Shown: piece after piece, positions 1 through 64,000 of the stretch
Numbering within the stretch: the stretch's first letter is position 1
How the letters are laid out: every line of letters begins with the position of its first letter
Source of the DNA: Paludibaculum fermentans
GTDB lineage: Bacteria; Acidobacteriota; Terriglobia; Bryobacterales; Bryobacteraceae
Reading direction: 5' to 3'
Assembly: GCF_015277775.1 (NCBI RefSeq)
Contig: NZ_CP063849.1
Span: forward strand, 7,207,501 to 7,271,500
DNA length: 64,000 nt
Notes under the pieces: generated by a model
What the model was told of the DNA's origin: nothing
The model's input: only the letters and a program-made list of their open reading frames with translations
Database searches by the model: none
Program-made: the position numbers and the translations under genes

Positions 1-504
1 GAGGAAATAGTGGAGCCGCGCCCTTGTTCCGTAGCAGGGGAATCCAGCCGGAGCAAGACAGGTCTCGACAAACATTCGCGCCACATCGAGGTGCTGTGCC
101 CCTTCGGCCCGCTGCAACCGCAGGCTGGCAAATCCCATTGCCAGCCCACCCATCGCGCGCTGGCGCCATAGGTCATATCGGCGGCTTCGTTCTTCTGGTG
201 TGACTTCTTCCGGAAAGTACGTGGCCACAAAATCCTCGTGATTGAGGGTTGCTTCGCGAATCAGTTCACTTCCCATTTCAATAACGTGTTCTGCCATGAG
301 CCGGTCGGCTGCCACGGCGTATTCGCCGCGTGCATCGTACACTTCCCACGCGAGCGTGTGGATCCGCATTCGATCCAGGCTCTCGAGCGGCAATTGGTGT
401 CGCGCATCCCAGCATTCACTAATTAGCTTGTCGTCGGAGAAATCGCCGGAGCGAACAGCCCGGCGAATCTGCTCTACCTTCGTGATTAGTGTCGATTCGG
501 CCAT
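1..504 (-). CDS. Hypothetical protein, 3' end outside the window
   Basis: An open frame of 168 codons starts at an ATG (504-502) and runs off the left edge without a stop. The protein begins MAESTLITKVEQIRRAV and is predicted to be largely helical and charged, with no signal peptide or membrane segment. Alternating Ala/Leu-rich helices (for example AMGGLAMGFASLRLQ near residues 125-140) would fit a helical-repeat or TPR-like protein, but no signature motif is visible and I do not recognise the family. No strong Shine-Dalgarno sequence precedes the ATG. A function cannot be assigned from the visible part. Confidence 0.6.
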   Translation of the reverse strand, partial: MAESTLITKVEQIRRAVRSGDFSDDKLISECWDARHQLPLESLDRMRIHTLAWEVYDARGEYAVAADRLMAEHVIEMGSELIREATLNHEDFVATYFPEEVTPEERSRRYDLWRQRAMGGLAMGFASLRLQRAEGAQHLDVARMFVETCLAPAGFPCYGTRARLHYFL

Positions 505-782
505 TTCAGGGAGACGGAATCATGTTGGCAGTTGTTACATCAGTTGTTTTAAAAAGTACTATTGAAGGTCGAATCATGTCAGGAGCTGAATCAATCGACG
601 TCGACACGTACGTCGGCACTCGCCTGCGGTATCTTGCAACATCCAGATCAACGCATTGCGCTGCAAATCCTAAGTTTCGGTCGAGCCGCGATGCCCCGGG
701 CCATCAATCTGCGCATGGAGCGCCTCCCTCTTCCCCAGAGGTGATTCTCGTGCCGGTTCGAACCTGGAACAAGGAAATAGCG

Positions 783-3248
783 CTATCGGCCGGCGCCGGA
801 TCCAGCCAGCGCCACAGAATAGGTTTCACCTGGTTTCGTCGCGAACTCGATAACCCCGGCCTCGGGCTGTGTGACCACCACGGATCTGCCCCCACTCGTG
901 ACAGCAAACGAACCCGGCGTCCGGATCCGGCAGGTCTTCCCCAGGCTCGACAGAATGGTCGCCTTCTCCAGTACTCCGGCTTGCCACCGGAAGTCCACCT
1001 CGAATCCACCCCTGGCCCGCAAACCCTTTGCCGATCCCGACGCCAGCGATTGCGGCAGCGCCGGCACAAACCGGATCTCCCCGCCGTCCGACTGCAGCAA
1101 CATCTCTCCGATCGCCGCGCTCATCCCGAACGCTCCGTCCACCTGCATCGCATTCGAGCAAATCGAAAACAGGCTCGTCGTCGTGTAGTGGCCCACCGCA
1201 TAGCGCACATTCTCCATGGCTTTGTCGCCATTGCCCAGCCTGGCCCAGCACGCCGCCTTCCAGGCCGACGACCAGCCATTGCCCGGCAGGCCGCGCTGCT
1301 CCAGCACCACCTGGCTCGCCGCCGCGAAGGCCGGCGTCTCTCGCGGAGAAATCTCGTGCCCCGGATACAAACCCCACAAACCGGAGATGTGGCGGTGGCT
1401 CTTCTCCGTCTCATCCCAATCGTCCAGCCACTCCTGCAGATTTCCCTTCCGCCCCACCTGCAGCGGGGCAAGCCTGGCGCGCGCCGCCGTCAAACGACCC
1501 CGCAATTCCGGATCGAACCCCAGAATGCTCGAAGCCTCGGCCACCTCGCTGAACAGTTCTCGCAGAATCTCCATGTCGATCGTGGAACCCGCCGTGAGGC
1601 TCGTCCCGGTCTTCATCGTCGTGACCTCATCGAAGAACTTCACATTCGCCGGCCCGGCCGGAAAGTTCTCCGGCGAAGTGGACGGATTGGTGACCAGCCA
1701 CCCTCGCTTCGGATCGGGCTTCAGGAAGTCCAGGAAGAACTCCGCGCTCCCCTTCAGAACCGGATAGTACTCACGCAGAAATCCGGTATCGCCTGTGTAG
1801 AGATAGTGCTCCCACAAATGCGTGCTGAGCCACGCGCCGCCAGTGGTGAACGCCCCCCAGCTTGGTCCGTCCATCGGAGCCGTCACGCGCCACAGGTCGG
1901 TGTTCTGGTGCTGCACCCAGCCGCGCGCCCCATAGAACTCCTTCGCCGTTTCAGAGCCTTGGTCGGTCAGCTCCCTGATCATGCGGAACAGCGGTTCTGC
2001 ACACTCGCTCAGGTTGGCTGTCTCCGCCATCCAGTAATTCATCTGCGTGTTGATGTTTGTGGTGTACTTCGAATCCCACATCGGATTCATGTCCTTGTTC
2101 CACAAACCCTGCAGATTCGCGGGCTGGCCGCCCGGACGCGAGGACGAGATCAGCAGGTAGCGCCCATACTGGAACAGCAGCCCGGCCAAGGCCGGATCGT
2201 TGGATCCATCGAATGCTTTCAATCGCTCGTCGGTCGGCAGTTTCGAATTCTCCGTGGCCGGCAGTTCGATCGAGGCCCGCCGGAACAGCCGCTGATGTTC
2301 TTGGGTATGAGCCTGCTTCAAGCGCTCGAAGCTCAACGCCACGGCAGCCTTCATCACTTGCTCGACCCGTGCCGCCGGATCCCCGGTCACATCCTTGTAG
2401 TTGACAAAGTTCGTGGCCGCCGCAATCACCAGCGTCACCGCGTCGGCCCTGCTCACGCTGAGCACATCGTCGTCGACCCGCACCGTCCCGCCCGTCGCGC
2501 TGGCGCGCAGCCGCGCCTCATATCGAAGTTTCCCTCCAACTCCCATGTAGTCCGCTGACCGCCCGCGCAACACCAGCCCGTCCGATCCCTGGCCCTCCAT
2601 CTGGAAGTAATCGGTCGCGTAGTTCGAGTGGGCCGTATTCCGGTACCCGCGCAGCTGCGCGGTGAACGAGATCCGCCCTGGCTGGTTGGCGGTCAACCGC
2701 ACCAGCACCACCTGGTGCACGGGACTCACCAGCACCTCGCGTGTATACCGGACCCCGTCCTGCACGTACCTGGTCGTGATCACCGCCGTGTCCAGATCCA
2801 ACTCGTGGCGGTACTCCGAAACATCGCCCGTGGCGTCCAGCGACAACACGAGGTTTGCCAGCGCCTGATACTTCTGCTGCTCCACGGGGTAGCCCATCAT
2901 GCGACGCCCAAACAGCACGTGGGCCTGCTTGTACTGGCCTTCAAAAAGGAGCTTCTGGATCTCCGGCAGCGCCTCCCGTCCGCCTTTCACTACCGTGGAG
3001 TAGGGGCCGCCGGACCAGTAGGTGGCTTCGTTGAGTTGGATCTGCTCCTCGGCTGTGCCTCCGAAGACCATCGCCCCCAGGCGGCCGTTGCCGGCTGGAA
3101 AGGCGTTCTCCCACTTCTCCGCCGGATGAGTGTAGAACAGCACCGCATCCGGTCCCGCCCAGGCCTTGCCCGGGGTAGCGCCCCCCAGGAGGCAGAGAAT
3201 CAACCCTGCTGCGATCTTTGTTGCACTGGCTCGGCCCACCGTAGTCAT
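783..3248 (-). CDS. Secreted glycoside hydrolase family 95 (alpha-L-fucosidase-like)
   Basis: 821 residues, the usual size for GH95. A signal peptide with a hydrophobic core at residues 12-24 ends near AWA-GP (about 31), so the enzyme is exported. The N-terminal beta domain begins at PAEKWENAFPAGNGRLGAM (about 42-60), a hallmark of the family; the (alpha/alpha)6 catalytic domain follows from about 300. Residues matching the Bifidobacterium AfcA active site are visible: the Asn pair in NIN (398/400), Glu in STSPENF (527) and Asp in QVDGAFG (704). GH95 enzymes invert the anomeric configuration while removing alpha-1,2-L-fucose or L-galactose from glycans. The gene stands alone with no glycan operon beside it. 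The exact substrate (fucose or galactose) cannot be read from sequence. Confidence 0.93.
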   Translation of the reverse strand: MTTVGRASATKIAAGLILCLLGGATPGKAWAGPDAVLFYTHPAEKWENAFPAGNGRLGAMVFGGTAEEQIQLNEATYWSGGPYSTVVKGGREALPEIQKLLFEGQYKQAHVLFGRRMMGYPVEQQKYQALANLVLSLDATGDVSEYRHELDLDTAVITTRYVQDGVRYTREVLVSPVHQVVLVRLTANQPGRISFTAQLRGYRNTAHSNYATDYFQMEGQGSDGLVLRGRSADYMGVGGKLRYEARLRASATGGTVRVDDDVLSVSRADAVTLVIAAATNFVNYKDVTGDPAARVEQVMKAAVALSFERLKQAHTQEHQRLFRRASIELPATENSKLPTDERLKAFDGSNDPALAGLLFQYGRYLLISSSRPGGQPANLQGLWNKDMNPMWDSKYTTNINTQMNYWMAETANLSECAEPLFRMIRELTDQGSETAKEFYGARGWVQHQNTDLWRVTAPMDGPSWGAFTTGGAWLSTHLWEHYLYTGDTGFLREYYPVLKGSAEFFLDFLKPDPKRGWLVTNPSTSPENFPAGPANVKFFDEVTTMKTGTSLTAGSTIDMEILRELFSEVAEASSILGFDPELRGRLTAARARLAPLQVGRKGNLQEWLDDWDETEKSHRHISGLWGLYPGHEISPRETPAFAAASQVVLEQRGLPGNGWSSAWKAACWARLGNGDKAMENVRYAVGHYTTTSLFSICSNAMQVDGAFGMSAAIGEMLLQSDGGEIRFVPALPQSLASGSAKGLRARGGFEVDFRWQAGVLEKATILSSLGKTCRIRTPGSFAVTSGGRSVVVTQPEAGVIEFATKPGETYSVALAGSGAGR

Positions 3249-3406
3249 TCAGTCATTATGGAGGAGACCCGCTGCTCTCGGGCAGCCGCCTCTGCCCCGG
3301 CATTGGCTTCCAGTCCCCTCCGCCGCCATCGCCGGAATGATCACAATTCTGCACCTGCTCGCCACCTTATGATTGAAGTGTCGTCTGGGGAAGGGGAACC
3401 GCTATC

Positions 3407-4063
3407 ATGATCTGCCAATCGCTTTGTTTGAAGCTTGCCGTAATTACCTGCTTTGTACCGCTTTGCCTTCCGGCGCAGGAGTCTGGCCAGGCTTGGACTG
3501 TGGCGGTGGACGGGGTGCCTGGCGAAGCCCCGACGGTGACGGTGAAAGGCAAGGTGTATGTGGATTTGGACACGATTGTTCAACTGCTGGGGGCCAGCCA
3601 GCAGCGTACCGGAAATCGCGTCATCGTCCGCCTTCCGAAACGTGGCGCCGAGGATCCTGACAGCGAAGCGAAACTGTCCAGGCCCTTCATCGTGGCCGGC
3701 ATCGAACTAATGAGCACGATCCGGGAATGGCGTCACATGATCATCACTGCCACCGCGGGCAGCTATCCATTTCTGGAGGACAGGGCTGGACCCTACGGCA
3801 GGAACGCCGACAGCAAACTGGCGCTGGTCACTGGAGCGGCGGTGACGGAGGCGGATCGCAGCGTGCTGGACCTGCTGAACAAGGAAACGGATCTCATGCG
3901 CAAATTCAGCGATAAGTACGTTGGCTTGCGAAAAGCATCCTTGGGCGTCCTTCCGGAAGATGTGGAAAATGACCCGCTAGGTCTCCAGATTCTGGATTGC
4001 GCCAGGGGGCTGTCCGCGCTGGCTGGTTCCCAGCGCTTTCAGGACGTAATCGCCTGCCACTGA
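3407..4063 (+). CDS. Secreted hypothetical protein with a stalk-like N-terminal domain
   Basis: 218 residues. An N-terminal signal peptide (MICQSLCLKLAVITCFVPLCLPAQ) precedes a short segment, about residues 28-78, with the pattern VAVDGVPGEAPTVTVKGKVYVDLDTIVQLLGAS. This resembles the copper-amine-oxidase N-terminal 'stalk' repeat found in many secreted proteins. The remaining helical part (about 85-218, containing RAGPYGRNADSKLALVTG) is not recognised. The gene is divergent from the GH95 gene with a 158-bp gap. A purine-rich stretch (GGGGAAC) lies before the ATG. Export is well supported; function is unknown. Confidence 0.7.
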   Translation: MICQSLCLKLAVITCFVPLCLPAQESGQAWTVAVDGVPGEAPTVTVKGKVYVDLDTIVQLLGASQQRTGNRVIVRLPKRGAEDPDSEAKLSRPFIVAGIELMSTIREWRHMIITATAGSYPFLEDRAGPYGRNADSKLALVTGAAVTEADRSVLDLLNKETDLMRKFSDKYVGLRKASLGVLPEDVENDPLGLQILDCARGLSALAGSQRFQDVIACH

Positions 4064-4236
4064 GGACAGCCACGCCGGCGAGACAGGCGTTGCGCGCGGC
4101 CGGCCGGGCAGCTTTGCGAACTCACCGGTCCTCACTCACGCAGGGCCGCGCACACGCCCGGTAGTCCCGACCTCACACTCGCACTGCCGGAGCGGCTCCC
4201 CCGCGCGGTGCCGATCCGAAGCCGGTCCTGTCCGGA

Positions 4237-5124
4237 TCACCCCTTTGCGCCGCCCCCAATCAGTTCCAGTTCCGCCAAAACCGCCGCCGGAATCTCCAGT
4301 TTGGCGGCCGCCAGATTCTCTCGCAGGTGCCCGCGCGACGACGTGCCCGGAATCAGCAGCACATTCGGAGCCCGCTGCAGCAGCCAGGCCAGTGCCACCT
4401 GCATCGGCGTAGCGCCCAGCGCCTGCGCCGCCGCATCCAGCCGGGATGATTGCAGCGGACTGAATCCACCCAGCGGGAAGAACGGCACGTACGCGATCCC
4501 CTGGGCCGCCAACTCGTCAATGAACTGCTCATCCGTCCTGTGCGCCAGGTTGTACAGGTTCTGGACGCAGACGATCTCCGTGATCTTCCGCGCCTCCGCC
4601 AGTTGCGAGGGCGTCACGTTACTCAAGCCGAGGTGACGGATGAGCCCTTGCCTCTTCAACTCCGCCAGCACCGTCAGCGGCGCTTCGATGGATCCTTCCG
4701 CCGGCCCCATGATGGCGCCCACTCGAAGATTCACAACTTCCAACGCATCGAGTCCCAGGTTGCGCAGGTTGTCGTGGACGCCGCTGGTCAATTCCTCCGC
4801 CGACAGCGCATGAATCCACGACTTGTCCTCCCCGCGCCGCGCACCCAGCTTGGTCACCATCACCAGGCCGTCCGGATAAGGATGCAGCGCCTGCCGGATG
4901 AGCTGATTCGTCACATGCGGCCCGTAAAAGTCGCTGGTGTCGATATGGTCCACGCCGCTGGCCACCGCCTCGCGCAGCACCGCAACCGCTTCATCAACAT
5001 CGCGCGGCGGCCCCCACACCCCCGGGCCCGCCAACTGCATGGCGCCATACCCCATGCGATTCACCGTCAATGCGCCTCCCGCCAGCGGAAAGCGGCCGCC
5101 GGGCAGGCTCTGTGTCGTCATCAT
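4237..5124 (-). CDS. pdxI: Aldo/keto reductase, pyridoxal reductase (PdxI/YdbC)-like
   Basis: 295 residues from the ATG at 5124, chosen because GAGGAGAAACG stands directly upstream; ATG at 5121 is an equal alternative and longer starts have no ribosome site. The (beta/alpha)8 NADPH-dependent fold is clear: catalytic Asp62 and Tyr67 in HIDTSDFYGPH and Lys92 in VTKLGARRG. The usual catalytic His is replaced in VVNLRVG, as I recall it is in E. coli YdbC/PdxI, to which the whole chain (HPYPDGLVMVTK, GPAEGSIEAPLTVLAE, VPFFPLGGFSPLQSS) is very similar. PdxI reduces pyridoxal to pyridoxine in vitamin B6 salvage. The gene is divergent from a TetR regulator that probably controls it. The symbol rests on sequence resemblance from memory. 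Confidence 0.85.
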   Translation of the reverse strand: MMTTQSLPGGRFPLAGGALTVNRMGYGAMQLAGPGVWGPPRDVDEAVAVLREAVASGVDHIDTSDFYGPHVTNQLIRQALHPYPDGLVMVTKLGARRGEDKSWIHALSAEELTSGVHDNLRNLGLDALEVVNLRVGAIMGPAEGSIEAPLTVLAELKRQGLIRHLGLSNVTPSQLAEARKITEIVCVQNLYNLAHRTDEQFIDELAAQGIAYVPFFPLGGFSPLQSSRLDAAAQALGATPMQVALAWLLQRAPNVLLIPGTSSRGHLRENLAAAKLEIPAAVLAELELIGGGAKG

Positions 5125-5168
5125 CGTTTCTCCTCGGTCTCCTGTTACCTGAAGTCCTGCGTCTACAT

Positions 5169-5181
5169 CACATTGGATGTG
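5169..5181. promoter_or_regulatory. Possible TetR operator in the pdxI/TetR divergent intergenic region
   Basis: A perfect 5-bp inverted repeat, CACAT-TGG-ATGTG, lies in the 83-bp space between the divergent start codons of the reductase and the TetR gene. TetR proteins usually bind short dyads in exactly this setting. The arms are short, so chance occurrence is possible. Confidence 0.3.
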
Positions 5182-5207
5182 GCCTCGCGCCAAAAAGGAG
5201 TTCGCAT

Positions 5208-5864
5208 TTGCCCCAACGTCCGCCGGCCTTCATAGAGCCCCGTAAATCGCCGGTTCAGGCGCGTTCCACCGCCAGCGTGGACGCGATTCTACAGGCCACC
5301 ATTCAGGTTTTGCTCCAGGTCGGCAAGGAACGTCTCACCACCACCCGCGTAGCCCATCGGGCGGGCGTCTCCATCGGCACCCTCTACCAGTACTTTCCCA
5401 ACAAAACGGCCCTCCTGCAGGCGGCCTTGAAACGCCACTTGGCTGAAGTAGTGGCCGTCGTGGAACACGAATGTAGGGAACAACAGGGGAAGACCGCGCG
5501 GCAGATGGTCACCGCGCTCATCACGTCTTTTCTCAACGCCAAAATGAGGAAGGTGAAGACAAGCGTGGCCTTCTACTCGGTCGCCGCCGATATCGATGGC
5601 ACGAAAATTGCCCAACAAATGCAGGCCCGCATCGACCACGCCATAGTCGGCATGCTCTCCACCGCCTGCGACTCGCCCGGCGCCGACCCACAGCTCATCG
5701 CGGATACGCTCCAAGGCGCGATGACCGGTGTTACCCGCCGGCTGCTCGAAGCCGGCGCGTCCGAGAAGCAGTTCGAGGCCATGAAGCACGAGCTGATCTT
5801 CCTGGCCTGCGCTTACCTGGACGCCTCTTCCACTCGCGCTACGGTCCACTCCGCGGGCAACTGA
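5208..5864 (+). CDS. TetR/AcrR family transcriptional regulator
   Basis: 218 residues if read from the TTG at 5208. I chose this start because AAAAAGGAG lies seven bases upstream and because longer readings run into the divergent promoter. The N-terminal helix-turn-helix is typical of TetR: ILQATIQVLLQVGKERLTTTRVAHRAGVSIGTLYQYFPNKTALL (about residues 24-67). The C-terminal ligand/dimer domain is variable, and no ligand can be inferred. The gene is divergent from the pyridoxal-reductase-like gene, the usual layout for a regulator repressing its neighbour and itself. It ends 26 bp from the convergent permease gene. Confidence 0.9.
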   Translation: MPQRPPAFIEPRKSPVQARSTASVDAILQATIQVLLQVGKERLTTTRVAHRAGVSIGTLYQYFPNKTALLQAALKRHLAEVVAVVEHECREQQGKTARQMVTALITSFLNAKMRKVKTSVAFYSVAADIDGTKIAQQMQARIDHAIVGMLSTACDSPGADPQLIADTLQGAMTGVTRRLLEAGASEKQFEAMKHELIFLACAYLDASSTRATVHSAGN

Positions 5865-5890
5865 TTCTCGAACTGCTGGCCCGGGCCCCG

Positions 5891-8530
5891 CTACTCCTCG
5901 CGCAGGTACGCCGCCGGATCCACCTCCGCCGCTCGCGTCGCCGGCCCGTACATCGAGGCCAATGCCGCCGTGCCCACGAAGCACATCACGAACAGAAAGG
6001 CTGGCGGGTCGTAGGGACTCAGGCCGTAGAACGAACCCATCAGCAGCCGCGCCAACGCCGCCGCGACAAGCACCCCGATCCCCAGGCCCAACGCCACAAT
6101 CCGGAAGCCCTGGCGGAAGACCATCGCCAGGATGATCCGCTTGCTCGCCCCCAACGCCACGCGAATGCCGAACTCACGCCTCCGCTGGCCCACCAGGTAG
6201 GTCATCACTCCGTATAGCCCCACGCCGGCCAGGCTCAATGCCATCACGCCCAGGCACATCGCCAGGGCGGAGCCCGCCAGGGGCAGTAATCGCCAGCGGT
6301 TCAGCACCTCGCCCATCGACTCGATCGACACCGGCAGTTCCGGGTCGATCGCCCGGAAGGTGTCCGTCAATTCGGTGCGGGCCGCGGGCGTATCGCCATC
6401 CAACTGCACCAGCAGGGCGCTCAGCTCCAGCTTGCTCGGATCGAATGGCAGGTACACATAATTCTCATCAACCCGCGAGAGCCACACGCTACGCGTATCC
6501 TCGGCGACCCCCACCACCTCCCGCCACGGCTGCGGTGTGTCGTTCTGTACGCGAAATCGCTGCCCGATGGGTGGCTCGCCGGGCCACAGCCTGCGCGCTG
6601 TCGCCTGGCTGACCACCGCCACCGGCGCCCCCTCTGCAATCTCCGCTTCTGTGAAGCTGCGCCCGGCCGTGATCGCGATCCCGAACAGCCGGAAGAACTC
6701 CGGCGACACCTGGTTGTATGGACTGCTGGCGCGCCGGTCGCCCTGGGGCTCGCCCGGAACGAGTATCGAGATCGTCGGCCGGTCGGACAGCGGCGGTGAC
6801 GAGGCTAAGGCCATGGAGCGCACAGAGCGGGAGGACCGCAGGCGCATCGCCACTCGCCTCTGGAATGCCGTAGCCTGTGCCGAGGTATAACCCGCACTGG
6901 CGAGATCGTAATGCACCGTTACCACCCGCTCCGTCTTGAAGCCCGGATCCGTCGCCAGCGATTGCTGGAAGCTGCGGATCATCAGTCCGGCGGCGCATAG
7001 CAGCACCGTGCACACCGCGACCTGCGCCGCCATCAGCGCGTTCCGCAACCTTGAACCTTGCGCCCCGCCGCCCTCCTGGCGTACAGCCGCTGCCAGGTCC
7101 AGCCGCGTCGCGTTCAACGCCGGTGTGATCCCGCAGGCCACCGCCGACACCAGCGAAATCCCCAGCATGAACACCCACACGCCCGCATCCAACTGGAGGG
7201 CGGGCAGCACCAGCCCCATGGCCGCGGCCTGTTGGCCCAGGAACCGCGAGGCGCTCTGCAGCAGTTGCGCGGCCACCAGCGTGCCCGCCAGGCCGCCCAT
7301 CAGCGCCAGCACCACGCTCTCCGTCATCAGTTGCCTGATCAGCCGTCCGCGCCCCGCGCCCAGGGCCACGCGTGTCGCCATCTCCTTCCCGCGCCGCGAA
7401 GCCCGCGCCAGCAGAAGATTCGCCAGGTTGGCGCACGCGATCAGCAGCACCATCCCCGTCGGAGCCATCAGCAGAAACAGGAACGGCAGCATTTCGGCGT
7501 TCAGCGGAAAGAGAACCGCCGGACGCAGCTCAATCGGGAAGACTTCCGCTTCGTCCGGCCGCCGCTCCGGCACCCGGGCGGCAATCGCCGACAGCTCCTC
7601 CTGCACCTGCCTGCGCGTCACGCCCGGCGCCAGGCGGCCCACTAGAATCAGCCGCCGGTTGTCCTGATCCTTCCGGATGTCGTATCCAGGCCGCAGCAGC
7701 CCCTCGTCGCTCAGCCGGATCCAAAGGTCGGGCAGCATCAGGTCGGGCCCCTGAAACTCAGCCGGCATCACGCCCATCACCGTGAAGAGCTGCTGATTCA
7801 GCCGGATCGTCGCCCCAACCGGATTCGCTTCGGGCCCAAAATAGCGCGCCGCCATGCGATGGCTCAACACGGCGAAAGCGGCAGGCTCCACCGCGCCCGG
7901 CTGGAACACCGACCCCCGCGGAGGGCGTGTGTTCAAAACTCGGAAGAAGTTGTCCGACACCAGTGCTGCCCGTGCTTTCCCACCGGAAGACTGCGCGGTA
8001 CTGCCCACCTGCACGGTCGCATAAGGATCGTAGGCGGCGACATCGATGTGCTCTTTGCCCTGCTCTCGCAATGCGTCGTACAAGCGGTACGGCAGCACCC
8101 GGTGTCCTCGAGTAATACCCGCGATCCGTTCAGCGCCGGGCAGCGGCAGCGGCCGGTAGCACAGCGCCCGGACGATCGACACCAGGCCCACGTTGAGTCC
8201 AATCCCCAAACCCAGCACGGCGATGGCGGTCAGCGTAAACGCCGGAGCCCTGCGCAGTGCCCGCAGGCCATACCACGCATCGCGCACGATCGACTCGATT
8301 ACCGGAAACGTCATCCCATCGCGATACTCTTCCTTGGTGCGGGTAGTGCCCCCAATCGCGCGGACTGCAGCCTGCCGCGCCTCCTCCTCCGTCATCCCGC
8401 GAGCCAGGTTCTCTTCAGTCAGCGCATCCAGGTGGAACTGGAGCTCGTCGTCGATCTCGCTGTCGACCCGATTCCGGCGCACCAGGCGGCCCACCCGGAA
8501 CAACAACGCCCTCAGTAGGTCCGGGGTCAT
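5891..8530 (-). CDS. ADOP-type MacB/FtsX-like permease (pair 1)
   Basis: 879 residues from the ATG at 8530, which overlaps the PadR stop codon in an ATGA, so the two are translationally coupled. The order is: a charged helical N-terminal segment (DELQFHLDALTEENLARGMTEEEARQAA) typical of acidobacterial permeases; a first membrane helix near residues 85-105; a MacB-type periplasmic domain; an FtsX membrane block (ANLANLLLARASRRGKEMATRVALGAGRGRLIRQL region); a second periplasmic domain; and a final FtsX block ending DPAAYLREE. No ATPase gene is adjacent, as usual for this 'orphan' class. Substrate is unknown; relatives export peptides or drugs or transmit mechanical force across the membrane. 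Confidence 0.9.
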   Translation of the reverse strand: MTPDLLRALLFRVGRLVRRNRVDSEIDDELQFHLDALTEENLARGMTEEEARQAAVRAIGGTTRTKEEYRDGMTFPVIESIVRDAWYGLRALRRAPAFTLTAIAVLGLGIGLNVGLVSIVRALCYRPLPLPGAERIAGITRGHRVLPYRLYDALREQGKEHIDVAAYDPYATVQVGSTAQSSGGKARAALVSDNFFRVLNTRPPRGSVFQPGAVEPAAFAVLSHRMAARYFGPEANPVGATIRLNQQLFTVMGVMPAEFQGPDLMLPDLWIRLSDEGLLRPGYDIRKDQDNRRLILVGRLAPGVTRRQVQEELSAIAARVPERRPDEAEVFPIELRPAVLFPLNAEMLPFLFLLMAPTGMVLLIACANLANLLLARASRRGKEMATRVALGAGRGRLIRQLMTESVVLALMGGLAGTLVAAQLLQSASRFLGQQAAAMGLVLPALQLDAGVWVFMLGISLVSAVACGITPALNATRLDLAAAVRQEGGGAQGSRLRNALMAAQVAVCTVLLCAAGLMIRSFQQSLATDPGFKTERVVTVHYDLASAGYTSAQATAFQRRVAMRLRSSRSVRSMALASSPPLSDRPTISILVPGEPQGDRRASSPYNQVSPEFFRLFGIAITAGRSFTEAEIAEGAPVAVVSQATARRLWPGEPPIGQRFRVQNDTPQPWREVVGVAEDTRSVWLSRVDENYVYLPFDPSKLELSALLVQLDGDTPAARTELTDTFRAIDPELPVSIESMGEVLNRWRLLPLAGSALAMCLGVMALSLAGVGLYGVMTYLVGQRRREFGIRVALGASKRIILAMVFRQGFRIVALGLGIGVLVAAALARLLMGSFYGLSPYDPPAFLFVMCFVGTAALASMYGPATRAAEVDPAAYLREE

Positions 8531-8853
8531 TCCGACCCCTTCAACAGGCGCGCCATCGTGCCGGCGAGGACATTCCACTGCGCGGTCTCCACGGCCAGTT
8601 GCTTCCGTCCCGTGCGAGTAATCGAGTAGAACTTGGCCTTGCGATTGTTTTCGGAAAGCCCCCACTCCGCCGTGATCCAGCCCCTCTCCTGCAGGCGGAC
8701 CAGCGCCGGATAGATCGTGCCCTGCTTCAGCTTCAGAGCCTCTTCGCTCACCTGTTCCAGCCGGCGCGCGATCCCATATCCATGCAGCCGCCCCATGGAA
8801 TGCAGGCACTGCAGCACCATCACATCAAGTGTTCCGAGAGGAATATCCGTCAT
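8527..8853 (-). CDS. PadR family regulator (pair 1)
   Basis: 108 residues. The start at 8853 (MTDIPLGTLDVMVLQCL) fits the family length; an ATG at 8880 would add nine residues but lies inside the palindrome described separately. The winged helix is unmistakable: GRLHGYGIARRLEQ, LKLKQGTIYPALVRLQERGWI, and the wing GLSENNRKAKFYSITRTGRKQL. PadR proteins of this short class are dimeric repressors, often ligand- or drug-released, and usually govern the gene next to them. Here that is the permease, with which the gene overlaps by four bases. Its own control probably runs through the 13-bp inverted repeat just upstream. Confidence 0.93.
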   Translation of the reverse strand: MTDIPLGTLDVMVLQCLHSMGRLHGYGIARRLEQVSEEALKLKQGTIYPALVRLQERGWITAEWGLSENNRKAKFYSITRTGRKQLAVETAQWNVLAGTMARLLKGSE

Positions 8854-8859
8854 GTAGAG

Positions 8860-8895
8860 GCTCTGCAGGAAGCCTATCATTCCTTCCTGCAGAGC
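8860..8895. promoter_or_regulatory. 13-bp perfect inverted repeat upstream of PadR 1, probable operator
   Basis: The arms 8860-8872 (GCTCTGCAGGAAG) and 8883-8895 are exact reverse complements separated by 10 bases. The element starts 7 bp upstream of the PadR start codon. PadR regulators commonly repress their own promoters by binding extended dyads, so autoregulation is the simplest reading. A hairpin in the mRNA leader is an alternative. Confidence 0.55.
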
Positions 8896-9010
8896 GTCAA
8901 CAGGAGAAGCCAGCCCAAGCCCTGCACGGCGAGCCGATCCTACCTGCCCACCCGGTGCACGCGCATGTCGCCCCGCCCTGCGGCCCGCCAAAGCGAACAA
9001 ACCCCGTATT

Positions 9011-9033
9011 GAGCCGCGACCGTCAGGGAGCGG
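9011..9033. repeat. Short GC-rich intergenic element, possibly a dispersed repeat
   Basis: A 23-bp partly palindromic string beginning GAGCCGCGACCGTCAGGG. From memory, near-identical strings occur many times between genes of Bryobacterales and some Planctomycetes. Only one copy was noticed in this window, so its repetitive nature is recollection, not observation. Confidence 0.35.
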
Positions 9034-9284
9034 AGGAGTCACCAAAAGGCCGCACTCAATTCAGCAGTGCGACCCTTTGCCTGCGCGTCTTCGATGCGTC
9101 CCCACCGCGTAACGAAAGGCGACCGTGAGGAAGTAGGACGCCGATCTGGGTGCGTCATCACCCAGCCAATCACGCCCAGCGGCCCGCCACGGAGGACGGG
9201 CCTCCCGATCGTAACCTCACCTCTATCGAGAACAGCACCAGCGCCACGAAACCAGCCCGCGCAGGTCGCCAAAGCGGCCCCGCC

Positions 9285-10088
9285 TCACGCAACCTCCTGC
9301 GAACCCTGCCCCCCCTTCAACGCATTCCTGGCCGCTTCCGTCAGCACATCGGCCACCTTCTCCGGTTCCTGCATCATGGCGACATGACAGGTAGCCACAA
9401 ATACCGGATGCCCGCCGGATCTGTGCGCACCCGCCTCCTGCATCGCCGTCGGCAGAATCCGGTCCTTGGTGGCGATCACATGCCAGGACGGCCTCGTCTT
9501 CCATGCGGCGCGCGTCAGCTTCTCATCGAACATCGGGCCATAGCTTTGCCCCTGCACCGCGAACATCAGCCGCCGTTCCTGCAGGGTGAGTCCCTCCGCC
9601 ACATAGTCCATCATGCCCTCCAGCGAGAGCGACGCATAGTATTCCGCATCCACCCGGATCTGCTTCTGGCCGTCCGTCACACCGAAGGGGAGGCTGGTCT
9701 CGTTGGCGGAGTGGCCCGCCTCAGGAGCATAGGCGGCCACATACACCAGGCCCGCTACCTGAGGGTGGTCGCCCGCTTCCGTGATCACCGCCCCGCCCCA
9801 CGAGTGACCAGCCAGGATCACCGGTCCCTCCTGCAGCGCAATGGCCCGCCGGGTCGCCTCCACATCGTCCTTCAGTGAAGTCAGCGGATTCTGGACGGCC
9901 GTGACATGGAATCCCCGGGCTTCCAGAATGCGGATCACTTTGCCCCAACTGGTCCCATCGGCGAAGGCGCCATGCACCAGGACGATGTTCCTGACCATCG
10001 GTGGCTCCGCCGCATCTCCGGCCGAACCCGATGTCGCGATAGCCGCATCGCTGCTGGCCAGTAGAGTCGAATCTGTCTTGTCTGTCAA
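9285..10088 (-). CDS. Alpha/beta-fold hydrolase
   Basis: 267 residues from a TTG at 10088, preferred because AGGAG stands eight bases before it. An ATG 30 codons further in (9998, MVRNIVLVHGAF) is the alternative and would begin right at the fold. The oxyanion-loop motif VHGAFADGTSW, nucleophile elbow GHSWGG (Ser96), acid Asp209 (ATKDRIL) and His235 (ATCHVAMMQEPEKVADVL) form a complete catalytic triad. The chain resembles the small soluble esterase/hydroxynitrile-lyase-like enzymes that carry the same FADGTSW and HVAM motifs. No membrane anchor is present. It is not obviously in an operon, and the substrate is unknown. Confidence 0.88.
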   Translation of the reverse strand: MTDKTDSTLLASSDAAIATSGSAGDAAEPPMVRNIVLVHGAFADGTSWGKVIRILEARGFHVTAVQNPLTSLKDDVEATRRAIALQEGPVILAGHSWGGAVITEAGDHPQVAGLVYVAAYAPEAGHSANETSLPFGVTDGQKQIRVDAEYYASLSLEGMMDYVAEGLTLQERRLMFAVQGQSYGPMFDEKLTRAAWKTRPSWHVIATKDRILPTAMQEAGAHRSGGHPVFVATCHVAMMQEPEKVADVLTEAARNALKGGQGSQEVA

Positions 10089-10373
10089 AGGGGAATCTCC
10101 TGCCTGGAATCGAGCGGATGGTGGACCGCTCTCCGCTTCCCTCCCAGCATCCGGCAACGACTTCGAACCCGGACACGCCCGATCGGGCATCCCGAACCTA
10201 ACTCATTCCGGTAAGGTGTATCGTCAAATCTCCTTGCCCTGCAGCCGCAGCAAACCGATCCGCGGGGGCGCTTCCTGACCGCAATTGTGGTAGCGTTGGT
10301 TCGCGGTGATTCAGAATGAGCAATCACGCGCTGATCCGGATTTCCAGTCACAATCGCTGATAAAGGAGCAGGC

Positions 10374-10499
10374 ATGGGCGACAAGGGCGGCAAAAAAGAC
10401 AAGGACAAGAACAAGCAGCAGCAGGTGACGAAACACAAGCAGGAGGAGCAGAAGAAGCAGGACAAAGCCCCCGCTAAGAAGCTCCCACCCGTAAAGTAG
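10374..10499 (+). CDS. 41-residue lysine-rich peptide
   Basis: A short gene with a strong ribosome site (AAAGGAGCAGGC before the ATG). The product begins MGDKGGKKDKDKNKQQQ and contains 14 Lys, 6 Gln and 4 Asp; it is very hydrophilic and probably disordered. Small peptides starting MGDKGGKKDK are, as far as I recall, scattered through several bacterial phyla as uncharacterised proteins, which supports its being real. It stands alone between two minus-strand genes. A nucleic-acid-binding or ribosome-associated role is possible from charge, but that is inference. Confidence 0.65.
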   Translation: MGDKGGKKDKDKNKQQQVTKHKQEEQKKQDKAPAKKLPPVK

Positions 10500-10558
10500 C
10501 AAAGCCGGTTCGTGAACGCGGCGAACTGTGCTGGTCCGCATTCTCCGATGCGCGGCCC

Positions 10559-12523
10559 TCACGCTTCTGATTCGTTGAACTGATAGCCGTGGCCTTTCAC
10601 GGTGCCGATCACCCATGCGTCGCCGCCTAGTTTTCTGCGCAGGCCTCGAACGACCACATCGACAACGTTGCTTCCGCCGAAAGGCTGCTTCCAGACTTCA
10701 CGCAGCAATTCATCGCGTGTCACCACCCTGCCGGGGCGCTGGGACAAGTAGGACATCAGCTCGAACTCCAGTTAGGTAAGCGGGAAGCGGCCGCCGTCGC
10801 GGATGGTTAACTGCCGGCGTGCGACATCCAGTTCGACCTGCGGTTCCGCGGAACCAATCGGCGCACGAGACAGGTCGCTGCCGGCGAACTCCAGCATCCA
10901 GTGCATCGGCCCCTGGGGCCCAAACGCAAGCACTGCGGTGTGAATCACCGACGCACCGATCTCAACACTCAGGCCGGGATGCAGCTCAAACCCGAGATCC
11001 ATCACCGCCTGGGGAACCGTCGCGGGTTCCCGGATCGCCGTAAACACCCCCACCGCCCGCGGATTCTCCAGATACGCCCTCTTGGCATCCAGGACACAGG
11101 CGGCCCATTCCGGACCCTGCCGTTCCCCCAATGCGCGCGACAGCAGGCACCGGACCAGGAGGTGAGGCCGCTGCGGATCGCCGCCTCGATCCTCCGCGTG
11201 TCGCAGCCAGGCTTCCAGCAACGGATCGCACTCCGCCAGGGATCGGGGCACATCGTGATGCCGCCCCATGACGTAGAAACCGGCCACTTCTCCAGCGCTT
11301 CCTCGAACCACCGAAAACAGAGGAGCGGCTTGTTTCCACCACTCGGACAGGATGGCGGCGCCTCCGTCGCCATCATGGATTCGGACAATGTCCAGGATCG
11401 CGTCACGGTCGGCCGGTCGGGCCCTTTCCACGGGGAGCATCGGCCCCGAAGGGAAAAATGCCTCCCGCAAGACTGGCCGCTCCAGCAGGAATAACAGGTC
11501 CGCTATGTGCCGCCAGGTATCCCGGACGCCGGCAGCCAGCAGTTGATCGCGCACGCATTTCCAGGCTGCCCGCTTCAGTCTGCGGGTTCGTCCCGGATCC
11601 ATGGCCGCCACACGGGCCTCAATCGCCACTCGAAAAGCATCGTGCAGCACAAGCCCGTCGGCCGCCGCCTCGACGAACGAAAGTTGGCGCAGACTCGCCA
11701 GTATGCTCTCAGCCGAACGTTCCGGCAGCATCGCTTCCAACACGGGCCGGGTCACCCGCCGCACGAGCGAGGCCGCTTCAATCGCCTCCCTTAGCACTGG
11801 GTCGGCGATCTCGTTGACACAGGTGAGCGCCAGGTAGTCGATCACCTGATTGAGTTCCAGGTCGCCGCCCAGAGTGTCGGGTTTGTCCGCAAGACTGGCC
11901 GTGCACAACTGCAGGGCCAGCGGATTCCCCCTGGAAAAGCCGGCAATCCGGTCCCGGGCTGCTTCCGTGAACCCGCGGCTGGCGAGAAAGGTGGCAACCG
12001 CTGCTTCTGGCAGAGGCCCCAACCGCAGATTCAGCACATGGTCCGCCCAGCCGGGCGCGGCAATCCAAGGGGCGGTAGCCAGCGACCGGCCCATAATAAT
12101 GAACCGCGCCGTGACTGGCAGGGAAGGTAGGAACTCCGTGCGCAGCCAGCCATCCAGCAGGCGCAGGGCTTCGTAATTGTCCAGCGCGAACACAACTGGC
12201 TCGGCGAAAGCGACCACCGCGGCCCCCACCTCGGTTACACTTTTCAACTCCAGGCCCAACGAGGCTCCGATGGCCGCCACAAACGCGGTTGGAACTGGTT
12301 CGACGCCTCGGCAATCCAGCATTCGCACCTGACGGCCCCGGGCAGCCGACTCCCGCTCAAACACGCGCACCAGGCTGCTCTTCCCGATCCCGCCCACGCC
12401 ATGCAGCAGCACAATCAGCGGTCCCGAGGGATCGAATAGTGTGGCCAGCCGCGCCAATTCCCGCTCCCGCCCGCTGAAACGGTCAGCGTGCGAGCGCTCA
12501 AGACTGTCCTTGATGGTGCTCAT
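10559..12523 (-). pseudogene. ATPase/winged-helix regulator split by one in-frame TAA
   Basis: A 655-codon frame starting at ATG 12523 (GAGG four bases upstream) is broken by a single TAA at 10774-10772 (codon 584). Before it lies a STAND/AAA-type NTPase: Walker A GVGGIGKS at about 42-49, a hydrophobic Walker B-like strand near 115, and a helical middle region. The last residues before the stop (LDVARRQLTIRDGGRFPLT) and the same frame after it (LEFELMSYLSQRPGRVVTRD and on to GTVKGHGYQF) together form one OmpR/PhoB-type winged-helix domain. The stop therefore sits inside a conserved domain. It is either a recent nonsense mutation, a sequencing error or readthrough. Downstream translation could restart at ATG 10756 but would lack the first strands of the domain. 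Confidence 0.8.
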
Positions 12524-12700
12524 ACGGCCTCGAAATCAGTGGAAACACGGAGAGTTAACAACGCTCGGGATTTCTCATCCCGATCTCATCTCAGCCTCAT
12601 GCTCGTCCCAGCCAACGCACCCCAAACTGACAGTGTAAAGCGAGGGCCAACACTTCCGCAGCCCCCGCGGAACACAACCAAAATCCAAGGAGCCCACACA

Positions 12701-13936
12701 ATGTGGAAACGCTTATTGTTCACACTGGCAGTCGCGGCCGCCCACTCGCACGCCGCTGTCAACCCCGTCGCCTTCTGGAACACCATAGCCGGAAGGGCAT
12801 TTGCCCCGACGCAAGGTACCAACCCTGTCGCCCAATCCAGGACCTATGCCATCCTGCACGCCTCCATTCACGACACTTTGAATGCGATTGACGCCCGCTA
12901 CGGCTCGTACACGCCAGGACTGCCGCGGGATCCGGCGGCGTCTGTCGAGGCGGCCGTCGCGGCCACCTCCCATTGGGTCCTGGGGGCACTCGTCCCCGAT
13001 CAATTCAGTCTGATCAACGCCGTCTATGCCAGCGAACTGGCCACCATAGCCGACGGACCGGCCAAGGCCCGCGGCATCGCTCTCGGCGAGGCAGTTGCAC
13101 AAGCGACTCTCCGGCGGCGGGAACAGGACGGCGCGGACCGCTCGAACGACCCGATGTTCCTCCCTCGGACCGGCCCTGGCGAGTATCAGTTCACTGAGCC
13201 CTTCAACTTCGCGGCCTTCCCGGGCTGGGGCCGGGTGACGCCCTTCGCCATCGATCTGAAGGAGCACGATCTCGATGGCCCGTTGCCACTCTCCAGCGCG
13301 CGCTATGCACGGGATTTCCAGCTCGTAAAGGAGCTCGGGAGCCTGGACAGCCGCACGCGCACTGACGAGCAGTCCGAGATCGCCCGCTTCTGGTACGAGG
13401 ATTCGCCCCTCGGTTGGAACCGCATCGCCTTCGTGGTCATCCGCCGCAAGAATCTGGATCTCTGGCAGACCGCCAGAGCCTTCGCTCTGGTCAACTTCGC
13501 CATGGCCGATGCCTACATTGCCGGCTTCGACGCGAAGTACAAGTTCCGGTTCTGGCGTCCGGTGACCGCCATCCAGAATGCCGGCAGCGACGGTAACGAT
13601 CGCACGGAGCCCGATACCGGCTGGCAGCCTTTTCAACCGACTCCTCCGGTGCCCGACTACCCCTCCACGCACAGCCTCGTCGGCGCGGCCGCGGCCGAGG
13701 TCCTGATCGATCTCTTCGGCGACCGCATCCGCTACGAAACAACCAGCTCAACCCTGCCGGGGGTCACTCGCAGCTTCCGCGGCTTCTCTGAGGCAGCCGA
13801 GGAGAACGGCGAGTCGCGCATCTTTGCGGGCATTCACTTTCCGCATGCCGTGCGGGACGGACTCCGCCAGGGACGCGGCATCGGCAGGGCCGTGGGCAAG
13901 CTGCTGCCCCCTGTTCGCAAATCATCGACCGACTGA
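12701..13936 (+). CDS. Secreted vanadium-dependent haloperoxidase (PAP2 superfamily)
   Basis: 411 residues from ATG 12701, with AAGGAG eight bases upstream. A signal peptide (MWKRLLFTLAVAAAHSHA) indicates export. The vanadate/phosphate-binding pattern of the haloperoxidase-acid phosphatase fold is present: KYKFRFWRP (Lys279 or Lys281, Arg286), PSTHS (Ser322, His324) and SRIFAGIHFPHAVRDG (Arg373, His379). Haloperoxidases use hydrogen peroxide to oxidise halides; some relatives are phosphatases, and sequence alone does not fully separate the two. The gene leads a same-strand run with a methyltransferase (38-bp gap) and a YdhR-like gene, and is divergent from the interrupted regulator. Confidence 0.88.
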   Translation: MWKRLLFTLAVAAAHSHAAVNPVAFWNTIAGRAFAPTQGTNPVAQSRTYAILHASIHDTLNAIDARYGSYTPGLPRDPAASVEAAVAATSHWVLGALVPDQFSLINAVYASELATIADGPAKARGIALGEAVAQATLRRREQDGADRSNDPMFLPRTGPGEYQFTEPFNFAAFPGWGRVTPFAIDLKEHDLDGPLPLSSARYARDFQLVKELGSLDSRTRTDEQSEIARFWYEDSPLGWNRIAFVVIRRKNLDLWQTARAFALVNFAMADAYIAGFDAKYKFRFWRPVTAIQNAGSDGNDRTEPDTGWQPFQPTPPVPDYPSTHSLVGAAAAEVLIDLFGDRIRYETTSSTLPGVTRSFRGFSEAAEENGESRIFAGIHFPHAVRDGLRQGRGIGRAVGKLLPPVRKSSTD

Positions 13937-13974
13937 CCATCCCAGCTCAGAAGGAGAACAAAAGAGGCCAAGCC

Positions 13975-15033
13975 ATGAATATCAACGAACAAAAACTGCA
14001 TGCCCTCCTGGGCAAAGCTGTGTCGGACTTCGGAGCCGTGTTTTTAGCCCCGCTGATCCTCATCGGGGACAGTCTCGGCCTGTACCGCGCCATGCGGGGT
14101 GGCCACCCGGCCACATCGGCCGATCTCGCGGGTCGCACCGGCACAGCCGAACGCTATGTGCGCGAGTGGCTCAATGCGCACGCCGCGGCAGGCTATGTCG
14201 ATTATCACGCCGAAACAGGAACCTACTCGCTCTCACCGGAGCAGTCCATGCTGTTCGCCGAGGAAGGCGGACCCGCGTTCATCGTGGGCGCCTTCCAGGT
14301 GGCGACGGGCGCGGGGGCCATCCGTCCGGCTCTGGAACAGGCGTTTCGAACCGGCGAGGGACTACCCTGGCATCAGCACGACCACCAGGTCTTTCATGGC
14401 ACCGAGCGCTTCTTTCGCTCCGGCTATGTGGCCAACCTGGTCTCGAACTGGATCCCCGCTATCGCCGGAGTTCAGGAGTCCCTGACGAAGGGGGGCTGCG
14501 TGGCCGACGTTGGCTGTGGCCACGGGGCTTCCACCCTCCTGCTGGCGCAGGCCTTCCCGAACTCGCGGTTCTTTGGGTTCGATGCGCACGCCGCTTCTAT
14601 TGAGGCGGCGCGAGAGCGGGCCGCGGCCCAGGGTCTCTCAGACAGGGTCCAGTTCGCTGTCGCCCACGCCCAGGACTTTCCGGGGACCGGCTACGATCTG
14701 GTGACGATCTTCGATGCTCTCCACGATCTGGGCGACCCGGCCGGCGCCGCCGCGCATGTCCGCTCCACCCTGAAGCCGGACGGAGCCTGGATGATCGTTG
14801 AACCCTTTGCGGATGATCGGTTGGAGGCGAACTTCAATCCGGTTGGCCGCGCGTACTTCTCGGCTTCGACACTGCTTTGTACACCGTGCTCCCTGTCACA
14901 GGAAGTCGGACTTGCGCTGGGAGCGCAGGCTGGCGAGGCACGCCTGCGGGCCCTCGTGACCCAATCGGGGTTCAGCTTGTTCCGCCGGGCCGCCCAAACA
15001 CCCTTCAACCTGGTCTTTGAGGCCCGGATTTGA
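13975..15033 (+). CDS. Class I SAM-dependent methyltransferase with winged-helix N-terminus
   Basis: 352 residues. GAAGGAGAAC lies upstream, although somewhat far from the ATG. The N-terminal ~90 residues form a winged-helix/dimerisation domain (GHPATSADLAGRTGTAERYVREWLNAHAAAGYV), as in Rv2258c-like and plant-type O-methyltransferases. The Rossmann core follows with motif I VADVGCGHGASTLLLA (about 177-192), an acidic end of strand 2 (FFGFDAH) and the DLVTIFDALHDLGDP region. The substrate is unknown; small-molecule methylation is most likely given the fold. Adjacent to a haloperoxidase and a YdhR-type protein, it may act in the same pathway. Confidence 0.88.
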   Translation: MNINEQKLHALLGKAVSDFGAVFLAPLILIGDSLGLYRAMRGGHPATSADLAGRTGTAERYVREWLNAHAAAGYVDYHAETGTYSLSPEQSMLFAEEGGPAFIVGAFQVATGAGAIRPALEQAFRTGEGLPWHQHDHQVFHGTERFFRSGYVANLVSNWIPAIAGVQESLTKGGCVADVGCGHGASTLLLAQAFPNSRFFGFDAHAASIEAARERAAAQGLSDRVQFAVAHAQDFPGTGYDLVTIFDALHDLGDPAGAAAHVRSTLKPDGAWMIVEPFADDRLEANFNPVGRAYFSASTLLCTPCSLSQEVGLALGAQAGEARLRALVTQSGFSLFRRAAQTPFNLVFEARI

Positions 15034-15097
15034 AACACCCCTTCGCCGGCGGCATGCACTCCATGCCGCTGGCCTCCGAATGGGAGACGCGCTTCAC

Positions 15098-15445
15098 ATG
15101 ATTCTGCAGATCAACTTCACCCTCGATGCGCCAGTTGCGAAATACCGGAATCTGGTTGATTCTGGCGCCCAGGCCTTCCTCGATGTCCCTGGACTCAGGT
15201 GGAAGATCTGGCTTCTGAATCCGGCCGCAAGGGAGGCCGGCGGCATCTATCTCTTCGACAGCCAGGCGTCCCTGGATGCATACCTGGATGGTCCCTTGGT
15301 AGCACAACTGAAAGCGCTCACGGGCATACGAAACCTCTCGATGAAGCGGTTCGAAGTCATGCCGGAGCCTACGGCCTTGACCCGCGGGCCTTTTGATGCG
15401 GAGCGCGCGTCAGGCACATCTGGACTCCCCGGCGGAAGAGGGTGA
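15098..15445 (+). CDS. YdhR-family putative monooxygenase (ferredoxin-like fold)
   Basis: 115 residues from ATG 15098; a GGAGA ten bases upstream supports it over the ATG at 15080. The sequence closely follows E. coli YdhR: MILQINFTLDAPV, VPGLRWKIWLLN, EAGGIYLFDSQASLDAYL. YdhR is a dimeric alpha/beta-barrel protein of the ABM superfamily, suggested but not proven to oxidise aromatic compounds. The C-terminal ~15 residues (SGTSGLPGGRG) extend past the usual end. It is the third gene of the haloperoxidase-methyltransferase run, 64 bp after the methyltransferase. Confidence 0.85.
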   Translation: MILQINFTLDAPVAKYRNLVDSGAQAFLDVPGLRWKIWLLNPAAREAGGIYLFDSQASLDAYLDGPLVAQLKALTGIRNLSMKRFEVMPEPTALTRGPFDAERASGTSGLPGGRG

Positions 15446-15577
15446 CTCCTCACTCCGTCCAGGCCGGCGTCGAGCACGCCGGAGATGATTCGTAGTCTGT
15501 GAGCAGCCCGGAACCCCTCATCCACCCGTCCTTCTCCGCCATTCTCCCCGGCGCAAGCCCGGAACGGAAGAGCCGGT

Positions 15578-15982
15578 TCAGTCTTCGCTAGCCGGGCCGC
15601 GCAGTTTCTTAGCGGAGGAGCGTTGCGATTTTGCCGTGAGCCGCCGGAGCTTCGAGCCGAGCGTGGGACGGCTCGGACGGCGCGTTTTCGGCACAACTTC
15701 CGCGCGGGCGATCAGCTCGTCCAGTCGCGCCCTGGCTTCGGCTCGATTCGCCTCCTGCGTCCGGTGCACGCGGGACATGATGATCACCACGCCCTCCTGC
15801 GTGGCGCGATGGCCGGCTAACGCCAGCAGGCGCTGGCGTACATCCGGGGGCAGCGAGCGGGATTGGTTGGTATCGAAGCGCAGTTCCACCGCGGTGGAAA
15901 CCTTGTTGACGTTCTGGCCGCCGGGACCGGAAGCGCGAACAAAGGTCATGGTGATTTCAGAATCTGGAATGAATATGGGCAA
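15578..15982 (-). CDS. arfB: Alternative ribosome-rescue factor B (peptidyl-tRNA hydrolase)
   Basis: 134 residues. It is a single release-factor domain 3 with the catalytic GGQ motif at 21-23 (SGPGGQNVNKVSTAVELRF), lacking the codon-recognition domains of RF1/RF2. The basic C-terminal tail (TLGSKLRRLTAKSQRSSAKKLRGP) is the segment that enters the empty mRNA channel of stalled ribosomes in ArfB/YaeJ. The length matches the family. It releases peptides from non-stop ribosomes in the cytoplasm. It stands alone, convergent with the YdhR gene. Confidence 0.95.
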   Translation of the reverse strand: MPIFIPDSEITMTFVRASGPGGQNVNKVSTAVELRFDTNQSRSLPPDVRQRLLALAGHRATQEGVVIIMSRVHRTQEANRAEARARLDELIARAEVVPKTRRPSRPTLGSKLRRLTAKSQRSSAKKLRGPASED

Positions 15983-16311
15983 AATCTATTTCTAGAATAG
16001 CCCGTAACGGCGCGGCAGCACGCGAAGGGACTAGTGGCGAACGGCTTGGGCACGCAGTCGTGCAGGCCAATCGAAGGCCGGCGCGCCTCGAGCCAGGTCG
16101 TCCATGGATGCCCTCTTCCGCGCGACGGGATCCTCGCGCAAGCACCGCCCTCCCCTGACAAAACCACCTCGGCCCAAACCAGGGGGATCTGGTCTGGGCC
16201 GAGGTGCAGGAGGAGCCTCGCTACTCGTTAATGGTATGAGGCATCAGTACACAGCCTGTTCGCCTTCCGAGGGGCAAATGTCGGCTGGACCTTCCTCCTG
16301 ATCCCGTCGGG
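15983..16311. other. 329-bp intergenic stretch with a terminator hairpin
   Basis: Apart from the strong hairpin at 16165-16206 and the arfB upstream region, nothing was recognised here. Confidence 0.6.
16165..16206 (-). terminator. Strong hairpin downstream of the YflT-like gene
   Basis: Arms 16165-16182 (CACCTCGGCCCAAACCAG) and 16189-16206 pair over 18 bp with one mismatch around a 6-base loop. Read on the minus strand it lies about 105 bases past the stop of the gene at 16312 and is followed by TTTTG, fitting a Rho-independent terminator with a short U-tract. Confidence 0.7.
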
Positions 16312-16851
16312 TTACGCGCTCTGCGCCTGGGCAGCTGCTTCGCCGGTGGAGGAGATATCTTCGGCGCCCGATTGTTTCAACACATCCTTCGCCTTCGAGA
16401 TCTCCGCCGACGTATCACAGTGAACCGAGAGCAATACGCCCCCGTCCTTGACTCGGCCTTCATACCGCTTGGCCTCATACTCCGGGATGCCCATGCCCAC
16501 CAGCGCTCCGATCAATCCGCCGACAGCGCCGCCGACACCGAGGCCAGCCAGCGCCCCCATGATCGGTCCGGCCGCGATGAACGGACCAATGCCCGGGATG
16601 GCCAGTGCTCCGATGCCGGCCAGCAGACCGAGCGTGCCGCCCAGCACTCCTCCCGTTGCAACGCCCGTCGTTGTGCCCTCAGGCGCCTTGGTGCTCTTCT
16701 CGTGCGCGAAATCTTTCGAGCTCTGCGCGTCCGGCAGCAGCACCGAGATGTCGTTGTTGGAGAATCCCGACGCGATGAGGTGATCGACCGCGCTCTCCGC
16801 GTAAGTGCTGTTCTTGTAAATGCCGAAGACTGCTGTGTTCTTGCTTTCCAT
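16312..16851 (-). CDS. General-stress (YflT/GSP17M-like) protein with glycine-zipper membrane core
   Basis: 179 residues with AAAAAGGAAC before the ATG. The N-terminal domain (VFGIYKNSTYAESAVDHLIASGFSNNDISVLLP, about 8-40) is the heat-induced stress protein YflT-type fold that inspects 'neighbour' residues. A long Gly/Ala-rich stretch (about 62-122, with GALAGLGVGGAVGGLIGALVG) contains two membrane-inserting glycine-zipper hairpins, and the C-terminal domain (GGVLLSVHCDTSAEISKAKDVLKQSGAEDI) repeats the N-terminal fold. Such proteins accompany stress and desiccation genes; the molecular role is unknown. It heads a minus-strand islet with BON, catalase and DUF892 genes. Confidence 0.8.
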   Translation of the reverse strand: MESKNTAVFGIYKNSTYAESAVDHLIASGFSNNDISVLLPDAQSSKDFAHEKSTKAPEGTTTGVATGGVLGGTLGLLAGIGALAIPGIGPFIAAGPIMGALAGLGVGGAVGGLIGALVGMGIPEYEAKRYEGRVKDGGVLLSVHCDTSAEISKAKDVLKQSGAEDISSTGEAAAQAQSA

Positions 16852-16880
16852 GTGTTGTTCCTTTTTGTATGAACTCGGGC

Positions 16881-17264
16881 CTAGTGCTTGATCGAAATCT
16901 GATCGGTCACTTTGCTCGCATCGCCGGTGGCTTCCACAGCCTTTGCCACGATCGACTTCTTCTCGGCTTCCGTCTTGACCGGTCCCTTCAAGGTCACAAC
17001 GCCGTTCTGGCTGATGATCTTGACGTTGTGGGCATAGGTGGAAAGTGTCTTGTCCGCCATGACGGCTTGCCGGATCTTCTGAGTGAGCGCCTGGTCCCCC
17101 TCATTCGTCTTCTGCTGGTCGGCGGTGGCCTGACCGGCGTTCCGGTCACGCTTGTTCACCTTCGTGTTATCCGCCTTCGGAGCGGTGGTGGAAGGCGTCT
17201 GTCCGTAGCCGATGGCGGCTGCGGCACAGAAGAATACAGTGACAACTGCCGTTTTGTATCTCAT
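16881..17264 (-). CDS. Secreted BON-domain protein
   Basis: 127 residues from ATG 17264, where a signal peptide begins (MRYKTAVVTVFFCAAAAIGYGQ). A low-complexity Thr/Asn/Lys linker precedes a single BON domain, about 65-125: DQALTQKIRQAVMADKTLSTYAHNVKIISQNGVVTLKGPVKTEAEKKSIVAKAVEATGDASKVTDQISI. BON domains bind phospholipid or peptidoglycan-linked partners; single-domain periplasmic forms such as OsmY are osmotic-stress chaperones or envelope stabilisers. Its position in the stress islet fits that role. The gene ends 30 bp upstream of the YflT-like start. Confidence 0.88.
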   Translation of the reverse strand: MRYKTAVVTVFFCAAAAIGYGQTPSTTAPKADNTKVNKRDRNAGQATADQQKTNEGDQALTQKIRQAVMADKTLSTYAHNVKIISQNGVVTLKGPVKTEAEKKSIVAKAVEATGDASKVTDQISIKH

Positions 17265-17569
17265 GGAATGATCACGGCCCGGAATACATCGCGCATTCTG
17301 AAGCCGTATTCCTTTCTTGGTGATTTGTGGGCCAAACTTCTGGATAACTGCCCCAGGGTGCTCCGCGGCAGGGTCAGTCGGTCGCTTCATTTCCTTCGAT
17401 CTCTAAGCTCGCTTTGCTTCCAGCTCGCCTGGGGATCTTGGGCTGTGCGCCGTCATGCCTGCCTGGGCCAGGCTCTTCGCGGGTAAAACCGGCCCACCGC
17501 GCCGCGGCAGGGGCCCTTGTGCATCACTTGATCCAATGCAAGCAATGAAAGAATAAGCAGCAGAAAACT
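17265..17569. other. 305-bp intergenic stretch, nothing recognised
   Basis: It lies between the BON gene and the 23-residue peptide gene. No conserved frame, hairpin with a T-run or promoter consensus was found. Confidence 0.5.
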
Positions 17570-17641
17570 CTACCTCATCAGAATCCAGATAATGATCAGG
17601 ACCCCGGGAACTCCCAATGCCCAAGCTGCTAAATACTTCAT
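17570..17641 (-). CDS. 23-residue single-span membrane peptide
   Basis: A very short gene with GAAAGGAACACGTC before its ATG, the same AGGAAC ribosome-site type seen before the YflT-like gene. The product is almost wholly hydrophobic (MKYLAAWALGVPGVLIII then WILMR), giving one membrane helix with a positive end. Similar tiny peptides with a LGVPGVL core occur, as I recall, beside stress genes in other bacteria. Its place between BON and manganese catalase genes suggests a stress-induced membrane peptide. A role cannot be derived. Confidence 0.55.
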   Translation of the reverse strand: MKYLAAWALGVPGVLIIIWILMR

Positions 17642-17927
17642 GACGTGTTCCTTTCTGTTGTCTTCGGCCTGTGGAAATATGAGCCTCGCCCCCGCGGCAA
17701 ACGCGGCAGCCGGACAATCGTTCTCTGTGGCAACACGGCTCAGCCGTCTGCTCGGATGGATTGGTGCAGGTAGGCCCAATCCACAGGGGCGAAGCCCGGC
17801 CGGCAACTGGCCGATGCCTGTCGCTTACCTCGGGAATCACAACCGCAATTCCAAGCCGCCATCGGCCATGCTGGCAATTCTTGAGGCGAGTGCTATGGGC
17901 AGCCGCCTGTACCCCACGGCCGGGCGC

Positions 17928-18725
17928 CTATCGGGCACCCGCCGCGGCTGGCGACGAACGCTTACTATGTCCGGTGGAGCCGTTGCCGGCGCTCCGTGTC
18001 CCTTCCTTCTCAACGGACAGCTCCTGCAAAGCCTGAGCCGGAATCAGTTCCCAATCTCCGCCCTGGTTCCATGGGCCGCGCGCGTTCGGCTCGCCCCGGT
18101 CGCCGGTTCCCGTAGAGGAGTCGAAGTATTGGTTGACGAGGCCGGCCGTCGGGGGGAGGCTCCCGATTGAGAAGCGATCCTTCCCTAGGCTTTCCAGGGC
18201 CGCGGTGAACGCCTTCAAATGCGTTATTTCCCGGGTCATCAGGAACTGCAGCGCGTCGATCGTGCCTGCGTCATCGCAGAAGTGGATCAGCCGCTCGTAG
18301 ACAATCTTGGCTCGCGCCTCCGCTGCAATATTGCTTCGCAGGTCGACGTCCAGTTCCCCTGTGATCTTGAGGTAGTCGGCGGTCCAGGCGTCACCCATCG
18401 AGTTCTGCAACGCCACGCCGCCGCCGCCCGCGATGGCGATCAGCGGATCGGCTTCCGCCGCCGAACGGCTGTTCTTCAGCGGCCGCAAGTGCATGCGCGC
18501 CAGTGAGCCCACAATCTCCAGATGGCTCAGTTCTTCGGTGCCGATATCCATCAGCATGTCCTTGCGTTCAGGATCGTCGCAATTCAACCCTTGAATCGAA
18601 TACTGCATCGCCGCCGCCAGTTCGCCATTGGCCCCGCCAAACTGCTCGAGAAGCATGTTCCCAAAGCGAGGATCCGGTGTGCCGATGTGAACCGTATACA
18701 TCAACTGCTTGACATGGTGATACAT
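17928..18725 (-). CDS. Manganese catalase
   Basis: 265 residues, a typical non-haem di-manganese catalase. The ferritin-like four-helix bundle has its ligands in place: Glu35 (FGGANGELAAAMQY), Glu65 and His68 (GTEELSHLEIVGS), Glu136 probably (NIAAEARAK) and His169 with second-shell Glu166 (MTREITHLKAF). It disproportionates hydrogen peroxide in the cytoplasm. The C-terminal ~50 residues are a loose hydrophilic tail. It is followed in the minus direction by the small peptide and BON genes and preceded by the DUF892 gene (33-bp gap), a combination common in oxidative/desiccation-stress islets. Confidence 0.95.
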   Translation of the reverse strand: MYHHVKQLMYTVHIGTPDPRFGNMLLEQFGGANGELAAAMQYSIQGLNCDDPERKDMLMDIGTEELSHLEIVGSLARMHLRPLKNSRSAAEADPLIAIAGGGGVALQNSMGDAWTADYLKITGELDVDLRSNIAAEARAKIVYERLIHFCDDAGTIDALQFLMTREITHLKAFTAALESLGKDRFSIGSLPPTAGLVNQYFDSSTGTGDRGEPNARGPWNQGGDWELIPAQALQELSVEKEGTRSAGNGSTGHSKRSSPAAAGAR

Positions 18726-18758
18726 ATGGGTTTTTGGCCTGAATGCGATGCAAGCCGT

Positions 18759-19289
18759 CTACTTTCCCGCTTTGGCGGACTTTCTCTGCGTCTTGCTCAT
18801 TGCGGAGCTGGCTTCCTGCATCAGTGGCTTGCTCAGTTCCGTCAGTAGGAAATCGGCGCTCTCCTCTTCACCCAACGTTTGCGTGAGCAGCCTGGCGACT
18901 TGCGTTTCGCCGATCTGCCGGGCTAGGCTGCGGGCCGTCCCATATCCTGAGATCTCGTAGTGTTCCACTCTCTGCGCGGCGGCGATCAACCCGAGGTCGG
19001 CGGCAATCATCGGCCTCTCCTCGCCCTCTTTGATGGTTTCGGCGCCCTCTGTCACCAGCCCCATCATTGCCTTGCAGGGCTTCGGCTCCGGCTTCTCGCC
19101 CAGCAGGTCGAACGCGGCTTTTAGCCGTTCCACCTGACCCTCCGTCTGGTGGAGGTGATTCAGGAAGGTCTCCTTGAGCTTTGGATGATGCGCGGCCTTA
19201 GCCATCTTCGGCAGGGCTGTCAACAACTGGCCCTCCGCATGAAGAAGGTCGCGTAATTCGTCAACGAGCAGGTCTTTCAGTTGGTTCAT
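18759..19289 (-). CDS. YciE/YciF-type ferritin-like protein (DUF892)
   Basis: 176 residues from ATG 19289 (MNQLKDLLVDELRDLLHAEGQLLTALPKMA), the standard DUF892 beginning. The four-helix bundle carries family metal-ligand motifs: ELRDLLHAEGQL, HLHQTEGQVERL, AAAQRVEHYEISGYGTA and LGEEESADFLLTEL. E. coli YciF is a stress-induced dimer with a rubrerythrin-like fold; enzymatic activity is not established. The tail (SKTQRKSAKAGK) is basic. It is directly upstream of the catalase gene, so the two are probably co-transcribed. Confidence 0.92.
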   Translation of the reverse strand: MNQLKDLLVDELRDLLHAEGQLLTALPKMAKAAHHPKLKETFLNHLHQTEGQVERLKAAFDLLGEKPEPKPCKAMMGLVTEGAETIKEGEERPMIAADLGLIAAAQRVEHYEISGYGTARSLARQIGETQVARLLTQTLGEEESADFLLTELSKPLMQEASSAMSKTQRKSAKAGK

Positions 19290-19646
19290 GTGCTTTGATT
19301 CCCTGTCCAAGCTTTCTAAATCTGCGGCTGCCCTGCGCAACTGCGCCCTCCTGGGCAAGGTCGGGCACTTCGCGGACGTCAGGAAAGACTTCCACCAGGC
19401 AACCCGGAAGGCGCGTTGCGGACACTCCCGCCAGCGCGTTCCTGGAGCTGACCCGGGCCTCTGGGCCTGCTCCCTGCCTGCGGCTGGCCTCCGGTGCGAT
19501 GCGGGCCGCGCGGGTTCTGCTTCGGGCTGTTCACGAGACGCACCTCCGGTCACACCGTCTCCTGCGTGTTCCGAAGTACGCCAGGTAAATCGTCCGCGAA
19601 TGAACGGACGGCTCCCATCGCAGACCAGCCCGTGTCGGTAGCGTCC
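19290..19646. other. 357-bp intergenic stretch, nothing recognised
   Basis: It lies between the DUF892 start and the end of the DUF883-like gene and must hold the promoter of the DUF892-catalase unit. No consensus could be picked out with confidence. Confidence 0.5.
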
Positions 19647-20066
19647 TTACTCGCTGTTGCTGCTCCGGAAGGCTCTGCCCACCAGGAAACCGATGACTCC
19701 AACGGCAAGAAGGGAAGGGCCTGGATTGTTTCTGACCAGCCGCTTGACGCCGGTCATCATTCGTTCGGTGTCGTGCTCCCGTACATATCCTGCAGTGGCG
19801 CTGAGCTTATCCGCCGCTGAGTGTGTCAGCCCGCTGATCGTGTCAACGCCAGGTAAGTTCTCGGCCTTTTCATGAAGGGTGGCCGCGGCCTTGTCCAGCC
19901 CGTTGGCCGCCGACCCCAGGTTCTGGTCGATGGCATCAATAGCCCTCCGGCCGAGCTCTGATGCGCTGCCCTTCAACTGCGTTGTACGTTCAGCCAGCTT
20001 GGCTCCAATGGCGGCAGCTTCGTCCACCAGTTTGTTATCGGATGCTTCTGGATATTGATTTTTCAT
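19647..20066 (-). CDS. ElaB/YqjD-like (DUF883) C-tail-anchored protein
   Basis: 139 residues from ATG 20066 with GAGGAAC upstream. The long amphipathic helical region (LVDEAAAIGAKLAERTTQLKGSASELGRRAIDAIDQ and on, about 12-95) is coiled-coil-like. It is followed by a C-terminal membrane segment with a glycine zipper (NPGPSLLAVGVIGFLVGRAF), the layout of YqjD, ElaB and YgaM, which are inner-membrane proteins that tether stationary-phase ribosomes. Family placement is by layout rather than by strong identity. It is the first gene of the minus-strand stress islet. Confidence 0.72.
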   Translation of the reverse strand: MKNQYPEASDNKLVDEAAAIGAKLAERTTQLKGSASELGRRAIDAIDQNLGSAANGLDKAAATLHEKAENLPGVDTISGLTHSAADKLSATAGYVREHDTERMMTGVKRLVRNNPGPSLLAVGVIGFLVGRAFRSSNSE

Positions 20067-21326
20067 ACATCGTTCCTCAGCAAATACAAAGCACGCAGGT
20101 GGCCAAGCGAGAGCCGGCCGGCCGCGGAAGGTTGGCACGATCAGAGGCGGGAGAGTTCAAATGGCTTTGCCCCTGGGTGATTCTGCTAGCAGTCTGTGGT
20201 GGAAGTCCCGCTCGCCGCGCGGCACGGGCTTGCGAGCCCAGGTCGCGAAGAGCCGGCCGACCCAGTGCCGGCCACACGGAGGCCGGCTCGACACTGCCAT
20301 GGGCCGTAACCCCTTGTCGCCCTTTGGGTTCGCTCCGGCGCCGGCCTTCCGCCCAAAAACAGGCGACTCTCTTCGGAACCCCTTTGGAGTCGCCCGTGAG
20401 CAGCCATTCTGGTGGCGGCCGCGGTGCGAACGCCGCTGCGCCGCTTCCGCCACAGGCTGCCGGTCACACCACAACGCTCCTCCTGATGGGTATTGATTCC
20501 AGCGAGGAAAAGGTAAATCGCCTTCTTTTCGTGCGAATAGTGTCCTCCTGTCGTCAGTTTCGGTCGTTGTTTGCCCTTGTCCCATCGAGGCTGTGCAGTG
20601 GTTGCATCACGATCCTCCAGGAAAGGAAACGCTCAGTGCCTTACACCGGCGCCATGGTTCGGCAGTAATTGTTACCTGCCGGACAGGGAACAGCCTGGAA
20701 TCGAATGGACATATAGCCCGATAAATCGTGCTGGCGCCGCAGTGACGCCCTGTCGCCTACTAACCACCTATAGTCAAGAATCCCTGGGCCGGCTCCGGCT
20801 GGCCTGCGCGTCAGGCATTCGGGAGCCGGCCCCGCTTCCGGCCGTGCCGCACTGGGAACACCGAAGCCGCCACGGGCTGGACTCACAGGAAACGCTTAAG
20901 CCCTAAGCCGCAAGGATGCTCGCGGAATACCCCCAAACGGATGAGCTATCACTGGCGCCGCGTTCATGCGCCCCTTCCCCCGGCACACAGCACGAACGGC
21001 CGGTCCTTGACTCGCCGCCCCTTTTTCGGCAACCGCGAGCGGCGAGTTTTCCCAAGCCCTGCGCCGCCATCAGGGCGCCGGCCTCCTTCATTTCATCCAG
21101 GACTCCATTTTGAGGCAAGGCAATGGGCGCCCAAACCAATGAGGAATGCGTAGAAGCGATCCGTACACTCGCCGTGCTCCGGCCGTGGAGCGTGGCATGG
21201 AGGATGGAGATATCCTGCCCCCGGGAGTACAGCCGTTGGGGTATGCAGAGTGTTCTGCGAGTGTCGACTACGCTACCAGTTCAGTTTTGGCTGCCTGTCC
21301 GGCCGGACCGGCCCTAGGAGATAGCA
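20067..21326. other. 1.26-kb non-coding stretch rich in inverted repeats
   Basis: No frame here has a recognisable domain, consistent ribosome site or plausible codon pattern. Perfect inverted repeats seen are GAGCCGGCC at 20250-20258 with 20281-20289; GGCGACTC at 20362-20369 with 20387-20394; and GGGCCGGCTCC at 20786-20796 with 20822-20832. A weak sigma-28 -10-like string (CCCGATAA, 20717-20724) lies about 600 bp before the chemoreceptor gene but has no matching -35. The stretch could be a structured RNA, a decayed gene or a repeat cluster. The chemosensory operon promoter must lie in it. Confidence 0.55.
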
Positions 21327-23339
21327 ATGATCAAGCAGTACTCAGATACACCCACAAATGGCACGACCAGCTCGCGGAACCGTTTGGCCCTGAATCGTCT
21401 TGGGCCGCAAAAGGGTTCCACCACGCCAATCGAGGCGAGGAAGCTCCCGGAGTCACGCGATCAGGCCGATGACCTCTCCCAGAGCCGCCTCAGCGCCAGG
21501 AAACTGGCGGAGGAAAAGGCGCGCGCCAGGACCGTTGCCCGCGCACAGGCCGTGGCGGAGAAACTGTCCACCGCCACAGACCAGGTAGCCAGCGCCATCA
21601 CCGAGGCCACCGGCGCGGTGGAAGAGTTGGAAAAAACGATGCACACCATCGCGGCCGGCGCAGATCAGGCGTCGGCTGCCGCCGAGGAGTCACGCGCCGC
21701 GATCAACCAGATTGAGAAGGCGTCGGACGGTGCGAACGGCCGCGCCGAAGAATCCCTGCGCCGGGTAAACGATTTACAGGGGCTCGTCAGGTCCACGACG
21801 ACGGACCTCGAAGCGCTCATCAAGGGAGTCGGCGAAGCCGCTGACGCCAATATCGATTCCGCCAAAATGATCGGCGAACTCGAACGGCAGTCCGAAGAGA
21901 TCGGCAAAATTGTCCATGCCGTAACCCGGATTGCCGATCAGACCAACCTGCTTGCCCTGAACGCAGCCATCGAAGCGGCCCGCGCTGGCGAACACGGCAA
22001 GGGATTTGCCGTAGTCGCCGATGAAGTGCGAAATCTTGCCGAGATCAGCGAGAAGAGCGCCCGCGGCATCCAGGAAGTTGTCAACGAGATTCAGAACCAG
22101 GTGAAAGTGGTAGCCGGGGACACGGAAGCGGCCGGCAGGAAGGGCCGCGAAGAGGTGGACAAGGCCAAGGTCATCACCCAGGCTCTGCTGGCAATCGCCA
22201 CGGACTTCGAGGAGATTCAGGCAAATTGCGCGGAGATTCAGAAGAACGCCGCGGAGGCCCTCTCCGGCGCCAAGACCTATCTGAAGGGAGCCGAGGAGAT
22301 CGCCGCCGCCGCCGAGGAAGCGACCTCTGCCTGCCAGGAAGCGCAGAAATCGACTCAGGAGCAGTCCAAGGCGTATTCCGAAATGAGCGACGCTGCGCGC
22401 TCGCTGGCCGAGATGGCGGAATTGCTCAAGACGTCGACCAATGCGCAGAAGTCGGCCGAGGAACTGGCCGCGACAGCCGAGGAACTCTCCACCAATGCCG
22501 AAGAGCTAAAAGCGTCGTCTCAACAGATTGCCATCGCCATCGAGCAGATCAGCAAGGCCGCTGGTGCCCAGGCCAAGGCTGCGGAAGCCTCCAACACCTT
22601 GGGCGCTCAAATGCGGCATGCCGCCAAAGGCATGAGCGACCGTGCGGAATCGAGCGTGGAAAGAGCCCTGGCGACCCAAAAACTTCTCGCCACCAACAAG
22701 GTCAACGTGGATGCGCTGATCGTCAATGTGGGCAAGAGCGCCGTGGCCGCCGTCGATTCCGCCAGAAACATCCTGGAACTGGAGGAACGCACCCGTCGCA
22801 TCGACAAGATCGTCGACGCGATTGTGATGGTGACGGTCCAGACCAAGATGCTTGCCGTGAATGGAAACGTCGAAGCGGCGCGCGCCGGAGAATATGGCCG
22901 GGGCTTTTCGGTGGTGGCTGGAGACATCCGGTCGCTCGCCAACGAAAGCAGCGAAAACGCCGATCGCATCAAGGATCTGGTCAAGAACGTACAGACTCAG
23001 ATCACAAAGGTCGCGGGGGATATCGAACTGGCCGGAAGCCGGGGCCGGGCCGAAGTGGAACGCGCGAAGGTTTCTACGGCGAATCTGGATCGCATCGCAA
23101 CGGAATCCAACATCGTCGTGACGGCCATCCGCGAGATCGCGAGAGCCTCCGTGGAGGCTGCCGCCGGGCTGGAACAGGCGGGCAAAGCAAGCCAGCAAAT
23201 CGCGGCCGCCGCTGAGGAAACAGGCCGCGCCTCCACTGAAGCGGCGGGCGCCTCGGAGCAGGGACTGAAGGCCGCGCAGGAGATCGCTCAGGCCATTGAG
23301 GATATCGCTTCCCAGGCCGATGAACTGCAGAACGGGTAA
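21327..23339 (+). CDS. Soluble methyl-accepting chemotaxis protein with two signalling tips
   Basis: 670 residues with AGGAG before the ATG. There is no membrane segment or sensor domain; nearly the whole chain is heptad-patterned coiled coil. A canonical MCP hairpin tip lies at about 204-229 ([18 protein letters not shown] then [17 protein letters not shown]). A second tip exactly 300 residues later (about 504-528) is altered: [18 protein letters not shown] then [18 protein letters not shown]. Flanking segments are also repeated ([17 protein letters not shown] against [17 protein letters not shown]), showing an internal tandem duplication. Like the cytoplasmic receptor FrzCD, it must take its signal from a partner or from the cytoplasm. 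It leads the chemosensory gene cluster. Confidence 0.93.
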
Positions 23340-23372
23340 TCGGTAGCGAGTTCTTGTCGAAGGAGATCCGAA

Positions 23373-25256
23373 ATGCAAAACGACACTCTACCAGCCTCCG
23401 GCGGCCTGAAGGACGAAAGCCAACTGGTCACCTTTCTGCTGAACGATGAAGAGTTTGGCTTCGACATCATGTCGGTCCAGGAAATCATCCGTCCTCCCAA
23501 GCTGGCGAAAGTCCCCCGTACACCTCCCTATGTGGACGGCATCGCCAATCTGCGCGGCGTCGTCCTGCCAGTCATTGATATGCGCACCCGCTTTGGAATG
23601 GAGCGGGCTCCGCAGACCGATCGCACCAGGGTTCTGGTCGTCGATATCAATGGAGTCAAGACCGGTTTACAGGTGGACCGCGTCAAACAGGTCACCAGCG
23701 TATTGCGCAGCGAAATGGAACCGCCCCCCGCGGCGATCCGAGGTACCACTGCGGACTATCTCGAGGGCGTAGTGAAACTGGACAAGGGACAGCGCATCGT
23801 CATGGCCCTCAACGCGGCTCATGTCTGCGAAATCGGCGTGACGGCAACGACGGCTTCGTCGAACAAGCTCGCTGCACGCGAAAAGCTCGCCGGCGCGGGA
23901 TCGACGGGTCCCCTGACAGGCGCCGACGCCAAAGTTCAGAAGGTGGTCACCTTCCGGCTCGCAAAGGAGGAATTCGCCTTTCATATGGAGCATGTCCGGG
24001 AGATCCTGCGCGTGCAGACGCCAAAGCAGGTTCCGGACGTGCCCGGCTACGTGTTGGGCGTGCTGACGGTTCGAGGTCAGATTCTCCCGGTCATCGATCT
24101 GCGCAGGCTGCTTCACCAGCGTCCGCTGGCGGATGAGTTCGCGGATAGCTGCCGGCAATTGCGGGAGGACTATGAGTGCTGGATTGATCGGGCATCGAAA
24201 CTCTTCGCAGGCGGGACGCAATCAAAGCTGGAAGCTTCCGTCACCGAGCAGTTCCGGAAGTGGCAATCTGAGACAAACAGTTCCAGCCAACTCCTGATGG
24301 AGTCCCTGGCTCAGGCCCGTGGGCTGAACGAGAAAGTGATCAAGCAACTCCAGATGCGGGCCAGGCACGAAGAGTGCGGTGATCGCGACGCCGCGGCCGC
24401 CTGCGCCGGCGAGGCGCTCTCGGCAGGCCGTGAGACGCTGGCTGCCCTGCGCCAGTTTGAACAGCAGGTGGCCCAGAACATCCAGGAAGACCAGCGCATC
24501 ATTGTTGTGGATGCCGAAGGACTCGCCTTGGGTCTGGTGGTGGATCACGTTCATGAGGTGCTCAACGTTCCAAAGAACCTGATGGAGCCGCCGCCTCGCG
24601 TTAAGTCGAGCGGCGGCATGGAACTGTCCGGTGTCGCCCGGCTGGATGAAGGCTCCCGGCTGATCATGATGTTGGACGTCGGCAATCTCATGAAAGACCA
24701 AACACTACGCGCCGTCCAGGATTCTTCCCTCCATGCGGATGAAGCGGCGCTGGCCGGGGAGGTCTGTAGCACCGGCGCGGGCTCACAGGACTTGAGTGAA
24801 GTTCAGCTGGTGACCTTCATGCTCGGCCCTGAAGAATATGGCATTCCTATTTCGCAGATCCAGGAGATAGACCGTCTTTCCAGGATCACCAAAGTACCAA
24901 AGGCTGCCGAGTTCATCGAGGGGATCACGAACCTGCGCGGAGAAGTCATCCCCGTGCTGGACACACGGAAGCGCTTCGATCTCGAGGTGCGACCGGCCGA
25001 CGACCGTACGAGGATCATCATCGTCGATCTTGGCGGCGTGAAGACGGGGCTGGTGGTCGACTCCGTGCGCGAAGTCCTGAATCTTGCCAGGAAGGACATC
25101 GCTCTCCCGCCCGATTCGATCGGTTCCGGAATCGATCAGCAGTTCATCTCTGGAATCGGCAAGGTCGATGCCGGCAAGCGAATGATCGTGGTGCTTGACG
25201 TGGAGCGGATTCTCTCCCGGCAGGAGCAGGCGCAGCTCTCCGAGACTGCCAACTAG
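23373..25256 (+). CDS. Triple-CheW-domain coupling protein with helical insertion
   Basis: 627 residues with GGAGAT before the ATG. Three CheW domains lie in tandem: about 16-155 (LVTFLLNDEEFGFDIMSVQEI), 188-440 (VVTFRLAKEEFAFHMEHVREI) and 476-620 (LVTFMLGPEEYGIPISQIQEI), each with an NLRG- or TVRG-type turn. Domain 2 is interrupted by about 125 mainly helical residues (247-374) between its two halves. In layout (YECWIDRASKLFAG, FRKW) this insert resembles a CZB zinc domain, but the ligand His and Cys residues are absent. CheW couples receptors to CheA; three copies in one chain could bridge several receptor or kinase contacts. It sits 33 bp after the double-tip receptor. Confidence 0.93.
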   Translation: MQNDTLPASGGLKDESQLVTFLLNDEEFGFDIMSVQEIIRPPKLAKVPRTPPYVDGIANLRGVVLPVIDMRTRFGMERAPQTDRTRVLVVDINGVKTGLQVDRVKQVTSVLRSEMEPPPAAIRGTTADYLEGVVKLDKGQRIVMALNAAHVCEIGVTATTASSNKLAAREKLAGAGSTGPLTGADAKVQKVVTFRLAKEEFAFHMEHVREILRVQTPKQVPDVPGYVLGVLTVRGQILPVIDLRRLLHQRPLADEFADSCRQLREDYECWIDRASKLFAGGTQSKLEASVTEQFRKWQSETNSSSQLLMESLAQARGLNEKVIKQLQMRARHEECGDRDAAAACAGEALSAGRETLAALRQFEQQVAQNIQEDQRIIVVDAEGLALGLVVDHVHEVLNVPKNLMEPPPRVKSSGGMELSGVARLDEGSRLIMMLDVGNLMKDQTLRAVQDSSLHADEAALAGEVCSTGAGSQDLSEVQLVTFMLGPEEYGIPISQIQEIDRLSRITKVPKAAEFIEGITNLRGEVIPVLDTRKRFDLEVRPADDRTRIIIVDLGGVKTGLVVDSVREVLNLARKDIALPPDSIGSGIDQQFISGIGKVDAGKRMIVVLDVERILSRQEQAQLSETAN

Positions 25257-25267
25257 GCCGGAAGAAA

Positions 25268-25286
25268 GGGCCGGCTTGCCCGGCCC
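25268..25286 (+). other. Small GC hairpin between the cheW-like gene and cheB
   Basis: Arms GGGCCGG (25268-25274) and CCGGCCC (25280-25286) around a 5-base loop lie 12 bases before the cheB start codon. There is no T-run. It might damp readthrough or cheB translation; chance in GC-rich DNA is also possible. Confidence 0.3.
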
Positions 25287-25298
25287 GGTAGCATTCCA

Positions 25299-26363
25299 AT
25301 GAGAAAAACCCGAGTGTTGGTGGCGGATGATTCTGCCCTGATGCGGCAGACCTTCAAACGGATCATCGCCGCTTCAACTGATCTTGAACTGGTGGGGCTC
25401 GCCCGGGACGGCGAGGATGCAATCTCCAAGGCCCGGCAGTTGCGGCCCGATGTCGTCTCGATGGACATCAATATGCCGAAGCTCGATGGGATCACTGCTC
25501 TCCAGATGATCCTCCAGGAGAAGATCTGCCCGGTCGTCATGGTTTCATCCCTCACTCAACTCGGAACTGCGACAACCTTCGAGTGCCTGGAGTTGGGGGC
25601 GTTCGATTTCATCGCCAAGCCGGATGGCACGGTCTCCTCCAACATGGGCCTCGTGGCGGACGAACTGCTATCGAAGCTCAGGGCCGCGGCGTCCCGAGGC
25701 ATCGTGAACCGTCCTCCGCGCAGCCGTGAACGCCGGCTTCCGTCCAGGCCGCCACTCCACGAGGCATTTGCGGGCACTCCACAAACGAGAGCGGTTGCGA
25801 TCGGAATCTCCACCGGCGGGCCGGCGACTCTGCAGGAGGTGCTGCCACAGATCCCGGCGGATGTGCCCGCCAGCATCTTCCTCGTTCAACACATGCCGCC
25901 CTCCTTCATTGCCTCGTTTGCGAAGCGGCTGGACGACCACTGCGCACTCAAGGTGGTGGAAGCGCGTTCGGGGATGCCTGTCGAGCCCGGCATCTGCTAT
26001 GTGGCGCCGGGCGGAATGCATCTGTGTCTGCATCGCAAAATGACCGGTGAGGTGGTCATCCGCACGCCCACCACGCCCACCACGCTGTTCATGCCATCGG
26101 TGGGCGTCATGATGGCGTCGATTCTGAACATTTATGGCTCCGGCACGATCGGCGTCCTGATGACCGGCATCGGCGATGACGGCGCGGACCAGATGGTGGC
26201 CATCCGCCAGGCTGGAGGCCACACCATCGCCGAGAGCGAACAGACCGCCGTGGTCTACGGAATGCCTCGCGAAGCCGTCGAACGCGGTGGAGCATGCGTG
26301 GTTGCTCCCAGCCACCAGGTGGCGGAGGAAATTCTAAAGGCGGTTCGGAGAACAACGGAATGA
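25299..26363 (+). CDS. cheB: Protein-glutamate methylesterase CheB
   Basis: 354 residues. The N-terminal receiver domain has phospho-acceptor Asp56 (VVSMDINMPKLDG) and acidic Asp10/Asp11. After a linker (about 125-160) the methylesterase domain carries the triad Ser171 (AIGISTGGP), His198 (LVQHMPPSF) and Asp294 (MTGIGDDGADQ). CheB demethylates receptor glutamates and so resets receptor sensitivity; phosphorylation by CheA activates it. No strong ribosome site precedes the ATG. The stop overlaps the start of the HEAT-repeat gene (ATGA), pointing to coupled translation. Confidence 0.96.
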   Translation: MRKTRVLVADDSALMRQTFKRIIAASTDLELVGLARDGEDAISKARQLRPDVVSMDINMPKLDGITALQMILQEKICPVVMVSSLTQLGTATTFECLELGAFDFIAKPDGTVSSNMGLVADELLSKLRAAASRGIVNRPPRSRERRLPSRPPLHEAFAGTPQTRAVAIGISTGGPATLQEVLPQIPADVPASIFLVQHMPPSFIASFAKRLDDHCALKVVEARSGMPVEPGICYVAPGGMHLCLHRKMTGEVVIRTPTTPTTLFMPSVGVMMASILNIYGSGTIGVLMTGIGDDGADQMVAIRQAGGHTIAESEQTAVVYGMPREAVERGGACVVAPSHQVAEEILKAVRRTTE

Positions 26364-27439
26364 GCACTCTCAGGGAACACATCGCGAAGTTGGGCAGCTC
26401 CTGTGAAGCAGAACGAATTGATGCGGTGGAGGATATCGGCTATCTGAACACCTCCGGCGGCGCGGCCGTGCTCCTGGATCACCTCTGCCGGGAGCCCTCG
26501 CGGACGGTACGGGCTTCCGTTTTCCAGGCCCTGCTTCGAATCGATGGAGACACGGCCATACAAGGCTGTCTTGGGTTGCTCGAAAGCGAAGATCCCCAAC
26601 TCCGGAATCAGGCCGTGGATGTGCTGCGCCGCAAAGGCCCGAAGGCGATTCCGTTCCTGTCCGCGGCCATGCGGGAGGGCGGCAAGGACATCCGGAAACT
26701 CGTTCTTGATGCCATGAGCGGAACTCAGGTCAGGGGCGCCCGGGAGATCTATGCCGCCGGGCTCTCCGATGAGGATCCGAACGTCGTGATCACCGCGGTG
26801 GAGAATCTTGGACGGATTCGCGCCCAGGAGTTCCGCGGCCCCATCGAGGACCTGCTCCACGCGGCCTCGCATCCCATGCTGCTGGTCGCTTGCGTAGAGG
26901 CGCTGGTCAGCATCGGCCAGCCGGAATCGTTGGCCGCAATCCGGCGCCGGTTTCCGGATCTGACGACGCTGCCGGATCTCTTTGTGCCGGCGTATTTGAA
27001 GGCTATGGCCGCCCATGGGGCTCAAGCTGAGTTTGATGAGGTAGTGGGACTCCTGCAGGCGCGCGGCCGGAACTTGCGCCCCGCAATTCTTGGAGCCCTC
27101 CTTGCCATGTGCCCGCGCTGCCACACGCCGCAGGCGGGCCGCCATCTGCTGCCCATCCTGGGCGCGGTGGTGGAGGATGGGGGTCCTCCGCTGTGCCGTT
27201 ACCAGGCGACCAAAGCAATGGGCTACTGGGCGGGCGGCGATGAAGTTTATGCCTTCCTCCTCCAGTGCCTGGCAAGCCCGGAGCGTCTCGTTCGGCTGGG
27301 GGCCGTTGAGTCTCTTCGTCTGGCGAACCGGCGCGAAGTAGGACTCATTCTTGCTGCGCATGCGCTTGAGGAATCCGACGACGAGGTCCTGCAGGCGCTG
27401 AACTGCAACGAGGAGCATCATGCCAGATATCTCAGTTGA
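26360..27439 (+). CDS. HEAT-repeat protein of the chemosensory operon
   Basis: 359 residues from ATG 26360, which overlaps the cheB stop; its own end overlaps cheR by 20 bases. The chain is a solenoid of about ten ~31-residue helical pairs (AERIDAVEDIGYLNTSGGAAVLLDHL, PQLRNQAVDVLRRKGPKAIPFLSAAM, PNVVITAVENLGRIRAQEFRGPI, RLVRLGAVESLRLANRREVGLIL), characteristic of HEAT/PBS-lyase-type repeats. Such proteins are scaffolds; no enzyme motif is present. Being locked between cheB and cheR suggests it organises the adaptation enzymes or links the array to another target. That is inference. Confidence 0.9.
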   Translation: MSTLREHIAKLGSSCEAERIDAVEDIGYLNTSGGAAVLLDHLCREPSRTVRASVFQALLRIDGDTAIQGCLGLLESEDPQLRNQAVDVLRRKGPKAIPFLSAAMREGGKDIRKLVLDAMSGTQVRGAREIYAAGLSDEDPNVVITAVENLGRIRAQEFRGPIEDLLHAASHPMLLVACVEALVSIGQPESLAAIRRRFPDLTTLPDLFVPAYLKAMAAHGAQAEFDEVVGLLQARGRNLRPAILGALLAMCPRCHTPQAGRHLLPILGAVVEDGGPPLCRYQATKAMGYWAGGDEVYAFLLQCLASPERLVRLGAVESLRLANRREVGLILAAHALEESDDEVLQALNCNEEHHARYLS

Positions 27440-28253
27440 GCAATTCCAGAAGCTCAGCCAGCAGATCTATCAGAAGCTCGGACTGCACTTCGACGACAGG
27501 AAGTTCTACTTCCTGAGAACGCGGGTAGCCAGGCGCATGGCCTCGTTGGGCATCGACGACCCCAAAGACTACCTGTTCATGCTGAGTTACGCCGACCCGG
27601 ACGGTCTCGAGATGCAGGCCCTGGCGAATCTTGTTACTACCAACGAGACGTACATGTTCCGGGAGTATGACCAGTTGCAGGCCTTTGCCAATCACTGCCT
27701 GCCCGAGGTGCTATCGGCCAAGCAGGAGCGCGGCGAAAGGACGCTGCGAATCTGGTCCGCGGGTTGCTCCTCGGGCGAAGAACCGTACACCCTGGCGATG
27801 ATCCTCCAGGAAGTGTTTCCCCAGGCACAGACCTGGGATTGTGAAATCGTCGCCTCCGACATTGATGAGAACATGCTCAGGAGGGTCGAGGCGGCGCGCT
27901 ACGGACCGCGCTCCGTGAACGAGGTCCCGGATCAGTACCGGGAGAAGTACCTTGCCGAGGACGGCGGGGAGTACGTGGTGCGGCGAAGAACCGCCGGCCT
28001 GGTTCGAACCCTGCACCTGAATCTCAGTGACCGGATGGCGATGCGAGCCATGCGAGGGTTTGACTTCATCTTCTGCCGCAACGTCCTGATCTACTTCGAT
28101 GATCTCTCTCGCAAGGCAGTAGTTGATCACTTCTACAACGCCTTGAGGCCGGGAGGATTCATCTTCCTGGGCCACTCCGAATCCGTGGGGCGAGTGACGA
28201 CCGCCTTTACGCTGAAGCGGTTCGAAAACCACCTGGTCTATGTGAAGGAATAG
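27420..28253 (+). CDS. cheR: Chemotaxis methyltransferase CheR
   Basis: 277 residues with GAGGAG before the ATG. An all-helical N-terminal domain (about 1-75; YLFMLSYADPDGLEMQALANLVTTNETYMFRE) is followed by the SAM-binding domain: motif I LRIWSAGCSSGEEPYTLAMIL, an acidic strand-2 end (IVASDIDENML), and FDFIFCRNVLIYFD with a final GGFIFLGHSES. It methylates receptor glutamates with S-adenosylmethionine, opposing CheB. No C-terminal pentapeptide-tether domain is present. It overlaps the HEAT gene by 20 bases and ends 4 bases before the next gene. Confidence 0.96.
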   Translation: MPDISVEQFQKLSQQIYQKLGLHFDDRKFYFLRTRVARRMASLGIDDPKDYLFMLSYADPDGLEMQALANLVTTNETYMFREYDQLQAFANHCLPEVLSAKQERGERTLRIWSAGCSSGEEPYTLAMILQEVFPQAQTWDCEIVASDIDENMLRRVEAARYGPRSVNEVPDQYREKYLAEDGGEYVVRRRTAGLVRTLHLNLSDRMAMRAMRGFDFIFCRNVLIYFDDLSRKAVVDHFYNALRPGGFIFLGHSESVGRVTTAFTLKRFENHLVYVKE

Positions 28254-28257
28254 CTCT

Positions 28258-28635
28258 GTGGATACCAAGCAAACGATCCTCATCGTGGATGACTCTGAAT
28301 TCGTCAGGAACTATCACTCCTACATCCTGGAACAGGCTGAGTTCCGCGTGGTTACGGCGGTGGACGGTAGTGATGGGCTGGAGCAACTGTACACGCATTC
28401 CTGCGATCTGGTGATCACCGACATCAACATGACCAACATGGATGGCTACGAGTTCATCCGGCGCGTGCGCGCCAACGGGAAATACCGGTCGCTGCCCATC
28501 ATCATCGCGTCCACCGAAAGTGATGGCAAAGACAAACTGAAGGGATTTGAAGCAGGGGCCAATCTCTACATTGTCAAACCCTGCGCCCCGGAAGTGATGG
28601 TCGAGAACATCCGCATGATACTGCGCGCCGCCTGA
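28258..28635 (+). CDS. CheY-like single-domain response regulator (first copy)
   Basis: 125 residues from a GTG at 28258, four bases after the cheR stop; GAAGGAATAG overlapping that stop serves as ribosome site. It is a lone receiver: Asp11/Asp12 (LIVDDSEF), phospho-acceptor Asp55 (LVITDINMTNMDGYEF), Thr near 84 (IASTES) and Lys (YIVKPCAPE). No output domain is present. It is likely phosphorylated by the CheA of this cluster and acts by protein contact, or works as a phosphate sink for the second CheY. It shares only moderate identity with the second copy. Confidence 0.93.
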   Translation: MDTKQTILIVDDSEFVRNYHSYILEQAEFRVVTAVDGSDGLEQLYTHSCDLVITDINMTNMDGYEFIRRVRANGKYRSLPIIIASTESDGKDKLKGFEAGANLYIVKPCAPEVMVENIRMILRAA

Positions 28636-28687
28636 GGCATGGACGCGGCGGAGGAAACAGATACAGCCAGGGAAGGTTTCGAACTTG

Positions 28688-28987
28688 ATGCCATTTTCTC
28701 TCTCTCGCCGGCAAAACCGGCAGCTTCTTAAGCTCGAAGGTACGGTTACCATCCGGCACGCGCAGGATCTCGCCGCCAAACTCGGCGAGTCCCCGGACTA
28801 CGGCGCTTCCGTCGAAGTCGATACCAGCAGCCTGGAGGACATCGACACCTGCGTCCTGCAACTGCTGTGTTCACTGCGAAAGACGGCCCCGGCTCTTTCA
28901 TTTGCCCACCCATCCGATGCTTTCGTCCGCGCCGTGGATCGCTGTGGCATGCGGCGGGAGTTCTTCCGGACGAGGGAATCCTTGTGA
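28688..28987 (+). CDS. STAS-domain protein in the chemosensory operon
   Basis: 99 residues from ATG 28688 (a TTG one codon earlier is equally possible; GGGAAGG lies upstream). The chain follows the STAS pattern: a first strand/loop (LLKLEGTVTIRHAQDLAAKL) and the core VEVDTSSLEDIDTCVLQLLCSL. The DID-T position corresponds to the Ser/Thr phosphorylated in anti-anti-sigma factors (here Thr). STAS proteins relay phosphorylation-dependent binding. Its last base pairs overlap the next gene (GTGA), so it is made together with the second CheY. Partner and output are unknown. Confidence 0.85.
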   Translation: MPFSLSRRQNRQLLKLEGTVTIRHAQDLAAKLGESPDYGASVEVDTSSLEDIDTCVLQLLCSLRKTAPALSFAHPSDAFVRAVDRCGMRREFFRTRESL

Positions 28988-29346
28988 AGACGATCTTGAC
29001 GGTAGATGATTCGTCCAGCCTCCGGCAGATGGTGAGCTTCGTGCTACGCAGCAACGGCTATGACGTCGTCGAGGCCGTGGACGGAGTGGATGGGCTGGCT
29101 AAACTCGATGGCCAGGCGGTGGACCTGGTTCTGACCGACATCAATATGCCAAGGATGGACGGAATCGAATTCACACGCCAGCTTCGAGCCATGACGCCCT
29201 ACAAGTTCGTCCCCATCGTCCTGCTGACCACTGAATCGCACCCGGATAAGAAGCAGCAGGGTAAGGCAGCAGGCGCAACAGCCTGGATTGTAAAACCATT
29301 CCAGCCAGACCAGCTTCTGGCGGTGGTAAAGAAGGTCCTGCGCTAG
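28984..29346 (+). CDS. CheY-like single-domain response regulator (second copy)
   Basis: 120 residues from a GTG at 28984 overlapping the STAS stop; GAGGGAATCC precedes it. The motifs are those of true CheY: Asp8/Asp9 (LTVDDSSSLRQMV), phospho-acceptor Asp52 (DLVLTDINMPRMDG), Thr at LLTTES and Lys in WIVKPFQPDQL. It resembles canonical CheY more closely than the first copy and is the better candidate for the diffusible output of the system. It lies 40 bp before cheA. Confidence 0.94.
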   Translation: MKTILTVDDSSSLRQMVSFVLRSNGYDVVEAVDGVDGLAKLDGQAVDLVLTDINMPRMDGIEFTRQLRAMTPYKFVPIVLLTTESHPDKKQQGKAAGATAWIVKPFQPDQLLAVVKKVLR

Positions 29347-29386
29347 GGCCTGGCAGGGAAATGGAAACCGAAAGCGGCAGTTAACG

Positions 29387-32149
29387 ATGTCAATAGACGT
29401 GATGGAACAGATGCGGAGTGCATTCCGGGCAGAGGCTCTCGATTTGCTGATCGAACTCGACTCCGCCCTTCTGGCACTCGAGGAGGTGACGGCTGATTCA
29501 GCTCTCGTACATCGCGTCTTTCGGGCCATCCATACCATCAAGGGCTCGGGGGCAACCGCTGGTTTCACGCGCCTCGCTCGCTTCGCTCACTGCATGGAGG
29601 AGGCCTTCGATCTCGCGCGGGAAGGACGTCTCACCGTCACTCCGGAGTTGATCGATTGCGGACTGAAGGCGTGCGATGTCATTCGCCTGCTCATTGAGCA
29701 GAACTCCGAAGGAGCCGCTATACCCGGAGAGGCGGAAGCGGCCGGCGCGTTCGCGAAACTTCTGCCTGCGTCGTCAAATCCTCCTGCCAGGCAAGGCGAA
29801 GATCAAATGCCGGCGACGCTCACTCGCTCGGCATTCGAGATTACATTCAAGCCGAAACGGGATCTGTTCTATTCCGGAGCCGACCCGGTCACGTTGCTCG
29901 ACGACTTGCGTGAACTCGGACAGGCACACATCACCGCCCATTCCGATCAGGTCCCGCTCCTGCCTTCGCTCGAGCCCGAGCTCTGCTACCTCTGGTGGGA
30001 AATCCTGCTTGTGACAGACCGCGGTCCCTCCGCGATCAGGGACGTATTTGTATTCGCTGAGGACGATTGCGAGCTCCGCATCCGGCTGCTGGACGATCAG
30101 GAATCGGCGGTGTCCCTGCTTGGTTCCGTGCCCGCGGAGGCGTTTGAACTGTTCGTGCTGGAGTGCGAAGACCACCTGGAAGCAATGGAACGGGACGCGC
30201 TCGCCTTGGCCGCTGGTCCGGCCGCAAGGGACGAGTTGGATTCCCTTTTTCGGGGAATCCACAGCATCAAGGGTAACGCGGGCCTGCTTTTGAGCGATGT
30301 CAAGGGCGAGACTCTTACTGCCGGCCATCCCTTGCCGCTATTGCTCCGCGTGGCTCACGGGCTGGAATCGCACCTCGATCCCTACCGGGCAGCGGGCGCC
30401 GTACGGCCCACGGAGCAGACTGTCCAGACCGTGCTCGAGACTTGTGACGCCATCCGCAACCTGTTGGGAAGGCTGAAGCACACCGGCTCGGGCGGTCCGG
30501 CCCCGCTGGAACTGCTCGCGCGTTTGGGCGTTGCTGCGGGAGACGCGCCGGCCGCACAGCCGGCCAACCCCAGGGAAGCCGCTTTTCTGAACACGGCGTC
30601 ACAGTGCGTGGAGTTGATCGACAGTTGCTTCCAGCGCATCGGCAACGGCGGCGAAGCTACCCGGCCTGTTCTCGAAACCTACCTGCGTGGTCTCAAAACC
30701 TTGTCGGCTGCTGTCCAGTACCGGCACTGCCCTGAGCTGGAAGAACCCTTGGCGCAACAACTGCGAATCCTGGATGCCGCGATGAGTGCGGGCTCAGCCC
30801 TGGGCGGAGAAGATCGTTTGGCTCTCGACAGCGCGTTTCGCGCAGCCCGTTGCGCCCTGGATCGAATTTCGGCCGGCGGAGCTGTGAGCGGCAAATCGGA
30901 ACCTGCCTCAGCCGCACCGCTCCCCCCGGGGACTTCGGAGGTTCGCACTGGCGGCTCCGCCTCGCCGTCCACCATTCGGATCGATCAGAACAAACTGGAT
31001 AACCTGATGCGGATCGTCGGCGAACTGCTGGTGGCGCGCGGCGCCTTCCCCCTGCTGGTGCGGAAGCTGAATGACCGCGAGACTGGCACAGGACTGGCGA
31101 AGGATCTCAAGGACGCGGGCTCAAATATCTCGCGCATCGCCGACGAACTCCAGAGTAGTGTCATGTCGATTCGGATGCTGCCGGTCAAAACCGTTTTCCA
31201 GAGATTCCCTCGCCTGGTGCGGGACCTCGCCCGCTCGCTCGGTAAGGAAGTTCAGCTCGTAATCGAAGGCGAGGGCATCGAACTGGACAAGACGATTCTG
31301 GAGCAAATCGGAGACCCGCTCGTTCACGTTATCCGCAATGCGGTGGATCACGGCCTCGAGCCGCCGGAGAAACGTCGTTCCGCCGGAAAAAGCGTGTCCG
31401 GACAACTGGCCTTGCGAGCGCGGCACGAGGCCGGCGGTGTGGTGATTGAGATTGCCGACGATGGGCGTGGGCTCGACGCTGCAGCGCTTAGGAGAAAGGC
31501 CGTCGACAAGGGTCTGCTCGCGCCCGAGACCGTCGCTGGGATGAGCGATGAAGCCGCTTTTCAACTCATCTTCCTGCCGGGCTTGACGACCGCTGCGAAA
31601 GTCACCGATGTCTCCGGCCGCGGAGTCGGCATGGACGTCGTCCGCAGCAATGTCCGCGCTCTGCACGGTGCCATCGAGATCCGTTCGCAGCCCGGCCGCG
31701 GCACCACCTTCCTGATCAAACTGCCCACGAGTCTGATTGTTTCCAAGGGAATCCTGTTGGAGGCGGGAGGGCAGCAGTATGTCCTGCCTTTGAGTAGCAT
31801 TCACGACATGGTCAAACTGCCGTTGGAAGCGGTGCACCTGTACCGCGGGGTGACCTTGGCCCAAGTCAGGGGCCGGGTCTATTCCATCTTCAACCTCGCG
31901 GAGATGCTGGGCCAGGCGCCCGCCCGGCAAACTGAGCTTTCTGTCGCAATTGTGGAAGCAGGCACAGTCCGATACGGTCTGGTTGTCGACAGGTTCATGA
32001 CTGAAGTCGAGGTGCTCGTCAAACCCCTGACCGGCGGCTTGGAGCAATGCAGGGAGTTTCAGGGCGCTGCCATCATGGGCGACGGACGCGTGGTTCTGGT
32101 CCTGAATCCGCTGGAGTGCCATAGTCTGGTCGTCACGGCTTGCACCTAG
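29387..32149 (+). CDS. cheA: Chemotaxis histidine kinase CheA with two HPt domains
   Basis: 920 residues, longer than the usual ~650. HPt1 has phospho-site His49 (FRAIHTIKGSGAT). A P2-like alpha/beta domain lies at about 150-240 (FKPKRDLFYSGADPVTLLDDLRELG). A second HPt has His292 (FRGIHSIKGNAGLL). A further helical region (400-495) resembles an HPt without a histidine motif. Then follow the P3 dimerisation helices (about 528-600), the ATPase with N box HVIRNAVDHGLE (about 647-658), DDGRG (691-695) and GRGVGMDVV, and a C-terminal CheW-like P5 domain (about 780-920). It autophosphorylates and feeds the two CheYs and CheB. No strong ribosome site is seen. Confidence 0.95.
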   Translation: MSIDVMEQMRSAFRAEALDLLIELDSALLALEEVTADSALVHRVFRAIHTIKGSGATAGFTRLARFAHCMEEAFDLAREGRLTVTPELIDCGLKACDVIRLLIEQNSEGAAIPGEAEAAGAFAKLLPASSNPPARQGEDQMPATLTRSAFEITFKPKRDLFYSGADPVTLLDDLRELGQAHITAHSDQVPLLPSLEPELCYLWWEILLVTDRGPSAIRDVFVFAEDDCELRIRLLDDQESAVSLLGSVPAEAFELFVLECEDHLEAMERDALALAAGPAARDELDSLFRGIHSIKGNAGLLLSDVKGETLTAGHPLPLLLRVAHGLESHLDPYRAAGAVRPTEQTVQTVLETCDAIRNLLGRLKHTGSGGPAPLELLARLGVAAGDAPAAQPANPREAAFLNTASQCVELIDSCFQRIGNGGEATRPVLETYLRGLKTLSAAVQYRHCPELEEPLAQQLRILDAAMSAGSALGGEDRLALDSAFRAARCALDRISAGGAVSGKSEPASAAPLPPGTSEVRTGGSASPSTIRIDQNKLDNLMRIVGELLVARGAFPLLVRKLNDRETGTGLAKDLKDAGSNISRIADELQSSVMSIRMLPVKTVFQRFPRLVRDLARSLGKEVQLVIEGEGIELDKTILEQIGDPLVHVIRNAVDHGLEPPEKRRSAGKSVSGQLALRARHEAGGVVIEIADDGRGLDAAALRRKAVDKGLLAPETVAGMSDEAAFQLIFLPGLTTAAKVTDVSGRGVGMDVVRSNVRALHGAIEIRSQPGRGTTFLIKLPTSLIVSKGILLEAGGQQYVLPLSSIHDMVKLPLEAVHLYRGVTLAQVRGRVYSIFNLAEMLGQAPARQTELSVAIVEAGTVRYGLVVDRFMTEVEVLVKPLTGGLEQCREFQGAAIMGDGRVVLVLNPLECHSLVVTACT

Positions 32150-32726
32150 TGGCTTGACTCGAGAGGGCCGGAAACTGATCGTCACCGCGGTCGCGAGGAA
32201 ATATCTCCTTTTGTTTCATCCATCCCCGGTGTCGTGCTGCGGCTGCGGCCCGTGCCGTCTGCTACGCTTTGTGCGCGGTGGGGCGGTTTCGGCCGCACTT
32301 TTGTGCCGCCTGGTCTTTGAAATCCAAACCTGCGCGTCAATGATGGGGGCCGCAATGGCGGCGGAGCGCCTTGTCTTCTCAGAGGATGCTCCCTTGCCCA
32401 AATCGGGCAACCCAATCCACTCTCCCTGCGGCATCAAACCCATCCTGCTCAACCGTCCCCACCCAAAAGGGACCGCCGGGACAGGCTCCGGCAAACCCAT
32501 TCACTGTTTTTGAGGGATCAAACCCATTCCGCCCAACGGCGCCCGCCCGGGTACGACCGCCAACAACCGAAACTGGCAAGCCAATCCACTCTCTCTGAGG
32601 GATCAAACCCATTTATTCCCACTTTGTTCTTCCTTCCGCCGCCGCAGCCTCTTCGCTTTGTTTACTTGACCTCCCTCCACACCCATGGTTCACTATCCCT
32701 AGAACTGTACCCCTAGCGTAATAGGT
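32150..32726. other. 577-bp intergenic stretch holding an ~85-bp tandem repeat
   Basis: It lies between cheA and PadR 2. Besides the repeat copies at 32413-32612, only weak PadR half-sites near the right end (CCTA at 32712-32715 facing TAGG at 32722-32725) were seen. The short frames here are products of the repeat. Confidence 0.6.
32413..32612. repeat. Tandem repeat, three ~31-bp conserved cores at 84-85-bp spacing
   Basis: The cores lie at 32413-32443, 32497-32527 and 32582-32612, all ending in ATCAAACCCAT and sharing TGAGGGATCAAACCCAT in copies 2 and 3. The sequence between the cores is also loosely similar (ACCGCC near the same offset), so the unit is about 85 bp. Spacers are too long and too similar to one another for CRISPR. 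A dispersed or structured intergenic element is likely. Confidence 0.7.
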
Positions 32727-33056
32727 ATGCCTCCACAGAACTCCGCCCAAACCGCTCTCGACCTCCTCATCCTCACCCTGCTCGACCGTCGCGGACCCCT
32801 CCACGGCTACGCCATCGCCAACTTCATCGAGGACCTCTCCGACGAAGCCCTCAAGGTCGAGGAAGGCTCTCTCTACCCAGCCCTCCACCGCATGGAGGAG
32901 AAGGGCTGGGTTGCCGCCGAATGGACCATCACCGGCAGCAAGCGGCGGGCCCGCCAGTACAGCATCACGCATGGAGGCCAGAGCCAGCTATCCGCCGAAA
33001 CCCAACGCTGGGCCGGCTTCTCCCTGGGCGTCGCCCGTGTCCTGCAGCAGGCGTAA
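32727..33056 (+). CDS. PadR family regulator (pair 2)
   Basis: 109 residues with the winged helix LDLLILTLLDRRGPLHGYAIANFIEDLS, LKVEEGSLYPALHRMEEKGWVAAEW and wing KRRARQYSITHGGQSQL. It is the same short class as the other two PadR proteins here and lies nine bases before its permease. No Shine-Dalgarno sequence stands at normal distance from the ATG (only TAGG touching it), so the message may be leaderless or the promoter may overlap the start. It probably represses its own operon. Confidence 0.92.
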   Translation: MPPQNSAQTALDLLILTLLDRRGPLHGYAIANFIEDLSDEALKVEEGSLYPALHRMEEKGWVAAEWTITGSKRRARQYSITHGGQSQLSAETQRWAGFSLGVARVLQQA

Positions 33057-33065
33057 GGAGGTCCC

Positions 33066-35759
33066 ATGAGCTGGCTAACTCGATTCAGGAACGCTCTGCG
33101 GCCGGAACCTCTCGAAACCGAGCTGGAAGACGAATTTCAGGAACACCTCGAGCAGCGCGCCAAACGACTGGAGACAAAAGGTTTGTCGCCCGAGGAGGCC
33201 CGCCGCGAGGCCGCCCTCCGCTTCGGCAACTCCACCCTCATCCGGGAACGCAGCCGAGACATCCGACTCTGGCTGGGCCTCGAAACCGGCCTCCAGGACC
33301 TCCGCTACGGCTGGCGCGCCCTCCGCCGCAACCCGGTCTTCGCCATCACCGCCATCCTCTCCCTCAGCCTCGCCATTGGCGCCAACACAGCCATCTACTC
33401 CGTCGTCGACGCCGCCATCCTGCGCAAACTGCCTGTCCCGGACCCGGACAGTCTGATCTACCTGGCCACTCCGCCCATCCAGCAACCCGGCTCCGAGACC
33501 AGCGACGAGAACACCTCTTTCAACTACCCTGTATTCAATAGCTTTCGGGAGGCGGCTGGCGATTCCGCCCGGTTGGCCGGCGTCGGCTTTCCCGGCCGGG
33601 CCGAAATCAGCGATTCCGCCCCAGGGGCACCCATCGAGAAGGTCACCCGCGCCTATGTTTCCGGAGAGTTCTTCCAGGTATTCGGCGTGACCCCGGCCCT
33701 GGGGCGCCTGTTCACCGCCGCCGAAGACAAGGTCCCCGGTGGCCACCCCGTCATGGTCCTCAGCTACGACTTCTGGCAGCGCCGCTTCCATGGCGACCCT
33801 GGTGTTATCAACCGCACACTGCTCCACGACAAGACTCTGTACACGATCGTCGGGGTGGCGCGAGAGGGCTTCTTCGGCAATGAGCCCAGCCGCTTCGTCG
33901 ACATTTGGGTGCCCACGATGATGTATCAGAAGGAGGCCTTCACCAACGATCGCTGGCAATGGATGCGCATTACGGGGCGGCTCGGCCCCGGCACGACGCG
34001 CGAGCAGTTGGCCGCCCGCTTCCAACCCGTGCTCAGCCAGTCCAACGAGAACAGGCTGAAGCGTATGACGACGGTGCCTGACGTTGTCCGGAAACAGATT
34101 CTGGAGATGAAGATCTTCGTCCAATCCGGTGCCCGCGGCGTATCGACCTTCCGACGGACCTTTGCCCGGCCGCTCTGGGTTGTGCTCTGTGTCGCTGCCG
34201 CCATCCTGCTCATCGCCTGTGCGAATGTCGCCAGCTTGCTCCTGGCCCGGGCCTCGGCCCGCGCTGCCGAGATGGCGATGCGCATCTCTCTCGGTGCGGC
34301 GCGCTTGCGTCTGGTCCGCCAATTGTTGACGGAGAGCCTCATGCTGGCCGGTCTGGCCGGAGTAGCCGGCTGGCTCATCGCCCGATTGGCGGCTCCCGCG
34401 GTCGTCGCGATGCTCGCTACCCCTGGCGACCCCTACCGGTTTGCGCTCGAAATGGACTCTCGTGTCCTCTTGTTCTGTGCGCTCATCTCCGCCCTGGCCA
34501 CCCTGCTCTTTGGCATGCTGCCCGCCTGGCAAGCCTCGGGGACTCAGCCCATGCAGGTGCTGCGCGGCGCGGCCAGCCATGGCGGACGCCTCCGCCTGGG
34601 CCGCCTCTTTGTCAGTGTTCAGGTCGCCTTTGCCTTCTGCCTCGTCATGGCCGGAGCCTGTTTCCTATTCAGCCTAAGAAACTTGCGGGCTGTCGACGCC
34701 GGGTTCGACCCGCACCAGTTGGCCCTCTTCTCCATCAGCAACGAGGTGCCCGCCCAGGAGAAGGCCCCAAAGTCTAATTTGATGATCCAGATGCGAGACC
34801 GCATGGCGGCGCTCTCCGGAGTACAGGCCGCGGCCGTCGCCCCCTGGGTAGTTCTGGAAGGGAGCACCTGGACGGACCAGATCTTTCTGCCCGGCAAATC
34901 GCCCAGTGACCGCGAAGAGATCTTTTACCCGGTGTCGTCCGGCTACATCAACACGATGCGGATGCGCATGTTGGCGGGCCGCGACTTCACGCCGCGCGAG
35001 GCGAACAACGATCCGGTCGTCGCCACCGTGGTCAACATGGCCTTCGTGCGCAGGTACTTCAATTCAGAAGACCCGGAGGCCGCACTGGACAAATCATTTC
35101 AACGCTCCAGCCAGCCCTCGATGGTGACTCACCGTATCGTCGGAGTCGTCAGCGACTCACATTACTCCAGCTTGCGGAAAGCGCCTGTCCCCATCGTCTA
35201 CATGCCGGCGGAGGGCAGCAGTTACTACACCCTGCATGTCCGCTCCAATCTGGACCTGCCTTCGCTAACCAGGCTCGTCGAAAGAGAGGCCGCGGCCGTC
35301 GGCTCAGGCACCCGTCTGCGCGAGGTCACGACGCTCGACACCCTCGTCGGCAACACGCTTCTGCGCGAGCGGCTGCTGGCTGTCATCGGTGGAACCTTCG
35401 CCCTGTTGGGCCTGGTTCTGGCGGCTATCGGCCTGTTCGGCCTGTTGAACTACTCCGTCGCCCGCCGGACCCGCGAAATCGGCATCCGTTCCGCCCTCGG
35501 TGCGCAGCGCGGGGAGATTGTGATGTTGGTGGGCAAGGACTTAGCCGGTATGGTAGGGGGCGGATTGCTCACTGGCCTGGTGGCCTCGCTCGGCCTCATG
35601 ACTCTCGTCCGATCGCTGCTCTTCGGCATACGGACGGTTGATCCGCTCGTCATCGGCTCCGCCACGGCAGTCTTCTCCCTGGTCGCCCTGATGGCCGGAG
35701 CCTTCCCCGCCGGGCGGGCCGCCGCCGTCGATCCGGTCGTGGCCCTCCGCGGCGAGTAG
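33066..35759 (+). CDS. ADOP-type MacB/FtsX-like permease (pair 2)
   Basis: 897 residues with AAGGAGGTCCC before the ATG. The helical N-terminal domain (ETELEDEFQEHLEQRAKRLETKG, SPEEARREAALRFGN) is followed by the first membrane helix (ITAILSLSLAIGANTAIYSVV), a MacB-type periplasmic domain, an FtsX block (ACANVASLLLARASARAAEMAMRISLGAARLRLVRQLLTES region), a second periplasmic domain and the final FtsX block ending in DPVVALRGE. No ATPase is encoded nearby. It is paralogous to the other two permeases. Its stop is three bases from the convergent porin stop, leaving no room for a separate terminator. Confidence 0.92.
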   Translation: MSWLTRFRNALRPEPLETELEDEFQEHLEQRAKRLETKGLSPEEARREAALRFGNSTLIRERSRDIRLWLGLETGLQDLRYGWRALRRNPVFAITAILSLSLAIGANTAIYSVVDAAILRKLPVPDPDSLIYLATPPIQQPGSETSDENTSFNYPVFNSFREAAGDSARLAGVGFPGRAEISDSAPGAPIEKVTRAYVSGEFFQVFGVTPALGRLFTAAEDKVPGGHPVMVLSYDFWQRRFHGDPGVINRTLLHDKTLYTIVGVAREGFFGNEPSRFVDIWVPTMMYQKEAFTNDRWQWMRITGRLGPGTTREQLAARFQPVLSQSNENRLKRMTTVPDVVRKQILEMKIFVQSGARGVSTFRRTFARPLWVVLCVAAAILLIACANVASLLLARASARAAEMAMRISLGAARLRLVRQLLTESLMLAGLAGVAGWLIARLAAPAVVAMLATPGDPYRFALEMDSRVLLFCALISALATLLFGMLPAWQASGTQPMQVLRGAASHGGRLRLGRLFVSVQVAFAFCLVMAGACFLFSLRNLRAVDAGFDPHQLALFSISNEVPAQEKAPKSNLMIQMRDRMAALSGVQAAAVAPWVVLEGSTWTDQIFLPGKSPSDREEIFYPVSSGYINTMRMRMLAGRDFTPREANNDPVVATVVNMAFVRRYFNSEDPEAALDKSFQRSSQPSMVTHRIVGVVSDSHYSSLRKAPVPIVYMPAEGSSYYTLHVRSNLDLPSLTRLVEREAAAVGSGTRLREVTTLDTLVGNTLLRERLLAVIGGTFALLGLVLAAIGLFGLLNYSVARRTREIGIRSALGAQRGEIVMLVGKDLAGMVGGGLLTGLVASLGLMTLVRSLLFGIRTVDPLVIGSATAVFSLVALMAGAFPAGRAAAVDPVVALRGE

Positions 35760-35762
35760 GCG

Positions 35763-37205
35763 CTAGAACTTATAGTTCAGCTCAATGTAGGAGAACTGGG
35801 CATTCTGGTCGTTCGGGTAGATCGCCCGCATGGCCGTCTTGCCGTCCACATAGGCGTAGAAGCCCGTGATACTCCAGTTCTTGTTGATGGTCCAGTCGAT
35901 GCTCGTATCCCACTGATTGGCCAAGCTCTTCGCCTTGCCCGTGTTGCGGCCGATGAAGCCGAAGCTCCACGGCTGGAACGCTCCGCCGCCGACATACCAG
36001 AGGTCGTTCCGGTTGGACAGGCTCAGCGAATGGAACTCAGACCGGATGGTCACGGCCTTGTGCGGCCGCAGCGCCAGGATGCCGTAGATGTCCTGGTTAT
36101 TCATCATGTTATAGAAGGGGATGCGCGCATAGGGCCGTGGCGTCGGCAGCATCTGGAAGTACGAACCGTGCTTGTTGTCCGTCGGGTCGTTGTCGCCGCC
36201 TGTTCGCGTAACCCCGCCCATCAGCCACGGCTTCAGCTTCGCCATCACTTTGGGCTGCCAGCCCGCTTCCAGGTCGAAGGCATTCGACCGGTGATCCTGC
36301 CTGCCCCACTTGCCGCTCTGCAGCATGCCCCACAGCATGAAGTCGAAGATGCCGGCCGAGGACTCGATTTTGTGCAGATAGTGGCCGCCATACGTCCCGA
36401 TACGGATGTTGTTCATATCCGCCAGCCGCACGGCCGCCGCCCGGTTGTCCGTCTTCAGGACGTGGCGCCAATCCTGGTAGTACACCGCCAGGGCGCGCCA
36501 CTCACCCACGTTCTTCCCCTTGCCCACCTGGCCGGTCGCCGAGCCGTACGAGAAGCCGGTTTTCAGGTTGCCCCAGCCGTCCACCTGGAACGCGCCGCGC
36601 GTTGTCAGGGCACTGACCACCGAATAGGTGATGGCGCCCTTCGATGCCTTGTACTCGAACCCGTCGAAGCTGCGGCCCACATGCGACCAGCCAAATGGCC
36701 CGATCAGCCGCTGGTTGACGCGGTCGCGCTTGAGCGCCGCCAGGGTTGCGTCCTTCGGGGTGACTTCTCCGCCGTCCATCCACTCGAAGCGGCCCACCCG
36801 CAGGCTCTGGTCCTTGTCGCCAAACAGCCCCTTAAAGCGCAGATAGCCCTGCTTGGGGAAAATCATCGCGGCATGGCGGCGTGCGCTGTTCGCGCCGAAG
36901 TAGTTGCCGCCCAACCCGAGCTGAAGCTGCGGAGCCGGGGCGATCGCATCGTTGGGAAGACCCAACAGGAACGGCGCCGCCAGCTCAAACTGCCAGTCCA
37001 CCTTCTTCGCCGTCTGCGCGAAGCTCAGCTTGAAGATGTTGCCGCTGAACGCATAGTCGTTGTTGGCCGCCCCCTGGAAGTAGTCCCAGATTTCGGTCCT
37101 GGAGCGCAGGCTCCCGCTGATGGTGACGTTGCCTACCTTAATAGGATCCTGGCCGAAGGCGGCGGCGGTCCAGAGACAACTGACGACAAGTAGGGTGTAA
37201 CGCAT
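35763..37205 (-). CDS. Outer-membrane alginate-export-family-like porin
   Basis: 480 residues: signal peptide (MRYTLLVVSCLWTAAAFGQ), then alternating amphipathic strands with many aromatic residues at strand ends (SGSLRSRTEIWDYF, LRVGRFEWMDGGE, GFEYKASKGAITYSV, SITGFYAYVDGKTAM), and a terminal Phe (FSYIELNYKF) used for insertion by the BAM machinery. The SLRSRTEIWDYF start and RVGRFEW motif fit AlgE-like 'alginate export' barrels, a family whose substrates vary widely. No alginate genes are nearby, so a general anionic solute or polysaccharide channel is as likely. Confidence 0.8.
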   Translation of the reverse strand: MRYTLLVVSCLWTAAAFGQDPIKVGNVTISGSLRSRTEIWDYFQGAANNDYAFSGNIFKLSFAQTAKKVDWQFELAAPFLLGLPNDAIAPAPQLQLGLGGNYFGANSARRHAAMIFPKQGYLRFKGLFGDKDQSLRVGRFEWMDGGEVTPKDATLAALKRDRVNQRLIGPFGWSHVGRSFDGFEYKASKGAITYSVVSALTTRGAFQVDGWGNLKTGFSYGSATGQVGKGKNVGEWRALAVYYQDWRHVLKTDNRAAAVRLADMNNIRIGTYGGHYLHKIESSAGIFDFMLWGMLQSGKWGRQDHRSNAFDLEAGWQPKVMAKLKPWLMGGVTRTGGDNDPTDNKHGSYFQMLPTPRPYARIPFYNMMNNQDIYGILALRPHKAVTIRSEFHSLSLSNRNDLWYVGGGAFQPWSFGFIGRNTGKAKSLANQWDTSIDWTINKNWSITGFYAYVDGKTAMRAIYPNDQNAQFSYIELNYKF

Positions 37206-37477
37206 GGAGGTGTTGGCAATCCCAGAGATTTAAACGCGACTGTGACCTGGCTACCCGAGGAGGTGTCACCCATCATACTAAGTTCCAATCGACGAAAGAT
37301 ATGCCGGAAATGGACCGACGGTACCGCAGGGTCCAGAATGCATTCCTCAGGCCGCTCCACGCGCCAGGGAGGCGCCGGCAGGCGGTTTCCACCATAAGCG
37401 GGATCCAAGTTTTCAATTCCCCTCGCCAGAATCTACCCATTCGATAGCCTGATGGGACGCTACACTAAGGATGACCC

Positions 37478-38656
37478 ATGAACCGTAACGGGCTCCTGCT
37501 GTGCCTGATCAGCTCTCTTGCACTCGCCGCTTGTCATGCCTCGGAGGGTCCGGCGACCTCCACCACGAAATCCGCTCCTGAAAAAACCGCGGTTGAACCG
37601 GCGAAACCCGCCAACCGCGAAGCCGATGACGCCGCCCGATTCCTCGCCGGCATGCCCGGCCGGGAAGGCAGCGCCTACAAGGCTCTCGAAAGCCAGAAGG
37701 CGTGGATCGACCACGCCCGGCAGATGGACGAAGCCTGGGCCGGCTTCGAGAAGCGCCGCAAGGCGGGGATGACCAAGTTCCAGCAGGCTGAACTGGTGGG
37801 CGCGCCGGTGGACGGCAGCCCCATCTGGTATCCGTTTTCCGGCGGCGACGCGCTGACCATGCTGGTGTTCTTCCCCGGTCACACTACTTATTCCATGGCC
37901 GCGCTGGAACCGCCCGGCCGCATACCCACTGCGGCTCAGTTCGAGAAGCTCGACCTGGGCAAGGAGCTGCCGCAAATCGCCAGCACCCTTTCCTCCCTGC
38001 TGGGCAAGAGCTTCTTTGTCACGCGCGAGATGGACCGTCAACTGCGTGGCCAGGTCACCGATGGTGTGGCCGAGCCGATGCTGATCCTGCTGGCGCGGCT
38101 GGGCTACCAGATCAATGGCTACCAGTACGTCCAACTGGACGAAAACGGGAAGCTCGTTCCGCGCGGCGTGGACACCCAGCGCGCGGCTTTCGGTAGAAAC
38201 CGCGGCCTGTCCCTGGACATCGAACGGGCGGGCGAGAAGCCGGCCACCCTCGTCTACATCTCGCTGAACCTGGACGACGCCCACATGAAGGACAACCCGG
38301 CGTTTAAGACCTACGTGGCCGGGCTGGGCAAGAGTTGCACGCTGCTGAAGTCGACCTCCTACATGATGCACAGCGACGGCTTCAAGCTCATCCGCCAGAT
38401 GGTGCTGGACGACAGCGCCCTGATCATCCAGGACGACTCCGGTGTGCCGTGGAAGTACTTCACGCCGGAACACTGGCAGGTCCAGCTCTATGGCGATTAC
38501 GTGTCGCCGTTCGGCGCGGACTTCCAGTTCCGCACCCAGAAGGACCTGCGGGCGGCCTACGAAGCGCAGCGCAAGGACGTCAAGCCGATGGCCTTCCGCA
38601 TGGGCTACGGCGCAGGCAAGATCGAATCGAATCTGCAGGTTGCGCGGCGGAAGTAG
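37478..38656 (+). CDS. Lipoprotein of unknown function
   Basis: 392 residues with AAGGA before the ATG. The lipobox LAAC (Cys19) after a hydrophobic core marks a lipoprotein; a Pro/Lys/Thr-rich linker (about 22-48) leads to a folded region. Features seen include PVDGSPIWYPFSGGDALTMLVFFPG, a MHSDGFKLIRQMVLDDSALIIQDDSGVPWKYF segment and LYGDYVSPFGADFQF. The family is not recognised, though proteins of this layout occur in Acidobacteria and Bacteroidetes. It is a single gene bounded by its own terminator. Confidence 0.75.
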   Translation: MNRNGLLLCLISSLALAACHASEGPATSTTKSAPEKTAVEPAKPANREADDAARFLAGMPGREGSAYKALESQKAWIDHARQMDEAWAGFEKRRKAGMTKFQQAELVGAPVDGSPIWYPFSGGDALTMLVFFPGHTTYSMAALEPPGRIPTAAQFEKLDLGKELPQIASTLSSLLGKSFFVTREMDRQLRGQVTDGVAEPMLILLARLGYQINGYQYVQLDENGKLVPRGVDTQRAAFGRNRGLSLDIERAGEKPATLVYISLNLDDAHMKDNPAFKTYVAGLGKSCTLLKSTSYMMHSDGFKLIRQMVLDDSALIIQDDSGVPWKYFTPEHWQVQLYGDYVSPFGADFQFRTQKDLRAAYEAQRKDVKPMAFRMGYGAGKIESNLQVARRK

Positions 38657-38682
38657 ACTTTACTCCAGCACAACAGATCATT

Positions 38683-38713
38683 CGTACGGGGCGGAGCCGA
38701 TCCGCCCCGTACG
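38683..38713 (+). terminator. Hairpin after the lipoprotein gene
   Basis: A perfect 13-bp stem (CGTACGGGGCGGA, 38683-38695, with 38701-38713) and a 5-base loop start 27 bases after the stop codon. Only three Ts follow, so Rho-independence is weak, but stem stability is high. Confidence 0.65.
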
Positions 38714-38731
38714 CGCGTTTGGACGCGAAAA

Positions 38732-38764
38732 AGCCCGGAGCGCCTGGTCAGGGCGCGCCGGGCT
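38732..38764 (-). terminator. Rho-independent terminator of the DUF4097 gene
   Basis: The stem AGCCCGG/CCGGGCT plus GCGCC/GGCGC, with one mismatch between them, is followed on the minus strand by TTTTTCG. It lies 25 bases past the stop at 38789. Confidence 0.8.
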
Positions 38765-38788
38765 GGAATTCCCGCAGGAGAGGGACAG

Positions 38789-39724
38789 TTACTTCTTCAA
38801 AAGCCGGATATTGCCGTTGGAGCTGGTCAGGTCCAGCAGCGCGCCGCCGCCATTCAGTTGGCCACTCACCTTGGTCTTGCTGAACTGGTTGGTGTTGATG
38901 GAGATGTCCGAGGTGATGCTGCCGTTCGAGGTCGAGGCGCGCAGGTCGGCATGGATGTTCTCGGGCACGCGCAGGTTGATGGACGAGTTCGAGGTGCTGG
39001 CGCGGATCGCATTGTTATTCCAGGAGTCGAGTGTCGCGTTGATGCTGCCGTTGGAGCTCTCAAGCTCCATCGACCGGCCGGTCTCCAGCGAAACCACCTG
39101 GGCGTCGATCGAGGCATTCGACGTGTGGGCATTGAAGGCGCCCTCCACGCCGTCGGCCTTGATGCGGCCGTTGGAGGTGACGAGGGTGGCCGCGCCCTTG
39201 AACTTATCCAGCTCGATGCTGGAGTTGGACGTGGTGGCTTCCAGTGAGCCTTCGACGTTCCAGACACGGATGGAGCCATTGGACGTCTTCAGCCGGGCAC
39301 TGCCCTGGATGGACTCAATCCGCATGCTGCCGTTCGAGGTCTGGATGTTGTCGAGAATCACCTTCCTGGGGAGCTTGATCACGAAGCGGGCTCCGCAATT
39401 GCAGTTGCGCTCGATAGGGCGCAGGGCTCGAATGCGAATCGAGCCGGGGTCGGAAATGACGTCGATCTTCAGGTCTTTCATGACCTCTTCGCGCGATGCG
39501 TACTTCGTTCCGCTGATGTCGACGCGGTCTCCATCCCAGCCGAGTACCTCAACGGAGCCATTGAAGGTCTCCAGTACGACACGGCCGCCGGGGGTGAGCT
39601 TGTGCTGATAGGAGAACTCCTCCTTATACCGGTCTGAGCTGCCCCAGTCCGACGGATCGATGTCGCAACCGGTGAGCGTGAGGGTTCCAAAGACTAGTGA
39701 GAGAGCGAGCCAGTTTCGTTGCAT
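38789..39724 (-). CDS. DUF4097-type adhesin-like lipoprotein
   Basis: 311 residues from ATG 39724 (GAGG five bases before it). The lipobox LTGC (Cys19) ends the signal peptide. The body is a run of ~20-residue beta-strand repeats with the hallmark [ST]SNG[SR]I: LETFNGSVEV, TSNGSMRI, TSNGSIRV, TSNSSIEL, TSNGRIKA, TSNASIDA, SSNGSINA, TSNSSINL, TSNGSITS and SSNGNIRL. This is the DUF4097 beta-solenoid ('putative adhesin') pattern. A CNCG motif near 98 is unusual in such a domain. It is surface- or periplasm-exposed; binding partner unknown. It is divergent from pyruvate carboxylase. Confidence 0.9.
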   Translation of the reverse strand: MQRNWLALSLVFGTLTLTGCDIDPSDWGSSDRYKEEFSYQHKLTPGGRVVLETFNGSVEVLGWDGDRVDISGTKYASREEVMKDLKIDVISDPGSIRIRALRPIERNCNCGARFVIKLPRKVILDNIQTSNGSMRIESIQGSARLKTSNGSIRVWNVEGSLEATTSNSSIELDKFKGAATLVTSNGRIKADGVEGAFNAHTSNASIDAQVVSLETGRSMELESSNGSINATLDSWNNNAIRASTSNSSINLRVPENIHADLRASTSNGSITSDISINTNQFSKTKVSGQLNGGGALLDLTSSNGNIRLLKK

Positions 39725-39894
39725 AGAGACCTCGTCGTCTTTACTACGGACCAAGCGGTCCCAATGTTCCGAAACTTCGCCCTTGGGATCAAAAAACCTG
39801 GCCGGGCGCCGGCGCTCCCGATCCTGGCCAAGCGGCTGGAAACTGGCGTACAGATTGGGTGTCCGGGCTTGGGCGCCATGTTAGCCTGAACTTA

Positions 39895-42800
39895 ATGAAG
39901 AAGTTACTGGCGCTGAACAGAGGGGAAATTGCGATCCGGATCTTCCGTGCCGCCAACGAGTTAGGGCTCGGAACGGTGGCTATCTACAGCCAGGAAGACC
40001 GGTTGAGCCTGCATCGCTTCAAGGCCGACGAGGCGTACCTGATTGGCGAGGGCATGGGCCCTGTCCAGGCCTATCTGGACGTCGAGGGCATCGTTTCGCT
40101 GGCCAAGGAGAAGGGTGTCGATTTCATCCACCCGGGGTACGGATTCCTGAGTGAGAACCCGGCCCTGCCCAAGGCTTGCGCGGCCGCGGGGATCACCTTC
40201 GTGGGTCCCAGCGAACGGATTCTGGGGATGCTGGGCGACAAGACCGCGGCCCGGCGCCTGGCGCACGAGGCGGGTGTTCCGACCCTGCCTGGCACCGAGA
40301 AGCCCGCGGCGAGCTTCGAGCAGGCCAAAAAGCTGGCTCCGAAGATCGGTTTCCCCTTGATTCTAAAGGCGGCCTTCGGTGGCGGCGGACGTGGCATGCG
40401 CGTCGTCAACAAGCCCGAGGAACTGGAAGCGCGGTTCCATGAAGCGACGGCCGAGGCGCAGGCTGCGTTCGGCAACGGCGCGGTGTTCATGGAGCGCTAC
40501 ATCCGGCGCGCCAAGCACGTGGAAGTGCAGATTCTAGGCGATACGCACGGCAACATGGTCCACCTGTGGGAGCGCGACTGCAGCGTACAGCGGCGTCACC
40601 AGAAGGTGGTGGAAGTGGCTCCGGCGTTCGGGCTGGACATGAAGATCCGCGAGGGTCTATGCGCCGCGGCGGTGAAACTGTGCTCGCATGCCAAGTACTA
40701 CAGCGCCGGCACGGTGGAGTTCCTGGTGGACGTGGACTCCGTCGAATGGTTCTTCATCGAAGTCAACCCGCGCGTCCAGGTGGAGCACACGGTCACCGAG
40801 GAAGTGACGGGCATCGACATTGTGCGGGCGCAGATCCAGGTGGCCCATGGGCTAGAACTGCACGGCGCTGAGATGGGGATTCCGGCGCAGGACGAGATCC
40901 GGGTGACCGGCGCGGCGCTGCAGTGCCGGGTGACGACCGAGGATCCGGCCAAGAACTTCCTGCCTGATTACGGCAAGATTCAGACCTACCGGTCACCGGC
41001 CGGCTTTGGTGTGCGCCTGGACGGTGCGTCGGCCTATGGCGGCGCGGTGATCACGCCGTACTACGACTCGCTGCTGGTGAAGGTGACGACGCGCGGCAAC
41101 AACTTCGTGCAGGCCTGCCAGCGCATGGACCGCGTGCTGCGCGAGTTCCGTATTCGCGGCGTGAAGACGAACATCCCGTTCCTCGAGAACGTGATCCACA
41201 ACGCGAAGTTCCAGGCGGGCGAGGCGACGACAACCTTCCTGGAGCAGACGCCGGAGCTGTTCCGGTTCAAGGCCCGGCAGGACCGGGCGACCCGGCTGCT
41301 CACCTATTTGGGCGACGTGATGGTGAACGGCAATCCGGAGATGACAAACCGCGTGGCGCCGGCGGTGACGCGGGTGGCTCCGGTACCGGAGCACAACGCG
41401 GCCGAGCCGCCCAAGGGTACCCGGCAACTGCTGGACGAGTTGGGCGCGGCCGGGTTTGCCGAGTGGACCCGCAGCCAGAAGCGGCTGCTCATCACGGATA
41501 CGACGATGCGCGACGCGCATCAGAGCCTGATGGCGACCCGCATGCGGACCTACGACATGCTGCAGATCGCCAACTACTATTCGCACCGTCTGAGCGGGCT
41601 GTACAGCCTGGAGATGTGGGGCGGGGCGACGTTCGACGTGACCATGCGGTTCCTGCACGAGGATCCGTGGATGCGGCTGCGGCGGCTGCGCGAACTGATT
41701 CCCAACATCTGCTTCCAGATGCTGTTCCGGGCGTCGAACGCGGTGGGTTACACGGCCTATCCGGACAACGCCGTGCGGCGGTTCGTCGAGGTGGCGGCGG
41801 ACGAAGGCATGGACATCTTCCGCATCTTCGATTCGCTGAACTGGCTGCCGAACATGAAGGTGGCCATGGAGGCGGTGCGGCGGACGCCCAAGGTGTGCGA
41901 GGCGGCCATCTGCTACACCGGCGACATCCTGGATCCGAAGCGCGACAAGTATCCGCTGGCCTACTACGTGAAGATGGCCAAGGAACTGGAGAAGATGGGC
42001 GCGCACGTCCTGGCCATCAAGGACATGGCGGGTCTATTGAAGCCCTATGCGGCGCACAAGCTGGTGAAGGCACTGAAGGAAGAAGTCGGGCTGCCGCTGC
42101 ACTTCCACACGCACGACACCAGCGGCTTGAACGCGGCTTCCATCCTGAAGGCGAGCGAAGCCGGGGTGGATGCGGTGGACGCGGCGCTGTCGTCGATGAG
42201 CGGCTCGACGTCGCAGCCGAACCTGAACTCGATTGTGGCCGCGCTGCAGCATGACAAGACGCGCGGGACGGGGCTCGATTTCGAAGCGCTGAACCGGGCA
42301 TCGGATTACTGGGAAGTGGTGCGGGCGAATTACGCTCCGTTTGATACGGCGCCGCGGTCGGGTACGGCGGATGTGTACATCCACGAGATGCCGGGCGGGC
42401 AGTATACGAACCTGCGCGAGCAGGCCGAGAACCTGGGCCTGGGTCCAAGATGGCCTGAGATTGCCCGGATGTATGCCGATGTGAACCACGCCTTCGGCGA
42501 CATCGTGAAGGTGACGCCGTCCAGCAAAGTGGTGGGCGACATGGCGCTGTTCCTGATCCAGCACGGGATGACCGTGAAGGAGTTCGAGAACCTTGGCGCG
42601 GGCCACAGCCTGAACATACCGAACTCGGTAGTAGAGATGTTCGAAGGGACGCTGGGCGAGCCGGAAGGCGGCTGGCCGAAGAAGATCTCGAACGTGATTT
42701 TGAAGGGTAAGAAGGCGGGCAAGGGCCGGCCGGGCGCCAAGCTGGCGCCGGTGCAGTTCGACGAGATTCGGACAGTGGTGGAGAAGAAGACGGGCCACAA

Positions 42801-43335
42801 GCCATCGGAGACCGACCTGATGAGCTATGTGATGTACCCGGACGTCTTCACAAAGTTCGACAAGGCTCGGGCGGCCTATGGCGACCTGACGGTGCTGCCA
42901 TCGCCGACCTTCTTCTACGGGATGAAGACCGGGGAAGAGATCACCGTGGAGATCGAAGCCGGCAAGGCGCTGGTGATCAAGTTCGTGGCGGTGGGTGACC
43001 CGCATCCGGACGGCACGCGGACGGTGTTCTTTGAACTGAACGGCCAGCCGCGCGAGGTGACGATCCGGGACCGCAAGCTGAAGGCTGAGACGAAGGCGCA
43101 TCCGGTGGCGGATGTGGCGGTGCCCGGTCAGGTGGGCGCTCCGATTCCCGGTGCGGTGACCAGTATCGCGGTGGAACTGAACCAGGAAGTGAAGAAGGGC
43201 GAGAAGCTGCTGGTGATGGAAGCGATGAAGATGCAGACGACGGTGTATGCTCCGGTGGCGGGCAAGATCAGCGCCCGGCATGTTTCCGTCGGACAGACTG
43301 TACAGCCGAAGGATCTTCTGGTGGTCATCAGCTAG
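39895..43335 (+). CDS. pyc: Pyruvate carboxylase
   Basis: 1146 residues, the full length of a single-chain pyruvate carboxylase. The start MKKLLALNRGEIAIRIFRAANELG at 39895 is the family N-terminus. The order is: biotin carboxylase with ATP-grasp (GGGGRGMRVV near 165), carboxyltransferase (ITDTTMRDAHQSLMATRMR; metal/carbamyl-Lys region LAIKDMAGLLKPYAA; FHTHDTSG), allosteric/linker region, and a C-terminal biotinyl domain with Lys1112 in EAMKMQ. It carboxylates pyruvate to oxaloacetate (anaplerosis, gluconeogenesis). There is no Shine-Dalgarno sequence. The gene stands alone, bounded downstream by a hairpin. Confidence 0.97.
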   Translation: MKKLLALNRGEIAIRIFRAANELGLGTVAIYSQEDRLSLHRFKADEAYLIGEGMGPVQAYLDVEGIVSLAKEKGVDFIHPGYGFLSENPALPKACAAAGITFVGPSERILGMLGDKTAARRLAHEAGVPTLPGTEKPAASFEQAKKLAPKIGFPLILKAAFGGGGRGMRVVNKPEELEARFHEATAEAQAAFGNGAVFMERYIRRAKHVEVQILGDTHGNMVHLWERDCSVQRRHQKVVEVAPAFGLDMKIREGLCAAAVKLCSHAKYYSAGTVEFLVDVDSVEWFFIEVNPRVQVEHTVTEEVTGIDIVRAQIQVAHGLELHGAEMGIPAQDEIRVTGAALQCRVTTEDPAKNFLPDYGKIQTYRSPAGFGVRLDGASAYGGAVITPYYDSLLVKVTTRGNNFVQACQRMDRVLREFRIRGVKTNIPFLENVIHNAKFQAGEATTTFLEQTPELFRFKARQDRATRLLTYLGDVMVNGNPEMTNRVAPAVTRVAPVPEHNAAEPPKGTRQLLDELGAAGFAEWTRSQKRLLITDTTMRDAHQSLMATRMRTYDMLQIANYYSHRLSGLYSLEMWGGATFDVTMRFLHEDPWMRLRRLRELIPNICFQMLFRASNAVGYTAYPDNAVRRFVEVAADEGMDIFRIFDSLNWLPNMKVAMEAVRRTPKVCEAAICYTGDILDPKRDKYPLAYYVKMAKELEKMGAHVLAIKDMAGLLKPYAAHKLVKALKEEVGLPLHFHTHDTSGLNAASILKASEAGVDAVDAALSSMSGSTSQPNLNSIVAALQHDKTRGTGLDFEALNRASDYWEVVRANYAPFDTAPRSGTADVYIHEMPGGQYTNLREQAENLGLGPRWPEIARMYADVNHAFGDIVKVTPSSKVVGDMALFLIQHGMTVKEFENLGAGHSLNIPNSVVEMFEGTLGEPEGGWPKKISNVILKGKKAGKGRPGAKLAPVQFDEIRTVVEKKTGHKPSETDLMSYVMYPDVFTKFDKARAAYGDLTVLPSPTFFYGMKTGEEITVEIEAGKALVIKFVAVGDPHPDGTRTVFFELNGQPREVTIRDRKLKAETKAHPVADVAVPGQVGAPIPGAVTSIAVELNQEVKKGEKLLVMEAMKMQTTVYAPVAGKISARHVSVGQTVQPKDLLVVIS

Positions 43336-43365
43336 AAGACCGGCGGCCCCAGGCTGAATAGATTT

Positions 43366-43415
43366 CGGGCTCTATCCGTTTGGAAGAGAATTATCTTCCT
43401 CGCGCATAGAGCCCG
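43366..43415. terminator. Bidirectional hairpin between pyc and the outer-membrane barrel gene
   Basis: The outer stem CGGGCTCTAT (43366-43375) pairs with 43406-43415; inside the 30-base loop a second stem GGAAGA/TCTTCC (43382-43387, 43394-43399) forms. It sits in the 116-bp gap between convergent genes and could stop both transcripts. Confidence 0.6.
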
Positions 43416-43451
43416 ATTTGTCTATATCAGGTCAAAATTACCGGCCGCAGT

Positions 43452-44141
43452 CTAGAAGCGGACGTTTATCAGGAAGTCGACCTGATTCTGATTGGACTTG
43501 AAGAAGCCTGTCGGGTTGGAAGCGAAGTTTTCCCAGCCCCAGCGTGTATATCGAATTTGCGGTTCGATCTTCAGTGCCTTGGCGCCCAGGCTGACGCCGC
43601 CGCCCACCGAGAAGCCCGGCGCGAAGCTGTTCTTCAATTCGCGCGGCACGAAGGCCGGGGCGTCCTGCGGATTGCCGCTGAGGATTGAGGTGCTGCGTTC
43701 TCCTTCAGAGACATACCGGAAGTTGGGACCCGCCACGAGGAAGGGGCTCAACGGGCCCTTGAAGACCCTGTATTTCAACAGGATGGGGAACTCCCAGGTG
43801 TTCGAGCTGGTTTTGGTGGTGACGATGCTGTTGAAGGGCGCCGCATCGGAGGTGTAGCTGTAGCGGCGGTAGAGCGCGTCCACTTCCAGGCCCAGATGCA
43901 GCGGGAGATTGAACTGGACCATGGGGCCCACGATGTAGCGGTGGTTAGAGAACGAATATCGAATATTCGAGGGTGTCAGGATATCAACATTACGGGAATC
44001 GAACGGATCATTCAAGCCGACTCCACCGATGACGCCCACCGAAATGGGACGTTCTTCCGTCTGCGCATTCATCGTGCATGCAAAAACAAGCGCACATGCG
44101 GATGCGGCGAAGATGCGGTGAATATTGGGGTTATTTCTCAT
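43452..44141 (-). CDS. Small outer-membrane beta-barrel protein
   Basis: 229 residues from ATG 44141, chosen because AGAGGA lies six bases before it; an ATG two codons earlier touches that site. The signal peptide (RIFAASACALVFACTMNAQ) is followed by eight-strand-like amphipathic segments (VGVIGGVGLNDPF, YIVGPMVQFNLPLHLGLEVDALYRRYSYT, TWEFPILLKYRV, PGFSVGGGVSLGAKALKIEPQIRYTRWGW) and a final Phe (QVDFLINVRF). This is the PF13568/OmpW-like porin-family fold common in Acidobacteria and Bacteroidetes. Function is unknown; most such proteins are structural or minor channels. Confidence 0.82.
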   Translation of the reverse strand: MRNNPNIHRIFAASACALVFACTMNAQTEERPISVGVIGGVGLNDPFDSRNVDILTPSNIRYSFSNHRYIVGPMVQFNLPLHLGLEVDALYRRYSYTSDAAPFNSIVTTKTSSNTWEFPILLKYRVFKGPLSPFLVAGPNFRYVSEGERSTSILSGNPQDAPAFVPRELKNSFAPGFSVGGGVSLGAKALKIEPQIRYTRWGWENFASNPTGFFKSNQNQVDFLINVRF

Positions 44142-44283
44142 AAGCATTCCTCTTGTAGGAGAGACGCTGCGGCATTCGCAAGAGTTGCGGAAATCAGGCC
44201 TATGATGAAGATGAAGTTACAGACGCAGCAAATCTACACGAATAGTGTATGTGTGCTGTTTGGTGAAAAGAGGAGCGCCTGAT

Positions 44284-45228
44284 TTATGCCAGGCGCAGTT
44301 CGTCGCCGATGACGCGGGCGGGAATGCGGCTGTCGCAGGCGCTGCCGGCGGCGCTGAGGATTCGCTCCAGGGGCTCGTTCGAAGACTCGGAGCTGAGGTG
44401 GAAGGTCTGGTGGTGGACGGGGAGGACGAGGTCGGCGCGGGCGTCGTTGGCCATCTGCCAGGCCTGTTCGGGGTTGCAATGGACGCGGATCCAGGGGTTG
44501 TAGGCGCCTACGGGCATGATGGCGAGGTTCGCGCCGCCCACCTGGCGGAAGGTATCCGTTATGGCCGTGTCGCCGCCGAAGACGACGCGGTAGCGGCCGG
44601 CCTGGATGATGTAGGCGTTGTAGCCGCGATAGGTGTCGCTGCGCAGGCGCGCGCCCCAATGGCGCACTTCGAAAGCCTTGATGGTGGCCGGACCGACGCG
44701 CACCTGCTGGCCCCAGCCCACTTCCTGGACGCGGCGGTAGTTCTGAATCCGCAGCAGGTCGGACGTGGCGTTGGCCGTGACAACTTCGGGCTTGCGCGCT
44801 TCGAGGGCGCGCAGGCTGGGCAGGTCAAAGTGGTCCATGTGAGCATGCGAGAGGAGGATGAGGTCGACCTTGGGGAGCTTTTCGAGCTCCAGGGCCGGCT
44901 CCACCAGACGCTTCATGCCGAGGGTGAACGGGCCGATGCCGAGACCGATCCACGAGCTGAAGACCGGGTCCGTAATGATGGTGAACCCATCGATCTTCAT
45001 CAGAACCGTGGAGTGTCCAAGCCAGGCGGCATGGATGCCCTGGTCAGGCCACTTAGCGGGATCGGGATGTTTGGGCGCCGGGGCGATGGAGGTCCCCAGA
45101 TCCTTGGCGAACTGTTTCCAGAAGAAGGGCGCGGCCCGGTAGACGAGGCCCGCACCGACTCCGGCCACACCAACGCCAATTCCACCGAGCCAGGCGCGGC
45201 GTCCAACACGCCGTTTCGCCGGCGCCAT
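44284..45228 (-). CDS. Exported metallo-beta-lactamase-fold hydrolase (UlaG/NAPE-PLD-like)
   Basis: 314 residues from ATG 45228, four bases after the sulfite-oxidase-like stop; an ATG at 45270 would add 14 residues inside the upstream gene. The N-terminus has a Tat-like RRAWLGG followed by a hydrophobic stretch (IGVGVAGVGAGLV), so it is exported or membrane-anchored. The metal site is complete: LSHAHMDHFD (about 127-135), VRHWGAR, FGGDTAITD and VHHQTFHL. The HxHxDH order with AWLGHSTVLMKIDGFTIITDPVF places it with the L-ascorbate-6-phosphate lactonase/NAPE-phospholipase D group. Substrate is unknown. Confidence 0.88.
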   Translation of the reverse strand: MAPAKRRVGRRAWLGGIGVGVAGVGAGLVYRAAPFFWKQFAKDLGTSIAPAPKHPDPAKWPDQGIHAAWLGHSTVLMKIDGFTIITDPVFSSWIGLGIGPFTLGMKRLVEPALELEKLPKVDLILLSHAHMDHFDLPSLRALEARKPEVVTANATSDLLRIQNYRRVQEVGWGQQVRVGPATIKAFEVRHWGARLRSDTYRGYNAYIIQAGRYRVVFGGDTAITDTFRQVGGANLAIMPVGAYNPWIRVHCNPEQAWQMANDARADLVLPVHHQTFHLSSESSNEPLERILSAAGSACDSRIPARVIGDELRLA

Positions 45229-45232
45229 TTGG

Positions 45233-45892
45233 TCAGTAGCCAAAACGTTCCTCCCGCCAGGGGTCTCCATTCATATGGTAGCCGTTGCGTTCCCAGAACC
45301 CGGCTTTGTCGTTCTCGATGAACTCGAGGCCGCCGATCCACTTGGCGCTCTTCCAGGCGTAGAGCCGGGGCACGATGAGGCGGGCCGGGGCGCCGTGTTC
45401 GACTGAAAGGGGTTCGCCGTCATGGTGTGTGGCGATCAGGGCGTCTTCCGCCAGGAACTGATCGAGGGGCAGGTTCGTGGTCCAGCCAAAATCGTACCCA
45501 TGCACTAATACATACCGCGCGCGAGGGGAAATAGTTCCAACGGCCTTCATCAGGTCGCGTGTGGAGACACCCTCCCAGACGTTGCCCAGGCGGCTCCAGC
45601 GTGTGACGCAATGGAAGTCGCTAAAGACTTTGGTTCGAGGGAGTTGCTGGAACTGGGCCCAGTCAAACGAGGCTTCCTTTTCGACCAGGCCATGGAGCTC
45701 GAGCCGCCACTTTTCCATGTCGATGCGCGGCGGGCCGCCGGCGTCCAGAATGGGCCACTTGCGGGTGCGGCTCTGGCCGGGCGGGATGCGGTTGGCGCGG
45801 TGGGTGTCCGGGCTGACGATGATGTCTTCGGGCAGGCCCTCGGGCGTCCGGGGCTCCTCCGTCTGCAACTTCTTCAACTCGAGATCGAACAT
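45233..45892 (-). CDS. Sulfite-oxidase-like molybdopterin protein
   Basis: 219 residues with GAGGTG before the ATG. It is a single oxidoreductase molybdopterin-binding domain: PRIDMEKWRLELHGLVEKEASFDWAQFQQLP, the molybdenum-ligand Cys95 in SDFHCVTRWS, and VEHGAPARLIVPRLYAWKSAKWIGGLEFI. There is no haem domain, dimer domain or Tat signal, so it is cytoplasmic and belongs to the small sulfite-oxidase-like oxidoreductase group rather than MsrP. The electron partner and substrate are unknown. It is co-transcribed with the metallo-hydrolase that follows. Confidence 0.9.
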   Translation of the reverse strand: MFDLELKKLQTEEPRTPEGLPEDIIVSPDTHRANRIPPGQSRTRKWPILDAGGPPRIDMEKWRLELHGLVEKEASFDWAQFQQLPRTKVFSDFHCVTRWSRLGNVWEGVSTRDLMKAVGTISPRARYVLVHGYDFGWTTNLPLDQFLAEDALIATHHDGEPLSVEHGAPARLIVPRLYAWKSAKWIGGLEFIENDKAGFWERNGYHMNGDPWREERFGY

Positions 45893-45951
45893 TCTTTCAC
45901 CTCACCTGAGAAGATCCGCCTCTGCGGGCCACTAATTCCGGCAGCAGCCGT

Positions 45952-46419
45952 ATGAGACTCCGAATCAGACTCTATCTAGTACTGATGCTCACATTCGCCT
46001 GTGGATTCGCCATCGCCCGGGACAATGGGGCGCCAGCCGAGTATCTGGGCGGGACGCTGGCGGCGCTGGAGACCGGGCAGGACGGCCGTCTCAGTGCCAC
46101 GGATCCGATTTCCTTTGTTTTCAACTCTAAACGTTCGGTGGTGCGGGTGCCGTATGAGCGCATCAACCTGCTGGAGTACGGGCAGAAGGTGGACCGGCGG
46201 CTGTGGGAAGCGATCGTGATTTCGCCGTTGCTGGTGCTGAGCAAGAAACGATCGCACTATCTGACGATTGGATATGAAGCGGAAGACGGCAAACAACAGG
46301 CGATGTTGTTCCGGGTCGAGAAGAATGCGGTGCGCGCGATGCTGGTGAGCCTGGAGGCGCGGACCGGACGCAAGGTGACCTTCATGGATGAAGAGGCGCG
46401 GAAGGCGGGCAAGGGATGA
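45952..46419 (+). CDS. Secreted hypothetical protein
   Basis: 155 residues with a signal peptide (MRLRIRLYLVLMLTFACGFAIA). The mature part, with GAPAEYLGGTLAALETGQDGRLSATDPISFVFNSKRSVVRVPYERINLLEYGQKV and LLVLSKKRSHYLTIGYEAEDGKQQAMLFRVEKNAVRAMLVSLEARTG, reads like a small PH-like or beta-sandwich domain. It resembles secreted acidobacterial proteins of unknown function. It overlaps the next gene by four bases (ATGA), so the two are translated together. Confidence 0.72.
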   Translation: MRLRIRLYLVLMLTFACGFAIARDNGAPAEYLGGTLAALETGQDGRLSATDPISFVFNSKRSVVRVPYERINLLEYGQKVDRRLWEAIVISPLLVLSKKRSHYLTIGYEAEDGKQQAMLFRVEKNAVRAMLVSLEARTGRKVTFMDEEARKAGKG

Positions 46420-47042
46420 AGTGTCTTGCGCGGCTTTGTTTTGCCTGTTGTTTTGTGTTGGTTGTGCGCGGACAAGCCCCGGAGGAACTCTCGCTCCAGT
46501 TGCGGACCCTGAAGCGGGTGTACGTGGATAAGTTCGGCGGTGGCGAGGGCGCGGCCCAGATCCGCGACATGCTGATCGCCAGCCTGCAGGGGGCCAAGCT
46601 GTTTGTGATCACAGAGAATCCTGAGCGGGCCGATGCCGTGCTGCGCGGATCGGGCGAGGATCAGGTGTTCACCGATCTGTTCCAGACCTCGGACGGGATC
46701 AACGCGCGGTCGAACCTCGGGGTAGGGAAGGGATCCTCCACTAAGGGCCGGGACTACCTCAGTTTAGGCGGCGGAGTGGGCGACAACGAACAGTCAAGAA
46801 TCCAGGAGCGGAAGCACGAAGCGTCGGCGTCGGTTCGGATTGTGAACAAAGACGGGGATGTGATCTGGTCCACAACGCAGGAGAGCCAGGGTGCGAAGTT
46901 CCGGTCGGCCAGCGCGGATGTGGCCGATAAGATCACTCGCCAGTTGGTGCTGGAGTTCGGGCGTGGGCCGGCGCCGCCTTTGAGCGCTCCACCACCGCCA
47001 GGAACCGCACCGTCGCGTTCGGTTGCACCGCCGTCGAAATGA
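46416..47042 (+). CDS. Secreted hypothetical protein, possibly CsgG/LPP20-like
   Basis: 208 residues. The signal peptide (MKCLARLCFACCFVLVVRGQ) lacks a clear lipobox. The core (about 35-170), with RVYVDKFGGGEGAAQIRDMLIASLQGAKLFVITENPERADAVLRGSGED and SASVRIVNKDGDVIWSTTQES, has the strand/helix order of small periplasmic proteins that assemble with outer-membrane secretion proteins such as CsgG, but identity is low. The C-terminus is Pro-rich (PPLSAPPPPGTAPS). Its last 110 bases overlap the convergent haem-protein gene. It is paired with the preceding gene. Confidence 0.68.
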   Translation: MKCLARLCFACCFVLVVRGQAPEELSLQLRTLKRVYVDKFGGGEGAAQIRDMLIASLQGAKLFVITENPERADAVLRGSGEDQVFTDLFQTSDGINARSNLGVGKGSSTKGRDYLSLGGGVGDNEQSRIQERKHEASASVRIVNKDGDVIWSTTQESQGAKFRSASADVADKITRQLVLEFGRGPAPPLSAPPPPGTAPSRSVAPPSK

Positions 47043-47661
47043 CGATGCGGGCGCCGGGCTGCGCGGTGATGGGCTCCGCCAGCAGGTAGAGGCGGGGCGC
47101 GGCGGGCTGGAACTGCCGGATCCAAAGCAGCGGAGTACGGGTTCCATCGGGTTGGTGAAGCAGGAGATGGGCTTCGGTGCCCTTCGGCATCGCCGCGATG
47201 CGTATGCCCATGAGTGTGGCGGTGAAGGAGAACGTTCCTGCCGGAGTTTCCACCGCGCCGCGCGGGAGCTCTTCCGGGTGGTAGGCGTGGGGGATTACTC
47301 CACTGGCGAGTTTCGGATCACCCTCGGGCGCGCCGCCGTTCACCCAATCGGTGATTGTCTGGATCTCCTCCTGGGTGAGCGCCATGTCATTGCGGAAGGT
47401 CCCGAAGCCCTTGACCGCGTTCCAGGGGGGCATGGTGCGGTTGGAGACCTCTTCGCGGATGGCTACCGCCCAGGGCCGGGCATCCTCGTAAGTGGTGAGG
47501 GTAAAGGGGGCTTTGCCGCCAGGTTGGTGGCAACCGAGGCAGCGTCTCTCGAGGATACGGGAGATCTCTTTCGACCAGGTGAGCGGGGTGGTGATGGGGT
47601 CGTGCGCCAGCAGTCTTGTGCTGGAGATCAACAGAAAACCGATGGCGCAGCCCGATTTCAT
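46933..47661 (-). CDS. Secreted c-type haem protein, monooxygenase domain missing
   Basis: 242 residues with a signal peptide (MKSGCAIGFLLISSTRLLAH). A haem-attachment site CLGCH lies near 41-45 within a domain (ISRILERRCLGCHQPGGKAPF, TYEDARPWAVAIREEVSNRTMPPW, GGAPEGDPK). This domain is clearly paralogous to the start of the neighbouring 435-residue protein. The C-terminal part (about 125-242) is beta-rich and lacks the copper-binding HHM and HMH motifs of the neighbour. It lies 22 bp after that gene on the same strand, and its 3' end overlaps the convergent gene by 110 bp. Confidence 0.82.
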   Translation of the reverse strand: MKSGCAIGFLLISSTRLLAHDPITTPLTWSKEISRILERRCLGCHQPGGKAPFTLTTYEDARPWAVAIREEVSNRTMPPWNAVKGFGTFRNDMALTQEEIQTITDWVNGGAPEGDPKLASGVIPHAYHPEELPRGAVETPAGTFSFTATLMGIRIAAMPKGTEAHLLLHQPDGTRTPLLWIRQFQPAAPRLYLLAEPITAQPGARIVISTAVQPNATVRFLAVVERSKAAPAHARTPAPTGE

Positions 47662-47682
47662 TTTCGGCTCGTATTCGCCGGA

Positions 47683-48990
47683 TTAGTCGCCGGAGGACGC
47701 CGGCTTTTTCGCGGACTTTCGGCGCGGATAGAGTTCGCGGCGGTCCATTTTGGGGTCGATGGCGATGTCGAAGAAGCCGATCATCATCTCCTCCCAGCTC
47801 TGGTCACCCCAGTGGACCTCCTTCTTGGGATCCGGGTTGAACGGGTTGTTGGCCGAGTTGTCGTAGGTGGCGATGCACTCCATCTGGGTTCCGGCGGGCA
47901 GTGTCAGGTCGCCGGCGGGTTCATAGACGAGCTGCCAATTGAAGTCGTAACGCGGCACGTTGAGCAATTCCCGGGTGCGGCCGTCGGGATAGATCAGCTT
48001 GTAGGAGAAGGCCTTGCCCCGCAAGTGCATGTGCGGCTGGAGGTTGACGAGCCTTGCCGGAGCGGCCAGGGTGGTGACGGCCTTCACCTGGTAGTTGGCG
48101 TCGCCGGGCGGGATGGCGAATTTGCTGGTGGAGGCGGCGGCCATGGTGACGCGCTCGGCTACGGGTCCGGTGGCGAACTTCAACCCCAGACGGGAACGGT
48201 CGGATTGCGCCTTGCCGTTGGCGGTGTAGTGGACCTGGAAGACGATGTCGCTGCCGGCGGGCACGAGGCGGGCCTGGCCGGGTTTCAGCTGCATGGGTGG
48301 GGTGCCGGGTGCGTAGCCGGCCAGCCACTCGTCGGCCATGCCGTCGCGGCCCTCGCCGCCTGAGCCTCGCTCGTCCTTTGGAATGAAAGGAATACCAGGT
48401 TTGGCGTCGGCCATCCACTTGGATCCGGGCGCGCGTACAAAGGCGATCATGTGGTGCACGATGGCACGGTTGCCGGGGCGGGCTTCGGAGGCGGTGACCC
48501 AGCGGTCCTCTGTGAAACCGGTGGGGATGACGAAGTAGGTGTATTCCAGGGTGCCGGAGGCCGGGACCTGGAAGTCGACGGGCATCTCATAGACACGGTC
48601 GGGTTTACCCATCTGCCAGCCGTCGGCAAACTGGACGGGGGCCGGTGCCTGCTTGGGGTCGCCGGCCGGGGCTCCGGTGTCGGCCCAGCGGGTGAGGAGG
48701 TCGATGTCGGCCTTGGCGAGAGAGCGGTCGTTCGTGAACTGGCCGGTGTGCGGATCGGCGAACCACGGCGGCATCTTGCGGGTTTGGACCGCCTGTTTGA
48801 TGGACTTAGCCCAGGGTCTGGTGGTGTCGTAAGTCTGGAAGGACATGGGCGCCGCTTCGCCGGGCCGATGGCAGGACTGGCAGTTCTTCTGCAGAACGGG
48901 CAGGACGTCCTTGTAATAAGTGACGGAAGCCGCGGGTGCGGCCCAAATTGGGGCACACGTCAGGCCCAGGAGCAGATAACGGATGAACAA
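47683..48990 (-). CDS. Secreted haem c/copper type II monooxygenase-like protein
   Basis: 435 residues from a TTG start (48990). A signal peptide (LLLGLTCAPIWAAPA) is followed by a cytochrome-c-like domain with CQSCH (about 37-41) and the TRPWAKSIKQAVQTRKMPPWFADP motif. The rest matches the copper type II ascorbate-dependent monooxygenase fold, with probable copper ligands in RAIVHHMIAFV, DIVFQVHYTANG, LQPHMHLRGKAFSY and a Met in QMECIATYDNS. Such fused proteins are frequent in Acidobacteria and Planctomycetes; hydroxylation of organic substrates in the periplasm is presumed, not shown. Confidence 0.88.
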   Translation of the reverse strand: MFIRYLLLGLTCAPIWAAPAASVTYYKDVLPVLQKNCQSCHRPGEAAPMSFQTYDTTRPWAKSIKQAVQTRKMPPWFADPHTGQFTNDRSLAKADIDLLTRWADTGAPAGDPKQAPAPVQFADGWQMGKPDRVYEMPVDFQVPASGTLEYTYFVIPTGFTEDRWVTASEARPGNRAIVHHMIAFVRAPGSKWMADAKPGIPFIPKDERGSGGEGRDGMADEWLAGYAPGTPPMQLKPGQARLVPAGSDIVFQVHYTANGKAQSDRSRLGLKFATGPVAERVTMAAASTSKFAIPPGDANYQVKAVTTLAAPARLVNLQPHMHLRGKAFSYKLIYPDGRTRELLNVPRYDFNWQLVYEPAGDLTLPAGTQMECIATYDNSANNPFNPDPKKEVHWGDQSWEEMMIGFFDIAIDPKMDRRELYPRRKSAKKPASSGD

Positions 48991-49027
48991 GTCGGAATCG
49001 CCTCTCTTCTGATTTCAGTATACGAGA

Positions 49028-49477
49028 ATGGGTGAATCGGGGACTTTCGAGGGCCATCCGGAAACGGAGGGTGGTATCCTGTGGGTTGTTCCGGGGTACT
49101 CAGTGCCTAAGAGTAATAGACGGCAAGAGACACCAAGACGGGTAACCACCTCGGGTGGGGCGCAGGGCGCCAAGCCATTGCTCCTGCGGGAGCACCGGAT
49201 CAAGCGCAAGGTGCGCCTGGAAGATATCGCCGAAGCCACCAAGATCAGCCGCCGGTTTTTGGAAGCGATTGAGATGGGCGAGTATGGCAAGTTGCCGGGT
49301 GGCGTGTTTACTACGAGTTACATTCGCCAGTATGCGGCGGCCATTGGGTTTGAGGCGGACGAGATTCTGGCGGACTGCCAGTCGAGTCTCGGAGAATCGC
49401 AGCCGGAGCGGCGTGAGCCGGGCAGCGAGGCGCCTGCGAGTGCGACGAAGTGGTATCGATTCCTGTCGCTTGGGTAA
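49028..49477 (+). CDS. RodZ-type helix-turn-helix protein without membrane part
   Basis: 149 residues as drawn; a GTG at 49103 (VPKSNRRQETPRR) is a credible later start, since the first 25 residues look like leader sequence. The HTH_25 domain typical of RodZ is clear at about 52-118: LREHRIKRKVRLEDIAEATKISRRFLEAIEMGEYGKLPGGVFTTSYIRQYAAAIGFEADEIL. Unlike RodZ there is no transmembrane helix after it; the chain ends within 30 residues. It may be a cytoplasmic regulator or a shortened cytoskeletal adaptor. It lies just before the flagellar operon but has its own reading unit. Confidence 0.8.
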   Translation: MGESGTFEGHPETEGGILWVVPGYSVPKSNRRQETPRRVTTSGGAQGAKPLLLREHRIKRKVRLEDIAEATKISRRFLEAIEMGEYGKLPGGVFTTSYIRQYAAAIGFEADEILADCQSSLGESQPERREPGSEAPASATKWYRFLSLG

Positions 49478-49559
49478 TTTGCCGATTGTGAGAGAGTTTC
49501 TCGAAAACTCGCTCGGGCATTCGATAAGCACAGTGGATCACATCCAAATCAAAATACTT

Positions 49560-49585
49560 TAAAGGCGGCGGATCCGGGCCGATAA
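49560..49585 (+). promoter_or_regulatory. Sigma-28 (FliA)-type promoter before flgM
   Basis: TAAA (49560-49563) and an exact GCCGATAA (49578-49585) are separated by 14 bases; the known consensus is TAAA-N15-GCCGATAA. It lies 50 bp before the flgM start codon, at the head of the flgM-flgK-flgL run, where sigma-28 control is expected. Confidence 0.7.
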
Positions 49586-49635
49586 GCGGTATGAAGGAGC
49601 TGGCGATCCCTTTTGGGGTAAGCTAGCAGAACCGG

Positions 49636-49965
49636 ATGCGCATAGACACCAACAATATGGCCGGTATCGGAGCCTCAGGGCTAGATCGTACCCAAAGTGC
49701 GGACGCGGTCGAACAGCAGGCAGGGCAGGCGGTTGCCAAGCGTGGCGCCGGGGGCGCTACCGATCAGGTCAATCTCTCTGTTTTGGCGGAGCGGCTGCAA
49801 TCGATGGAGCCGCAGTCTCCTGAGCGGCAGGCGCGGTTGGAGCAACTGTCGGCTGCCTACCAGGCCGGCACGTACAACCCGGATCCGATGGCGGTGAGTG
49901 AAGCGATGATAGACGATGCCACGAGCTCGAGCGGTGACGCTTCGGGCCGCGTGGGTCCAGGCTAG
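49636..49965 (+). CDS. flgM: Anti-sigma-28 factor FlgM
   Basis: 109 residues. It has the family layout: a disordered Gln/Gly/Ala-rich N-terminal half, then the sigma-binding helices DQVNLSVLAERLQSM and SPERQARLEQLSAAYQAGTYNPDPMAVSEAMIDDA (about 43-95). FlgM holds sigma-28 inactive until the hook-basal body is complete and FlgM is exported. The gene follows a sigma-28-type promoter, giving the classical feedback loop, and is followed by the hook-associated genes. The Ser/Gly-rich tail is variable. Identification rests on the C-terminal pattern and context. Confidence 0.88.
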   Translation: MRIDTNNMAGIGASGLDRTQSADAVEQQAGQAVAKRGAGGATDQVNLSVLAERLQSMEPQSPERQARLEQLSAAYQAGTYNPDPMAVSEAMIDDATSSSGDASGRVGPG

Positions 49966-50091
49966 AAGGCGACAGGCGTAAGCGGACGCCTCCCCCTTGC
50001 GGCCGGGTGAGATTCGACGGAACCAGCCCGGCCACTGTCACGGCACGTTGCTGCCAACTCCCAGAACTGACATACGGGAAAGTGGTGTCTG

Positions 50092-50454
50092 ATGACCATT
50101 GCTTCGTCGTCGAGCGGTCCGGTGGCGGATGTGGTGTGTGCCCACCTCGACTCAGTGGAGCGCCGGTTGCTGGCGCGGCCCAGTGTGGAAGAGATCCAGG
50201 AAATCCAATCCGAACTTGAGCTGGTAGTTTCGCTGGTGCGTTCGTTCCCGGTTCCGGCAATCGCGCCGGGTATTTTGGAGCACACGTTCCGGCCCATCCA
50301 GACGCGTCTGCGCAGGTTGTCGGTGCTGCTGGAGCAGGCGCTTTCCTTTTGTGAAAGCTGGCAAGCGTTCTTAGGGACGCAAGCGGGCTACAACCCGGCC
50401 GGGGCGTGGAATGCGGCCCCGCCGGCTTCCGGGCTGCTAGATCACCGGGGGTAG
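50092..50454 (+). CDS. Small helical protein at the flgN position
   Basis: 120 residues, mostly helical (ADVVCAHLDSVERRLLARPSVEEIQEIQSELELVVSLVRSF and LEHTFRPIQTRLRRLSVLLEQALSFCESWQAFLG), with no signal peptide. It lies between flgM and flgK, where the FlgN export chaperone of FlgK/FlgL is normally encoded, and its size and helical hairpin fit a FlgN-like chaperone. There is no convincing sequence match to FlgN by eye, so the function is inferred from position. Confidence 0.6.
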   Translation: MTIASSSSGPVADVVCAHLDSVERRLLARPSVEEIQEIQSELELVVSLVRSFPVPAIAPGILEHTFRPIQTRLRRLSVLLEQALSFCESWQAFLGTQAGYNPAGAWNAAPPASGLLDHRG

Positions 50455-50494
50455 GGATTGTCCGGCCGGTGCAAAGCCGGCACAGGAGCACGTG

Positions 50495-51856
50495 ATGGGC
50501 AGCTTGATGGTGTCGCTGCGCAACGCAGCCGGATCGATGGGTGTATTTGAGAAGGCGATGGGCGTCGTGCAATCGAACGTCACCAACGCCTCGACGCCGG
50601 GCTATGCGCGGCAGCGGGTTGAGTTTCAATCACAACGGATCCAGCCCGAGTTAGGGTTATCCGGCGGCGTCACTTGGAGCGGAACGCTGGATTCCCGGAG
50701 TTCTTTCGCTGAAGACAACGTGAGAAAGCGGGCCACTGAATTCGGAGCGGCCGATGAGATGGCGGCGCAATTGAAGAGGGTGGAGCCGCTGTTTGACATC
50801 ACTGGCGATTCGGGCGTGCCGGGGGCGCTGACGAACCTGGTGGAGGCGTTCTCGGCCTTGACCACTGCGCCGAATGACAATGCGATGAGGCAGACAGCGA
50901 TCGACCGGGCGACGCAGGTGGCGGACAGTTTCCACGCCCTCTCCAACGGCCTTGCCGAGGCATCGCATACGGTGGACCGGTCGTTGCAAGATCAGGTCGG
51001 CACCATCAATTCCACGTTGGCCAAGATTGTCGAGATCAATCGCGAATTCCGTTCGGACGCACGCGCGGTGAGCGATGCGGGTCTGCAGGCGCAGATGGCC
51101 ACCCTGCAGGAAGATCTTTCGGAGAGCGGGGACTTTACCATCCTGAAGGCGGAAGATGGCAGTGCGACGATCTTCCTGGGCGGGCAGGTGATGGTGGCGG
51201 CGGGGGATAAGGCCTATCCTCTATCGGTTGACGCGAGTGGAGCCCAGACGCGACTGCTGGATTCGCACGGGCAGGACGTGACGGACAAAGTAGCGGGCGG
51301 GCGCATCAGCAGTCTCCTGACGCTGCGGAATAGTACGCTCCCCGAGCACCAGTCTGAGATTGATCGGATGGCGCAGGTTCTGGCCGATACCGTGAATACG
51401 GCCCTGGGCGGCGGGGTGGATCGTACCGGTCAACCACCTACACAGAACTTGTTTGAGTACGATGCCGGACTGGGCGCGGCACGGACCCTGCGGACGAATG
51501 CCCTGCAGCCAGGGGACCTGGCGTTGGCCGACAGTTCGGCTCCCGGTGGCAATGGGGTGGCGTTGAAGCTGGCGGACCTGTCCCAGGCCAAAAGTATCGA
51601 CGGACTGACGTTCAGCGAGTTCTACGGCAACCGGGCGGCCTCGCTTGGCCTGCAATTGCAGAGTGCCAAGGAGAGCGTCGATACCAAGACCCAACTGGTA
51701 GCCCAGGCCCGCCAGTTGAGAGACGAGGTGCAGCAGGTGGATTTGAATGAAGAGGCGATTCTGATCATTCAATACCAGCGCGGCTATCAGGCGTCGGCCA
51801 AGCTGGTACAAACCCTGAACGACATGACCGAAATCGCGCTGGGTTTGCTGCGGTGA
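50495..51856 (+). CDS. flgK: Flagellar hook-associated protein 1 (FlgK)
   Basis: 453 residues from ATG 50495, with AGGAG six bases upstream (a GTG one codon earlier is possible). The N-terminus (MVSLRNAAGSMGVFEKAMGVVQSNVTNASTPGYARQRVEF) contains the flagellar rod/hook signature NxxNxxTPGYxRQ. The C-terminal coiled coil (VDLNEEAILIIQYQRGYQASAKLVQTLNDMTEIALGLL) is typical of FlgK. At 453 residues it is shorter than the E. coli protein (547), the variable middle domain being reduced. It is exported through the flagellar secretion system and joins hook to filament together with FlgL. Confidence 0.95.
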   Translation: MGSLMVSLRNAAGSMGVFEKAMGVVQSNVTNASTPGYARQRVEFQSQRIQPELGLSGGVTWSGTLDSRSSFAEDNVRKRATEFGAADEMAAQLKRVEPLFDITGDSGVPGALTNLVEAFSALTTAPNDNAMRQTAIDRATQVADSFHALSNGLAEASHTVDRSLQDQVGTINSTLAKIVEINREFRSDARAVSDAGLQAQMATLQEDLSESGDFTILKAEDGSATIFLGGQVMVAAGDKAYPLSVDASGAQTRLLDSHGQDVTDKVAGGRISSLLTLRNSTLPEHQSEIDRMAQVLADTVNTALGGGVDRTGQPPTQNLFEYDAGLGAARTLRTNALQPGDLALADSSAPGGNGVALKLADLSQAKSIDGLTFSEFYGNRAASLGLQLQSAKESVDTKTQLVAQARQLRDEVQQVDLNEEAILIIQYQRGYQASAKLVQTLNDMTEIALGLLR

Positions 51857-51897
51857 CGACAGGCCGTCCGGAGTGAACTGGAAGGACTTTTGCACTC

Positions 51898-52803
51898 ATG
51901 ATTCGATCCATTGACGGCAGTACGGATCTGTACCTCAACAGGCTGCGGCAGATCAACGAGCGGATGACGAAGGCCCAGAGCGAAGTCAGTGGCGGGAAGC
52001 GTGTCGAAGCGGCGTCGGATGATCCGGCGGTGCTGTCGAACCTGCTGCAGGTGCGGACTGACCTGGCGCGGCTGACCCAGGTCAGCACGAACCTCGACCG
52101 GGTCCGTTCCGAGGCGGATTCGGCTGAAGGCGCGATGCAGAACGCGGTTAGGATGTTCGATCAGGTCCGCACGCTGGGCTTGAGCGCCGCCAACAGTGAG
52201 CAGACCGCTGTGTCGCGGGCGAGCGTGGCCGATCAGATTGGAACGCTGCTGGAGCGGATGGTCGGGCTGGGCAACACGCAGGTGGCCGGGCGCTTCATCT
52301 TCTCGGGCGATGGCGACCAGGGGCCCGCCTATCAGCTTGACCTGCAGCAGAACCCGCCCTGGAGCAGTTATCTGGGGTCGGCCTCCAGCCGCCTGGTGGC
52401 GCATCCCAATGGCGGTGTCATCGAGGTCGCACAGGACGCCCAGACGATCTTCGACAATTCCGATCCCAGCAGGAACGTGTTTCAGGCCATGGAGAATCTA
52501 CGCCAGGCTTTGGTCGCCAACGACACGGAGGCGATTGAGGCCGCGCTGGCGCCATTGCCCGGTGTTTCCGACCATCTCAACTCGTCTTTGAGCTTCTATG
52601 GGAATGTACAGAATCGATTGGAAGACGCGGTGAATACCTCATCGAGGGAGCAGGTGCGGCTGAAGCAGGATCAGAGCAGCCTGGCCGATGCGGATCAAAC
52701 CCAGGCGATTCTGGATCTCACGCAATTGAAGTATGGCCAGCAGGCGGCCCTGGAGGTGCACGCCAAGATGGGGAAGACCAGCCTGTTCGACTACATGGGG
52801 TAG
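51898..52803 (+). CDS. flgL: Flagellar hook-associated protein 3 (FlgL)
   Basis: 301 residues, 41 bp after flgK. The flagellin-type N-terminal helix (LNRLRQINERMTKAQSEVSGGKRVEAASDDPAVLSNLLQVRTDL) and the C-terminal helix (LADADQTQAILDLTQLKYGQQAALEVHAKMGKTSLFDYMG) enclose a central segment with VAGRFIFSGDGDQGPAY, the FlgL signature. It forms the distal hook-filament junction. The last gene of the flgM operon, it ends 32 bp from the convergent protease gene. No filament (fliC) or cap (fliD) gene follows. Confidence 0.95.
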   Translation: MIRSIDGSTDLYLNRLRQINERMTKAQSEVSGGKRVEAASDDPAVLSNLLQVRTDLARLTQVSTNLDRVRSEADSAEGAMQNAVRMFDQVRTLGLSAANSEQTAVSRASVADQIGTLLERMVGLGNTQVAGRFIFSGDGDQGPAYQLDLQQNPPWSSYLGSASSRLVAHPNGGVIEVAQDAQTIFDNSDPSRNVFQAMENLRQALVANDTEAIEAALAPLPGVSDHLNSSLSFYGNVQNRLEDAVNTSSREQVRLKQDQSSLADADQTQAILDLTQLKYGQQAALEVHAKMGKTSLFDYMG

Positions 52804-52835
52804 GGCGAATCCGGGGGCCGGCCAGCGAAAGGGGG

Positions 52836-54038
52836 CTAGGAATATTCGATCCGGCCGCTGCCGCAAACCGAGGCAGGCGACGCCGCGGAGACCTTTTGGG
52901 CGGCCAGTTGCAGCAGGTCGGCTGAAGAGTCGTCGGTGCGCAGCAGCGCCAAAACGCTCGAAGCATACGCGGCTGCGATTGAGGTGCCACAGTAATCGTC
53001 GTTGTTGTCTGACACGGGAAACTCGGTGGTGCGGCCGTTGGCCTTCTCGCCACCCGGCGCCATGACGTAATTGGAGTGTTGATAGGATCCGTATGTGCTG
53101 AAACTCGAGCGCTGACCCTTCTGATTCACTGAGCCGACAGCCAGGGAGACATCGTAGCGGGCCGGCAGGAAGAAGCCCTGGCCGCTGCCGTCGTTGCCGG
53201 TGGCGGCGACATAGGTGGGCGGCTGCAGACCGGGGAACCAGTGACTGGCCATGCGGCGCAGGGCCTTCATCAGATACTCGAGTGCGAAACCCCGGGCAGT
53301 GGGTGAGGCTCCGCAGCGGGTGCAGGTTCCGGTAATGTTTGCCAGGCCCAGGCTCAGGTTCAATATCTCGGCTTGCGCATCGATCACGGCCATGGCGATG
53401 CCCGCCAGCAAGTGCCACAACGGAATCGTCGTGCTGTCCGTGGTCCGGATCACGGTGAGGGTGCACTGCGGAGCTACTTCACGGATCAGCGTGGCGAGGG
53501 CCGTGCCGTGACCCACCGCATCGGCCGCTGCCGCTTTGCCTGGGTGATAGGTGATCGGATCCAGCAGGTCGTAGTAGTCGTCGATGGCGACGCCGTCCGC
53601 ACCGGTGTCGATGAGCGCGATGTGAGCGCAGGCGCCCTGGTTGCCCTGGGCATGCGCCTGTTGTACCTGGAGTTGGGCCATGTACATGGCGTGGGCCGGC
53701 TGAAGTACGGGGCTTCCTCCGGGCGGGGCGCACAGGCTGAAGCCCCAGTTCGGCTCGGCCGAGAGGATGTGGCCTCGTTCGCCCGAGGTGGCGTCCGGCT
53801 CGCGGTGCAGGCCCAGGAAATCGCGGATGAGCGCGTCGCCGATCTCCTCGCGGACCTCGATCAGATGGAAGCCGGCTGGGAGTTGAGGAAGGTATTCGGT
53901 CAACAGGGAGCCGGGCAGGAAGCGCGAAAGGTCGCCGAGATAAAGGTAGTCGCGGCGCTGTTCGCCCCGGTTGCGGATGGTGTCGAGGGCGATCGCGCCG
54001 GCGCGGTTGTTGGGCACCGTGAGGACGATCTCACTCAT
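52836..54038 (-). CDS. Subtilisin-like (S8) serine protease, apparently cytoplasmic
   Basis: 400 residues with GGAAGAAGAAG before the ATG. There is no signal peptide. The N-terminal ~110 residues look like a regulatory or prodomain-like part (GFHLIEVREEIGDALIRDF). The catalytic domain has Asp144 (IALIDTGADG), His177 (VGHGTALATLI), oxyanion Asn282 (YVAATGNDGSG) and Ser353 (DDYCGTSIAAAYAS), all in order, so it should be active. Paired Cys near 239-242 (CTRC) are unusual. Its start overlaps the preceding gene by 8 bases, implying joint production. The target is unknown. Confidence 0.92.
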   Translation of the reverse strand: MSEIVLTVPNNRAGAIALDTIRNRGEQRRDYLYLGDLSRFLPGSLLTEYLPQLPAGFHLIEVREEIGDALIRDFLGLHREPDATSGERGHILSAEPNWGFSLCAPPGGSPVLQPAHAMYMAQLQVQQAHAQGNQGACAHIALIDTGADGVAIDDYYDLLDPITYHPGKAAAADAVGHGTALATLIREVAPQCTLTVIRTTDSTTIPLWHLLAGIAMAVIDAQAEILNLSLGLANITGTCTRCGASPTARGFALEYLMKALRRMASHWFPGLQPPTYVAATGNDGSGQGFFLPARYDVSLAVGSVNQKGQRSSFSTYGSYQHSNYVMAPGGEKANGRTTEFPVSDNNDDYCGTSIAAAYASSVLALLRTDDSSADLLQLAAQKVSAASPASVCGSGRIEYS

Positions 54039-54669
54039 GCTGCTTCTTCTTCCCGAGGAACGTGGGTACGTAGAGAGTCGACCCGTCGGCGAGTTGGTCG
54101 CCCTGCAGGGCTCCCTTTTTCACCAGGGAGTGGAGCAGTCCAGCCAAGTCAGGCGGGGCCTCGAAGCCCTTTGCTGTAAACCAGGTGGCGACTCCGGCGG
54201 CCGTCGGATGGGCATCGGGGTTGGAAAGGCCGCGGCGCAACTCGCTCACGGTGTGGAGCTCCACCACAGCGCCGAAGACGTCCACTTCGTCGTCTGTGAG
54301 TTTTCTGTAGATCTCGCCTGCCTCTTCGAGGAAGTGGATCGCCTCCAGCGCTTCGAGGAGTGGGGACTCGAGGCCGGGGGCCATCAGGACCGCGGTCTTG
54401 ACGAGGATGGCCGAGACCGCCGTCTTCACCAGCGGCCGGAGATTGAAGACGTGCTTTTTATAGACAAACTGAACCGGCGCGCCTGTCTCCGCCTGGAGGT
54501 TGGGGAGGGCCGCGAGTTCCTTTACGGCGGCTACGAGTTGGGTGCGGGCGTCCGGCGCCAAGGCGATCTGTTGCCAGTTCGGATCTCCGGCCAGGCCGGT
54601 CCATTCCGTCAAATGCTCGAATAATTGCTGATCCTCGGAGGGTTGGAGGCCTGCATCCGGCGGGTTCAT
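54031..54669 (-). CDS. Hypothetical protein coupled to the S8 protease
   Basis: 212 residues from ATG 54669; longer readings upstream have no family feature. The chain is soluble and helical (DQQLFEHLTEWTGLAGDPNWQQI, LRPLVKTAVSAILVKTAVLM, LLEALEAIHFLEEAGEIYRKL). Its C-terminal 70 residues (HPTAAGVATWFTAKGFEAPPDLAGLLHSLVKKGALQGDQLADGSTLYVP) have a winged-helix-like order. Its stop lies inside the protease gene's start region (8-base overlap). It may be a regulator, adaptor or substrate of the protease. The family is not recognised. Confidence 0.7.
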   Translation of the reverse strand: MNPPDAGLQPSEDQQLFEHLTEWTGLAGDPNWQQIALAPDARTQLVAAVKELAALPNLQAETGAPVQFVYKKHVFNLRPLVKTAVSAILVKTAVLMAPGLESPLLEALEAIHFLEEAGEIYRKLTDDEVDVFGAVVELHTVSELRRGLSNPDAHPTAAGVATWFTAKGFEAPPDLAGLLHSLVKKGALQGDQLADGSTLYVPTFLGKKKQHE

Positions 54670-54854
54670 GAGCGAAATTCTACCGCAGAATCCAGATTGG
54701 ACCACGCGGTCCCGGCTTACGGCGGTCCTTCGACGAGAACGATGTTTCCGTTGACCCTCTCGTAAAGGCTGAGGATGCCAAAACTCTCGTCTGGGGCGAT
54801 TCATGGTTTCTGCCGTGCCCGCCTCCACTTTACGCATTGACATTGTTGTGCAAT

Positions 54855-54884
54855 CCATATATATATCGATGCATATCTATATGG
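54855..54884. promoter_or_regulatory. 30-bp palindrome upstream of PadR 3, probable operator
   Basis: Arms CCATATATATAT (54855-54866) and ATATCTATATGG (54873-54884) pair with one mismatch across a 6-base centre. It is an AT-rich island in GC-rich DNA, ending 10 bp before the PadR start codon and next to the ribosome site GCAGGAG. Position and symmetry fit PadR autoregulation. Confidence 0.65.
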
Positions 54885-54894
54885 AGCAGGAGCT

Positions 54895-55263
54895 ATGACC
54901 GAGGCACACACGCCTGAGAGTTTCCTTCCTCTCAAGCCCAACTGGTTTCACGTTCTGCTGTCACTGGCTGATGAGGAGCAGCACGGCTACGGCATTATGC
55001 AGGAGGTGCTGGACCGCACCGGCGGGAAATTGCGGCTGTGGCCCGCCACTCTTTACGGCACGATCAAGCGGCTGATGGAGGAAGATCTCCTCGAAGAGTC
55101 GGATGAACGGCCCAGCGCCGAACTGGATGACGCGCGCCGCCGCTATTACCGCCTGACTCCGCTGGGGCGGAGCGTGCTCAAGGCCGAGAGCGAGCGGCTG
55201 GAGGATCTGGTGCGGGTGATCCGCGGCAAGCGGGGCTTGACGAAGAGCGAGGCGGAATCATGA
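54895..55263 (+). CDS. PadR family regulator (pair 3)
   Basis: 122 residues with CAGGAG two bases before the ATG. The winged helix shows FHVLLSLADEEQHGYGIMQEVLDRT, LRLWPATLYGTIKRLMEEDLLEES and wing LDDARRRYYRLTPLGRSVLKAE. It belongs to a slightly different subgroup from pairs 1 and 2: its recognition segment carries WPATLYG in place of the TIYPAL/SLYPAL pattern. Overlap with the permease start (ATGA) shows coupling. It is probably repressed by its own product through the upstream palindrome. Confidence 0.94.
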   Translation: MTEAHTPESFLPLKPNWFHVLLSLADEEQHGYGIMQEVLDRTGGKLRLWPATLYGTIKRLMEEDLLEESDERPSAELDDARRRYYRLTPLGRSVLKAESERLEDLVRVIRGKRGLTKSEAES

Positions 55264-58007
55264 GGCCGGATTCGACCGACTCGCCCCGGCCCGTTGCGCT
55301 CACGCTGCGGCTCTACCGCGCCCTGGAACGGTCGTTTCCCCACGAGTTCCGGAATGTCTATGGCGACGAGATGCTGCAGGCAGCCGAGGATCTGATTGAA
55401 CCCGTGTGGCGGCGGCACGGGGTGGGCGGGTTGCTCCGGTTGCTGCTGGACCTTGCCTGGCGAATCCCTGTGGAATACGCCGCGGAACTGCGGTACGACA
55501 TCCGCTACGGCTTGCGCAGGCTGGCCGGCTCGCCGGGATTCACCGCTGTTGCCCTGACTTCCATCACGCTGGGCGTCTGCATTGCGACGTGTGCCTACTC
55601 CGAGATGAACGGATTGCTGCGCGACCTGCCCGGCGTGGCTCAGCCGCAGCAACTCGTCTCGCTGCAGGCGCCGGTTTCCTATCCCACTTATCGCCGGTAC
55701 CGCGAGCTTCCCAACCTGTTTGCCGGTTCCTTTGCTTACGTGGCGCCCGTGCCTTTTGGGGTCAGAAGCGGCGCGCGGACCGGGCGGATCTGGGGCCATC
55801 TGGTGACGCCCGGCTACTTCTCCACTTTGGGTGTACATCCTGTGTTGGGGCGGTTCCTGGATGAGGCCGACGGGCTGGCGGGACAGGCTCCGGTGGTGGT
55901 GGTGAGCTACCGGTACTGGCAGGAGCACCTGGGTTCGGATCCCGCGGTGGTGGGCCGCAAGCTCTCAGTGAATGGCAGCCCCTGCACGGTCGTCGGCGTA
56001 GCCGCGGAGGAGTTCCTCGGCGCGTCCCCAACCATCTTTCCCGCCGATTTATGGCTGCCGGTGTCCGTCGATGCCCGGCTGGTTCCGGAGTTGGGCGGTA
56101 ACGCACTGGAGCGCCGTGACCTTACGATGTTCCAGATGGTGTGCCGGCTGAAGCCGGGGACTTCGGAGGCCAGCGCCCTGGCTCAGTTGAATGCAGCCGC
56201 GCAGCAGTTGGCTGACTCCTATGGGGACGCGGACCGCTACCAGAAAGGGATGCGCGTGCAGTTGATGGGCGGCGGGAAGATCCTGCCGCTGCGCAAACAG
56301 GACGTGCCCTTCTTCAAAGAGTTCCTGATGGTGCTGGGCGGGCTGTTGCTGTTGATCGCCTGCGCCAACGTCGCCAACATGATGCTGGCGCGTGCCGTCG
56401 ACCGGCGTAAGGAGATTTCGGTCCGCCTGTCCCTGGGCGCCAGCCGGGCACGACTGATCAGGCAGTTGCTGACGGAGAGCGTGCTGCTGTCGATGGCGTC
56501 GGCTCCGCCGGCGTTGCTGCTGAGTTACTGGATCATGCACGCCTTGTCGCAGTTGAAGATGCCGTTACCCATTCCAGTGGGCTTTGATCTGACCCCGGAC
56601 TGGCGCGCCTTCCTGTTCACGTTTGCAGCCACAGGCCTTGCCGGCTTCGCCTTTGGATTGGCGCCCGCACTGCAGGCGACGCGCACAGACCTGGTGCAGG
56701 CTTTGAAGGAGAGCGGCGGGCTGCGCGCCAAGGTGCGCAGGGTGCCCCGGCTCAAGAATGGGTTGATGCTGCTGCAGATGGCCGCCTCCCTGACGCTGCT
56801 GCTGCTGACGGGCTATCTGGGCATCGGGATCCAGAGCACGATGGGCGTGCAGGAGGGGTTCGATCCCAGGAACCTGTACATGGTCTCGCTCGATCCGGTG
56901 CGCGATGGCTACGCTCCGGACCGCGCTGGAGACTTCCTGGAGAAGTTGCTGGAGAGCGTGAAGGCGAAGCGTGGAGTGGTCTCAGCGAGCCTCACGGATA
57001 CACTGCCGGTTTCCCTCGACGGCAACGCCGGAGTCCGGTTCCTGAACGCTGATTCCAGCGAGGATGGGCGGCGTGCCGCGAATTGGGCACGCAAACATAC
57101 AGTGGGCCGCGATTACTTCGCGACGGTGGGTATTCGCATCCTCTCCGGCCGCAGCTTCCAAAGGCAGGATGAGCGGGCCGGGGCCATGGCGGTGATCGTG
57201 AGCCAGGAGGCGGTTCGCAAGATCTGGAAGGGGACCGATCCGGTGGGACGGCGCATTGAGCTGGGCAACGCGGCCGCGCAGGGCGCGTTCGCGGCGATGC
57301 CGGGAACCATCGACTTGCGGGCCAGTGCGTTGTCGGCGGCGCCTGCTAGCTATGAAGTGGTGGGCGTGGCCGGCGATGTTTCGGAGGACCTGGTAGCAAG
57401 CAAGAAGCATCCAGCGGTCTATTTCCCGTTGCGCCCGGAGGACCATGTCCAGCCCTCCTTGCGCGGAGTGACGCTGCTGGTGCGCGGCGCTCCAGGTGTC
57501 GATGTGGTGAGTTTGGTGGAGAGGGAGATCGCGAGCCTCGACGGACGGATCACTCCTTTCCATGCCGGCAGCATGATGGAGCACATCGCGCAATTCATGT
57601 CGATGCTGAAAGCGGCCTCGTGGACCTACGGCCTGATTGGCCTGTTCGGGCTTGTGCTGGCGGCTGTCGGACTGGCTGGAGTCACGGCCTATTCGGTCGC
57701 AAGGCGTGGCCACGAGATTGGGATCCGGCTGGCGCTGGGCGCCCAGAAACGGGATGTACTGGTTCTGGTGATGAAGGATGGGGCGCTGATGGTGCTGCTG
57801 GGAACGGCGGTGGGGCTGGCGCTTTCGCTGGCCGGTGTCCGGGCATTGTCCGGCATCTTCTTCACCGTGGCCAGTGTGCAGGGCTACGACCCCATGCTGT
57901 TGATTGGGGCTCCGGCGTTGCTGGCCGGGCTGGCCTTGCTCGCCTGTTATGTGCCCGCGCGGCGGTCCACCAATATCGATCCGGCGGTGACATTGCGGTC
58001 GGAGTAG
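55260..58007 (+). CDS. ADOP-type MacB/FtsX-like permease (pair 3)
   Basis: 915 residues. The N-terminus differs from pairs 1 and 2: about 85 residues beginning RPDSTDSPRPVALTLRLYRALERSFPHEFRNVYGDEMLQAAEDL replace the short helical domain, followed by the common ELRYDIRYGLRRLAGSPGFTAVALTSITLGV first helix. Two MacB-type periplasmic domains and two FtsX blocks (IACANVANMMLARAVDRRKEISVRLSLGASRARLIRQLLTES region; the last ending DPAVTLRSE) are present. No ATPase is adjacent. It is convergent with the aldehyde dehydrogenase gene, 12 bp apart. Confidence 0.92.
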   Translation: MRPDSTDSPRPVALTLRLYRALERSFPHEFRNVYGDEMLQAAEDLIEPVWRRHGVGGLLRLLLDLAWRIPVEYAAELRYDIRYGLRRLAGSPGFTAVALTSITLGVCIATCAYSEMNGLLRDLPGVAQPQQLVSLQAPVSYPTYRRYRELPNLFAGSFAYVAPVPFGVRSGARTGRIWGHLVTPGYFSTLGVHPVLGRFLDEADGLAGQAPVVVVSYRYWQEHLGSDPAVVGRKLSVNGSPCTVVGVAAEEFLGASPTIFPADLWLPVSVDARLVPELGGNALERRDLTMFQMVCRLKPGTSEASALAQLNAAAQQLADSYGDADRYQKGMRVQLMGGGKILPLRKQDVPFFKEFLMVLGGLLLLIACANVANMMLARAVDRRKEISVRLSLGASRARLIRQLLTESVLLSMASAPPALLLSYWIMHALSQLKMPLPIPVGFDLTPDWRAFLFTFAATGLAGFAFGLAPALQATRTDLVQALKESGGLRAKVRRVPRLKNGLMLLQMAASLTLLLLTGYLGIGIQSTMGVQEGFDPRNLYMVSLDPVRDGYAPDRAGDFLEKLLESVKAKRGVVSASLTDTLPVSLDGNAGVRFLNADSSEDGRRAANWARKHTVGRDYFATVGIRILSGRSFQRQDERAGAMAVIVSQEAVRKIWKGTDPVGRRIELGNAAAQGAFAAMPGTIDLRASALSAAPASYEVVGVAGDVSEDLVASKKHPAVYFPLRPEDHVQPSLRGVTLLVRGAPGVDVVSLVEREIASLDGRITPFHAGSMMEHIAQFMSMLKAASWTYGLIGLFGLVLAAVGLAGVTAYSVARRGHEIGIRLALGAQKRDVLVLVMKDGALMVLLGTAVGLALSLAGVRALSGIFFTVASVQGYDPMLLIGAPALLAGLALLACYVPARRSTNIDPAVTLRSE

Positions 58008-58019
58008 CCGGGGCGGCGG

Positions 58020-59471
58020 CTAACCGCGGCGGGTTCGCCAACTGATCAGCTTGGGTTCCGTCATCTCCTCGATGGCGTAGCGCGGACCTTCGCGGCCGGT
58101 GCCGCTGAGTTTCACGCCGCCATAGGGCATCTGGTCGAGGCGGAACTGAGGGACATCGTTGATCAGGAAACCGCCCACCTCGACGCGGTGCGCCGCGTGG
58201 AACGCCTTGTCGAGATCGTTTGTGAAGATGCCGGCCTGCAGGCCGTAGTCGGAATTGTTCAAGCGCGCGATGGCGTCGTCCAGGGCGTCGTAAGCATTGA
58301 TGGCGGCCACGGGTCCGAAGGCCTCCTGGCGGAAGACGCGCGACTGCTCCGGGACTTCCGTCAGGACGACCGGCTGCAGGGTGGCGGTGGAGCGAGGGCC
58401 GCCGCTGTGGCGGACGGCTCCGGCGGCGACTGCCTCTTCCACCCATTGCTCCACGCGCCGCGCCTCGGTTTCGGTGATGAGCGAGCTCACCTGCGTCGCC
58501 GGGTCGAGCGGCGGGCCTACGCGCAAGGCTCGCGCGGCGGTGGTGAAGCGTTCGACGAACTCGTCGTGGATGCGGCGGTGGACGAAGATGCGCTGTACCG
58601 AAATGCAGACCTGTCCGGAGTGCGCGTAGGCGCCAGGCACGGCTCGTTCGACACAGTCGGCCAGATCGGCGTCCGGTTCCACCAGGAGGGCCGAGTTGTT
58701 GCCGAGTTCCAGGGTGACGCGCTTCAGGCCGGCGCGGGCACGGATCCGCAGGCCTACTTCGGCGCTGCCGGTGAAGGTGATCATGCGGATGGAGGGGTGC
58801 TCCACCAGGAAGTCGCCGATGGCGCCGCCGGGTCCGGTGACGACGTTGAGCGCTCCGGCTGGGAGACCGCAGTCGTGCAGCAGGCGCGCCAGTTTCAGGG
58901 CACAGACGGGGGTGGCCGAGGCCGGCTTGTGGATCACCGTATTGCCGCCGGCCAGCGCGGGCCCGATCTTGTGCACGCTGAGGTTGAGCGGGAAGTTGAA
59001 GGGGGTGATGGCGGCGATGACGCCGACGGGTTCGCGGACCGTCATTGCCATGCGGCCCTTGCCGGCGGACAGCGCCTCCATGGGTACGACTTCTCCGGCC
59101 AGGCGGTGGGCCTCTTCGGAGGAGAAGAGTAGCGTTCCGGCGGCGCGCTCCACTTCCACGCGGCCTTCGCGCAGCGGCTTGCCGCTCTCGGAACTGATGG
59201 TGCGGGCGAACTCTTCCTTCTGCTCCAGCAGACGGTAGTGGGCCGTGCGCAGGATGGCGCTGCGTTCGTCCAGGGTGAGGGCCCGCATGACGGGCGCTGC
59301 CGCCACGGCGGCTTCCACGGCCTGTTGCAACTCATTCGGCCCGGCGGCAAAGACGGTGGCGAAGGGCGACCCGTCGTAAGGGACGCGAACGGTGAGTGGT
59401 GAGGCGGTGCGGATCTCCCTGCCGGCGATCCACATCGGGTATTCCGGAGTGTGCGTGTTGAGAGTGGTCAC
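58020..59471 (-). CDS. NAD(P)-dependent aldehyde dehydrogenase
   Basis: 483 residues from a GTG at 59471 with TAGGAG five bases upstream. All catalytic parts are present: Asn159 (AAITPFNFPLN), cofactor-site Lys182 (HKPASATP), FTGSAEVG, general base Glu255 (TLELGNNSALL) and nucleophile Cys289 (HSGQVCISVQR). The C-terminal EEMTEPKLISWRTRRG closes the chain. The LELGNN (rather than LELGGK) and MTEPKLI features recall lactaldehyde/glyceraldehyde-3-phosphate dehydrogenase-type (GapN-like) members. The gene lies 12 bp after a membrane hydrolase-family gene; the aldehyde substrate is unknown. Confidence 0.93.
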   Translation of the reverse strand: MTTLNTHTPEYPMWIAGREIRTASPLTVRVPYDGSPFATVFAAGPNELQQAVEAAVAAAPVMRALTLDERSAILRTAHYRLLEQKEEFARTISSESGKPLREGRVEVERAAGTLLFSSEEAHRLAGEVVPMEALSAGKGRMAMTVREPVGVIAAITPFNFPLNLSVHKIGPALAGGNTVIHKPASATPVCALKLARLLHDCGLPAGALNVVTGPGGAIGDFLVEHPSIRMITFTGSAEVGLRIRARAGLKRVTLELGNNSALLVEPDADLADCVERAVPGAYAHSGQVCISVQRIFVHRRIHDEFVERFTTAARALRVGPPLDPATQVSSLITETEARRVEQWVEEAVAAGAVRHSGGPRSTATLQPVVLTEVPEQSRVFRQEAFGPVAAINAYDALDDAIARLNNSDYGLQAGIFTNDLDKAFHAAHRVEVGGFLINDVPQFRLDQMPYGGVKLSGTGREGPRYAIEEMTEPKLISWRTRRG

Positions 59472-59483
59472 AGCCAGCCGCTC

Positions 59484-60491
59484 CTAGGGCTTTCCAGCTT
59501 TTCCCATCCTGCCAAAGTCGAAGCCTTCCCGCACGACACGGCCCTGGGCGTCGACGATCCACTCGGCCGTGAAGGCGTTGTCGCCCGGCACGCCAAAGCG
59601 CAGATCGTGGATGGTGACGCTCACCGCGCCTTCCGGCGACGGGGTAGGGGTGATGCGCCACAGCGGGGCCTGGGAGAAGTCGAGGAAGACGCGGGCGGTC
59701 TCGGTGGCGAGGACGGCGGCGCGCACAGGGGTGGTGTCCAGCTTGGGGAAAGTGCGCCCCGATTCCGGATCGAATTCACGGTGAAGATCGAGCGGGACGA
59801 CGTGCCAGGCACTCGAGGTTTCCACGACTCCGGTCCACTGCCAGGGGTTGAAAGCGCCTGGGAGGGCCAGAACCCGGCGCGGCATCTCGTGCCGGTACAT
59901 GCGCGCTTCCAGTGCCCTGACCGCCTGGTCGTGCAACTGCGCGCGTCCGCCGATGTAGAGGGCCACCAGCAGCAGGCCGGCCACTGCCATGCCGCGCCCG
60001 GCTCCGCGCCGCGCGCCCATTTCGCTTTCCACCAACCGGCCCAGCAGCGGGCCCAGGGCGCACAGCAGGAGAATGGCCCAGACCCAGACGTCGACGATGT
60101 TGAGGAGGTCGAGGTGCAGCCACTCGCCGGAGAACGGGAGCTTCAGGCGGATGCCGTAGACGTTCATCCAGTCGAGCATCAGGTGGCTGAACAGGGCGAC
60201 GGCGGAGACGAGGTAGGCTTTCAGCCAGTCCAGCGGGCGGACGCCCTGGCTGCGGGCCAGCAGCCACCAGAGGGGCAGCGGAGCCAGCGCTACCAACGGT
60301 AGCCAGAAGAGGGCGTGGGAGAAGCCGCGATGGTTTGCGAGATAGCAGAGCCAGCCGCGCAGTCCGGTGACGATGTCGAGGTCGGGCAGATTGGCCGCGA
60401 TGACAGCCAGCACCGTGGCGCGCGGCACCAGGCGGTTGAGGCCGGCGCGCGCCAGCAGGACTCCGGTGAGCGAGTGAGTGAGATTATCCAT
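59484..60491 (-). CDS. YdjM-like membrane-bound metal-dependent hydrolase
   Basis: 335 residues. The N-terminus MDNLTHSLTGVLLARAGLNRLVPRATVLAVIAANLPDLDIV carries the conserved His (DNLTHSLTG) and Asp pair (NLPDLD) of the DUF457/YdjM family, and NHRGFSHALFWLP adds a further HxxxSH-type metal site. Membrane helices cluster at about 17-40, 55-80, 90-110 and 130-180; the C-terminal third (about 200-335) is a soluble beta domain. Relatives are SOS-induced or lipid-related; the activity is unproven. It is followed by the aldehyde dehydrogenase on the same strand. Confidence 0.87.
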   Translation of the reverse strand: MDNLTHSLTGVLLARAGLNRLVPRATVLAVIAANLPDLDIVTGLRGWLCYLANHRGFSHALFWLPLVALAPLPLWWLLARSQGVRPLDWLKAYLVSAVALFSHLMLDWMNVYGIRLKLPFSGEWLHLDLLNIVDVWVWAILLLCALGPLLGRLVESEMGARRGAGRGMAVAGLLLVALYIGGRAQLHDQAVRALEARMYRHEMPRRVLALPGAFNPWQWTGVVETSSAWHVVPLDLHREFDPESGRTFPKLDTTPVRAAVLATETARVFLDFSQAPLWRITPTPSPEGAVSVTIHDLRFGVPGDNAFTAEWIVDAQGRVVREGFDFGRMGKAGKP

Positions 60492-60506
60492 GGCGGATCA
60501 CCGCGT

Positions 60507-61622
60507 TCATGAGGCGGGCACTTCCGCGGCATAGACCTGCGGATGGCCGGTGCGGTCGCTGGTGAAGATCACCAGTTGCTCGTCGGGAGAGAAGGAAGGA
60601 TGCGGATGGGTCCACTGGGGACCGTAGACGGTGTCGGTGGAGACTTCCATCCAGCTCAGGGCTCCTGACTTGGCGGCGCTGCGGGCGGCAGCGAAATCCT
60701 CGGCCAGGGCGTAGCGCGAGGTGAGCCACTGCGTACCGCCGCTAGAAGCCTGCGACTGGCAGATGGGCTGGCGCGCTCCGGTGGCGGCATCGATCAGGAA
60801 CAGGCCGAGGTCGGGATGGTTGGTGTCGCACAGGACGAGGGTGCCGGCGCGATTGGGGGTGATGTGCCAGGCGTTGAACTCGCAGATGCGGTGGTGTTCG
60901 CGGGTCTCCCAGTTCATGCGCCAGAGCGCGAACGGCCAGACGGTGTAGACGAGGTCGCCGGTGCGGCCCAGGAAGGTCTCGTGCACCACGAACTCGTCGT
61001 TGCCGTGTTCGTACAGGCATTCCAGCCTGGTGCCATCGCGGCGCACGCGGTGCATGCGGGGCGCGGGGTCGCCTGCGAACTCGATCCACTCCGGGTCGAG
61101 CGGATGGAACTGCGGATGGATGACGGTGCGGGGAAAGGGAATCAGGCGCCAGTCGGTGCCGTCGGTCCGGCCCACGACCAGGCCGCTCTGGGATCCTTGC
61201 TTAGCGGCCGCCGTCAACCATTCACCGTCGGCGGACAGCGAGACTTCGCCGAGTTGGGCTCCTTCAAAGCGGGCGATCAGCCGCTCCTCCAGGTTTTGGC
61301 GCTGGATCGACCAGACTGAGCCGGAGCGGACGAAGTAGACCTGCTGGCCGGTGGAGTCGATGGCCGGGGAGAAGGGATGGATCGCGTCGCCGTCGGTCCA
61401 CTGCCGGATGGGTCCGTGAGGGAACTCCTCAATGGAGAAGAGTTGAGCTGAGCCGGTGCGGTAGCTGGTGAAGATCAGGGTGCTGCCGTCCGGGGTGAGT
61501 GAACTTTGTAAGAAGTAGGTCGCGTGGTTGATGCAGGCGGCGGAAGTGAGGCGGTGGATGGCCGCGCCGGTGGAGGGATCCCGTTCCAGGGCGTGCTCGG
61601 AAGGGTAGATTGTTGATTTCAC
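60507..61622 (-). CDS. Oligogalacturonate lyase (PL22-type beta-propeller)
   Basis: 371 residues from a GTG overlapping the upstream methyltransferase stop (GTGA). It is a seven-bladed propeller with TolB-like blade motifs (DGSTLIFTSYRTGSAQLF, SADGEWLTAA, SPDEQLVIFTSDRTGHPQVYAAEV). The Gln-x-x-His-x-His cluster QWTHPHPSFSP (Gln336, His339, His341) matches the manganese site of Yersinia oligogalacturonate lyase. No signal peptide is present, fitting the cytoplasmic location of that enzyme, which splits unsaturated digalacturonate in pectin breakdown. No other pectin gene is in view. Confidence 0.88.
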   Translation of the reverse strand: MKSTIYPSEHALERDPSTGAAIHRLTSAACINHATYFLQSSLTPDGSTLIFTSYRTGSAQLFSIEEFPHGPIRQWTDGDAIHPFSPAIDSTGQQVYFVRSGSVWSIQRQNLEERLIARFEGAQLGEVSLSADGEWLTAAAKQGSQSGLVVGRTDGTDWRLIPFPRTVIHPQFHPLDPEWIEFAGDPAPRMHRVRRDGTRLECLYEHGNDEFVVHETFLGRTGDLVYTVWPFALWRMNWETREHHRICEFNAWHITPNRAGTLVLCDTNHPDLGLFLIDAATGARQPICQSQASSGGTQWLTSRYALAEDFAAARSAAKSGALSWMEVSTDTVYGPQWTHPHPSFSPDEQLVIFTSDRTGHPQVYAAEVPAS

Positions 61623-62299
61623 TTGCGAAAGATAAGGATATGCTGCCAGGGGAGATCAGGCAACACCTTCTCAAAACGGAAGCCTTCGGGCTCCACTTCT
61701 GCGCGCACCCCGGCCACGCTCATTTTGTGCTCTTCGCGGATGGGGACCGCCGCGTCTTCCTTCCTGTATTCCAGCAGCACCAGGCGCCCGCCGGGCTTGA
61801 GAGACCCCCGCATGGCGCGCAGCATTTCCTGGGGTTTGGAGAATTCGTGGTACACGTCCACCATCAGGATCAGATCGAGCGCGGCGTTCGGCAGGTTCGG
61901 CGAAGCCTCGGACGCCTGGACCACCTGAATATTCTTCAAGCCTTTCTTTTCAATGCGTTCGCGGATCAGTTGAAGCATGCCGGGCTGCAGGTCAGAGGCG
62001 TAAACCTTGCCGGCAGGACCTACTCGGTTGGCCAGTAATTCCGTGTAGTAGCCGGATCCGGCGCCCACGTCGGCGACGATGTCTCCGGCCTGAATGCCCA
62101 GTAGTTTTACGGCCAGTTGCGGATTTTCCTCCCGCTCGCGGTCGTCGCGATCGAGCCAGGGGGCGCCACCCATACCCATCACGCCCGCATAGGCCCGGCC
62201 GGTGATCGGGTGCCTTTCCTGCTGTCCGGAAGCTACGTCGGCCATGGACAAAAGAAGGGCGAAAGCCACTATTCGGGATGATTGCAACATGGTCCGCAT
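61619..62299 (-). CDS. SAM-dependent methyltransferase with signal peptide
   Basis: 226 residues. An apparent signal peptide (SRIVAFALLLSMADVASGQ) precedes a class I fold: LAVKLLGIQAGDIVADVGAGSGYYTELLANRVG (motif I), KVYASDLQPGML, LDLILMVDVYHEFSKPQEMLRAM and LKPGGRLVLLEYRKED. Exported SAM methyltransferases are paradoxical because the cofactor is cytoplasmic, yet this layout recurs in Acidobacteria and Planctomycetes. It overlaps the lyase gene by four bases. The substrate is unknown. Confidence 0.88.
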   Translation of the reverse strand: MRTMLQSSRIVAFALLLSMADVASGQQERHPITGRAYAGVMGMGGAPWLDRDDREREENPQLAVKLLGIQAGDIVADVGAGSGYYTELLANRVGPAGKVYASDLQPGMLQLIRERIEKKGLKNIQVVQASEASPNLPNAALDLILMVDVYHEFSKPQEMLRAMRGSLKPGGRLVLLEYRKEDAAVPIREEHKMSVAGVRAEVEPEGFRFEKVLPDLPWQHILIFRK

Positions 62300-62342
62300 T
62301 TCGATAAGGTTCTACAGTGGAGAGATTCGGAGCGACCTCGGA

Positions 62343-62906
62343 ATGATTTTGAAATTTATGAGACTACCAACCCTAAGCCTGCTTCTGGCTTGCCTGGGGT
62401 TAGCATTGATCGCGCCTGGGTGTTCCCGCCTCAAGAGCGGTGCGAACAGTTCAAGGGTATACCAGATGGGTTCTCCGGCCGCGGTGGGTCCTTTGACCTA
62501 TACCGTGCTGGACACGGAGTGGAAAGAGTCGCTCGAAGGTTCCCTGGGAGCCAAATTGCCGGAGCATCGCTTCCTGGTGGTGAACGTTTCGATCACCAAT
62601 GGCAGCGGCGGCGACGTCAACGTGCCTTTGCTGGCGCTGATCGACGCCGATGGCAAGGAGTACCGCGAGATGGACAAGGGCGAGGGCGTGGCGCAGTGGC
62701 TTGGTTTGTTGCGGCCGGTACCGCCCGCGCAGACTCTCAACGGTCACATCCTGTTCGATGTTCCGCTCGGGGGCTACAAACTGCGCATCTCCAGCGGTGG
62801 AGACGCGGAGTCCGAGACGACGGCCCTGGTAGATCTTCCGCTTCGGGTGGAAGCGCCACCTATCAAGGGTGTCGATTCACTGGCCACTCCTGCGAGCCCC
62901 AAGTAA
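62343..62906 (+). CDS. DUF4352-like immunoglobulin-fold lipoprotein
   Basis: 187 residues from ATG 62343 (ATG 62358 is equally possible; neither has a strong ribosome site). The signal peptide ends at lipobox APGC (Cys27). The mature domain follows the DUF4352 pattern: VGPLTYTVLDTEWKESL, HRFLVVNVSITNGSGGDVNVPLLALIDADGKEY and the late ILFDVPLGGYKLRISSG. Such Ig-like lipoproteins are envelope-attached and of unknown function. It is divergent from the methyltransferase with only 43 bp between, so promoters must overlap. Confidence 0.82.
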   Translation: MILKFMRLPTLSLLLACLGLALIAPGCSRLKSGANSSRVYQMGSPAAVGPLTYTVLDTEWKESLEGSLGAKLPEHRFLVVNVSITNGSGGDVNVPLLALIDADGKEYREMDKGEGVAQWLGLLRPVPPAQTLNGHILFDVPLGGYKLRISSGGDAESETTALVDLPLRVEAPPIKGVDSLATPASPK

Positions 62907-62922
62907 GGCGCACAATGGAAGC

Positions 62923-63786
62923 GTGAAGCTTCTGTTCTTCGCGCCATTATTCCTCACAGCGGCGGTTGGCTTTGCCCAGCCGCCTGCTGCCGCCACTCGT
63001 GGACTTTCCGTCGTCAGGCCCACCCTGCACTATAAACAGGAGGAAGGGGCCGCTATTGCCGATACCTATCAATACACCGCCGGCGAGTTGCTGTACTTCA
63101 GCTTTCGCATCGGCGGCTTCACCGTCCAGAAAGACAAAGTTGACCTGCGCTGGCAGTTAGTCGCCGTCGATCCGGAAGGGCTGCTCCTGATGGCTCCGTT
63201 GAACGGAACCATCCAGGAAGAGATCACCGAGAACGACAAGAACTGGCTGCCCAAGATCGCCCAGACCCTGCCTTTGCCCGCTCAATTGCCGCCCGGCGCC
63301 TACAAGCTCAAACTGCACGTGGCCGATGAGTTCGCGAAAACCAGCATCGACACCGAAACGCGCTTCAACGTCTCCGGCCGTCCCTTGCCCGTCGTCCAGG
63401 GGTTGTCGATCCTCAACCTCCGGTTCCTGAGAACTCCGACCGACCGGCAGGCGATGGAGAATCCCATCTATCATGCCGGCGAGACGCTGATTGCCCGTTT
63501 TGAGCTGGCAGGCTTCAAGTTAGGGGAAAAGAACAAATTCGAGGTGGATTACAGCCTCTCGGTTCTGAATGCGGCAGGAAAGGTACTGTTTACACAGCCG
63601 CAAGCCGCCTCGGAGTCCAACTCGCCTTACTACCCGCAGCGTCTGCTTAATGGAGAGCTGACCCTGAATCTGAATGCCGGGGTTCTGGCGGCCGACTACA
63701 CGCTGCTGGTCAAGGTGAAAGACCATGTCGCCGGGGTCGAAACCGAGTCGAGCGCGAAGTTCGCGGTGGCGCCCCCTCCAAATTAA
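62923..63786 (+). CDS. Secreted hypothetical protein with two beta-sandwich domains
   Basis: 287 residues from a GTG at 62923, chosen because it begins a perfect signal peptide (KLLFFAPLFLTAAVGFAQ). Two similar halves are visible: about 40-150 (YTAGELLYFSFRIGGFTVQKDKVDLRWQLVAVDPEG and PPGAYKLKLHVADEFAKTSIDTETRF) and about 180-285 (YHAGETLIARFELAGFKLGEKNKFEVDYSLSVLNAAG and LAADYTLLVKVKDHVAGVETESSAKF). This indicates a duplicated Ig-like module. The family is not recognised. It is probably co-transcribed with the preceding lipoprotein (16-bp gap). Confidence 0.72.
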   Translation: MKLLFFAPLFLTAAVGFAQPPAAATRGLSVVRPTLHYKQEEGAAIADTYQYTAGELLYFSFRIGGFTVQKDKVDLRWQLVAVDPEGLLLMAPLNGTIQEEITENDKNWLPKIAQTLPLPAQLPPGAYKLKLHVADEFAKTSIDTETRFNVSGRPLPVVQGLSILNLRFLRTPTDRQAMENPIYHAGETLIARFELAGFKLGEKNKFEVDYSLSVLNAAGKVLFTQPQAASESNSPYYPQRLLNGELTLNLNAGVLAADYTLLVKVKDHVAGVETESSAKFAVAPPPN

Positions 63787-63850
63787 CTTCACTCCGTTGA
63801 GAACTTCCTGCGCGGCGGGGCACTCTGTTTTGTCAGGTCTCTGACGGTTC

Positions 63851-64000
63851 ATGCCGCTCTTTCACACGCGCAGCGCTGCCATTTTCGGGATTGAAGCGCG
63901 TCCCATCGACATTGAGGTCGATCTGTCCCAGGGCGGATCGCAGCGGGATTTTGTCGTGGTGGGGATGCCCGACACGGCGGTCCGTGAAAGCCGCGAGCGC
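63851..64000 (+). CDS. ComM/YifB family Mg-chelatase-like ATPase, 5' part only
   Basis: The first 50 codons before the window ends: MPLFHTRSAAIFGIEARPIDIEVDLSQGG, then DFVVVGMPDTAVRESRER. This is the characteristic N-terminus of YifB/ComM (RSAAxxGI, VxVEVD, VVGLPDxAVRESRER), preceding the AAA+ domain. ComM is a hexameric helicase promoting branch migration in natural transformation. The rest lies outside the window, so length and ATPase motifs cannot be checked. Confidence 0.88.
   Translation, partial: MPLFHTRSAAIFGIEARPIDIEVDLSQGGSQRDFVVVGMPDTAVRESRER

What the first reader, a model, noticed from the sequence alone, without database searches (positions are those of the whole stretch)
21327..32149. 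Nine-gene chemosensory system built only from soluble parts
Seen: MCP, triple CheW, CheB, HEAT protein, CheR, CheY, STAS, CheY and CheA in one strand with overlaps or gaps of at most 50 bp. No membrane receptor, cheC, cheD or cheZ. Known: flagellar systems usually include membrane receptors, while Frz-like or 'alternative function' systems may use soluble ones. Inference: this may be a self-contained cytoplasmic signalling array whose input and output differ from classical swimming control. It is the best candidate here for an undescribed system.
Basis: partly seen in the sequence, partly recalled or inferred. Interest (0 to 1): 0.75.

Follow-up and report, generated by a model that had tools for sequence, protein, structure and literature searches.

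The report
F9-class cytoplasmic chemosensory array operon
These nine genes encode a known but poorly understood kind of free-floating chemical-sensing array (the F9 class, imaged in the cholera bacterium), here in an acidobacterium and with some lineage-specific changes, so it is a variant of something known rather than an undescribed system.

Summary
The nine genes at 21327-32149 are real, intact and on one strand. They form a full F9-class chemosensory cluster, not an undescribed system. The MCP is a DosM (two tandem signalling domains) and the triple CheW is CheW3, the two published F9 signatures (PMC9321776). The Vibrio F9 array is membrane-free and double-layered (PMC7534058). The CheA groups with CheW3-linked gammaproteobacterial CheAs (98/98), apart from this genome's five other CheAs and E. 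coli CheA. Eight named acidobacterial contigs carry all nine genes in the same order.

Seen here: DosM tips exactly 300 residues apart in 16 of 16 distinct sequences where both were found; a four-helix insertion in the middle CheW, absent from gammaproteobacteria; two Hpt motifs in CheA; HEAT between CheB and CheR (or directly before CheR) in every F9 locus covering that stretch; a STAS-CheY pair that gammaproteobacteria also have. In 9 of 14 acidobacterial loci a soluble MCP-like protein with a CheZ-like D-x-x-x-Q motif sits in or beside the cluster. The window has none, but this genome has one in another che cluster.

Best mechanism: DosM-stapled cytoplasmic array, adapted by CheR/CheB, signalling through two CheYs, probably to HEAT. 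Output unproven.

The parts
21327..23339 (+). DosM-type soluble chemoreceptor, 670 aa, two tandem MCP signalling domains, no sensory domain recognised
21915..22037 (+). DosM tip 1, canonical (residues 197-237, Glu216)
22815..22937 (+). DosM tip 2, divergent (residues 497-537, Glu516), 300 residues from tip 1 and 155 from the C-terminus
   Evidence: gap-free alignment
23373..25256 (+). CheW3, triple CheW adaptor, 627 aa
24126..24491 (+). Four-helix insertion in the middle CheW domain (residues 252-373)
   Evidence: AlphaFold2 model; present in 14 of 15 aligned rows, absent from L058; absent from the gammaproteobacterial matches
25299..26363 (+). CheB methylesterase with receiver domain, 354 aa
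26360..27439 (+). HEAT-repeat protein, 359 aa
27420..28253 (+). CheR methyltransferase, 277 aa
28258..28635 (+). First single-domain CheY, 125 aa, GTG start
28688..28987 (+). STAS-domain protein, 99 aa
28984..29346 (+). Second single-domain CheY, 120 aa, GTG start
29387..32149 (+). CheA, 920 aa, two Hpt domains (His49 and His292), dimer, HATPase and CheW-like domains

Best explanation
The locus is a complete F9-class chemosensory operon. DosM is a rod of fixed length with a signalling tip at each end that staples two opposed CheA/CheW3 baseplates into a flat, membrane-free array (tandem domains and fixed spacing shown here; the array is inferred from the imaged Vibrio one). DosM has no recognised sensory domain, so the signal must enter through a soluble partner receptor encoded elsewhere in the genome or through the four-helix module inserted in the middle CheW (inferred). 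CheA, with two Hpt domains, phosphorylates the two CheY proteins, and CheR and CheB adapt the array (inferred from intact family domains). The HEAT protein, constant beside CheR, is most likely the target or scaffold of CheY-P, as the HEAT protein Cpc7 interacts with CheY7 in Myxococcus (inferred by analogy). STAS and the second CheY act as a pair (inferred from their constant adjacency). The output is probably stress- or metabolism-dependent tuning, not primary steering. I hold the F9 identity at about 0.95, HEAT as CheY partner at about 0.35.
For: Both F9 signatures are present: DosM with two signalling domains and CheW3, as defined in PMC9321776 section 8. CheA joins six CheW3-linked gammaproteobacterial CheAs at 98/98, apart from this genome's five other CheAs and E. 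coli CheA. Tip spacing of exactly 300 residues in 16 of 16 distinct sequences in which both tips matched the pattern (18 distinct examined). An 11-row alignment from Acidobacteriota, Aminicenantes and Gammaproteobacteria at 38-87% identity has no gap from window residue 63 to 668. HEAT in 17 of 17 named CheW3 loci and 6 of 6 further gammaproteobacterial loci covering that stretch. STAS-like protein in 6 of 6 gammaproteobacterial loci that reach beyond CheA, related to the acidobacterial STAS by profile comparison (E 3.8e-6, probability 87%). HEAT precedents: Cpc7-CheY7 (PMC11514114, passage) and Halobacterium OE2401F, whose deletion blocks flagellar switching (PMC2666748, passages). Vibrio F9 is purely cytoplasmic, so far seen only in starvation or late stationary phase, clusters at low oxygen, and its cheA deletion has no detected phenotype under standard conditions (PMC7534058, passages).
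Against: Array formation and output rest on homology; I found no experimental study of an acidobacterial F9 protein. The gammaproteobacterial reference CheAs were called F9 here by linkage to CheW3, not by the published class profiles. 300 helical residues span about 44-45 nm, against 35 nm between baseplates in Vibrio (PMC3964821, passages); a straight rod does not explain that. In Vibrio at least one other receptor shares the array, and none is encoded beside this cluster. HEAT as CheY partner is an analogy: OE2401F was shown to bind CheD and OE2402F, not CheY itself.
Confidence: 0.8

Rival explanations
1. It is an accessory array for swimming: it shares receptors, CheY or phosphatase with the genome's other chemosensory clusters and biases the flagellar motor directly.
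For: This genome has two FliM matches, and 13 of 14 other F9-carrying genomes searched have FliM. A CheY 62% identical to the second CheY sits in another che cluster at 5.19 Mb, beside a soluble MCP-like protein homologous to the one encoded with F9 in relatives. PMC9321776 reports a complete flagellar gene set in 97% of F9 species.
Against: FliM is common in these relatives anyway (34 of 58 without F9 have it; Fisher p 0.27). Vibrio F9 cheA deletion shows no detectable phenotype under standard conditions (PMC7534058). None of the neighbouring frames scanned with Pfam is flagellar (9 frames).
Confidence: 0.25
2. It is a Frz-like or alternative-function (ACF) system controlling development, pili or gene expression.
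For: Soluble receptor; STAS and HEAT partners suit a non-motor output; a Myxococcus HEAT protein (Cpc7) with its CheY7 regulates development (PMC11514114, passage).
Against: The signature proteins and the CheA clade are those of F9. No ACF-labelled or Frz reference was in the tree, so ACF placement itself was not tested. A non-motor output inside class F9 remains possible and is not excluded.
Confidence: 0.1
3. It is a decaying remnant without function.
For: Patchy distribution: full-length CheW3 in 3 of 61 relatives; no MCP-like partner gene beside this copy, unlike 9 of 14 acidobacterial loci.
Against: All nine frames are open and match their families over nearly the whole domain; CheW3 is 78-80% identical to that of most Bryobacterales loci.
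Confidence: 0.03

Closest known systems
Vibrio cholerae chemotaxis cluster I, F9 class (DosM VC1403, CheW3 VC1402, CheA VC1397)
   Same: Double-signalling-domain soluble receptor, concatenated triple CheW, CheA, CheB, CheR and two CheY (PMC7534058 and PMC11940527, passages).
   Different: Compared through papers only; no Vibrio sequence was fetched. Against gammaproteobacterial stand-ins (L103-L107, L109, L110): here CheW3 has a four-helix insertion, CheA has two Hpt motifs, HEAT is longer (359 against about 220 aa), STAS-CheY precedes CheA instead of following it, and no MCP ends the cluster.
F9 clusters of other Acidobacteriota (L041, L042, L044, L045, L047, L048, L050, L053)
   Same: Same nine genes in the same order; CheW3 identity 70-80% for the seven of these eight aligned.
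   Different: Flanking genes differ. L041, L044, L045, L047 and L048 add a soluble MCP-like gene after CheA that the window lacks.
Myxococcus Che7 system (HEAT protein Cpc7 with CheY7)
   Same: A HEAT-repeat protein works with a single-domain CheY of a chemosensory system (PMC11514114, passage).
   Different: Known here only from that passage; Che7 was not compared by sequence. No claim of membership.
Halobacterium OE2401F (HEAT_PBS protein of the haloarchaeal che region)
   Same: HEAT-type protein encoded at a che region and needed to couple Che output to its target (PMC2666748, passages).
   Different: Archaeal, binds CheD and OE2402F; orthology not tested.

Membership tests
F9 chemosensory class | Chemoreceptor DosM with two signalling domains in tandem | tested here: met
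   Two MCPsignal matches in one frame; two tips 300 residues apart
F9 chemosensory class | Adaptor CheW3 with three concatenated CheW domains | tested here: met
F9 chemosensory class | CheA in the F9 clade | tested here: met
   Split of 22 CheW3-linked rows from 13 others at 98/98; references labelled by CheW3 linkage, not by published profiles; the Aminicenantes row is a long branch
F9 chemosensory class | Receptor of the 44-heptad (44H) type | tested here: inconclusive
   155 residues from tip 2 to the C-terminus is about 22 heptads per arm, as 44H needs; the class profiles were not available
F9 chemosensory class | Receptor without membrane or sensory domain | tested here: met
   No 19-residue window above 1.32 in DosM; only MCPsignal found by Pfam
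F9 chemosensory class | Purely cytoplasmic double-layered array | not testable with these tools
   Needs cryo-electron tomography
F9 chemosensory class | Sporadic distribution, usually beside other chemosensory classes and flagellar genes | tested here: met
   3 of 61 relatives, 2 of 297 in the phylum sample; five other CheAs and FliM in this genome
Frz-like / ACF chemosensory class | CheA in the ACF clade | not tested
   No ACF-labelled reference in the tree
Flagellar class of E. coli (F7) | CheA groups with E. coli CheA | tested here: not met
CZB zinc-binding domain (for the CheW3 insertion) | Match to the CZB Pfam model | tested here: not met
   No CZB among Pfam families up to E 10 in 13 members (the filters drop many weak matches); none recognised in the 50 of 506 Foldseek rows shown
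CheZ phosphatase (for the MCP-like protein of relatives) | D-x-x-x-Q catalytic pair with CheZ homology | tested here: inconclusive
   Motif in 10 of 10 aligned members. Pfam CheZ hits only below cut-off, in 3 of 10. Profile-profile probability 2.9%, E 0.016, motif in register. Single E. coli CheZ against the family: no match. A reversed control outscored 4 of 10 forward sequences
CheR-docking pentapeptide (for the MCP-like protein of relatives) | C-terminal pentapeptide with W at 2 and F at 5 | tested here: inconclusive
   F at 5 in all members found, but V, I or L at 2 (consensus in PMC7390727, passages)

The most novel reading that the evidence does not exclude
Acidobacteriota run an F9 array of a new layout. 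DosM is only a staple of fixed length; the adaptor CheW3 itself carries a four-helix sensory module in the baseplate; a soluble MCP-like protein that combines a CheZ-like phosphatase helix (Q-x-[QH]-D-x-x-R-Q) with a CheR-docking-like tail ([VIL]-[ED]-[FL]-F) is both partner receptor and phosphate sink; and HEAT is the target of CheY-P. In this genome the partner would be the copy at 5.19 Mb, which would couple two chemosensory systems.
Probability: 0.18. Interest if true: 0.62.

Novelty: new variant of a known kind. Interest (0 to 1): 0.4.

Why it matters
The role of F9 arrays is reported as unknown (PMC7534058, PMC9321776). This locus and its relatives give a parts list from outside Proteobacteria and point to HEAT and a STAS-CheY pair as constant members. 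The three F9 papers searched do not contain the word HEAT in their main text, and the two searched for STAS do not contain it. The invariant 300-residue DosM spacing is a simple, testable ruler for the distance between the two baseplates. The fixed place of HEAT offers a concrete candidate for the missing output.

Tried and rejected
(1) An undescribed class: rejected by the F9 signatures and the CheA clade. (2) The CheW3 insertion as a CZB zinc domain: suggested by the four helices, not supported by Pfam nor by the 50 Foldseek rows shown, whose hits are CheW/CheA structures and then weak, unrelated or designed helical bundles. (3) The MCP-like protein as an F9-only component: rejected. It also occurs in 3 of 58 relatives without full-length CheW3 (G006, G012, G036), in each within 6 kb of a CheW match. 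All 3 F9 genomes of the 61 have a match, but only G023 has it in the F9 cluster; in G022 it is a partial match on another contig, and in the own genome it is in another cluster. Fisher p 5.6e-4 is not corrected for kinship. (4) CheZ homology by single sequence: E. coli CheZ against the family gave nothing. With a five-sequence CheZ profile the motif aligned in register in the six members L037, L041, L045-L048; L052 aligned elsewhere, and the alignments of the other three were cut from the output. Reversed sequences reached 3.9 bits, more than 4 of the 10 forward scores. (5) A conserved promoter upstream of DosM: an alignment of 7 upstream regions showed no conserved block. (6) A conserved neighbourhood: the flanking genes of the window are shared with none of the 13 loci compared. 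(7) F9-flagella association within relatives: not significant. (8) AlphaFold model of the MCP-like protein: all helical, with weak matches of which the first two and several others are chemoreceptors; not decisive.

Duplicates removed before counting: L036 and L050 are one contig; so are L037, L044 and L134; L038 and L055; L058 and L103. L085 has only DosM and the start of CheW3 at a contig end and is not among the 17. L108 holds only DosM and CheW3. L055 and L058 end before the place where STAS stands in gammaproteobacteria, so absence there is not claimed. L107 has no DosM in the fetched stretch. My overlap filter hid genes of L110; corrected.

Full report
OBSERVATION. The nine genes are present, open and co-directional. 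With corrected starts (HEAT 26360, STAS 28688, second CheY 28984) the gaps run from -20 to 52 bp. No membrane helix is evident in any of the nine by a hydropathy scan.

IDENTITY. PMC9321776 (section 8 read in full) defines the F9 class by DosM, with double signalling domains in tandem, and CheW3, with concatenated triple CheW domains; it reports full F9 clusters in 64 of 2781 species, sporadically. The Vibrio cholerae F9 cluster forms purely cytoplasmic double-layered arrays, with CheA and triple CheW in two baseplates and DosM spanning between them; its role is unknown (PMC7534058, passages; PMC3964821, passages). The window has both signatures. In a maximum-likelihood tree of 35 CheA cores, 22 rows split off at 98/98: the window, the CheW3-linked acidobacterial CheAs, the Aminicenantes one (a long branch, position uncertain) and six CheW3-linked gammaproteobacterial CheAs. 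The five other CheAs of this genome, E. coli CheA and seven CheAs from non-CheW3 loci fall outside. The gammaproteobacterial set was labelled F9 by linkage to CheW3, not by published profiles.

DISTRIBUTION AND ORDER. Full-length CheW3 is in 3 of 61 relatives, own included, in 2 of 297 genomes sampled over the phylum, own included, and in 9 of 321 sampled from the class of the Crenothrix genome, centre included. A scan of named genomes gave 45 loci, 17 of which (L041-L056, L058) carry a CheW3 match over most of its length. Of the 17, 8 have all nine genes in the window's order (L041, L042, L044, L045, L047, L048, L050, L053). Three agree as far as the contig runs (L043, L046, L049). L051 has CheB displaced. 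L052 and L054, and L056 as far as it runs, have an extra gene between the first CheY and STAS. L055 and L058 end early. HEAT is in 17 of 17, between CheB and CheR except in L051, where CheB has moved and HEAT still precedes CheR. The six further gammaproteobacterial loci covering that stretch (L104, L105, L106, L107, L109, L110) have it too. In gammaproteobacteria the order is CheY-CheA-(small protein)-CheY. The small protein, missed by Pfam in three examples, is a STAS relative (profile-profile E 3.8e-6, probability 87%; one also matches the acidobacterial STAS profile at E 8.7e-4). It is in 6 of 6 loci that reach it; these are the six from which its profile was built.

ANATOMY. DosM: the conserved glutamates of the two tips are exactly 300 residues apart in 16 of 16 distinct sequences in which both tips matched; in two more (L108, L109) only tip 2 matched. 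All 19 rows (18 distinct) have 155 residues from tip 2 to the C-terminus. An 11-row alignment has no gap from window residue 63 to 668. Tip 1 is canonical and tip 2 differs from it in every row. Conserved positions also lie near the midpoint (residues 367-378) and at the start of the first and the end of the last helix, which would meet there (inference). A straight helix of 300 residues is 44-45 nm, longer than the 35 nm seen in Vibrio. CheW3: AlphaFold2 (mean pLDDT 75.7) gives three CheW folds and four mostly confident helices at 252-373. The insertion is in 14 of 15 aligned rows, Acidobacteriota and Aminicenantes, and not in Crenothrix. None of the matches listed for the nine gammaproteobacterial genomes covers its model positions. 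Foldseek finds CheW and generic helical bundles. CheA: two Hpt histidine motifs in 10 of 16 acidobacterial and Aminicenantes F9 CheAs, window included; one in each of six gammaproteobacterial F9 CheAs and in each of the five other own CheAs.

PARTNER PROTEIN. In L041, L044, L045, L046, L047 and L048, CheA is followed by an MCP-like protein of about 590-690 aa. In L052, L054 and L056 a protein of similar size with the same motif and tail, but only weak similarity (BLASTP E 8e-4 for L052 against L041), lies between the first CheY and STAS. That makes 9 of 14 acidobacterial loci, window included, where the place can be read; L042, L049, L050, L053 and the window have other genes there, and L043 and L051 are cut. 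Hydropathy gives no clear membrane helix in the ten members examined (highest 1.74 in L037, the others at most 1.46). All ten carry Q-x-[QH]-D-x-x-R-Q-x-x-E and end in [VI]-E-[FL]-F or, in L047, V-D-F-F. So do MCP-like proteins at the end of the gammaproteobacterial F9 clusters L104, L107 and L110, two of which (L104, L110) have a hydrophobic stretch. D-x-x-x-Q is the catalytic spacing of CheZ (recalled; E. coli CheZ sequence). Weak CheZ matches put it in register, with the counter-results listed under tried and rejected. The tail resembles CheR-docking pentapeptides (W and F at positions 2 and 5, PMC7390727, passages; E-[WV]-E-x-F in Vibrio System III, PMC11940527, passages), but position 2 is aliphatic here. 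This genome has a homologue at 5,194,095-5,195,873 (26% identity to that of L041, E 2e-39) in another che cluster, next to a CheY 62% identical to the window's second CheY. The family also occurs in relatives without F9 (3 of 58), so it is not F9-specific.

INPUT. The genome has 13 MCP genes (14 matches, two of them in DosM). Besides DosM only two lack predicted membrane helices by hydropathy: a PAS-HAMP receptor at 5,044,340-5,046,436 and the MCP-like protein at 5.19 Mb. They are the candidate partners if the Vibrio rule holds, that DosM shares the array with another cytoplasmic receptor.

MECHANISM. Shown: parts, order, family membership, fixed rod length. Inferred: double-layered array; signal entry by a partner receptor or the CheW3 insertion; adaptation by CheR/CheB; phosphotransfer to two CheYs; HEAT as CheY-P target or scaffold, by analogy with Cpc7-CheY7 (PMC11514114, passage) and with Halobacterium OE2401F, a HEAT_PBS protein needed for flagellar switching that was found to bind CheD and OE2402F (PMC2666748, passages). 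Stress-type genes lie upstream, but they are not shared by the flanks of the other F9 loci compared and carry little weight.

LITERATURE LIMITS. The DosM paper (PMC5027440) is not held. The original classification paper and the supplementary tables of PMC9321776 were not read. The word HEAT scored 0 in the main text of three F9 papers and STAS 0 in two. The listings of searches showed no F9 paper with 'HEAT repeat' or describing a CheW3 insertion. I therefore do not claim that these are unpublished, only that I did not find them.

VERDICT. A full F9 cluster with lineage-specific modifications: a new variant of a known kind.

Noticed in passing
window 16312-19553, - strand: Stress-type genes upstream of the cluster: YflT-like (16312-16851), BON domain (16881-17390), Mn-catalase (17928-18725), DUF892 (18759-19553). 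Not shared with the flanks of the other F9 loci compared.
   Followed up: partly
window 33066-35759, + strand: Large MacB/FtsX-type permease about 0.9 kb downstream of CheA.
   Followed up: no
own genome G000:C1 5,193,653-5,195,873 (L119): MCP-like protein with a CheZ-like D-x-x-x-Q motif and a C-terminal D-I-E-F-F tail, next to a CheY 62% identical to the second F9 CheY, at the end of another che cluster.
   Followed up: partly
L109 1243-2034 and L110 near its low end: ParA-like ATPase frames (P-loop seen by eye, no family search) near the STAS-CheY end of two gammaproteobacterial F9 loci; ParA-type positioning of cytoplasmic arrays is known in Rhodobacter (recalled).
   Followed up: no
L042 18863-21301 and L049 11847-14051: Instead of the MCP-like gene, CheA is followed by a six-PAS protein (L042) or a PAS histidine kinase (L049), possible alternative inputs.
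   Followed up: no
L084 10431-12422 (Nitrospirae): A HEAT-like frame between a CheW and a CheR in a chemosensory cluster without CheW3.
   Followed up: no
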